Below are positions 1-32,541 of a stretch of 32,541 bases of DNA, one piece after another. The stretch is from Syntrophaceae bacterium (GTDB lineage: Bacteria; Desulfobacterota; Syntrophia; Syntrophales; Smithellaceae). The stretch lies in the NCBI GenBank assembly GCA_003139775.1, contig PLGI01000092.1, positions 1 to 32,541 on the forward strand. The letters are read 5' to 3'. The position numbers and the translations under genes were made by a program. Numbering within the stretch: position 1 is the first letter of the stretch; each line of letters starts with the position of its first letter. The notes beneath the pieces are model-generated. The model had not been told where the DNA came from and did not search any database. It worked only from the letters and a program-made list of their open reading frames with translations.

Positions 1-37
1 CATTTTATTTGAGTCAATTCGCTGATAAAATAATAAC

Positions 38-66
38 TTGACATATTGTGAAGCAGGATGTATAAT
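38..66 (+). promoter_or_regulatory. Consensus sigma-70 promoter upstream of the EF-G gene
   Basis: A perfect -35 box TTGACA (38-43), a 17-base spacer and a perfect -10 box TATAAT (61-66) are present. Transcription should start near position 73. The nearest coding start is at 278, so the transcript has a leader of about 200 nt containing a terminator-like hairpin at 99-140. Confidence 0.85.
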
Positions 67-72
67 AACAAA

Positions 73-140
73 ATTAGAAAAAGCTCGTTTACGGTGGACA
101 CCCCATCTTGCAGAGATTCTTACAAGTGTGGGGTTTTTTT
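73..140 (+). ncRNA. Possible short RNA or attenuated leader of the EF-G gene
   Basis: The stretch from the predicted start of transcription to the end of the T-run is only about 68 nt. It has no ATG-initiated reading frame with a ribosome-binding site. It is either a small stand-alone RNA or the prematurely terminated leader of the EF-G mRNA. I do not recognise a known RNA family in it; the call rests only on the promoter and terminator that bracket it. Confidence 0.3.
99..140 (+). terminator. Intrinsic terminator or attenuator before EF-G
   Basis: CCCCA at 101-105 pairs with TGGGG at 129-133, and CTTG at 107-110 pairs with CAAG at 123-126, leaving a 12-base loop. Seven T residues follow directly (134-140). 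This is a standard Rho-independent terminator in the plus direction, lying between a consensus promoter and the EF-G gene. Confidence 0.75.
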
Positions 141-193
141 ATTGTGAGGCTCTCTGAAAACGAATGCAGTGAAGTTTGAAGAGTAAGCCGAAC

Positions 194-221
194 AATCCCC
201 TGAGCGAAACGAACGGGGATT
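194..221 (+). repeat. Stem-loop in the EF-G leader, possibly related to the dispersed element
   Basis: AATCCCC (194-200) pairs with GGGGATT (215-221). The loop contains GAAACGAACG, which resembles the loop of the dispersed intergenic element seen at 24273-24380 (AAACGAAGCG). The element's 3' GGAGGG hairpin is missing here, so membership in that family is weak. Confidence 0.35.
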
Positions 222-277
222 AGTGAAACCGTTAATAATAATTAGAAAAAGGATTTTTTAAAAAAAGGAAAAAGGTA

Positions 278-2365
278 ATGAAGATCGACAATCCAAAAAT
301 TCGTAACATCGGGATAAGCGCGCATATTGATTCCGGCAAAACTACGCTTACCGAAAGAATTCTTTACTATACGAAAAGAATTCATGCCATCCATGATGTC
401 AAGGGGAAAGATGGTGTGGGAGCCACTATGGATTCCATGGAGCTGGAAAAGGAACGTGGAATTACAATAGCTTCCGCCGCCACATATTGTGAATGGAAAG
501 GCTATGAAGTAAATATAATAGATACGCCGGGGCATGTCGATTTCACCATAGAAGTGGAAAGATCGCTCCGTGTTTTGGACGGCGCCATTCTTGTTTTATG
601 CGCTGTAGGCGGCGTTCAGTCTCAATCCATCACAGTTGATCGTCAGATGAAAAGATATAAGGTTCCGTGCATTGCCTTTATTAATAAATGCGACCGCAGC
701 GGTGCTAATCCTTTCCGTGTAATCAGCCAGTTAAAAACAAAGCTGGGCCACAATGCCGTGGCCATGCAGATTCCTATTGGTTTAGAAAATGAAGCCGAAG
801 GCGTCGTTGATTTAGTCAGTATGAAAGCGCTTTATTTTGATGGTGATAACGGCGAGATTGTCCGCGAGGTGGAAATTCCGCAGAATCTTCTGGAAGAAGC
901 CAAAGCAAAAAGGGAAGAATTAATTGATGCCGCTTCGGTGTTTTCTGATGAATTGACGGATGCAATTCTGAATGAAAGTGGAATAACTTCCGAATTGATT
1001 TACGAAGCTCTGCGCAAAGGGACATTGCAAAGAAAAATAACCCCTGTTTATATGGGATCAGCGTATAAAAACAAAGCCATACAGCCAATGCTGGATGGTG
1101 TTAATTATCTTTTGCCATGTCCTTCCGACGTAGAAAATGTGGCGATGGATATGGATAATAATGAAGAACTCGTAGTGCTGGACAATGATCCCGAAAAACC
1201 AATTGTTGCCTTGGCCTTTAAATTGGAAGATGGCCAGTATGGGCAATTAACCTATGTTCGCGTTTATCAGGGAACAGTGGCGAAGGGGTCAACTATTGTC
1301 AACATCCGCAACGGCAAAAAGGTGAAGGTTGGCCGTGTTGTGCGGATGCATGCTGATCAAATGGAAGATGTCGAATCTCTACAATCCGGATACATCGGAG
1401 CGTTATTTGGAATTGAATGTTCCTCCGGAGATACTTTTACTTCCCAGGGAACAAATGTAACTATGATTTCCATGTATGTGCCCAAACCGGTTATATCTGC
1501 GGCCATTACGACCAAAGACAACAAGTCGCAAATGGCTATGGCCAAGGCGCTAAATAGATTTTGTAAGGAAGATCCCACTTTCAAAACTTTTGTTGATCCC
1601 GAAACCAATGAAACAATTATCGAAGGTATGGGTGAATTGCATCTGGATATTTATGTGGAAAGAATGCGGCGGGAATATGGTGCTGAGGTCACGACAGGTA
1701 ATCCCCGCGTTGCTTATCGCGAGACAATCACACAGCGTGCCGATTTCAATTATACCCACAAAAAACAAACCGGTGGCTCCGGTCAATTCGCCCGCATTGC
1801 CGGTTTTATTGAACCGGTCAGTGATGCCGATTTTGTTTTTGAAAATAAAATATTCGGCGGTGCCATTCCTACACAATTTATTTCTGCTTGCGAAAAAGGA
1901 TTTAAACAAAGTATGGCCAAAGGGCCGAAATTGGAATTTCCGATTACGGGTGTGAAAGTGCTCATCAATGACGGCGCTTCCCATGCGGTGGATTCTTCGG
2001 ATATGGCTTTCCAGGCATGCGCTCGCGGTGCATTCAAGGACGCGTATCTGCGGGCCAAGCCGGTTATCCATGAGCCAATAATGAAAGTAGTTGTAGAAAC
2101 TCCGACGGAATTTCAAGGCCCTGTAATGGGACTTTTAAATCAGCGCCGCGGCATGATTATCGGCTCTCAAGATGAAGATGTTATGTGCGTGATTGAATCA
2201 CAGGTGCCGCTGGCGGAAATGTTTGGATTTTCGACTATTCTGCGTTCAGCCACGCAAGGCAAAGCGCAGTTCACGATGGAATTTGCCATTTACCGGCAAG
2301 TGCCACAGTCAATCGCGGAGAAGATTACTCTGGAAGCGGCTGAAAATAAAAAATCAGCCGCGTAA
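278..2365 (+). CDS. fusA: Elongation factor G, mitochondrial EF-G1-like (spdEFG1) type
   Basis: Translational GTPase that moves tRNA and mRNA through the ribosome after peptide bond formation. At 695 aa it is full length for EF-G. The GTP-binding motifs are intact: P-loop AHIDSGKT (15-22), switch II DTPGH (82-86) and NKCD (136-139), followed by the usual beta-barrel and domain III-V sequence. The serine in the P-loop and the block [16 protein letters not shown] (43-58) match mitochondrial EF-G1 and its bacterial relatives (spdEFG1, known from spirochaetes, planctomycetes and deltaproteobacteria) better than the standard bacterial EF-G, which usually has AHIDAGKTTTTER. The start is preceded by AAAGG at a normal distance. 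It is not next to rpsL/rpsG in this window, which fits an extra EF-G outside the str operon. The division of work with a second EF-G is inference. Confidence 0.93.
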
Positions 2366-2446
2366 TAGATTCAAAATATGTTAACAAACAGCAGTTCCCT
2401 GAAACGGGAAGATAATGTTATTCATTTAACTTATAAGGATATTGTC

Positions 2447-3148
2447 ATGATAAAAAAAGAAATGATTTACCGTAATCCTCTCATTAAGCTTGGTTATGAA
2501 AATGAAGATATTTTGCAAAACGGCGGGTTTGGCGCCGTTTTAGCCCATGCCGGAGTAGGGAAGACCGCTCTGCTTGTTCAGGTTGCTTTAAACGCGATGT
2601 TGCGCGAACAGCCTGTTCTGCATGTAAGTCTCAACGATGCCGTGAGCAAAGTTGATGTCTGGTATCAGGAGTTGTTTCATAACATCGCCGCAAATTATGA
2701 TGCTGCTGAAATTCAAGATCACTGGGACAAAATTCAGCCTTATCGTTTTATCATGACTTTCAAAGTAGAAGGTTTCAGCGCGCCGAAGCTGGAAGAACGT
2801 TTAACCGACTTAATGGAGCAAAATATTTTCAAACCGCATACGGTAATCATCGACGGATTTAAATTTGATGAAGCCGGTCGCGGGCCGCTCGAACAATTAA
2901 AAGAGTTGGCGCGGAAATATTCGATGCGCATTTGGTTTACCGTTCATACGCATCGCCATATACCACAGCAAGAAAATGGATTGCCTCTTTCTTTTTTACA
3001 CGTGACGGATTTATTCGATGTTATTGTGCAGCTGGCCGCAAAAGGCGATGAAGTATATATTAAATCTCTCAAAGGAAAATCAACCGATTCCGCGCTAAAC
3101 GATTTGCTTCTTGATCCCGCGACGATGCTGATCAAAGACGGCAAATAA
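2447..3148 (+). CDS. RecA/KaiC/DnaB-like P-loop ATPase of unknown role
   Basis: A 233-aa protein with a Walker A motif AHAGVGKT (33-40), followed by a helix and strand of the kind seen in RecA/DnaB/KaiC ATPases, and a Walker B-like strand VIIDG in the middle. There is no replicative-helicase N-terminal domain and no KaiC duplication, so it is a single small ATPase core. I preferred the start at 2447 (AAGGA seven bases upstream) over the ATG at 2378, which has no ribosome-binding site and would add 23 poorly structured residues. It follows the EF-G gene by 81 bases on the same strand and may be co-transcribed. Its substrate and function cannot be told from the sequence. Confidence 0.75.
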   Translation: MIKKEMIYRNPLIKLGYENEDILQNGGFGAVLAHAGVGKTALLVQVALNAMLREQPVLHVSLNDAVSKVDVWYQELFHNIAANYDAAEIQDHWDKIQPYRFIMTFKVEGFSAPKLEERLTDLMEQNIFKPHTVIIDGFKFDEAGRGPLEQLKELARKYSMRIWFTVHTHRHIPQQENGLPLSFLHVTDLFDVIVQLAAKGDEVYIKSLKGKSTDSALNDLLLDPATMLIKDGK

Positions 3149-3209
3149 GAAAAGGCTGTCAAGAAAATGATTTTGTCAGATTTAGTTCACATACCTATTG
3201 TTTTCAAAA

Positions 3210-3506
3210 TCACTTGTTCAGGGTTTTTATCATTTCTCCTGCATGAGTTACTGAAGCAATGGGATGAACCGCAAAGTAGACAAATGGGGTGTACCGTTGG
3301 ATTGCTTTGATAACTTCTACCTCAGTCCCCTGAACGACTGAATATCCGTGATTTTCGCCAACAAATACTCCCCAATCCTTGAGTATGCCTTTTTTTATAT
3401 CTTGCTTAATCACCTTCATTAGCATCTTAAATTCAACCCCACGCTCTTTTAGATCCGCCGGTATTTTTGTCCGGTCAAGTTCCCAAAGCAATAGATATTT
3501 TCCCAT
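3210..3506 (-). CDS. Small conserved protein, ferredoxin-like fold (DUF3303-like?)
   Basis: A 98-aa protein beginning MGKYLLLWELD. Its pattern of a short first strand, amphipathic helix, strand with WGVF, a Gly/Tyr-containing strand, helix and final strand fits a dimeric alpha/beta-barrel (ferredoxin-like) fold as in DUF3303 or muconolactone-isomerase-like proteins. No signal peptide, membrane segment or cysteine is present. GAGG lies about ten bases upstream of the start. It is convergent with the ATPase gene, 61 bases away. The family assignment is tentative and no function is proposed. Confidence 0.6.
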   Translation of the reverse strand: MGKYLLLWELDRTKIPADLKERGVEFKMLMKVIKQDIKKGILKDWGVFVGENHGYSVVQGTEVEVIKAIQRYTPFVYFAVHPIASVTHAGEMIKTLNK

Positions 3507-3802
3507 ATCTTGTCATCCTCTTGATTAAGTTTTACAGACAACGAGCGGACTCCAGATTCTCTGAAGTTTGTAAACGTCATGAAATGTAATAGCAAGTAGT
3601 CTGCCAACAACCAAAGGAAAATAATAATTTTGGATTCATGCTTTAATAACAGGGATTTAAACTACTAGAAGAGAACAGCATCGAAATATGAAATGATTCG
3701 TTTGGCCTCAGTATTTGGTGGAACCTCAGCATATTGAGGGATGCTTTGAAGAGATGTGGATAGTTAGGCCGGATCTTTGTCGTAGGGTTCGAATTGTGTT
3801 TA

Positions 3803-3940
3803 TTGTGAAACTCAAATTGCGAAAGCGAATAACCTAAATACCCTGAAGGGCACCATGGGGTCACTATAGGCGCAGCGGAATTTTTAAGTTAATGAGACCC
3901 AAGCTTCAGTGCACTTTGTTTCTGAAGCTTGGGTCTCATT
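3803..3940. repeat. Dispersed palindromic element, long-stem copy
   Basis: Positions 3891-3909 and 3922-3940 form a perfect 19-bp inverted repeat around a 12-base loop. Read on the minus strand, the start AATGAGACCCAAGC and loop AGAAACAAAGTGCACTG closely match the copy at 24273-24380. The flank at 3804-3835 (GTGAAACTCAAATTGCGAAA and on) resembles the start of the copy at 29759. The structure is therefore probably two element ends in inverted arrangement. There is no U-run of terminator quality after the stem. Confidence 0.65.
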
Positions 3941-4027
3941 ATTGTGGGGAGACTCCGGCTCCTGCCAGAGGGGGCTCCACTGATAATTGTTTGAAAGTTA
4001 GCGCGGCAAGAAGCCTGATTGATACCC

Positions 4028-4057
4028 TTGACATCTTAAATAATATGAATATATATT
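4028..4057 (+). promoter_or_regulatory. Candidate promoter of the LuxR-type regulator
   Basis: TTGACA at 4028-4033 is followed after 18 bases by TATATT (4052-4057). A second TTGACA lies at 4108-4113 with a weaker -10 candidate (TATGCG, 4131-4136) at 17 bases. Either could drive the gene starting at 4232. Confidence 0.5.
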
Positions 4058-4183
4058 AATCATATATAAATGCAGCATAGGTTTACGATTCGTCAAGCAA
4101 TTAATAGTTGACATCCTGCGAATACTACTTTATGCGTATACAAGACAATCTATCTTAAGCGATAGCGTTTTCTGTGGATTAAG

Positions 4184-4208
4184 TTTTGCCGACGGCAGGT
4201 CGGCAAAA
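4184..4208 (+). promoter_or_regulatory. Perfect 10-bp hairpin just before the ribosome-binding site
   Basis: TTTTGCCGAC (4184-4193) pairs with GTCGGCAAAA (4199-4208) around a 5-base loop. The GGGAGG ribosome-binding site starts at 4220. Position and symmetry suggest an operator or an mRNA structure affecting translation of the LuxR-type gene; the lack of a T-run in the right place argues against a terminator. Confidence 0.5.
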
Positions 4209-4231
4209 TGCATATTTCCGGGAGGTTGAAA

Positions 4232-4948
4232 ATGAAGATGACCAAGCTGGCCATAGTCACTTGTGATGAAAAATATTTGCAGCAATTTACTAATCTTCTG
4301 CATGGGGAGAAAGATATCAGACTCCTCAGTACCATCATCATCAAAAATCTCAAGAGCGAGGTGAAACAGACAATTGCCTTCGTGAATCAAATGATTGAGC
4401 AGCGACCGGATATACTCCTCTTGGATCAGGTCATTTTGCTAGAGGTGGCGTCCCTGAATTTGGGAAAAATCTTCGACTATAGGGATAAATTGCCTAACAT
4501 GAAGACCATCATCGTCGACGAACGATACAACGAGGAAAACGTTATGGCGATGATGATGGTGGGTGCGCGTGGGTTTTTCCAAACCGCGCTGGGTGACAAG
4601 CAACTTATTAAATGCATTCGCGTGGTCGCCCAGGGAGAGATCTGGCTCGATGCTAAGCTAATCACACGGGTTTTCGATGAATTCATCGAAGAATTCGTGA
4701 AGAAAAGAGATCTTCTTAAATCTCTCACCCACCTGAATCTGGCAAAACTGGAAACGCTTTCCCCGCGGGAGATGGAGATTATGGCTCTGATCAGCGAAAG
4801 CATGACCAATGAAGAGATCGCCGATAAGCTTTTCTTAAGCGCCAAGACCGTCAAGACCCATCTGCGCAACATCTTTGCGAAGGCTGAGATCCGGAATCGG
4901 GTCGAGGCCGCGCTTCTGTATACGCGTCATACTCTAATGTTGCATTAG
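4232..4948 (+). CDS. LuxR/NarL-type response regulator with atypical receiver
   Basis: A 238-aa DNA-binding regulator. The N-terminal half has a receiver-like alternation of strands and helices with the phospho-acceptor candidate D65 (ILLLD) and acidic D12/E13. The conserved lysine that follows GARG in active receivers is replaced (GARGFFQT, T118), so phosphorylation may be lost or altered. The C-terminal LuxR helix-turn-helix is complete: LSPREMEIMALI (176-187), then NEEIADKLFLSAKTVKTHL. I chose 4232 over the ATG at 4208 because GGGAGG sits at ideal distance and the earlier ATG overlaps the upstream hairpin. No histidine kinase gene is adjacent, so it is an orphan here. Confidence 0.85.
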   Translation: MKMTKLAIVTCDEKYLQQFTNLLHGEKDIRLLSTIIIKNLKSEVKQTIAFVNQMIEQRPDILLLDQVILLEVASLNLGKIFDYRDKLPNMKTIIVDERYNEENVMAMMMVGARGFFQTALGDKQLIKCIRVVAQGEIWLDAKLITRVFDEFIEEFVKKRDLLKSLTHLNLAKLETLSPREMEIMALISESMTNEEIADKLFLSAKTVKTHLRNIFAKAEIRNRVEAALLYTRHTLMLH

Positions 4949-5190
4949 TTATTTTCGCCTAACTCATAGATAATTCAAGAGGATGATTGATTATTATTTG
5001 AACGTCAATTTAGCATGACTTCTTTTTGATTTAAAGGTGTTTATTGGTTTGCGTTTGAAAGGGAGTATGTCCGCCAAAAGTATCGGACGCTCGCCTTCAA
5101 GGAAGAAATTAACACCTCAGTTTAAACTTGCTGTTTATTAAAGTGTTGGTTAGGACACTTAATCAAATCAACGCCAGGCTATAGGGCCAC

Positions 5191-5331
5191 CGTCATACCG
5201 GTGGTAGATAACCTTTAGGTTACACAGGCTGGTATCCAGACGCTGTTCCGGTGAAAGCCGGGAACCAGTTATAAAAATACGGTATTCCATATCGAGCCAT
5301 ACACCGTACCTGATACGGGGTACGGAATGAC
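5191..5331. repeat. MITE/REP-like intergenic repeat with nested hairpins
   Basis: The ends GTCATACCGG and GGAATGAC are inverted versions of the GTCATTCC terminus common to many bacterial REP/MITE-like elements. Inside are hairpins such as CCGTACC (5304-5310) with GGTACGG (5319-5325), TAACCTTTAGGTTA, and CCGGTGAAAGCCGG. It lies in the 4949-5345 intergenic space between two unrelated genes and codes for nothing recognisable. Confidence 0.6.
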
Positions 5332-5345
5332 AAAGGAGTAGAGAA

Positions 5346-5699
5346 TTATTTCCCCAGGCATTTTGATTTGCCTTTGCCGCGGCCTTCGGTAGTTTCGTCT
5401 GTTAAAATGTTATTTTCAAATGTAAGGGCGTAAATGAAATCCCCTTCGCCGCAGTTGTAGTGCCATATTTCTAATTTTTTGCCGCATTTTCTGGAGTTTT
5501 TGTTGGTTGTAGTTGTGTATTGGCGATTTTCACAAGACTTTTCCTTTGTTGTCGGTTTGCCGCAAGTCATCAGCACCTGCGTTTTAGAATCACCGCTACC
5601 GACTACACCTGATCCACAGCGAAAAGCCCAAGCGTTGCCGATGGAAAATGATAAAAAAAGAATTGCCGCAAAAAAAATAATTGTTCTGTTTGTTTTCAT
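5346..5699 (-). CDS. Exported DUF2845 family protein
   Basis: A 117-aa protein with a clear signal peptide: basic start MKTNR, hydrophobic core and likely cleavage after AWA at residue 25. The mature part begins FRCGSG and continues with GDSKTQVLMTCGKPT, the hallmark of DUF2845, small periplasmic cysteine-rich proteins of proteobacteria. Six cysteines in the mature chain suggest disulfides. The start codon overlaps the stop of the upstream methyltransferase gene (ATGA), and GGGAG lies about eight bases upstream, so the two genes are translationally coupled. The function of the family is not known. Confidence 0.85.
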   Translation of the reverse strand: MKTNRTIIFFAAILFLSFSIGNAWAFRCGSGVVGSGDSKTQVLMTCGKPTTKEKSCENRQYTTTTNKNSRKCGKKLEIWHYNCGEGDFIYALTFENNILTDETTEGRGKGKSKCLGK

Positions 5700-6640
5700 T
5701 TTTCATCTCCCTTAATTAGAATTAAATATTCATATTTATAAAGATCATAAACAAACTGCCGGATGATTTCCTGCTCATCATTAATCGGACTTATGAGCCG
5801 CAGCGCCGTCTTTACTTTATCGTTAAAATTCAGCGGCAGAAAATCGGCAAAAGCCCCGCGTCGTGTTTTATAATGTAGCATTTCAGCAATTTTCTGCAAG
5901 TAAGAAAATTTAATGGTAAATTCGTTATGGCCTTTTAGAGAAATAATTTCCGGAATGCCTGAAGATTGCAGGGACACATAAGGTTTCATTGGTTCAGGCA
6001 CAACGGCTTCGCAACTATGCTCGCTTAAATAAATATATTTGATTCCGGCTAAACAAAGTTTTTCCATTATTTCTATGGCGCCGATATTGATGTTTTCTTT
6101 TTCATTCAAGCCCAGAGGCAAATTATATTTTTTAATAAAATATTCCAATCTTTCCAAAAAAAAGGCAATATTTTTATCTGAATTATTTTTCTTCCCCTGA
6201 GGTGTTACTAAAGCCGGCAGATCTCCCAAATTTTCATTCAAGATAGCCAAATCAAAACCAGACAAGGCTTCGGACGGAACTGCCAGAATATCAGCCAGCT
6301 CGAAATCAACCTCAAATGGCTGTAGGGTTTCTTTTTGTTTAGCCAGAAGATAAGGGGAGATATCGATCATTTTTGCCCTCAGTTGCGGATTTAAAGTCAG
6401 AAAGTCACGCATTAAATAACCCATGCCGCCGCCTATTTCCAAAACGGCGTGGATATCATCAAAGGGAATTATTCCGTTTAAGAAATTATACAGATGCTGA
6501 CCGAAAGAATTCGGCGACGTCAAAATTTTACGGCAGGGGCTGTTGACGGGCTCCAGCGAATTGCAGACAGTAAGCTCCCAACCCAGCGAATTTAAATCCT
6601 GCTGATGATAATTGGCTGTGGAATTAATAAAATAGTTCAT
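5696..6640 (-). CDS. Class I SAM-dependent methyltransferase (MidA-like?)
   Basis: A 314-aa protein with a Rossmann methyltransferase core: motif I VLEIGGGMGYL near residue 86, an acidic residue ending strand 2 (AKMIDIS), and a motif-IV-like strand FDLAILNENLGDLPA. The NE..DLP pattern is reminiscent of the MidA/ARF7 family, which methylates an arginine of a complex I subunit, but the match is partial and the target is unknown. The ATG at 6640 lacks a ribosome-binding site; a 12-codon frame with AAGGAG begins 22 bases upstream and overlaps the start. It is coupled at its 3' end to the DUF2845 gene. Confidence 0.7.
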   Translation of the reverse strand: MNYFINSTANYHQQDLNSLGWELTVCNSLEPVNSPCRKILTSPNSFGQHLYNFLNGIIPFDDIHAVLEIGGGMGYLMRDFLTLNPQLRAKMIDISPYLLAKQKETLQPFEVDFELADILAVPSEALSGFDLAILNENLGDLPALVTPQGKKNNSDKNIAFFLERLEYFIKKYNLPLGLNEKENINIGAIEIMEKLCLAGIKYIYLSEHSCEAVVPEPMKPYVSLQSSGIPEIISLKGHNEFTIKFSYLQKIAEMLHYKTRRGAFADFLPLNFNDKVKTALRLISPINDEQEIIRQFVYDLYKYEYLILIKGDEK

Positions 6641-6662
6641 AAAAAGTGATGAAGAAAAACAT
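6624..6662 (-). CDS. 12-codon upstream ORF overlapping the methyltransferase start
   Basis: A frame encoding MFFFITFYELFY starts at 6662 behind a good AAGGAG box (6667-6672 on the plus strand) and ends 14 bases inside the methyltransferase gene in another frame. The methyltransferase ATG has no Shine-Dalgarno site of its own, so ribosomes may reach it by termination-reinitiation from this short frame. Coding of a functional peptide is not implied. Confidence 0.3.
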   Translation of the reverse strand: MFFFITFYELFY

Positions 6663-6707
6663 TTTTCTCCTTGTTACCATATTTTGAAAATTATGCTATT
6701 AAAATTC

Positions 6708-6801
6708 GTCGTGTCTTTGCGAGTCCCGATTCATCGGGATGAAGCAATCTCGTTGTTGGAATTAGATTGCCACGGCAGCCGAGGGCTGCCTCGCAATGAC
6801 A
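6708..6801. repeat. TTGCGAG...CTCGCAATGACA intergenic repeat
   Basis: The ends TTGCGAG (6717-6723) and CTCGCAA (6790-6796) are inverted. Inside are GAAGCAATCTC and AGATTGCCACG, the signature of a widespread bacterial intergenic repeat whose typical ends are CATTGCGAG and CTCGCAATGACA. Two perfect hairpins are nested: 6724-6739 (TCCCGAT/ATCGGGA) and 6774-6790 (GGCAGCC/GGCTGCC). It sits between the divergent methyltransferase and addB-like genes. Confidence 0.75.
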
Positions 6802-6904
6802 ATAAATATTGCAATACAATCTCCTATAATATGTAATTGAGCATGAAGCTTTTTGTTAGCAATAAATTGGTTAAAAGAAACATTAATGTCCTCGGGGAGA
6901 CAAA

Positions 6905-9292
6905 ATGTCACGATATTCAGAAAAAATAATAGAGCTTCTACATATTGATTATCCCGATCTTTCCGATTGGATAATAATTTGCGCCAACGACAGAGCTGTT
7001 GATCCTATGAGGAACCGTATTCAGGGAGAGTTAGGCGGCATACTTCCCCGGGTTGAAGGTCTTAATTCCTACATAGCGAGAAAAAACAGCGAAAGATTGA
7101 ATCTTCAGCCTGTTCCTGGCGATGAGCAGTTGCTTTATTTTATCCAGTTCATTGCTGAAAAATTTCCGGTAGAATTATATCCGGCGCGGCGCGCCACAAG
7201 CCTTTTACCCCTTATCGCCAAACTTGCGGAATATAAAATCAGCAGGGATACGATTTATGGAGCGGAGCGGTTTACAGAAGATGAATGGGCTAGGCTCGAA
7301 GAATTTCTGGAAATTGCGCAGGCTTTTCGAAAGTGGCTTGCAAAATTAAATTTCTTCATGCCGGAGCTGGAAATGGCGGCGCTCGAAGAAATCACTCCCG
7401 GCGAAAAGGAAGTGTTTATTGGACTCCCTGAAATAACGCCGGTGACCGAACGTTTCTATCGAAAGATAAAAAAAGACAGGTTGTTCATCGATTCGCCGCT
7501 GTTCGGAGCTGATTTGTCCGGACCGGAAAAACTGCCTTTTGATTCGGCAAAAAATCTTGTGTTGTCATTCGGCGGCGGAGTTGCGCCATCAGAAGACGCT
7601 GACATTGAGTTAATCTCGCTTGCCGGGATTCATGCCCTGGTTGATCTTGTTACACTGGAGGTTTCCACTTTTCTGAAAGAGAGATCAGGCAACGAGCAGA
7701 TGATGATCTTCCTGCTTGATGAATCGCTCACACCGATGCTTTGGAACAGGTCGCTCAGGTATTTCGGCAATGCCATCAATCTTGCCGTTTGGCTGCCGTT
7801 CTCGACAACCTCGGCCGGAAGAAGGCTGATCGCGGAAATAGAAAAAGCCGGCCGGTCACACCGTACGCCTGATTTTAAAAAATTTGCCACAACCTGCGCA
7901 GTGGAATTATCCAAAAACCGGGAAAATTATGTGCGTGAGGAATGCCAGGCGTTTGAGACGGTCATCTCTTTTGCCGCGCTCCTTGATTTCTGGAAAGAGC
8001 GGCTGGGGCGCAATCTGGCCGATGCCGCAAGAATGCTGATTGAGGCGAGAAAGTTCCGCGTGAAGGGCTGCAAATCGGCTCCGGTGCAGGTTGTCGGTTT
8101 CGGCCATGTTTCAGGCGAGGGATTCAGCCGGGGATTGATACTTTCTCTGGACAGCGGCATCATGCCGACTCAGCCTTTTGAAGGACCTTTTATCAATCCG
8201 GTACATGTCCCGCAGATGCGCAAAAGTGTGTTTGAATATGAAGATTTGATTTTCCGGCAGATTCTGGCGCAGGGCGACAAAATTAAAATAGTCGGGGTGA
8301 ACGATACAATAAGGGAGCGAACGCCGAGTTACTACATGAGCCTGCTGGCGCAGGAATTTGGAAAACCAATCACGGCAACTGCGTTTAAAGAATTGCTTCC
8401 CGCAAGGTCAGATAAAGAAAAGACCGCGATAGCAATTGATGAGAATCTGAGAAACAGACTGAAAGATTTCACTTATTCGTTTTCGAGCCTTAACAAAATT
8501 TTGTCCTGTCCGTTTTTGTTCTATCATCAATATATCCTCGGGATTGAACCTCCTTCATTTATGGATGATGACGAAAAAATAAATATGCAGGTGGGAAGTT
8601 TTGTTCACAAATTCCTCCAACAGCTCTCGACCGTCGCCAGGGAAAGATTTGATGACTGGGAGAAGCTTTTTGATAAGCTGTGGGCAAGTAATGAAAACGC
8701 CGCCGTGAGAGATATTTACGGAATAAATATCTACATGCTCAACGCGAAAATTTTATTACAGGAGATATACGAGGACGAGAAGGAGTCCGGCGAGCGCATA
8801 ATTTTTGCCGATAATGCCCTGGCGTGCGAGAAAAGATTCACCGGGATGATCGCCGGGAGTTATAAGATAACCGGATTTTCGGACCGACTGGCCAATATCG
8901 CGGGACGAACCGAGGTTATTGATTTCAAGTATTCCAAAAAGAAAGATGAGTACAAACTTTTGAAAAAAACAACGGTGCTGGAGCGCTTTAAAGAAAAAGG
9001 TGTTTTACACCCCGCGGCACAGCTTATTATCTATCAGCACTTTAATAAAGAGGCGCAAGGAGCGCGCTTTTATTTTTTGAAAGAACCCTCAACAGAGCGG
9101 GAAATAGAACTTCCTCCTGAAGAAAGCGCCAATGCCCAAGAACTGATGCTGGCCATCAGGGAGCGCCTGGACGCGATAATCGATGGCAGTGAACTTTTGC
9201 CTGAGCATGATTGTCAGGCCTGTGATTACTGTCAGTTTCAGGCCTTATGTGGCAGGGAAGATTATTACAAGGCTTTGCGGAGGAATATCTGA
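6905..9292 (+). CDS. addB: AddB-like subunit of an AddAB recombination nuclease
   Basis: A 795-aa protein with a C-terminal RecB-type PD-(D/E)XK nuclease domain and the AddB iron-sulfur signature: C535 (LSCPFLFYHQY) plus C773, C776 and C782 (spacing C-x2-C-x5-C), which in known AddB proteins hold a [4Fe-4S] cluster stapling the nuclease domain. The nuclease strand VIDFKYSKK carries the catalytic Asp and Lys. The N-terminal part resembles an inactivated UvrD-like fold without a Walker A motif, as in proteobacterial AddB. The pair processes double-strand DNA ends for RecA-dependent repair. The start has GGGGAG seven bases upstream. Its stop overlaps the start of the helicase gene by one base, so both are made together. 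Confidence 0.85.
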   Translation: MSRYSEKIIELLHIDYPDLSDWIIICANDRAVDPMRNRIQGELGGILPRVEGLNSYIARKNSERLNLQPVPGDEQLLYFIQFIAEKFPVELYPARRATSLLPLIAKLAEYKISRDTIYGAERFTEDEWARLEEFLEIAQAFRKWLAKLNFFMPELEMAALEEITPGEKEVFIGLPEITPVTERFYRKIKKDRLFIDSPLFGADLSGPEKLPFDSAKNLVLSFGGGVAPSEDADIELISLAGIHALVDLVTLEVSTFLKERSGNEQMMIFLLDESLTPMLWNRSLRYFGNAINLAVWLPFSTTSAGRRLIAEIEKAGRSHRTPDFKKFATTCAVELSKNRENYVREECQAFETVISFAALLDFWKERLGRNLADAARMLIEARKFRVKGCKSAPVQVVGFGHVSGEGFSRGLILSLDSGIMPTQPFEGPFINPVHVPQMRKSVFEYEDLIFRQILAQGDKIKIVGVNDTIRERTPSYYMSLLAQEFGKPITATAFKELLPARSDKEKTAIAIDENLRNRLKDFTYSFSSLNKILSCPFLFYHQYILGIEPPSFMDDDEKINMQVGSFVHKFLQQLSTVARERFDDWEKLFDKLWASNENAAVRDIYGINIYMLNAKILLQEIYEDEKESGERIIFADNALACEKRFTGMIAGSYKITGFSDRLANIAGRTEVIDFKYSKKKDEYKLLKKTTVLERFKEKGVLHPAAQLIIYQHFNKEAQGARFYFLKEPSTEREIELPPEESANAQELMLAIRERLDAIIDGSELLPEHDCQACDYCQFQALCGREDYYKALRRNI

Positions 9293-12078
9293 TGAAAAGT
9301 ATTCTTCTAAAAGCCTCTGCGGGTTCGGGAAAAACAACAAGGATAACCGAAGAGGTGTTCAACAGAATACTTATCGGCGGGAAATTCATCTCCGCGCTGA
9401 CCTTTACCCGCTCCGCCACAACCGAAATGCGCTCCCGGATAATGATAGAGATAGCCGAAAAAAGGGGGCTGACACTGTTGGAGCGCTTGCGGCTGATTAT
9501 GGAGGCGGGACGCGTCGGCTATTCAACGATAGATTCTTTTTTCTATAGGCTCTTTGCCGCGTCCGGTTTTGCGCCAAAACTTGCGGACGAGAAGGAGCAG
9601 ATAGAATTATTGCGAGAGATAGAAGTCCTTTTTCGCGACAATGTCATGGAAAGCGGCAAGGCCAACAAGATAATTGTGGCGGCCAGAATATTAAGAACAG
9701 ACATGGACACGCTTTGGGAACCTCTGGCGGAGGAGCAAACAATCGAGCGCTGTCAGATGGATATGGCGAGGCTAAATGACCTTGATGATATTATGAAAGA
9801 GAACGGAGTGTTGAGGAATACGCTTTCATCTCTCAGTGAAAAAGCAAAAACTTTGGCAGACCAAGTGCCGTCTCGTATTAACGACTGGGTTATAAATGCT
9901 TTAGCTGATTATGATAAATTCATTTCCAAAACGGTAGCAACTCATTGTGATTTGGAAAATTACAAGAGCCTTGGAAAAAATATAAAGTGGAATGAGAAAC
10001 CTTATTCAGAGCTCAACATGATTTTTAAGGATTATAGAGAAACCGCCGAGAAGCTGTCTATCAACAAGGCTCTTCTTCGAGAGCTGGCCGTGGCATTTCT
10101 TTGCGAGGTATATTTTGAAGCAGCTGACGCTGTAAAGAACGAAAAAGGATTAATATTTTTCCACGATGTGCGCAGAGGCCTCCTTGCTCTGGACGGTGCG
10201 GAGTCTAATGAACGTCCGAAGTTGATGAGCAATTACTTTTCTCTGGGACTTGACCGGACAGAGCATTTACTGATTGACGAATTTCAGGATACTTCAAAAG
10301 GTGACATCGAGATATTGCTGCCCCTGATTGACGAGATTTTATCCGGCCGGGGCGAGCGCGGCGAAAGGTCGTTCTTTGCTGTAGGCGATTGGAAACAAAT
10401 GATCTACGGATGGCGCGGCGCGGACCGCGAGGCTCTGGAAGAGGCTATCGGCAGCTACATTACTAACAAAATAATCACGGAAAGCTCGCTCGAATACAAT
10501 TATCGCAGCACGCCGCTGCTTATTTCTTTTTTCAATGAACTTGTCGAAAATCTCTTTACCGGAAAAGAAAAAACCGAAATACAGAAACCACCGGATGAAA
10601 TTAAAGCTTTTGAAGGTGTGACAGAGGTGAATCGTGTTGAGCTGGAAAAAGACGGCTATTCGCAAGATGCTTTCTATTCCGCGATAGTTGAATATTTGCA
10701 AAAGAAAAAGGCGGAGTATGGCTGTCCTTGGGGAGATATGGTGGTGCTTGCTTTGACCAACAACCATGTGCAGAAGATAGAAGCCGAACTGCTCAAAAAC
10801 GATATTAGAGTGTCAGCGATCAAAGGAAGGCAGCTGCTTTCTACTCAGGAAGGTGTTGGGGTAATGTTTTTCATTGCCGGTGTTCTGGCGAAAGAGGATG
10901 ATACCCGATTTGTTGCCACAGCAGCGGCGTCGCCGTTATGGAGAGATATATTCGGCAATATTGAGGATATACGGGCCCAGTTTGCGCAAAAGTTCCCCCG
11001 GCCTTTCGGCTTAATGGCCGTCAGTTGCGCGATTGAACTGTTGCGCGGGAAGCTCTCCTCGACAATACTTGATATTTGGCAGGATGAAGCGCAGGCATTT
11101 TTCAGTGAAGGCGACGCTGACGTGGATGGTTTTCTTCTCAGGATGTTCAACATAAGGTTTAGCGTAAAAGTGCCGGAGTCTGAGGACAGTGAAAATATCA
11201 AGGTTGATACTATCCACGGTACAAAAGGACTTCAGTTTAAGCATGTTTTTATTTTCTGGAATGAGGAAGAAAGAGAGTCGCCTTTTTATCTGGAATCTGA
11301 AAAATGTCATGTGCAATTTTCGAGCAAGGAAATTGATTTCCTGAGTGCCAGTGAATCAGAAGTTGCAAGAAATATCATTGCAATGCACGAAATAAATCTG
11401 GCGCGGCTACGCCGGGAGAAGGCGAATGTTTTCTATGTCGCCGCAACAAGGGCCATACGAACATTGACCGTTTTTCTGCCGAAAAAAAAGGATGAAAACT
11501 ATAAGCCTGTCCATCAAGCAGTGCTGGATACATTTTTGCGGTTTGCGCCGGATGGAAGTAGAAAAGAGATATGTTCTTCGTCCGGTAAGCCGGAAGAACC
11601 GCAACCCTCAATAATGTATAATGTACCCGCAAAACATAATGATGAGCCGGAAAAATATGGCGAAATTGATCCGGCGCTTATATCGGCTTACATCAAGGCC
11701 GGTATCACGAGAGGTGATCATTTGCATCGCTGGCTGGCAAAGGTTATTGATCAGACAGTACTTCCGCTGGCCGGAGAACTAAACGATGAAGAATATGAGA
11801 CGGTGATTCGTTTTATGGAAAGGAGTGATGTTCTCCCCGTAATGTTCCGGCCGGGCAATCTTTATATCGAACAGCAGATATCGGATAAAGAAAATTTTGG
11901 TATAGTGGATAGAATGATTGTGTCGGATAATCTCGTTACCATCATTGATTACAAGTCCGGTTCGATGAAAGGGCTCAGGCAGAAATACGATGAACAGCGA
12001 AAGCGTTACACAAAGATTATGGAAACGCTCTATCCGCAAAGAAGAGTCGAATATTATATGCTTTCGGTAGATATTTGA
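9292..12078 (+). CDS. addA: AddA-like UvrD-family helicase/nuclease
   Basis: A 928-aa superfamily 1A helicase with all motifs: Walker A ASAGSGKT (8-15), LTFTRSATTEMRSRI, Walker B LIDEFQDTS, VGDWKQMIYGWRGAD, YNYRS, VDTIHGTKGLQFKHVF and FYVAATRA. The C-terminus carries a RecB-type nuclease domain with IVDRMI and IIDYKSGS. Together with the preceding AddB it forms the AddAB enzyme that unwinds and resects DNA ends. I start it at 9292 (TGATG overlap with addB, GGAGG at good distance) rather than 15 codons earlier inside addB. It is shorter than Gram-positive AddA (about 1,230 aa), as expected for the compact proteobacterial type. Confidence 0.88.
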   Translation: MKSILLKASAGSGKTTRITEEVFNRILIGGKFISALTFTRSATTEMRSRIMIEIAEKRGLTLLERLRLIMEAGRVGYSTIDSFFYRLFAASGFAPKLADEKEQIELLREIEVLFRDNVMESGKANKIIVAARILRTDMDTLWEPLAEEQTIERCQMDMARLNDLDDIMKENGVLRNTLSSLSEKAKTLADQVPSRINDWVINALADYDKFISKTVATHCDLENYKSLGKNIKWNEKPYSELNMIFKDYRETAEKLSINKALLRELAVAFLCEVYFEAADAVKNEKGLIFFHDVRRGLLALDGAESNERPKLMSNYFSLGLDRTEHLLIDEFQDTSKGDIEILLPLIDEILSGRGERGERSFFAVGDWKQMIYGWRGADREALEEAIGSYITNKIITESSLEYNYRSTPLLISFFNELVENLFTGKEKTEIQKPPDEIKAFEGVTEVNRVELEKDGYSQDAFYSAIVEYLQKKKAEYGCPWGDMVVLALTNNHVQKIEAELLKNDIRVSAIKGRQLLSTQEGVGVMFFIAGVLAKEDDTRFVATAAASPLWRDIFGNIEDIRAQFAQKFPRPFGLMAVSCAIELLRGKLSSTILDIWQDEAQAFFSEGDADVDGFLLRMFNIRFSVKVPESEDSENIKVDTIHGTKGLQFKHVFIFWNEEERESPFYLESEKCHVQFSSKEIDFLSASESEVARNIIAMHEINLARLRREKANVFYVAATRAIRTLTVFLPKKKDENYKPVHQAVLDTFLRFAPDGSRKEICSSSGKPEEPQPSIMYNVPAKHNDEPEKYGEIDPALISAYIKAGITRGDHLHRWLAKVIDQTVLPLAGELNDEEYETVIRFMERSDVLPVMFRPGNLYIEQQISDKENFGIVDRMIVSDNLVTIIDYKSGSMKGLRQKYDEQRKRYTKIMETLYPQRRVEYYMLSVDI

Positions 12079-12161
12079 TGAGTTTTATGAGTCTTTTTAT
12101 TTGAAGGGATGTTTATTACATTTTTCTGCGTGGAATAAATTCACAGACAGACGAAAATAAC

Positions 12162-12183
12162 GGGGTCTATTTTAATAGACCCC
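12162..12183 (+). terminator. Strong hairpin after addA
   Basis: GGGGTCTATT (12162-12171) pairs with AATAGACCCC (12174-12183), 84 bases after the addA stop. No T-run follows, so it may be a transcript-stabilising hairpin or a weak terminator. The intergenic space 12079-12433 holds only this and the next hairpin; an 80-codon minus-strand frame there crosses both and is not convincing. Confidence 0.45.
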
Positions 12184-12269
12184 GCGAGGCACTTCTGCGG
12201 CAATTGGAAAAAATATTTTGAGAATATTTCATAGTGACATTGGCAAAGAAATCATTCGGTGATTCCGAT

Positions 12270-12306
12270 AAAAAGACTCCCTCGCGATTATCACGAGAGA
12301 GTCTTT
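12270..12306 (-). terminator. Intrinsic terminator of the satP-like gene
   Basis: On the minus strand AAAGACTC/GAGTCTTT plus CGAG/CTCG form an almost perfect 12-bp stem with a 9-base loop, followed by TTTTT. It lies about 130 bases downstream of the satP-like stop codon. The A/T-rich stem ends would also allow partial function in the plus direction, facing addA. Confidence 0.65.
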
Positions 12307-12433
12307 CTGTTACCTCAAAACAGACAATCAAAATTTCAATTGTGTTTATACTTTTTTCGGCAATCTGAGCAAGGTGAAATCCAGCACAAACTTCGAAAAC
12401 TAAAAGCACCGCGTCAGCGAATTAGTGTTAAAG

Positions 12434-12997
12434 CTATTTCTGCCCCAGCGGTAAGACTACTCTCTTAAAGTTTTCATTGATTACCTGTGCCATGGCGCAG
12501 TAAATGGCCGAAAGACCGCAGAAGATACCTTCGTAGCCGGTTGCAACCGCCCATGTTCCGGTCCAGCCTAGCGCATCACGTGCCGCAAGCATCCAGAACA
12601 GAATGGTCAGCGACAGAAAAACAACCTGAAGTCCCCGATTTGCCTTCCATGTGCCGATCCACATAAAAAATGTAAACAGTCCCCACATAAAAAGATAGCA
12701 GGCCATGAATCCTTCCTGGTTTTTGGGTATATCAAATTTCCCATTAAAATAAATGAGGAACACAAGGGTCAACCAGAAGGCGCCGTAGGAAGTGAAAGCA
12801 GTGGTGCCAAAGGTATTGCCTTTTTTAAATTCCATACACCCTGCGATCATCTGAGTAATTCCCCCATAGAAAATACCCATTGCCAGAATAACTGCGCTGA
12901 CTGGAAACAGACCGGCGTTGTGTATGTTTAAAAGAACAGTTGTCATTCCAAAACCCATCAAACCAAGCGGTGCCGGATTAGCAAGATTGTCAGACAT
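12434..12997 (-). CDS. satP: SatP/GPR1/FUN34/YaaH-family acetate or succinate transporter
   Basis: A 187-aa inner-membrane protein with six hydrophobic segments. The family signature NPAPLGLMGFGMTT is at residues 7-20. Members (E. coli SatP, Methanosarcina and yeast homologues) carry acetate and succinate; acetate is a plausible substrate in a syntrophic fermenter. Length is typical. The start has an ideal AGGAGG six bases upstream and a promoter at 13024-13052. It is a single-gene unit ending at its own terminator. Confidence 0.88.
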   Translation of the reverse strand: MSDNLANPAPLGLMGFGMTTVLLNIHNAGLFPVSAVILAMGIFYGGITQMIAGCMEFKKGNTFGTTAFTSYGAFWLTLVFLIYFNGKFDIPKNQEGFMACYLFMWGLFTFFMWIGTWKANRGLQVVFLSLTILFWMLAARDALGWTGTWAVATGYEGIFCGLSAIYCAMAQVINENFKRVVLPLGQK

Positions 12998-13023
12998 AAG
13001 AAACCTCCTCGAGAATTTTTTTC

Positions 13024-13052
13024 CTTTTATTAAATTTTTATTTTTATGTCAA
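13024..13052 (-). promoter_or_regulatory. Promoter of the satP-like gene
   Basis: On the minus strand, TTGACA (plus-strand 13047-13052) is followed after 17 bases by TAAAAG (13024-13029) in a very A/T-rich stretch. The coding start is at 12997, leaving a leader of only about 20 bases with the AGGAGG site. Confidence 0.6.
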
Positions 13053-13120
13053 ATAGAAAAATCAGAAATACGGAAATATAATTTTTTAAATTGCACGGTT
13101 GAATACTCTATAGTGGAGCC

Positions 13121-13443
13121 TCCGGCATAGCAACGTTGGCTCCCACCTATAGCGCCTGAAGCCGTCCCTGTGGATGCAATATTGCCAGAGCAGTTGTTGC
13201 CGGAATATTAGTGTTACTGGTGATCAGACGGGCGGTAGCTATGACCCGCAATAAAAGCTCAAAATCATCATTATTTATTCCGGCAAGAGGCGTGTCGGGA
13301 TGGGTGATAAACGGGCCGATGCCCAGAGCATATCGGCATCCAAGAGTTTTATCACCAGCAGATCATCCGTAGGCTAATATTTCCAGTGTCTGATTCGGTA
13401 ATCACACTATGTTTCCGGTGCCTGTTTCAAAATCCAGTTCCTT
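13121..13443 (-). pseudogene. Decayed internal fragment of hydE
   Basis: About 320 bases align along their whole length to the intact hydE gene at 21634-21950, roughly HydE codons 197-302 (for example GAAGCCGTCCCTGTGGATG and ATTCCGGCAAGAGG are shared). Identity is high but there are many substitutions, a 2-base insertion near 13326 and a 4-base insertion near 13369, so the frame is broken. Both gene ends, including the radical-SAM cysteine motif, are missing. It is a non-functional remnant of a duplicated hydE or of a related hydE brought in and lost. It sits between satP and the ThiF-like gene, with no flanking mobile element visible. Confidence 0.85.
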
Positions 13444-13470
13444 GCAGGAAATGTTTCAATCAGAAACAAG

Positions 13471-13674
13471 TCAATTGTCGGAGATTTTGCCAGAGTTGAT
13501 ATTCCCCTTTTCAAAGGCTTCCATTTTTAAGTTGAAGATCAATATGCGGACAAATTTCCCCTCGGAGCTGCAATCAGCTATACATTTTAATTCCATTAAT
13601 TCACCATCAGCAGGGGAGAAATCAGTTTTCTTTATTACCATACCGAGGCGCGTTAGAACCCGTATCTTTTTCAA
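13471..13674 (-). CDS. Doubtful small ORF or gene remnant
   Basis: A 67-codon frame starting with TTG behind GGGGAAAGG. The composition (KKIRVLTRLGMVIKK, then MELKCIADCSSEGKF) looks protein-like, but I recognise no family, and the frame lies in the same degenerate stretch as the hydE fragment. It may be the remnant of another gene. Confidence 0.2.
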   Translation of the reverse strand: MKKIRVLTRLGMVIKKTDFSPADGELMELKCIADCSSEGKFVRILIFNLKMEAFEKGNINSGKISDN

Positions 13675-13745
13675 CTGCCTTTCCCCAAGATTTACTGCAG
13701 TTATACTAAACCCTTACCCCTACGGAAAGAGATAGATTTCTTATT

Positions 13746-14603
13746 TTATAACAAGGATATTTCGTCAAAGGTGCCGTAGGCAAAATCCAAAAATATAAGA
13801 CGGTTACGAAGCGGAGTCCCGATCCCGGTAATTATTTTTATCGCTTCCTGTACTTCCCAGGCGGCGATTACCGCGGCAGTCGCCGCGGGATTACCGGTAT
13901 ACGTTTCAATCCCGCTTTCGTTTGAGGATAAACCGCAAATAGCATCAAGCCCTTTATCTCCAGGAAAGATAGTCATCAACTGACCGCTAAAACCAGCTAT
14001 AGCTCCGTGAACAAAGGGAATCTTTAATTCATTACAGGCTTGGGCCACAATCCGTCGGGTTTTCAAAGTGTCCAACCCGTCAAGCACCACGCTTGCACCT
14101 GTTATTATTTCTTTAATGTTTTTGGAATTTATGGTTTTATTGACTGCTAAAACCTTAACGGCGGAATTGATTTTCTTTACCCGGATCGATGCTATTTTAA
14201 CTTTTGATTTATTTAAATCACCCTCTGTGGCCATTACTTGTCTATTAAGATTGTTTTCCGTAAATTTGTCATTATCGATGATCACTAAATGACCGATTCC
14301 TTGCCGGGCGAGTAATTCTATTATCGTTCCCCCCAGCCCACCCGCACCACAGACGACTATTGTGGAATGAAGTAATTTAAGTTGTTCTTCAATACCGATA
14401 GTGCCGATGTTACGTACGTATCGAACAGGAACTACATTCTGTTTGAGGCAGGATATTTCTATTTCACGGAGAGGGATTCTTTTTTTAGAAGCAATAGAGC
14501 GTACAGATTTTAGGTCTATAACACGCAATTTTTTCTTGTTAGGCGCCGTCCAGCATTTGCTCAGCCGGATGATTAGATTGTCGGTAGATTGACCTGTCGC
14601 CAT
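13746..14603 (-). CDS. ThiF/MoeB/HesA-family sulfur-carrier adenylyltransferase
   Basis: A 285-aa E1-like enzyme that should adenylate the C-terminal Gly-Gly of a MoaD/ThiS-type protein. It has the nucleotide motif VVCGAGGLGG, DNDKFTENNLNRQV with the ATP-contacting Arg, the KV/K stretch after it, VLDGLDTLKTRR, and the C-terminal NPAATAAVIAAWEVQEAIK helix. The two CxxC zinc motifs of classical MoeB/ThiF are not evident; one cysteine (AICGLS) sits near the usual crossover region. I begin it at 14603, because the longer frame to 14675 runs through a perfect hairpin. It is the last gene of the AOR operon and its partner is probably the MoaD-like protein at 15100-15384. Confidence 0.85.
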   Translation of the reverse strand: MATGQSTDNLIIRLSKCWTAPNKKKLRVIDLKSVRSIASKKRIPLREIEISCLKQNVVPVRYVRNIGTIGIEEQLKLLHSTIVVCGAGGLGGTIIELLARQGIGHLVIIDNDKFTENNLNRQVMATEGDLNKSKVKIASIRVKKINSAVKVLAVNKTINSKNIKEIITGASVVLDGLDTLKTRRIVAQACNELKIPFVHGAIAGFSGQLMTIFPGDKGLDAICGLSSNESGIETYTGNPAATAAVIAAWEVQEAIKIITGIGTPLRNRLIFLDFAYGTFDEISLL

Positions 14604-14643
14604 ATTTACTTCTAGATTTAAAAAAAATAAAGTTACTATTAAA

Positions 14644-14674
14644 TGAATACCCCATCCGGCGGATGGGGTATTCA
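14644..14674 (-). repeat. Perfect 14-bp hairpin between the SCP2-like and ThiF-like genes
   Basis: TGAATACCCCATCC (14644-14657) pairs with GGATGGGGTATTCA (14661-14674) around three bases. On the minus strand the following sequence is T-rich but interrupted (TTTAATAGTAAC), so it is more likely a processing or stability hairpin, or a leaky terminator reducing expression of the ThiF-like gene. Confidence 0.6.
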
Positions 14675-14711
14675 AAGCTTTAGACTTTTTAAAAATCCAC
14701 TTGAGCTAATT

Positions 14712-15083
14712 CTATTTCTTTTTTCCCATTATAAATGTTGTTGCTCCCGTAAACCAGAGCGCCTGATTGGCATCGCCTTCAAAAACAACCCTTCCATCAT
14801 ATGCAGCTTCAGAGGATTCATTGAGATCTTCCGATGCCATGACCTTGAAAGCGGTATTGGAATCCTTCCAGACCAAGGCCACGTCAAATCCTTTTTGATC
14901 GGCACCGGATACTGACGAAAATTTCCCGTTGTCGAAAATAAACATTCTTCCTCTTTTACCATCGGCGGTTTTAATCAAGACCTTTGTTTTTTCTTTTTTA
15001 ATGTATTCCTGAAACTCAGGATCTTTCTTGGCTGCTTTCTTAAGTTTGAGATAAAGAATAAAAAGTAAAAATGTAAATTTCAT
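14712..15083 (-). CDS. SCP2-like small protein in the AOR operon
   Basis: A 123-aa protein. A hydrophobic start (FTFLLFILYL) could be a signal anchor, followed by a basic linker and a domain with alternating strands, ADQKGFDVALVWKDSNTAF, and AYDGRVVFEGDANQALWF. That layout (hydrophobic tunnel strands, then a G.V.. GD segment and a last helix) is typical of SCP2 sterol-carrier-like domains, which bind acyl chains. GAGGG precedes the start. It lies 16 bases after the MoaD-like gene. The family call is by pattern; the ligand is unknown. Confidence 0.6.
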   Translation of the reverse strand: MKFTFLLFILYLKLKKAAKKDPEFQEYIKKEKTKVLIKTADGKRGRMFIFDNGKFSSVSGADQKGFDVALVWKDSNTAFKVMASEDLNESSEAAYDGRVVFEGDANQALWFTGATTFIMGKKK

Positions 15084-15099
15084 TTATGTTCCCTCATTT

Positions 15100-15384
15100 T
15101 TAGCCGCCGGCGATTCTGGGCAGCAGATCGATCTTGTCGCCATCTTTAAAGTTAATTGTATTCAGTAGTTTTATATTCGTGCCATTGAGCAGGATATTAC
15201 TGTTATCCCAAATGGATTCCTTTTTACCAACTTTCATGGCCTTAATCTTTTTCTCGAATGCAGGACCGAAATTTTTCTCCACATAATCCCTGGCTTCGCC
15301 AATATTATCCAGATTGACTACTACCGTTCTCGCGCCGAGCAAAGATCTCCATGCCCCGATGAAGTTTATATTAATTTCAGCCAA
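15100..15384 (-). CDS. MoaD/ThiS-like sulfur-carrier protein
   Basis: A 94-aa ubiquitin-like protein ending in Ala-Gly-Gly (PRIAGG), the terminus that is adenylated and thiocarboxylated in MoaD. The acidic helix, NILLNGTNI strand and GDKIDLLP segment fit the beta-grasp fold (KDGDKIDLLPRIAGG closely follows the MoaD pattern DGDEVAFLPPVAGG). The start codon is TTG, with AAGGG eight bases upstream; no better ATG exists. It lies directly between the AOR gene and the SCP2-like gene, so it probably supplies sulfur for the tungstopterin dithiolene of that AOR, activated by the ThiF-like enzyme at the operon end. Confidence 0.87.
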   Translation of the reverse strand: MAEININFIGAWRSLLGARTVVVNLDNIGEARDYVEKNFGPAFEKKIKAMKVGKKESIWDNSNILLNGTNIKLLNTINFKDGDKIDLLPRIAGG

Positions 15385-15450
15385 ATATGTTACCCTTCAA
15401 TAATGGTTCCAGGAACATCTGTTCTCATCGTTGAACTTGACGCACAACAA

Positions 15451-17298
15451 CTATTCCGCCATAATGGATGCGGCGATTTCCGGGATACCCAGACTCTCCA
15501 AACGCTTTTTCGAAGGCTTGCCGGTATCCTTGTTCCAGTCTCTGATGGCATAATACTCCGGTAGCATCTTCTCCATATTGGGTACATGACCTTCCTGTCC
15601 ACCCTCTGGAATAGGCCTAATAGCCAGTTCCGGCAAGACATCGTCTTTCGCGGTAATTCCAAGCTTGCAGGACAGTGACCTCTGCATTTGAAAGGTACGT
15701 TCCCCCGCCTTCAATAATTCATCCATAGTTGTGTTCCAGCCTGTAGATGCATTAATCATATCGATAAGTATACTGAAGGGTATCCCGGCAAAATGACAGA
15801 TTCCCATTGAGTCAGTCATATTTCTGAAATTCTGCCCTTTAACAACACCGGGAGCTTTATTATCGTCCCAGCGGTCAGTGATTTCTATATCAACGTCAGG
15901 ATGACCTGTTCCAAGGTCGACCTGATAGGCGTCATTTTTATTGTGATCCGCTCCACGCGGAGCGGTCGCATAAACAAGACCCATGGAATGATAAGCTCGC
16001 GGATCGTGCATGGGGAATTCCAGCCCTTTGCATTGGACGGCTTCTCCAGGCGGGCGGCCGTATTTTTTTGCCATCCTCTTGGTTCCCCCCGCCAGAACAG
16101 CGCCAAAGCCTTGATTTTTAGCAATCTTATGAACCAACTCAACGGCCGCATCGGTATTGCCCCAGGTCAGTTTCAGCCCTTCTGTATCTTTCTCTGTAAT
16201 GACTCCGAGACTATACAAGTAGAAAGCATAGGCGGCGCTGGCACCGCTGCTGATCGTATCAAATCCATAAGCGTTGCATAATTCGTTAAAATATACGGCA
16301 TCGGACATATCGACATCCAAACCCATCAATGCACCCCAGGCGATTAAGGTTTCATATTCAGGTCCTTCGACCCGGTCATATAAATGCTTACCTTCTTTGA
16401 TCTGGAGAACTTTGCGGCAGCGTATCGGACAGCCATAACAGGCGGTGCTGTCCGTCTGATATTTTTCCAACTGTTCAGCTCCGCTTATTTTAGCCTGTGG
16501 AGGAAAAGACGGTGCGGTATAATAATTGGCCGGACTGTCCCCGAAGGCAATGGCTCCATCAACCCATCCGGCTGTACCGCTTTGGTGCCAGAGTATGGTC
16601 ATGAAACTTTCTTTAACCTCGGTCATGGCTAGGCGTGCAGCTTCTCGGAATCTTTCCGGATCAGCCATGGGCAGCTTCATCTTGCCGCGCACCGCAATCG
16701 CCTTAACCTTCTTTGAGCCCATAACGCAGCCCAATCCCGCCCGACCGAGGCAGTGGCCATACTCAGACATAATATTACCGTAGGGAACAAGATTCTCGGA
16801 AGCGACACCGATACAGGCAACCTGGACGCGTTTATCTCCATATTCATTTTTAATTTCTTCCTGTGTCTTGACGGTGTCTTTCCCCCACAAATGACTGGCA
16901 TCCTTAATCTCTGCCTTGCCGTCCTTAATGTAAATGTAAACGGGCTTGGCGGATATGCCTTTGAGGATGATACCGTCATAGCCGGCATTTTTGAGTTCCG
17001 CTCCGAACCATGATCCGGCATTCGCATCTCCATAATACCCGGTGTAGGGAGATTTTGTGGCGCCGCCCCAGCGACTGACGCTGGGGCCGCTCGTGCCATT
17101 GAGGAGACCAGTCATAAGGATAAGAGGGTTATCCGGTCCCAATGGATCGGTTTTCTCATCAACCATGTCGAAGAGGTAGCGCGCGGCCAAACCGGTGCTG
17201 CCGATAAAATCGCGTGCGTATTTTTCATTCAGCGGCTCATCCTGAAGCGTTCCCTTTGTAAGATCGGCAATGAGTAGTTTGCCCTGATATCCGTTCAT
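15451..17298 (-). CDS. aor: Tungsten-containing aldehyde:ferredoxin oxidoreductase
   Basis: A 615-aa enzyme of the AOR family, which interconverts carboxylates and aldehydes with ferredoxin as the electron carrier, using a tungsten bis-pterin and a [4Fe-4S] cluster. The N-terminal domain (MNGYQGKLL, then TGLLNGTSGPSVSRWGGATK with the pterin-binding region) is intact. Cluster cysteines are seen as CYGCPIRC (C-x2-C-x3-C near residue 285) and a fourth in GICHFAG near residue 498. Length matches the family. GGAGG is six bases upstream of the ATG. The neighbouring alcohol dehydrogenase, MoaD and ThiF genes suggest an acid/aldehyde/alcohol module. The actual substrate (benzoate, fatty acid, acetate) cannot be read from the sequence. 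Confidence 0.92.
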   Translation of the reverse strand: MNGYQGKLLIADLTKGTLQDEPLNEKYARDFIGSTGLAARYLFDMVDEKTDPLGPDNPLILMTGLLNGTSGPSVSRWGGATKSPYTGYYGDANAGSWFGAELKNAGYDGIILKGISAKPVYIYIKDGKAEIKDASHLWGKDTVKTQEEIKNEYGDKRVQVACIGVASENLVPYGNIMSEYGHCLGRAGLGCVMGSKKVKAIAVRGKMKLPMADPERFREAARLAMTEVKESFMTILWHQSGTAGWVDGAIAFGDSPANYYTAPSFPPQAKISGAEQLEKYQTDSTACYGCPIRCRKVLQIKEGKHLYDRVEGPEYETLIAWGALMGLDVDMSDAVYFNELCNAYGFDTISSGASAAYAFYLYSLGVITEKDTEGLKLTWGNTDAAVELVHKIAKNQGFGAVLAGGTKRMAKKYGRPPGEAVQCKGLEFPMHDPRAYHSMGLVYATAPRGADHNKNDAYQVDLGTGHPDVDIEITDRWDDNKAPGVVKGQNFRNMTDSMGICHFAGIPFSILIDMINASTGWNTTMDELLKAGERTFQMQRSLSCKLGITAKDDVLPELAIRPIPEGGQEGHVPNMEKMLPEYYAIRDWNKDTGKPSKKRLESLGIPEIAASIMAE

Positions 17299-17329
17299 TG
17301 TCTTCCTCCTAATCTTTTCTTTTAAAAAT

Positions 17330-18505
17330 TTAAAAATCTATGGACTTACCGTCATAGGCATAGCGGAAAAGTTTTTCCAGATCTTCAGTCCCTGGCACGC
17401 GCGGAGCAGTCATGGTCATGACCTCATTCAACGCCCGGTTAACCAGTCCCTCCATTTCTTTTTCCCACTGGGCTTTGTCGATGCCACACTCCTTGACGGA
17501 AAGCGGTTGTTTAATTTCTTTGGCTAGAGTGCGTATTCTCGCAATCAGAGCTTTAGCGCATTCTTTATCTGAACCGGCATTAAGACCGCAGTAACGCGCA
17601 ATCTCAGCTATTTTGACCAGCGCTTCCTCGGAGCCGTTGATGATATACTCCAGTGTATAGGGCAAAAAGAGCCCTACCGTGCGTCCGTGGGGCATATGGA
17701 AAATTCCACCGAGCGCATGTCCGGTGCCATGGGCCAGCCCGAACATGGAATTACAGCCGCTCAATCCGCCCATCATAGCCGCATTCATCATCTCCTTGCG
17801 CGCATCGACGTCCTTCCCGTCTTTATAGGCTCTGGGCAGATATTGCAGCGCCAGTCTTGTGGCGATTAAAGCCGGTCCGGCGGTTATACTTGTGCCCCAT
17901 GAGGAGATGTACGCCTCAATGGCCTGACAGATGACATCCATTCCGGTATCTGCCGTAACTTGTGGGGGCATGCCCATAACCATAACCGGATCGAGTATGG
18001 CGACATCCGGCATAACTTCGGGAGTGCCCAGACCTAGCTTGCGGTTATCCTTAGTATCAGAGAGTACTATTGCCCATGAAGCTTCCGAGCCCGTTCCGCT
18101 GGTGGTAGGAATGGCCATTAACTTCTTGCCTTTATCCCGGAAATTAAAATCCTCAAGAACAGATAAAGCTTCCGGCTCCAATTCCGGCCGCGCCAATAGC
18201 AGGATAATCGCTTTAGCGGCATCCATACAAGAACCGCCACCGATACCAATCACCCAATCAGGCTGATATTTTCCCACCGCTATTCCACCCTTTTTGATGG
18301 TATCCAACGACGGTTCCGCTTCCACTTCATCAAATATTTCCCATTTAATGTTTGTTGCGTTTAATTTATCAGTAACCGGTTTTAATAATCCCAGTTTTAC
18401 GATGTTCTTATCTGTAACAATAAAAGCTTTTTTCCCCTTGATCTGCGCGAGATAATCGAGAGCATTATCCCCATAGGCAATAAAGGGACAGGAAAAATTC
18501 TCCAT
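17330..18505 (-). CDS. Iron-containing (group III) alcohol dehydrogenase
   Basis: A 391-aa NAD(P)-dependent dehydrogenase. The dinucleotide motif IGIGGGSCMDAAKA (86-99) and TTSGTGSEAS are present. The metal site is D190, H259 and H273 (PHG), with H263 as the family's catalytic-site histidine. The residue that is normally the second ligand (His in GMDALTHA) is Gln194 here (GMDVICQA), so metal binding may differ. GGAGG precedes the ATG. It lies 31 bases before the AOR gene, consistent with reducing the aldehyde made by AOR, or oxidising an alcohol to feed it. Confidence 0.9.
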   Translation of the reverse strand: MENFSCPFIAYGDNALDYLAQIKGKKAFIVTDKNIVKLGLLKPVTDKLNATNIKWEIFDEVEAEPSLDTIKKGGIAVGKYQPDWVIGIGGGSCMDAAKAIILLLARPELEPEALSVLEDFNFRDKGKKLMAIPTTSGTGSEASWAIVLSDTKDNRKLGLGTPEVMPDVAILDPVMVMGMPPQVTADTGMDVICQAIEAYISSWGTSITAGPALIATRLALQYLPRAYKDGKDVDARKEMMNAAMMGGLSGCNSMFGLAHGTGHALGGIFHMPHGRTVGLFLPYTLEYIINGSEEALVKIAEIARYCGLNAGSDKECAKALIARIRTLAKEIKQPLSVKECGIDKAQWEKEMEGLVNRALNEVMTMTAPRVPGTEDLEKLFRYAYDGKSIDF

Positions 18506-18546
18506 ATATTAACCTCCATCCTTTCCTTATTTGGGTGGTTAAACCA

Positions 18547-18954
18547 TTAATCAAGCCATTCGGTCTGAATCGTCATCGTACAGTTAGTCAGCTCATTGGC
18601 GGCTTTGGTATAACGCATTACTTTGGCCATATCGCCAGTCAACTTGGATTGTTTGGTGATCAGTGCCTTTGTAGAATCGAGCTTCTTGGTGGAAATTTGC
18701 TTCCAAATGGCATAGGGCGCTGCAAGGGTGAATGCAGGTTTGTATTTGTCGGGGTCGGTAACAACTTCACATCCCCGGCATTTGCCGTGCCAAAGGTCAA
18801 CATACATGTAACCTTTCTCCTTAATTGGACCGCCCGGCTCTGTAATAAAATAAAAATCGCCCTCCCAGGTTTTGGCCGCTTCCTCATAGGCCGCACTATT
18901 ATTGATTGCCTCCTTGTAAAGATCACACCATTCTTGAGTGAAAAACTTAGCCAT
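18547..18954 (-). CDS. SCP2 sterol-binding-domain protein, first gene of the AOR operon
   Basis: A 135-aa soluble protein with no signal peptide. The N-terminal helix (FFTQEWCDLYKEAINNS), the strand GDFYFITEPGG, AFTLAAPYAIWKQI, and a final ligand-side segment (LTGDMAKVMRYTKAANEL) follow the SCP2 pattern, in which a hydrophobic cavity holds lipids or acyl-CoA. AAGGAGG precedes the start, and a good promoter lies at 19033-19061. Its place at the head of the operon, with a second SCP2-like gene later in it, suggests a substrate-presenting role for a hydrophobic acid or aldehyde; this is inference. Confidence 0.75.
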   Translation of the reverse strand: MAKFFTQEWCDLYKEAINNSAAYEEAAKTWEGDFYFITEPGGPIKEKGYMYVDLWHGKCRGCEVVTDPDKYKPAFTLAAPYAIWKQISTKKLDSTKALITKQSKLTGDMAKVMRYTKAANELTNCTMTIQTEWLD

Positions 18955-19032
18955 AATAAAACCTCCTTATTCTTTCTTTAGTATTTTTAACTAATCCGGC
19001 AACTTAATTAGCAATTATTGAAGCACTACGTC

Positions 19033-19061
19033 TGTATATGCTGCTATAAAACAACTGTCAA
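19033..19061 (-). promoter_or_regulatory. Promoter of the AOR operon
   Basis: On the minus strand TTGACA (plus-strand 19056-19061) is followed after exactly 17 bases by TATACA (19033-19038). The first gene starts about 80 bases downstream at 18954. No obvious operator palindrome was found. Confidence 0.65.
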
Positions 19062-19199
19062 CAATTAGAAGTGTTTTATTGGAATTAGCGTTTTATAATA
19101 AAACATGCTAGTGTTTCTGACGTAGTTGGATAAGAGAGTAAAAAATGAAAACGATGGTGCTTAGCTATAATAATACATGTTTTAGAAAAGGTTACAATA

Positions 19200-21428
19200 A
19201 TGAATGCAAAAGATAAAACCATATCCGCACTACTGGCGGCATTTCCTACACCGGAGACATGGACAGCATTTTCCCAAAACAGTGACAACAATCTGATTCG
19301 CGACACCTTTGTGATTTTTGCCGTCCGCCTTGGACTGATCAAAACCGCCGAGGCGAAGTCACTGGAAGAATTTATCCTCCAGCATACCGCCCATCGGGTA
19401 GATTTCCAGCCACCGAAATATCTCGATTTTGAAGAACTGCTCGATAAAAAAGAAGATCTTTTGCGAATCACTATCTCTTTGCGGGCGCTTACCGAACGCA
19501 TCAACGCGCTTCTGGCCGAGAAACAAATCGCCTTGCCTAAGGTGACCAACTCCATGCTCACAAGGTTGAAAAAAGAGCCGGCTGATACAGTCTATAAACA
19601 AAATGTTCTGCGGAGTTTTGCTTTCTGGTTGGGTCATGAGCGTCCGGATCTTATTGAGAACTGGAATTTCGAGACCTTGGTCAGGCTTTGCAGCTATGGG
19701 AAACAGACGGAGAATTATTCAGAAGGTGTTAGAATAGGCGTTGCCCTTTATAGCCGCGGTGATGTCATCGATCATGAAATTTTGGGCTGGCTCAAAAAAG
19801 CCCTGAAAAATTATGTTGAGCAGTCAATAAGCCATTTTCTTTACGGGCATTGGGGGAAAATCCGGTCTCACGATATTACAACATTCTACATTGATTTTCC
19901 CAAAGAAGAAGAAGGAAGCGATCCTGTGTCTTACCGGAAGTGCCTGCTTAGCGCCATCGATCTCGCTCATCAGATTGCCATCCGTTGGGCATTGTCCCGC
20001 TACTGCACTAAAAATCGATTCTTATCTCTTGGTATTGTTGCCGGAGAATACTCCAAGCTGGATAATTATCTAATTCCTCTGCTCAATGCCAAACTTCCGG
20101 ATGATCCTGTCATTCGTGTATCGGACTATGCGCGCCAATGCCTGCTGATCAATGATATACGTGTCATTCTCTGCCAGCATCCCACAGAAACGGCGTTGTT
20201 TAACGGCGAGGCTCTCACAATCTGGTGGGTTACTGCTTTCTGGAGTGCACATTATTTTGATTTTGTCGGCGACCTTCTCACGGACAAAATTTTGCAGAAT
20301 AATCCGGCTGCCATAGAAAAGCTCAACCGCCTTTTGTGGTTTCCGGAAGAAGTAGAGCAAAAACATGGTAAGGTTGGTGAAGGCAATGCAGTTTCCACCT
20401 TTTTCAAGTTTCCGCATAATTCTCTTCTGGGAGTCGAAATTGCCAAGACCCTTTATTTCCGGCGGCGCTTTGAGGAGGCAGCGGAGATTTTACGGATAGT
20501 GCTTTCTATTAATCCCACGGATTTAATTGCCCGCACATTGCGAATGCTGATTTTTCGTAACATGGCTGTGGATGCCGAAAATTATTCAGTGGCACTGGGT
20601 CTTTTAAAGATGTCTGAAAAAGAAGCTGAATTTATCCAGGAAAACTGTGCTCACCAATCCGAAGATTTTTTCTGTGAATATGCTGTTGTTTATCTTGTCC
20701 GGGCTATGTTGGCACTTCGTCACACACGCACTGATAAAAATATTGCTGCAGACCGGAAAACATTATGCCGCTTGAAACAGAATGTGTTTGATGCGCTGGA
20801 TCGCGCCGAAGATCTTTTTGAAAAAGGTATGACAGTTTCTCCGTCAGGTATCCGGTCTTCCTATTTACTCTGCAGCGTTCTAGTCCTGCGCGCGGTTTTG
20901 AAAAGCGATGAAAAAATATTTATTAATCCGCAAAAAGCTGTTGATGCCGATTTTATGACGGTACGCAAACCGGCAAGTGAACTTCTAAGTCAAATCGGCT
21001 ATCTTAGAAAAGATCTGCCTGAAAATTTGCAATATGAATTCATGGCAAAGAAAATGATTAACAAATTGCTGATTCATGATGATTCAATTTCTCTGCAGAG
21101 TTACCGGCCGACAACCTTTTTCTGTAATGCAGTGGCGCTGTGGGATTTTCTGCCTGCCCGTACTGTTGGAACGGCAAAGTTTGTTCTGCAAACACTAAGA
21201 AAAACTATAGACATTGCCAGACTGATGGAAAAAGACGATGTTTGTATTTATTCTTTTACCCGCACTTATGGTGAAATGATACCTGCGCCGGAATTTATAG
21301 AGCACATTGAAAAAGCCATTGTGATGATTGAAAAAGCAGCCGGTAAAAATTTATATGAACGGGAGGATAGTGAAGTTATTGCCGTGTCAGACAATCTATC
21401 ATCCCTCCTAATGACGGTTAATTTCTAA
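19200..21428 (+). CDS. Large alpha-helical (TPR-like) protein of unknown function
   Basis: A 742-aa protein with no signal peptide, membrane segment or enzyme motif that I recognise. It is predominantly helical. A segment near residues 410-450 (IAKTLYFRRRFEEAAEIL, then SINPTDLIAR) has the spacing of tetratricopeptide repeats, and the helix pairs before and after it look like degenerate solenoid repeats, so a protein-interaction scaffold is likely. The start has AAAGG nine bases upstream. It is divergent from the AOR operon, and converges on hydE with a 48-base gap. Base usage resembles its neighbours, so there is no sign of recent transfer. Confidence 0.8.
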   Translation: MNAKDKTISALLAAFPTPETWTAFSQNSDNNLIRDTFVIFAVRLGLIKTAEAKSLEEFILQHTAHRVDFQPPKYLDFEELLDKKEDLLRITISLRALTERINALLAEKQIALPKVTNSMLTRLKKEPADTVYKQNVLRSFAFWLGHERPDLIENWNFETLVRLCSYGKQTENYSEGVRIGVALYSRGDVIDHEILGWLKKALKNYVEQSISHFLYGHWGKIRSHDITTFYIDFPKEEEGSDPVSYRKCLLSAIDLAHQIAIRWALSRYCTKNRFLSLGIVAGEYSKLDNYLIPLLNAKLPDDPVIRVSDYARQCLLINDIRVILCQHPTETALFNGEALTIWWVTAFWSAHYFDFVGDLLTDKILQNNPAAIEKLNRLLWFPEEVEQKHGKVGEGNAVSTFFKFPHNSLLGVEIAKTLYFRRRFEEAAEILRIVLSINPTDLIARTLRMLIFRNMAVDAENYSVALGLLKMSEKEAEFIQENCAHQSEDFFCEYAVVYLVRAMLALRHTRTDKNIAADRKTLCRLKQNVFDALDRAEDLFEKGMTVSPSGIRSSYLLCSVLVLRAVLKSDEKIFINPQKAVDADFMTVRKPASELLSQIGYLRKDLPENLQYEFMAKKMINKLLIHDDSISLQSYRPTTFFCNAVALWDFLPARTVGTAKFVLQTLRKTIDIARLMEKDDVCIYSFTRTYGEMIPAPEFIEHIEKAIVMIEKAAGKNLYEREDSEVIAVSDNLSSLLMTVNF

Positions 21429-21476
21429 TAAAAAAGAACATTAAATATTTCGGAAAAACACAGACCTTAAGTTTTC

Positions 21477-22538
21477 TTACCTTTTAACCTGCCGGTGACC
21501 GATGCTGTAATTTATGGTCCTGCCGATAGACTGAAAATCTTTTTTCAGACGGCTGATAATTTCCACTGCCGAGCCGACATCTTTCCTGCCGGGATAAATA
21601 TCATAGCGGGTTTTATAAATTTCAGGAGTGAAGTCCGGCATGACAACGTTGGCTCCGGCCTGCAGTGCTTGAAGCCGTCCCTGTGGATGAAGAGTTGCCA
21701 GAGCGGTAGTTGCCGGAATGTTAGTGTTGCTGGTGATCAGGCGCGCGAGCGCTAAGACACGCAGAGTCAGTTCGATGTCGTCATTATCTATTCCGGCAAG
21801 AGGTGTGTCGGGATGGGCGATGAATGGGCCGATTCCCAGCATATCGGCATCCAGATATTTCATCACCAACAGATCATCGGCCAATATCTCCGGTGTCTGA
21901 CCCGGCAGGCCCACCATGTTTCCCGTTCCGGTTTCAAAACCAAGTTCCTTCAACCGGCGCAGACATTGCAGGCGTTTTTCCCACTCACAGCCGGGGCGCA
22001 GATAGCGATAAAGCTCAAGCGATGCCGTTTCGTGTTTTAATAAATAGCGGTTGGCTCCCGCTTGCTGAAATGCTTTATAATCATTTAACGCGCGCTCGCC
22101 GATGGATAAGGTGATGATTAAATCTGTTTCTTTCCGGATTCGTTCGATCAGGCGGCAGATGATATCCTGTGAGTAAAAAGAATCTTCACCGGATTGCAGC
22201 ACCACCGTAGAGACGCCTGTTTTTTTGATTTGTTCCGCAGTGGCGATTATTTCATCTTCGGACATCCGGTAGCGGCTGAGGCTGGCATTGCCTTTGCGCA
22301 GGCCGCAATAAAGGCAATTGCGTTCGCAGTGATTGGAAAATTCGATAATGCCGCGCAGAAATATTTCATCGCCGACTTGCTCTTTTCTCACCTTATCGGC
22401 GGCACTAAAAAGCTCAGGTGAGTACTTAGCCGGAAGGGAGAGCAATTGGATAATTTCTTTGCGGTTTAAATCCTTACCCTCTTGAGCTTTGCCGATCAGA
22501 TTTTCCGGGGATTTAGATATAGACATCTCTTGCGCCAT
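21477..22538 (-). CDS. hydE: [FeFe]-hydrogenase maturase HydE (radical SAM)
   Basis: A 353-aa radical-SAM enzyme acting in assembly of the H-cluster of [FeFe] hydrogenase; it is thought to process the Fe(CO)2(CN)-cysteine complex made by HydG. The SAM-cluster motif is C71-x3-C75-x2-C78 (HCERNCLYCG). Further family features are ISK-like N-terminal helices, VLQSGED, and the C-terminal TALATLHPQGRLQALQAGAN. The gene overlaps the 3' end of hydG by 26 bases; an alternative ATG at 22526 would reduce this to 14. A broken copy of codons 197-302 is at 13121-13443. No hydF or hydrogenase subunit gene is in the window. Confidence 0.93.
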   Translation of the reverse strand: MAQEMSISKSPENLIGKAQEGKDLNRKEIIQLLSLPAKYSPELFSAADKVRKEQVGDEIFLRGIIEFSNHCERNCLYCGLRKGNASLSRYRMSEDEIIATAEQIKKTGVSTVVLQSGEDSFYSQDIICRLIERIRKETDLIITLSIGERALNDYKAFQQAGANRYLLKHETASLELYRYLRPGCEWEKRLQCLRRLKELGFETGTGNMVGLPGQTPEILADDLLVMKYLDADMLGIGPFIAHPDTPLAGIDNDDIELTLRVLALARLITSNTNIPATTALATLHPQGRLQALQAGANVVMPDFTPEIYKTRYDIYPGRKDVGSAVEIISRLKKDFQSIGRTINYSIGHRQVKR

Positions 22539-23910
22539 CCTCTATTTTTTGCAGCCGGTCGCAAACCATTTTTTTTCTTTTTGTTTTGAATTTTTCATCC
22601 AGAATTTTTTGAATTAATTTCTCTCCGGCTTCGCGTGTTGCGGTACTTGCGTAATCGAACAGATACTCTTTAAAAGAGAAAAGGGCGTTGGACTGACAGA
22701 ACTTCTGAATCAGACCCGGTTTGGCCAGATCCATAAAATCCTTGCCCGTGCGTCCCAGCCGGTAGCAGGCCGTGCAAAAGCTGGGGATATGCCCGTGTTC
22801 GGTAATATCCAGAATGACTTCATCAAGCGTGCGCGTATCGCCGAGATTAAACTGTGCGGCGCGGAAAGCGTCGCTGGAATCTTCCTGATAGCCGCCGGGG
22901 TTGGTGCGCGAACCGGCGCTGATCTGGGATATACCCAAAGCGAAAACTTCAGAGCGTAAGGAGGGATTTTCTCTAGTGCTTAAAATCATTCCAGTGTAAG
23001 GAACGGCCATGCGGATGATGGCGACCAGTTTCTTAAAATCATGATCGCTGACGGGATGAGGAGGTTTGATGGCCGCCGGCGCGTTGAATGCCGGTTCCAG
23101 CCTGGGAACGGACATAGTGTGCGGTCCCACGCCGCAGTCCTGCTCCAGTTGCAGAGCATGAAAAAGCAGCCCTAAAACTTCAAATTTATAATCGTAAAGA
23201 CCAAACAACGCGCCGATGCCGACATCGTTAATACCGCCTTCCTGCGCGCGATGCATCGCGGTGAGTCGTTTGGCGTAATCCTTCTTGGGACCGGAGGGAT
23301 GCATCACCTTGTATGTTTCATGATGGTAAGTTTCCTGAAATAAAACAACAGTGCCGATGCCTGTTTTCTTCAACTGCTTATATTCATCCACTTCCAGTGG
23401 TGCGATTTCCACGTTGATCCGCCTTATTTCTCCTCCATGTTCCGTTTTTACGGAATATGCCGTTTCAATGGCTTCCATGAAATATTCCAGGCTGGAGCGG
23501 CTGGGATGTTCACCACAGAGCATCAGCAGGCGCTTATGACCTTCCCGTTCCAGAACCTGCACTTCTTTAGCGATTTGATCCATCGTCAGAGCGACTCGGT
23601 TGAGTTCCATATTATCACGCCTGAATCCGCAATACAGACAATTATTGGCGCAGAGATTGGCAACATAAAGAGGCGCGAACAAAACAAGGCGGTTGCCGTA
23701 AATATCCTCTTTGATTTTGTGGGCTGCCTGCCAGATCAGGGCGATGAGCTCGTCATCCTCAGTCTGAAGAAGTACAGCAACTTCTTCCGGCGTGAGACCT
23801 TTGAGTTCCTCGGCTTTGGCTATAATTTCCCGGACTCTTTCGGGAGCGGGATTTTTTGCTTTGTCCAATATGTTTTCAATTTTTGTATCGTCGATAAAAT
23901 CTTTAATCAT
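22513..23910 (-). CDS. hydG: [FeFe]-hydrogenase maturase HydG (tyrosine lyase)
   Basis: A 465-aa radical-SAM enzyme that cleaves tyrosine to make the CO and CN ligands of the H-cluster. The SAM cluster is C87-x3-C91-x2-C94 (CANNCLYCGFRRDN), and the C-terminal auxiliary cluster has the exact HydG spacing: CTAC, 22 residues, then C. I place the start at 23910, where AAGGA lies eight bases upstream. The longer frame from 23934 begins inside the 3' hairpin of the intergenic element. The gene is translationally coupled to hydE and preceded by the TM1266-like gene. Confidence 0.94.
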   Translation of the reverse strand: MIKDFIDDTKIENILDKAKNPAPERVREIIAKAEELKGLTPEEVAVLLQTEDDELIALIWQAAHKIKEDIYGNRLVLFAPLYVANLCANNCLYCGFRRDNMELNRVALTMDQIAKEVQVLEREGHKRLLMLCGEHPSRSSLEYFMEAIETAYSVKTEHGGEIRRINVEIAPLEVDEYKQLKKTGIGTVVLFQETYHHETYKVMHPSGPKKDYAKRLTAMHRAQEGGINDVGIGALFGLYDYKFEVLGLLFHALQLEQDCGVGPHTMSVPRLEPAFNAPAAIKPPHPVSDHDFKKLVAIIRMAVPYTGMILSTRENPSLRSEVFALGISQISAGSRTNPGGYQEDSSDAFRAAQFNLGDTRTLDEVILDITEHGHIPSFCTACYRLGRTGKDFMDLAKPGLIQKFCQSNALFSFKEYLFDYASTATREAGEKLIQKILDEKFKTKRKKMVCDRLQKIEDGARDVYI

Positions 23911-23928
23911 TTGAATAATCCTTATCAT

Positions 23929-24009
23929 GGGCATAATGCCCTCCGCTATGCGGGATAATTCGACTTACAAATTTCAGTTCACTTCATTTCTGAAATTTGA
24001 GTCTCATTA
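23929..24009 (-). repeat. Dispersed structured element, copy between TM1266-like gene and hydG
   Basis: Read on the minus strand, it starts at the TAA stop of the upstream gene (TAATGAGACTC), forms a first stem around CAGAAATGAAGTGAACTG, then GTCGAATTATCC, GCGGA, and ends with the hairpin GGGCATTATGCCC (23929-23941). It fills the whole gap up to the ribosome-binding site of hydG. Its last 38 bases differ from the copy at 29820-29857 at six positions, two of which (T-A to C-G) preserve a base pair. Confidence 0.75.
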
Positions 24010-24255
24010 TGCTTTCGTCAGAGCTGATTTAACCTGAATGCCTTTGAGCGCTCCCAATTTTCCAGTCAGGGCGCCGATTTGATCCGTGGAGGCATGCACA
24101 ATAAGCGCAATTATATGCAGATGCTTGGCGGAGTAGGGAATACCCATCCGGCCGATAATGACATTGCCAAATTCACTTAAAATCGCATTAACATTTTCGG
24201 CCTGACTGGTTCTGTTTGTTATAATAATAGTGATCGTACCGATACGTTTGTCCAT
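24007..24255 (-). CDS. TM1266-family iron-only hydrogenase system regulator
   Basis: An 82-aa protein beginning MDKRIGTITIIITNR, with an ACT-like/NikR-C-like ferredoxin fold: strand, helix (QAENVNAILSEF), strand with IIGRMGIPYSAKHLHIIALIVHA, helix, and a last strand ending at the C-terminus. TM1266-like proteins are typically encoded beside hydE/hydG/hydF and are proposed regulators of the hydrogenase system. The start at 24255 follows GGAG; the longer frame to 24342 reads through the upstream repeat and is not believable. It is the first gene of the TM1266-hydG-hydE transcription unit. Confidence 0.85.
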   Translation of the reverse strand: MDKRIGTITIIITNRTSQAENVNAILSEFGNVIIGRMGIPYSAKHLHIIALIVHASTDQIGALTGKLGALKGIQVKSALTKA

Positions 24256-24272
24256 ATTTTTCTCCATATCAC

Positions 24273-24380
24273 GGGCGTTCCGCCCTCCGCTGTGCAGGAT
24301 GGTTTCCAATAGCCTTTGGCTATTGGATAATTCGACCAGCAAGCCTCAGTGCGCTTCGTTTCTGACGCTTGGGTCTCATT
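24273..24380 (-). repeat. Dispersed structured element, copy before the TM1266-like gene
   Basis: On the minus strand: TAATGAGACCC, stem CAAGCGTCAG/CTGAGGCTTG (24340-24371 region, one mismatch), GTCGAATTATCC, an extra perfect 9-bp hairpin (24306-24326) not present in other copies, GCGGA, and final hairpin GGGCG-GAA-CGCCC (24273-24285). The final hairpin differs in sequence from the other copies but keeps every base pair. It ends just before the GGAG site of the TM1266-like gene. Confidence 0.75.
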
Positions 24381-24420
24381 AAAAAAAAGAGGTTTGACCA
24401 GGAAAAATCAAACCTCTTTT
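24381..24420 (-). terminator. Strong intrinsic terminator upstream of the hyd genes
   Basis: A perfect 13-bp inverted repeat (24385-24397 and 24408-24420, AAAAGAGGTTTGA and its complement) with a 10-base loop. On the minus strand it is followed by eight T residues (24388-24381), part of which pair in the stem. It lies between a candidate promoter (24492-24521) and the first gene of the hyd unit, so it looks like an attenuator. On the plus strand it would be weaker and points toward larC. Confidence 0.75.
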
Positions 24421-24491
24421 GCTTAAGATTTTATGTTCCCCTCAAGATCAGAAAGTTACCCTCCCTCTCAGGCCAATTATTCTTTGAAATT

Positions 24492-24521
24492 AGACTATCC
24501 TGAAAAACATCATTTTGTCAA
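24492..24521 (-). promoter_or_regulatory. Candidate promoter of the hyd leader
   Basis: On the minus strand TTGACA (plus 24516-24521) is followed after 17-18 bases by a weak -10 (ATAGTC/TAGTCT, 24492-24498). A transcript from here would run about 100 nt before the terminator at 24381-24420. The leader contains the purine-rich stretch CCTGAGAGGGAGGGTAAC, which I cannot match to a known riboswitch class. Confidence 0.4.
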
Positions 24522-24611
24522 TTCGATTTTTTATTATATAAAGAAAATGGGCTTGACTTCAATGATAGTTTCGACCATATTTCCTGTGAATATGGCGAAA
24601 GGAATTAGCTG

Positions 24612-25826
24612 ATGAAAATATTATACTATGATTGTTTTGCCGGAATCAGCGGCGATATGAATCTGGGTGCGATGCTTGATCTGGGAGTTGATCAAAAATA
24701 TTTATTGAAAGAACTCGGCAACCTGTCCATAGATTCTTATAAAATAAAAGTTTATAAAGGTAGGCGCGCTGGCATTACCGGTACAAAAATTGATGTGATT
24801 ATTCCATCTCAGAAAAAGGCTTCTTCAAGTCACGTCCTGAAGAAACGGACTTTCCGGGATATTTCAAAATTGATCAAGCAAAGCAATTTATCCGCTAACG
24901 TCAAAAAAATCAGCCTTGATATTTTTACCCGCCTTGCCCGGGCGGAAGGAAAAATCCACGGACATAAAATTGAAGACGTGCACTTCCATGAAGTTGGTGC
25001 GATAGATTCGATTGTCGACATAGTCGGTGCGGCAATTTGTCTGGACTATTTAGAAGTCGACAAAGTTATCTCGTCACCCATCCAGGTCGGTTCCGGCATC
25101 ATCCATTGCAGTCATGGCACATTCCCTGTGCCGGCGCCAGCTACGGCGGAAATTCTTCAGGACATTCCCATTAAAACCGGTCTTGTCCCTTTTGAGGCGA
25201 CAACTCCCACGGGAGCGGCGATCATTGCCGCGACAGCAGCATACTTTACAGAAAGAATTGATTTCACACCACAGAAAACCGGTTATGGCTTGGGCAGTAA
25301 AGATTCATCTACACCAAATGTCCTGCGTATATTTTTGGGCGAGATATCCGCTAATACTGAAAAAGCGGATGATCAGGAAACAGGCGTTGCGGTCATTATC
25401 GAATGCAATATTGATGATATGAATCCGGAACTCTATGACGCACTGATGGAGCGTCTTTTTGCCGCTGGCGCGCATGATGTATTCCTCACGCCAATCATTA
25501 TGAAAAAATCCCGTCCGGCTGTAATGATATCTGTGCTTTGTGATGTTGGAAAACAAAAAGCGATTGAAGAGATTTTATGGCTGAATTCTTCCACCTTCGG
25601 CCTGCGTTCTTACAAAGTTGCCAAGTCCATGCTGCGGCGGGAAACGGTAAAAGTAAAAACCAAGTATGGCGAAATAACGGTAAAAAGTGGCTACTTAAAC
25701 GAACGCATAATTAAGTCCAAGCCGGAATATGAAGATTGCAAGAGACTGGCAAAAGAAAATGGTGTTACCATTCAAGATATTTATGAAAGTATTCGCCTGA
25801 CTAAAAGGAAAAAAAATGAACACTGA
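24612..25826 (+). CDS. larC: Nickel-pincer cofactor cyclometallase LarC
   Basis: A 404-aa protein of the LarC (formerly DUF111) family, which inserts nickel into the dithio-nucleotide precursor in a CTP-dependent step. The family start MKILYYDCFAGISGDM, the segment HFHEVGAIDSIVDIVGA, and GTFPVPAPAT are all present, and the C-terminal part has NIDDMNPELYD and PRPAVMIS-like metal-binding-domain sequence (KKSRPAVMIS). LarC is one uninterrupted frame, unlike the frameshifted larC1/larC2 of Lactobacillus plantarum. AAAGGA is eight bases upstream of ATG. It overlaps larB by 11 bases. Confidence 0.93.
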   Translation: MKILYYDCFAGISGDMNLGAMLDLGVDQKYLLKELGNLSIDSYKIKVYKGRRAGITGTKIDVIIPSQKKASSSHVLKKRTFRDISKLIKQSNLSANVKKISLDIFTRLARAEGKIHGHKIEDVHFHEVGAIDSIVDIVGAAICLDYLEVDKVISSPIQVGSGIIHCSHGTFPVPAPATAEILQDIPIKTGLVPFEATTPTGAAIIAATAAYFTERIDFTPQKTGYGLGSKDSSTPNVLRIFLGEISANTEKADDQETGVAVIIECNIDDMNPELYDALMERLFAAGAHDVFLTPIIMKKSRPAVMISVLCDVGKQKAIEEILWLNSSTFGLRSYKVAKSMLRRETVKVKTKYGEITVKSGYLNERIIKSKPEYEDCKRLAKENGVTIQDIYESIRLTKRKKNEH

Positions 25827-26565
25827 CGCATTAAAGGTTCTTCTGGAAAATATCCGCGACGGGAAAATCGATGTCGAAGCCGGCATCTCTAAGTTGAGAA
25901 ATTTATCTTATGTTGATTTGGGTTGCGCCAAACTCGATACACACCGCGAGTTGCGCGTCGGTTATCCGGAGGTGATCTTCTGCCCGGGCAAAACCACTGA
26001 GCAGATAAAAACTATTATACAGGCCATGATGGACGGAGATGCCAACATTCTTGCCACACGCGCGAGCTTTGAAGTTTTTGCCGCAGTCAAAGAAGTTTGT
26101 CCTGCTGCTTTGTATCATCCTCTTGCCCGGACAATTACGTTAACAAGAAAAAAACTTCCTCTGTCCGAAAATTACATCGCCGTAGTCACAGCGGGAACAT
26201 CAGATTTGCCCGTTGCCGAAGAGGCAGCCGTTACTGCCGAAATTTTCGGTAATCGCGTGGAAAGAATTGTCGACGTCGGTGTGGCCGGCGTTCATCGCTT
26301 ATTTGACCAGCTGGATTTGATCCGTGGAGCGCGCGTAATTGTTGTGGTTGCCGGAATGGAGGGCGCTTTACCCAGCGTTGTCGGTGGTCTTGTGGATAAA
26401 CCAATCATCGCGGTGCCTACTTCTGTTGGCTATGGCGCAAGCTTCCAGGGAGTGGCTGCTTTGCTGGCGATGCTGAACAGTTGCGCAGGCGGCGTATCGG
26501 TTGTGAACATCGACAATGGTTTTGGCGCAGGCTACATAGCCAGCATGATCAATAAACTGAAATAA
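25816..26565 (+). CDS. larB: Nickel-pincer cofactor carboxylase LarB
   Basis: A 249-aa protein that carboxylates and hydrolyses nicotinic acid adenine dinucleotide at the first step of the nickel-pincer nucleotide pathway. The C-terminal half is PurE-like: TAGTSDLPVAEEAAVTAE, GMEGALPSVVGGLVDKPIIA, and the end NSCAGGVSVVNIDNGFGAG. C223 is probably the conserved cysteine that captures the nicotinamide ring in LarB. Its start overlaps larC and has AAAGGA nearby, so the two are translationally coupled. It ends 15 bases from larE, which faces it. Confidence 0.93.
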   Translation: MNTDALKVLLENIRDGKIDVEAGISKLRNLSYVDLGCAKLDTHRELRVGYPEVIFCPGKTTEQIKTIIQAMMDGDANILATRASFEVFAAVKEVCPAALYHPLARTITLTRKKLPLSENYIAVVTAGTSDLPVAEEAAVTAEIFGNRVERIVDVGVAGVHRLFDQLDLIRGARVIVVVAGMEGALPSVVGGLVDKPIIAVPTSVGYGASFQGVAALLAMLNSCAGGVSVVNIDNGFGAGYIASMINKLK

Positions 26566-26580
26566 ATACAGGGCATCATT

Positions 26581-27408
26581 TCATTTAAGAATATTTTGTT
26601 TTGTGTCGATCACTTCGTTCATGCTGCCGGTGCGGTAACCTTTCAGGTCTAAAGAAGTATACGCAAAACCAATTTCCTGGAATTGTTTATATACATTGTC
26701 CATCAGTTCCAGATCAAAAAATTTGAGCCGTTCTTTTCCAGCCACTTCAATCCGCGCTGTATCACCATGATGGCGCACACGTACCTGTTTGAAGCCCAAA
26801 TCAAGCAGAAATTGCTCAGCCCTGTCCACCATTGCCAGTTTCTCTTGTGTTATTTTCTCACCGTAAGGAAAGCGCGAAGCCAGACAGGCAAAAGATTGTT
26901 TATCCCATGTGGGCAATCCCATCTGTTTTGATAATTTTCTGATGGCATCTTTTCCTAATCCGATATCTTTAAGCGGGCTGATAATCCCCAGTTCTTTGAT
27001 TGCCTGCATTCCGGGACGATAATCACCAAGGTCATCGATGTTTGATCCTTCGGCAATGTATTTAATATTGTATTTTTGAGCGACTTCCTTAATTTTGGAA
27101 AATAATTCGTATTTGCACAAATAACATCGATTAGGCGGATTAGCGGTAAACCCTTCAATATCCAATTCCTCTGATTGAATAATAATATGCTTAATCCCGG
27201 CGCCATGGGTAAATTCTGCTGCATCGTTGAGCTCTCTTTCCGGATAAGTTGAAGATCGCGCCGTTACAGCAATGACTTGGTCTTTTAAGACATCATGAGC
27301 AATCTTCAAGAGAAACGTGCTATCCACGCCTCCTGAATAAGCCACGGCCAAAGAACCCATTTTTTTGATATGACACTGAAGCTGTTTTAATGTATTCTGA
27401 ATTTCCAT
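26581..27408 (-). CDS. larE: Sulfur transferase LarE, three-cysteine type
   Basis: A 275-aa PP-loop ATPase that adds sulfur to the carboxylated nicotinate nucleotide. The PP-loop is SGGVDS (25-30). C175 (SFACLASR) matches the single sulfur-donor cysteine of the L. plantarum enzyme, and an added CxxC (C95, C98, RCYLCK) is present. LarE proteins with these three cysteines bind a [4Fe-4S] cluster and are thought to use it for sulfur transfer instead of sacrificing their own cysteine. I begin it at MEIQN (27408), the usual family start, though a longer frame to 27441 exists. No ribosome-binding site is visible, and a TATAAT lies just upstream, so the mRNA may be nearly leaderless. It converges on larB. 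Confidence 0.9.
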   Translation of the reverse strand: MEIQNTLKQLQCHIKKMGSLAVAYSGGVDSTFLLKIAHDVLKDQVIAVTARSSTYPERELNDAAEFTHGAGIKHIIIQSEELDIEGFTANPPNRCYLCKYELFSKIKEVAQKYNIKYIAEGSNIDDLGDYRPGMQAIKELGIISPLKDIGLGKDAIRKLSKQMGLPTWDKQSFACLASRFPYGEKITQEKLAMVDRAEQFLLDLGFKQVRVRHHGDTARIEVAGKERLKFFDLELMDNVYKQFQEIGFAYTSLDLKGYRTGSMNEVIDTKQNILK

Positions 27409-27530
27409 AAGTATGATTATATAACACAAATAAAAACTCAATGCAGTTGAATTTATTTAAGCGGTAATCAGCCGCAACTATGCAAAGATATAAATTTTTA
27501 TCTTATTAAATATTTTTTCCAACACAATAT

Positions 27531-27559
27531 TTGACAATACATCCATTTGGTGATATTTT
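27531..27559 (+). promoter_or_regulatory. Promoter of the aldo/keto reductase cluster
   Basis: TTGACA (27531-27536), a 17-base spacer and TATTTT (27554-27559) lie about 95 bases before the coding start at 27655. This is the best sigma-70 match in the divergent space between larE and the reductase. Confidence 0.6.
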
Positions 27560-27654
27560 TTTAACAATTGCTAAGATTTACCCACTGCTCGGTTATAATC
27601 GGGATTATCTATTCATACTCATTTTATGCTTAAGCAAAAGAAAGGAGCGTAGAA

Positions 27655-28803
27655 ATGAACAGAAGAGAGTTCTTGAAGGCTGGTTTGGTAGGAACTACAG
27701 CAACTTTAATCGGGACGAGTGATCTTGCCCACGCATTGCAATATGCAGCAGCGGCGCCTTTCGTCTTTCCCACACCTGTTTATAGAACCCTTGGCCGTAC
27801 AGGCCTGAAGATTACGGTCGTAAGTTTCGGGGCGATGCTGACACCGGAGGCGGAAGTGATGGAAGTTGCCTTTGATCACGGTATCAATTACGTCGATACG
27901 GCGCGCAAATATATGGGTGGCAAGAACGAGGAAATTGTCGGTAAGGCGTTAAAAGGCAGACGCGATCGCGTTTATCTCGCAACGAAAATTCAGCCTGCTT
28001 CGGTATCCAAAGCGGCCATTTTCAAGGATGTGGAAACGAGCCTGAAAACACTGGAAACGGATTATATAGATGTCATCCAACTGCACCACCTTACCGACAG
28101 CGTCAGGATTTTTGATCCGGAGATCAGGGAAGCTTTGGTGAAACTAAAAGAGCAGGGAAAGGTGCGTTTCTTCGGGGTGACCACGCACACAAATCAGGTG
28201 CAGGTGCTCAATGCCCTAATGGAAGATAAAGACCGTTTTTTTGATACGGCTCTTGTAGGCTATAATTTCAAGAGTGATAACGATTTGAAGGAAGCTATAG
28301 CGAAAGCCGCACAAAAAAAAATCGGCATCATTGCGATGAAAACTCAAGCCGGTGGTTATGTAACGGATGCACTGGGCCCGATCAGTCCTCACCGGGCGGC
28401 ACTCAAATGGGTGCTTCAGGATAAGAATGTCACAGCGGCAATCCCCGGCATGAGGGATATGACTGAGCTTAGAGAAGATGTCGGCGTGATGGGTCTAAAA
28501 TTAAGCTATTTCGACGAGCTTGTTCTGCAGCGCTATGGCGCTGCCGTAAGTCCATACTACTGTCACTTCTGCGGGAAGTGCGAATCTACCTGCCCCAATG
28601 GTGTAGCAATCAGCACGATCAACCGGTGCATCATGTATGCGGAGGCATACAGGAGCATGGAGCTTTCCCGTGCTACCTATAGAGAAGTTCCAGCGATTGC
28701 TTCAGCCTCCGTATGTCTGGACTGTCAGACTTGTGTGGCAAGGTGTGTCAATCGTCTTGATATTCCCGCGAAGATGGCACGGGCCAGAAAAATATTGGCT
28801 TAG
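27655..28803 (+). CDS. Tat-exported aldo/keto reductase with two [4Fe-4S] clusters
   Basis: A 382-aa protein. It begins with a twin-arginine signal (NRREFLKAG, then a moderately hydrophobic stretch to about residue 30), so it should be folded with cofactors before export. The aldo/keto reductase barrel keeps the catalytic tetrad D81, Y86, K111 and H144, and ends with a typical NADP-fold helix region (AIPGMRDMTELRED). The C-terminal extension has two ferredoxin-type motifs: CHFCGKCESTCPNG and CLDCQTCVARC, each C-x2-C-x2-C-x3-C. Periplasmic NADPH is not available, so the active site probably works with iron-sulfur electrons or has another role. AAAGGAG precedes ATG. It is the first gene of a four-gene cluster. 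Confidence 0.88.
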   Translation: MNRREFLKAGLVGTTATLIGTSDLAHALQYAAAAPFVFPTPVYRTLGRTGLKITVVSFGAMLTPEAEVMEVAFDHGINYVDTARKYMGGKNEEIVGKALKGRRDRVYLATKIQPASVSKAAIFKDVETSLKTLETDYIDVIQLHHLTDSVRIFDPEIREALVKLKEQGKVRFFGVTTHTNQVQVLNALMEDKDRFFDTALVGYNFKSDNDLKEAIAKAAQKKIGIIAMKTQAGGYVTDALGPISPHRAALKWVLQDKNVTAAIPGMRDMTELREDVGVMGLKLSYFDELVLQRYGAAVSPYYCHFCGKCESTCPNGVAISTINRCIMYAEAYRSMELSRATYREVPAIASASVCLDCQTCVARCVNRLDIPAKMARARKILA

Positions 28804-28810
28804 GAGAAAT

Positions 28811-29746
28811 ATGCACAAAAATTCTCATACCAGGCCGTTTTTTCTTTTTATTTTTTTAATAATAATCTTGGCTTTGTCGAATCCGGTCCATGCTGCCGGC
28901 CTTTCCATCAAAGATGTTCTTCCCGGAAAAAGCTTTACCAAGGACTGGGTAATTGAGGAAAGAGTAAAGATTTACGACAAAGATACCCTGTTCGATCATA
29001 TCGATGGAGAAGCCGAACTCTATTTCCCTTATGGGTTTGACGCTATGGCCACAGCAAGTTATGTAAATAAGCAGAACCCGGATTTATCCCTTGTCGCTGA
29101 TGTTTACAGAATGGCCTCTGTGCTTGATGCTTTTGGAATTTACTCCAACTACCGCAAGACAAATAATTTGTGGGTTGCGATTGGCGCCGAGGGATTTGTG
29201 TCTTCTTCCCAATTGATGTTCTATCAGGACAGATATTTTGTTCGGCTGCAAGTCGCAGGAGCAACGAGTCTCGAAAAGGATATATTCCTGGCCTGCGCCC
29301 GGGCTATTTCCGGAAACCTCCCGGCAGGTGCAGGTCAGCCCAAAGAGCTGGAGATTTTGAAGATTCCGGCGCTTGTGCCGAAGAGCGAACGGTATCTTGC
29401 GCAGAGCCTTCTGGGGTATGTCTTCTTTCGCAAGGGTATTATAGCTGATGCCGCAGCGCAAAACGAAAAGATGCAGATTTTTGTAATACACGAGGATACG
29501 CAAGCCGCTGCCCGCAAGACTTTTGATCAATACCATTCTTATCTTAAGGCAGAAGGGCAGGGCATTCAAATGACCGGGAATCCGGCCCGCATGCAAGTAA
29601 TCGCCGTCGACCCTTTGTATGGCGGAGTGTTAGTAGAGCAGTCGGGACGCTATGTCATCGGTGCAGTCAGGGTTAAAAATACATCTGTGGCCAAGCAGCT
29701 TATCGATGAGTTGTGCGGGCGGATCAGTGCAGACGCGGGCGGTTGA
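28811..29746 (+). CDS. Exported DUF6599-like protein
   Basis: A 311-aa protein with a long N-terminal signal peptide (hydrophobic FFLFIFLIIILALS, cleavage likely after VHA). The mature part has DTLFDHIDGEAELYFPYGF, the kind of motif shared by DUF6599 proteins (D..Y.YI.GGAELY..YGF), and a C-terminal half with VGAVRVKN. I start it at 28811 with TAGGAG seven bases upstream and the previous stop seven bases away; the longer frame at 28637 is inside the reductase gene. The function is unknown. Position in the cluster suggests a periplasmic partner of the reductase or the polyferredoxin. Confidence 0.78.
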   Translation: MHKNSHTRPFFLFIFLIIILALSNPVHAAGLSIKDVLPGKSFTKDWVIEERVKIYDKDTLFDHIDGEAELYFPYGFDAMATASYVNKQNPDLSLVADVYRMASVLDAFGIYSNYRKTNNLWVAIGAEGFVSSSQLMFYQDRYFVRLQVAGATSLEKDIFLACARAISGNLPAGAGQPKELEILKIPALVPKSERYLAQSLLGYVFFRKGIIADAAAQNEKMQIFVIHEDTQAAARKTFDQYHSYLKAEGQGIQMTGNPARMQVIAVDPLYGGVLVEQSGRYVIGAVRVKNTSVAKQLIDELCGRISADAGG

Positions 29747-29758
29747 TACAAGAGTTAT

Positions 29759-29857
29759 AAGTGAAACTACAATTTCGAAAGCGTAGCGTATAACCTAAAG
29801 GTCACACGTCGGAATTGCTAAGTTGAACTATCCCGCAAAGCGGAGGGTATCATACCC
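29759..29857 (+). repeat. Dispersed structured element, copy before the DUF362 gene
   Basis: It begins GTGAAACTACAATTTCGAAA, continues to AAGTTGAACTATCCCGC, GCGGA, and ends in the hairpin GGGTATCATACCC (29845-29857). The last 38 bases match the copy at 23929-24009 at 32 positions, including paired changes in the hairpin. It lies in the 188-base gap between DUF6599 and DUF362 genes and is oriented with their transcription. Confidence 0.75.
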
Positions 29858-29934
29858 AGCAGATTGCTTTTGGGTTCATACCCGTTATCAATTTCAAGTA
29901 ATGAATTATTACCAATAGTTTTAGTAGGTGTTCA

Positions 29935-30837
29935 ATGGATCGCAGGGATTTTCTTAAAACCACTATTGTCACAGGTATTACCTTAGCCATACCGGGTAAC
30001 GCAAGTTTATTTATCAAAGCGCTGGAGGCTGCCGAGAAGACAGACCTCGTTGTCGCTCACGGTCTAAAACCTGCCGGGATAACAAAAGCGGCCATCGATG
30101 GCTTGGGTGGCATCAGGGCTTTCATATCCAGGGGAGACATTGTTGTCGTTAAACCGAATATCGGATGGGACAGACTGCCCGAATATGCGGCAACTACGAA
30201 TCCGGAAGTAGTTTCTACCGTGGTTGCTTTGTGTTACGAGGCGGGGGCAAAGCAGGTCAAGGTTTTTGATCATAGTGTCGTAGATCCGCGGCGGTGCTAT
30301 AAGCAAAGCGGCATTTCCGCGGCAGCCACTGCTGTCGGCGGCATTGTCAGCTATATAGATGATAGAAAATTCCGTGACGTAAAATTATCCGGTGTTGCCT
30401 TGAAATCATGGCCTCTTTATACCGAAGCTATTGAAGCGGACAAGTTTATTAATATTCCCATTGCCAAGACCCATGGCCTTTCCACTCTTACCCTGGGGAT
30501 GAAAAACCTGATGGGAATCATGGGCAGTTCTCGGGGAAGGATACACCAGCGCATTGATGGCTCTCTGGTGGATATCGCCATAGCCGTCAAACCCACGCTG
30601 ATTATCCTTGATGCGGTGCGCATCCTGACTGCAAATGGACCGCAGGGAGGAGACCTTGCTGATGTCAAGCAGTTCAATACGGTTGTTGCAGGCAGGGATC
30701 AGGTGGCCGTCGATGCTTTTGGCGCCACACTCTTCGGTTTGAAAGGGGCAGCCTTAGGCTATGTCGTGGCAGGACACAAAGCGGGACTGGGCACCATGGA
30801 TTTCTCTAAATTGAAAATTAAAAAAATAAATGTATGA
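29935..30837 (+). CDS. Tat-exported DUF362 protein
   Basis: A 300-aa protein with a twin-arginine signal (MDRRDFLKTTIVTG) and a single DUF362 domain: VKPNIGWD, TTNPEVVSTVVALCYEAGAKQVKVFDH, ADKFINIPIAKTHGLSTLTLGMKNLMGIMG and VAGRDQVAVDAFGATLFG. DUF362 proteins often carry extra ferredoxin clusters; none is seen here. The Tat signal implies a folded, perhaps metal-bearing, protein. The function of DUF362 is unknown; the conserved K-T-H-x5-TLGMKN stretch is probably its active site. AGGTG precedes ATG. It is separated from the next gene by 12 bases. Confidence 0.88.
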   Translation: MDRRDFLKTTIVTGITLAIPGNASLFIKALEAAEKTDLVVAHGLKPAGITKAAIDGLGGIRAFISRGDIVVVKPNIGWDRLPEYAATTNPEVVSTVVALCYEAGAKQVKVFDHSVVDPRRCYKQSGISAAATAVGGIVSYIDDRKFRDVKLSGVALKSWPLYTEAIEADKFINIPIAKTHGLSTLTLGMKNLMGIMGSSRGRIHQRIDGSLVDIAIAVKPTLIILDAVRILTANGPQGGDLADVKQFNTVVAGRDQVAVDAFGATLFGLKGAALGYVVAGHKAGLGTMDFSKLKIKKINV

Positions 30838-30849
30838 TAGAGCTTTCAT

Positions 30850-32400
30850 ATGATCAGAAAAATTCGCATAGTCACGCAGGGATTATTTTTGCTGACGTTT
30901 TTGTGGCTCTTTCTGCAGACTGAATCCAAGGGAGCTGATGAACTCGGCTATCCTGTTAAAATATTTTTAGATGCTGATCCTCTGATTTTCATCACCACAA
31001 TCCTTTCCAGCCGCGCGTGGCAGCAAACATTTCTCCTGGCCATTTTGGTGATCATTGCTACTATAGTTCTGGGGCGTGTTTTCTGCGGCTGGGTATGTCC
31101 TATGGGAACGCTTAATAACATGGTTGGCGCTTTGCAAAAGAAACATTCCTCAAGAGCCCCGCAAAACTTACATTGGTTGAAATATTGCATCCTGATTTTT
31201 CTGATTACTATGTCACTTTTTTCCTTGCAGTTCACCGGCATTCTTGACCCTATTTCACTTCTGATTCGTTCATTTTCGTTGTCTGTTTATCCGCTAATCG
31301 TCTATGCAACAAAGGCCACATTTGACTTGTTCTATAATTTGAATATTCCTTTTCTGGTTAATATTTCCGAATCCATCTACACGCTTTTTAAAAAAATCTG
31401 GCTTCCCTTCCAGCAGCCATTTTTTCTTCAAAGCGTTTTTCTGGGGCTATTGTTCTTCATCATTCTGAGCCTGAATCTTCTGGAGAAACGTTTCTGGTGT
31501 AAATATCTCTGTCCTCTGGGAGCCCTTCTGGGGCTGTTCTCCCACTTTGCATTTCTTCAACGGTCGGTAAGCGAAGGCTGCAATTCCTGCGGAGCCTGTG
31601 ATTTTGCCTGTCAGGGGGGCGCCTCTCCTGATCAAAAAGAAAAATGGCATAATACGGAATGTATGGCTTGTATGAACTGCGATGATCTCTGTCCGCAAAA
31701 TGCCGTCGGGTTCGGATTTTTTAAGAAGACGCAGACAGCTTCCGTTGACCTCGGTAAAAGAAGAATCATTGGCACGATCCTGTCCGGCCTGATCGCTGTC
31801 CCACTGATGAGGATTACAGCGATCAACAAACAGGCGGCCGCAGCGGAGCCTAAATTAATCCGGCCGCCGGGTTCTCTTGATGAAAAACAATTTCTGGCCA
31901 GATGTGTAAAATGCGGCGAATGCATGAAGGTTTGTATTACCAATGGTCTCCAGCCGACATTACTGGAGGCCGGACTTGAGGGGATCTGGTCACCCGTACT
32001 TATTCCGCGCATCGGCTATTGTGAATATCGCTGCACACTCTGTGGCCAGGTCTGCCCGACAGGTGCGATAAAGAGATTGGAATTGCCGGAAAAAGAAAAA
32101 GTAAAAATAGGTCTGGCTATGATTGATAAGGGCAGATGCCTGCCCTATGCCCATGCCACGCCTTGCATTGTTTGCCAGGAGGTTTGTCCTACTCCGAAGA
32201 AAGCAATCTGGCTGGAAAAGGCAAAAGTGATGAACAGAAACGAGAGTGTCATGACCTTAAATCAACCACACGTTGATCTGGAGCTATGCATTGGCTGCGG
32301 GCTCTGTGAGGCAAAATGCCCCATTCTTGGTCAGCCGGCGATTTATGTTACCAGTATTGGGGAATCGCGATCCAAGGAAAATCAATTATTGCTGTCATAA
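30850..32400 (+). CDS. Fused NapH/NapG-like polyferredoxin, membrane-bound
   Basis: A 516-aa protein. The N-terminal half is NapH-like: about five membrane helices, the two CxxxCP motifs (C79-C83 and C217-C221), then two ferredoxin motifs (244-254 and 271-281). At residues 302-320 a second twin-arginine-like segment (GKRRIIGTILSGLIAVPLM) starts a NapG-like part with at least three or four more cluster motifs (352-362, 391-402, 439-446, 480-490). In separate-gene systems NapH and NapG carry electrons from quinol or a flavoprotein to periplasmic reductases. Here both are one chain. It most likely serves the exported reductase and DUF362 protein upstream, but the partner is not proven. Confidence 0.85.
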   Translation: MIRKIRIVTQGLFLLTFLWLFLQTESKGADELGYPVKIFLDADPLIFITTILSSRAWQQTFLLAILVIIATIVLGRVFCGWVCPMGTLNNMVGALQKKHSSRAPQNLHWLKYCILIFLITMSLFSLQFTGILDPISLLIRSFSLSVYPLIVYATKATFDLFYNLNIPFLVNISESIYTLFKKIWLPFQQPFFLQSVFLGLLFFIILSLNLLEKRFWCKYLCPLGALLGLFSHFAFLQRSVSEGCNSCGACDFACQGGASPDQKEKWHNTECMACMNCDDLCPQNAVGFGFFKKTQTASVDLGKRRIIGTILSGLIAVPLMRITAINKQAAAAEPKLIRPPGSLDEKQFLARCVKCGECMKVCITNGLQPTLLEAGLEGIWSPVLIPRIGYCEYRCTLCGQVCPTGAIKRLELPEKEKVKIGLAMIDKGRCLPYAHATPCIVCQEVCPTPKKAIWLEKAKVMNRNESVMTLNQPHVDLELCIGCGLCEAKCPILGQPAIYVTSIGESRSKENQLLLS

Positions 32401-32541
32401 AAGACTATCGTTAAGAGATCGAATAAACTCTTAAATATATTTTCTTAAAAATACCGGTTAAATACAAATAGTTTCCTTTTGTATGTCATCTTAAAAATAT
32501 ACTTTGCAGGATTTAGAGTATTTCGAATAAGCGTCAATCCG

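Follow-up and report, generated by a model that had tools for sequence, protein, structure and literature searches.

An envelope redox gene set pairing a LarA-like DUF362 protein with a NapH-NapG fusion, and its possible cofactor

What might an aldo/keto reductase (AKR), a DUF6599 protein, a DUF362 protein and a NapH-NapG fusion (NapHG), encoded side by side, do together in the cell envelope? The four genes lie on contig PLGI01000092.1 of a Syntrophaceae bacterium, within the 32,541 nucleotide stretch of DNA analysed here (the window), and we followed them up by computation. All four are open frames, each matching its own family, and together with the coordinates in Table 1 these matches bear out a preliminary description of four adjacent redox genes on the plus strand. 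That description had also counted eight or more [4Fe-4S] motifs; there are eight, two in the AKR and six in NapHG. The genes form two tight pairs, with 7 nt between AKR and DUF6599 and 12 nt between DUF362 and NapHG. The DUF6599 gene starts at an ATG directly after this 7 nt spacer; a longer frame from 28637 was rejected as its start, being merely the same frame extended back into the AKR gene. A scan of the locus for promoters and terminators gave matches no commoner than those in shuffled sequence.

Table 1. Coordinates of the features of the locus within the window
Feature	Positions	Strand or location
larC, larB (+) and larE (-): NPN cofactor biosynthesis	24612..27441	next to module
AKR: Tat-type aldo/keto reductase, two C-terminal [4Fe-4S] motifs, tetrad D81 Y86 K111 H144	27655..28803	+
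DUF6599 protein: N-terminal signal/anchor and two predicted tandem domains	28811..29746	+
188-nt spacer separating the two close pairs	29747..29934	no strand
DUF362 protein: Tat-type, predicted LarA N-terminal (NPN) domain fold, H180 and K190	29935..30837	+
NapHG: NapH-NapG fusion polyferredoxin, six [4Fe-4S] motifs	30850..32400	+

To establish how far the set is conserved we used 297 genomes of the window's phylum, in which 113 DUF6599 places were found; one fell below the cut-off and was left out, giving 112 genes including that of the window. DUF6599 is widely but patchily distributed (80/297 genomes), and is absent from two genomes of the same genus and three of the same family. AKR or DUF362 was located within 1.2 kb of DUF6599 at 97 of the 112 loci, or 85/88 where enough flanking sequence was available, and the full four-gene set was present at 23. 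Neighbour pairs within 1.2 kb were on one strand in 115 of 117 cases. The density of matches to AKR, DUF362 and NapHG was 0.189 per kb up to 4.5 kb from DUF6599 and 0.009 per kb further out, so the clustering of the four families is not due to chance. When 433 AKR relatives were reduced to the best 80 named loci, 44 of these had DUF6599, and five of them, belonging to other phyla, had full sets: L084 (Nitrospirota by title), L111 (whose title says no more than bacterium), L136 (Neomarinimicrobiota), L138 (Acidobacteriota) and L147 (Latescibacterota). The set therefore recurs outside this genome, and these neighbourhood counts contradict the absence of co-occurrence elsewhere that had been named beforehand as refuting the preliminary reading. 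Divergence of the four proteins is correlated (Spearman 0.84-0.90 over 22 loci), a figure confounded by species history. Clustering of the neighbours at 79 loci, after removal of duplicates L076, L077, L095 and L098, revealed no constant fifth gene: the commonest cluster occurred at 16 loci in scattered positions, and one resembling aldehyde ferredoxin oxidoreductase at nine, never on the strand of the module (0/9).

The AKR matches PF00248 (E = 1.2e-38). Its catalytic tetrad and twin arginines are invariant in 18/18 aligned AKRs, and a pattern search found RR in 48 of 51; the Pfam TAT_signal profile scored 19.4 bits, below its cut-off of 22.7. The two [4Fe-4S] motifs start at C303 and C354, with C303, C306, C309 and C364 invariant across the 18 sequences. 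In the DUF362 family RR was found by pattern in 58 of 70 proteins, some of those without it being encoded outside the module. The proposed Tat-type motifs on both proteins are thus conserved among relatives, and point to probable export by this route. The preliminary description suggested, from the lack of NADPH outside the cytoplasm, that the AKR tetrad works with electrons from the polyferredoxin; this is a conjecture, since the AKR may hold a nucleotide tightly and bring it along through Tat. Glucose-fructose oxidoreductase is a precedent for such carriage; like the AKR it is a Tat-exported oxidoreductase, but it belongs to another family and is not known to have Fe-S clusters or a membrane partner. 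A literature search with the phrase 'periplasmic aldo-keto reductase' returned no publication.

The DUF6599 protein matches PF20244 (E = 1.9e-34; 119.3 bits against a cut-off of 27). Its N-terminus carries an ordinary hydrophobic segment (residues 10-28) and no Tat motif. In the structure model, residues 31-173 resemble the PknH sensor (4esq; Z 14.5, 132 residues, 3.1 Å) and residues 176-310 resemble TM1622 (1vr8; Z 13.1, 120 residues, 3.2 Å), neither domain having a Foldseek match with E < 1e-3. The protein therefore looks like two sensor-like domains plus an anchor. The two domains had been overlooked at first reading. Assignment to a known enzyme family was rejected, since Foldseek gave nothing below 1e-3 and the best structural matches were to sensor or lipoprotein-like domains. 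No publication was found in a literature search for DUF6599 by name.

PF04015 is the only family matched by the DUF362 protein (E = 4.7e-51), which contains two cysteines and no [4Fe-4S] motif. Its structure was modelled on seven sequences, the five models spanning pLDDT 82 to 50. The model resembles 11 entries titled LarA-type racemases (Z 15.7-18.4); with Thermotoga maritima Q9WYS3 included, the matches extend over Z 15.1-18.4 (2.7-3.3 Å, 202-212 residues), and the next entry has Z 5.5. By sequence, a comparison with the PDB gave four matches, none with E < 1. Alignment of the DUF362 profile with LarA profiles by hhalign (E = 1e-5 and 5.9e-5) paired H180 and K190, ten residues apart and invariant in 20 DUF362 proteins, with the LarA catalytic histidine and the lysine that tethers the nickel-pincer nucleotide (NPN). 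The corresponding positions in LarA-Ip, in the passages seen of PMC12611868, are His173 and Lys183, with His199. As modelled, the DUF362 protein has the fold of the LarA cofactor (NPN) domain with matching His and Lys. This resemblance is absent from the preliminary description. The excerpted text of PMC11770544 places DUF362 and LarA in Pfam clan CL0471 and uses DUF362 as a LarA outgroup. PMC12423673 was set aside as a DUF362 paper, the name in the part seen being DUF3623.

Beyond the fold, the two residue positions and the presence of larB, larC and larE in the genome, the DUF362 protein departs from the LarA superfamily in some features. No match to the Lar_N profile (PF09861) was found in G000, and the C-terminal substrate domain is absent, the 300-residue protein aligning only up to about residue 286 of LarA-type chains. 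The candidate for the nickel-ligand histidine, H204, follows K190 by 14 residues rather than 16 and was left unpaired by hhalign. The second catalytic histidine (His108 in LarA-Lp) seems not to be conserved: the protein of the window and those of some relatives have H113 there, many others a different residue. The Tat-type signal and the NapHG partner are further differences.

The best matches of NapHG were to NapG (1.8e-30) and NapH (1.7e-26), both under NCBI's own cut-offs. Its NapH-like membrane part carries two CxxxCP motifs and two [4Fe-4S] motifs; KRR precedes the last hydrophobic segment (residues 306-324), after which come four more. Five of the six motifs are regular and the other is formed by C430, C439, C442 and C446. 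All 28 motif cysteines are invariant in 13 aligned sequences, and its reading as a membrane-to-periplasm Fe-S protein is supported. A fused NapH-NapG had already been described, a point missed at first reading: the polyferredoxin of the delta proteobacterium MLMS-1, according to the section seen of PMC5449189, likewise has a NapH-like membrane part, twin arginines before the last membrane segment and four further [4Fe-4S] motifs. The partners differ, here being DUF362, AKR and DUF6599.

The products of larC, larE and larB make NPN. Their position beside the module in the window is an arrangement of the genus, and was rejected as evidence of joint function because G030, of the same genus, has the same HydE-HydG-larC-larB-larE block without the module; the contig of G130 stops after larB. 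Within the presumed Bacteroidales phylum, locus L281 contains an operon DUF362-NapH-NapG-larC-larE-larB with gaps of at most 15 nt, its DUF362 protein beginning with RK instead of RR. DUF362 also adjoins larC in L280, L282 and L283, making four of the 13 larC loci in the sample of this phylum; no Lar_N match was found in the genomes of L281-L283, and the L280 genome additionally holds an AKR-DUF6599 pair (L132). DUF362 is present in 11/13 larC genomes of this sample versus 14/135 without larC (P = 2e-8, kinship ignored). The 14 have neither larC nor LarE over the cut-off. Their aligned DUF362 loci retain H180 and K190, and in 11 of the genomes NapHG adjoins DUF362. NPN is therefore not needed by every DUF362-NapHG pair unless it is supplied from elsewhere.

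For the window's phylum, LarA was scored as present at E < 1e-8, a threshold of our own choosing. Among LarA-less genomes DUF362 occurs in 98/108 with larC versus 6/22 without (P = 2e-9, kinship ignored), and in 49/54 versus 4/8 when counted by family (P = 0.012, six genomes of unlisted family left out). Where LarA is present, DUF362 shows no such link to larC (138/144 versus 23/23). No DUF362 was found near larC at 20 loci hand-picked from the 108 LarA-less larC genomes. As a marker of the module within this phylum larC was rejected, occurring in 71/80 genomes with DUF6599 versus 181/217 (P = 0.28, kinship ignored). Of 20 named AKR-DUF6599 genomes hand-picked from 44, 16 have larC, among them all five with full sets, L136 by a partial match. 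In control genomes the overlap was weak (P = 0.09, kinship ignored), which counts against the reading favoured below.

We tentatively favour, at a little short of even chances, a redox module of the envelope that is linked to quinone and in which the LarA-like subunit has a cofactor of the hydride type, possibly NPN. By analogy with the NapGH quinol dehydrogenase, NapHG would connect the quinone pool with Fe-S clusters in the periplasm by passing electrons across the membrane. The two soluble enzymes, DUF362 and AKR, would be exported by Tat, folded with their cofactors, and would dock on NapHG; the DUF6599 protein is most likely a binding or scaffold subunit. The DUF362 His and Lys would sit where LarA has its acid/base and NPN tether, and with NPN or a related nucleotide as its cofactor DUF362 would perform hydride chemistry on an envelope hydroxy or carbonyl compound, then handing electrons singly to NapG. 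The loading with NPN, the direction of electron flow, the substrate and the AKR cofactor are all presumed in this scheme.

The same quinone-linked module might instead operate without NPN, which we regard as possible though doubtful. DUF362 would bind another nucleotide or dock structurally, leaving the AKR as sole catalyst, with tightly bound, Tat-carried NADP(H) recycled by the Fe-S clusters. That 11 genomes lacking both larC and LarE still have DUF362-NapHG pairs fits such an arrangement, as does the invariant AKR tetrad. The 18-sequence AKR alignment cuts both ways in the NADP(H)-site region: the IPG...LRED loop is kept in AKRs of the window's type but lost in those of the gene order DUF6599-DUF362-NapHG-AKR. 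The invariant His and Lys of DUF362 argue against an NPN-free module, and the AKR is not always a partner, since at 43/112 DUF6599 loci the neighbourhood out to 6 kb contains DUF362 without AKR or NapHG.

A role in envelope maintenance appears unlikely. Here NapHG would feed AKR and DUF362 not for substrate respiration but to repair or mature damaged molecules or metal sites of the envelope. The comparison is with MsrPQ, where a membrane partner likewise passes electrons of the respiratory chain to an enzyme exported by Tat; the parts seen of PMC5449189 pair MsrPQ and polyferredoxins as split or fused dual-targeted systems. MsrPQ, however, uses molybdenum and heme, whereas the module has Fe-S clusters, an AKR and a LarA fold. 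The wide, patchy distribution agrees with maintenance, as does the lack of a constant catabolic gene, no neighbour cluster exceeding 16/79 loci; no repair or stress partner was identified among the clusters, which were not annotated singly, and this weighs little either way. That the four are ordinary genes adjacent without joint function is very improbable. Pairs are commoner than the full set, and the relatives of the same genus and family that lack DUF6599 would fit, but the conserved neighbourhoods and shared strand in several phyla contradict it, and the correlated divergence, confounded as it is, also points the other way.

Homologues of larB, larC and larE without larA occur in about 15% of the genomes analysed in PMC11796402, whose text, as far as seen, names further NPN-binding proteins as likely. 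A LarA-fold family with the tethering Lys, in an operon with larC, larE and larB and NapGH-type polyferredoxins, offers a testable lead on the destination of NPN where larA is missing. A more speculative extension of our favoured reading, possible though doubtful, is that the missing NPN users are the exported DUF362 proteins that pair with NapGH. NPN, familiar from racemases and epimerases, would be loaded in the cytoplasm, exported through Tat with its protein, and act as an organometallic hydride carrier from which electrons pass to the quinone pool; the system would then be to respiration what LarA is to racemisation. For DUF362 and DUF6599, two Pfam families to which no function has been assigned, and for Tat-type AKRs, the module also offers a first setting in which to look for a function. 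Such AKRs may themselves be part of NPN biology: at L291 two of them, with N-termini resembling signals, lie on either side of larC-larE-larB, in a genome that has no match to DUF362 or Lar_N.

The window is an entire contig of a 3.4-Mb genome assembly, and its right end carries genes for a Tat-type aldo/keto reductase (AKR), DUF6599, DUF362 and a NapH-NapG fusion (NapHG). These form two close pairs, AKR-DUF6599 and DUF362-NapHG, with 188 nt between the pairs. The preliminary description had listed four plus-strand genes with eight or more [4Fe-4S] motifs; all four genes are present, and we counted eight motifs, six of them in NapHG and the other two in the AKR. All four parts fall into known families and the NapH-NapG fusion has a precedent; no paper on the four-gene set was found in the literature searched (open-licence papers).

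Features of the window and of two compared loci
Sequence	Feature	Coordinates	Strand	Length	Remark
Window	AKR	27655-28803	+	382 aa	right end
Window	DUF6599	28811-29746	+	311 aa	right end; start ATG 28811
Window	DUF362	29935-30837	+	300 aa	right end
Window	NapHG	30850-32400	+	516 aa	right end
Window	HydE-HydG-small protein-larC-larB-larE	21477-27441			one block
Window	Aldehyde ferredoxin oxidoreductase-like	15451-17298	-		
L066	Aldehyde ferredoxin oxidoreductase-like	800-2542			
L291	AKR	3-944			start RRNFLKK or KRSTFLKK
L291	larC-larE-larB	1662-4544			
L291	AKR	4671-5621			start RRNFLKK or KRSTFLKK

Of 297 genomes of the window's phylum, Desulfobacterota, 80 carry DUF6599 (PF20244), against none of 14 control genomes; DUF6599 is missing from both same-genus and all three same-family genomes of the 297-genome sample. 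We examined the neighbourhoods of 112 of 113 DUF6599 places, the window included; the remaining one scores below the cut-off. AKR or DUF362 lay within 1.2 kb at 97 of the 112; for the 88 loci flanked by 1.2 kb or more on each side the count is 85. Neighbour pairs within this distance shared a strand in 115 of 117 cases. Eleven of the 15 loci lacking a near AKR or DUF362 sit within 1 kb of a sequence end, and the exceptions, more than 1 kb from one, are L064, L155, L207 and L214. AKR, DUF362 and NapHG were all present within 6 kb of DUF6599 at 23 of 112 loci. The co-occurrence outside the window genome that had been proposed as a test of the module was therefore found. An AKR-alignment scan using one genome per species gave 433 relatives, the best 80 of which were taken as named loci. 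DUF6599 was present at 44 of these best 80 and the complete set at five, on contigs titled Nitrospirota (L084), bacterium (L111), Neomarinimicrobiota (L136), Acidobacteriota (L138) and Latescibacterota (L147); AKR with DUF6599 also occurred, within the best 80 of 433, on contigs titled Bacteroidales, KSB1, Caldithrix and Myxococcales.

We infer that the module, whose conservation, motifs and fold were computed, most likely links the quinone pool by electron transfer to a hydroxy or carbonyl compound of the envelope. NapHG would be the electron conduit, DUF362 and the AKR would be Tat-exported enzymes carrying their own cofactor outward, and DUF6599 would be a binding or scaffold component. The motif cysteines of NapHG are all invariant in 13 aligned sequences, and RR precedes the final membrane segment in 23 of 27 (KRR in the window). 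The NapH-NapG fusion of MLMS-1 was already described in PMC5449189, where reporter fusions showed its Tat dependence. The quinone link of NapHG is presumed by analogy with NapGH. Scoring by pattern marked 48 of 51 AKRs as Tat-like. Across all 18 module AKRs aligned there is no variation in the twin arginines, in the tetrad D81/Y86/K111/H144 or in C303, C306, C309 and C364. Only these four cysteines are universal; the others of the eight are lost where the gene order is DUF6599-DUF362-NapHG-AKR. The IPG...LRED loop, usual in nucleotide-binding AKRs, is retained in window-type AKRs and altered in those of that order. DUF6599 gave a confident AlphaFold model (pLDDT 92.8, 43 sequences), in which residues 31-173 matched 4esq (PknH sensor, Z 14.5) and residues 176-310 matched 1vr8 (TM1622, Z 13.1). 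As modelled, both halves resemble extracytoplasmic sensor-like domains; Foldseek alone returned no match with E < 1e-3.

The top DUF362 model, built from seven sequences, has pLDDT 82, the five models falling as low as 50. Its strong structural matches were exclusively LarA-type (Z 15.1-18.4, 2.7-3.3 Å, 202-212 residues; next entry Z 5.5), namely 11 entries titled lactate/malate racemase or LarA-like and T. maritima Q9WYS3. When the DUF362 profile was compared pairwise with that of 13 LarA sequences, E was 1e-5, and with another LarA set 5.9e-5. In the profile alignment H180 occupies the position of the LarA catalytic His and K190 that of the Lys tethering the nickel-pincer nucleotide (NPN), roles given in PMC12611868. 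Neither residue varies among the 20 aligned DUF362 sequences or among the 30 Bacteroidales-phylum loci examined. Given this fold and residue match, DUF362 may function in the manner of LarA, yet is not classed as LarA because the LarA C-terminal domain is missing, the Ni-ligand His has no clear counterpart and the second catalytic His is found in some DUF362 only.

NPN-making genomes without LarA are a stated puzzle in PMC11796402. The window genome has larB, larC and larE, and a search of it for Lar_N, the LarA N-domain, gave no match. Among LarA-less genomes of the window's phylum, 98 of the 108 with larC carry DUF362 versus 6 of the 22 without larC, and five of those six are less than 90% complete; by family, the comparison is 49/54 versus 4/8 (p 0.012). 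The corresponding figures for the Bacteroidales phylum are 11/13 genomes with larC and 14/135 without. Family models confirm every gene of the operon DUF362-NapH-NapG-larC-larE-larB at L281, and L282 and L283 have the order DUF362-larC-larE-larB; Lar_N searches found no match in these three genomes. At L280, NapHG-DUF362 is divergent from larC-larE-larB, in a genome that gives a partial Lar_N match and also holds an AKR-DUF6599 pair (L132).

NPN is nevertheless a possible but rather doubtful cofactor of DUF362, because DUF362 persists without larC and LarE, the module does not follow larC within the window's phylum, overlap in the controls is weak and the lar block is an arrangement of the genus. 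Fourteen Bacteroidales-phylum genomes have DUF362 with neither larC nor LarE above cut-off; H180 and K190 are retained at the loci aligned, and NapHG adjoins DUF362 in 11 of the 14. Within the window's phylum DUF6599 shows no association with larC (9 of the 80 genomes with DUF6599 are without it), nor does DUF362 among LarA-bearing genomes (138/144 with larC versus 23/23 without), and DUF362 was near none of 20 larC loci examined. Of the 14 controls, four have both DUF362 and larC, one has only DUF362 and two have only larC (p 0.09). The larC-larB-larE genes beside the module are an arrangement of the genus. If an NPN test succeeds, this bolder reading of the module would be new.

The HydE-to-larE block is kept in a same-genus genome, G030 (HydG 89%, LarB 82% identity). 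DUF362-NapHG pairs in genomes without larC/LarE are L250-L253, L255, L256, L258, L259, L261, L264 and L265. Lar_N proteins (E < 1e-8) without a LarC match occur in 23 genomes of the window's phylum (for example G067, G229, G250, G271 and G291), several of the 23 being near complete. Six genomes with DUF362 and without larC (G347, G351, G367, G378, G409 and G440) showed Lar_N matches that were weak and partial, in protein frames of roughly 425-440 aa. L277, in the Bacteroidales phylum, has a further module arrangement, AKR-DUF362-DUF362-DUF6599 on one strand. At 9 of 79 loci (L066 and eight more) DUF6599 has an aldehyde ferredoxin oxidoreductase-like gene two or three genes away on the other strand; the window gene of this type matches NF007354 with E 2.8e-65, below the NF007354 cut-off. 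At L291 two AKRs with signal-like starts flank larC-larE-larB, in a genome (G435) where searches for DUF362 and Lar_N matched neither. Judged from gene order, L291 may tie exported AKRs to NPN synthesis, as a second such link.
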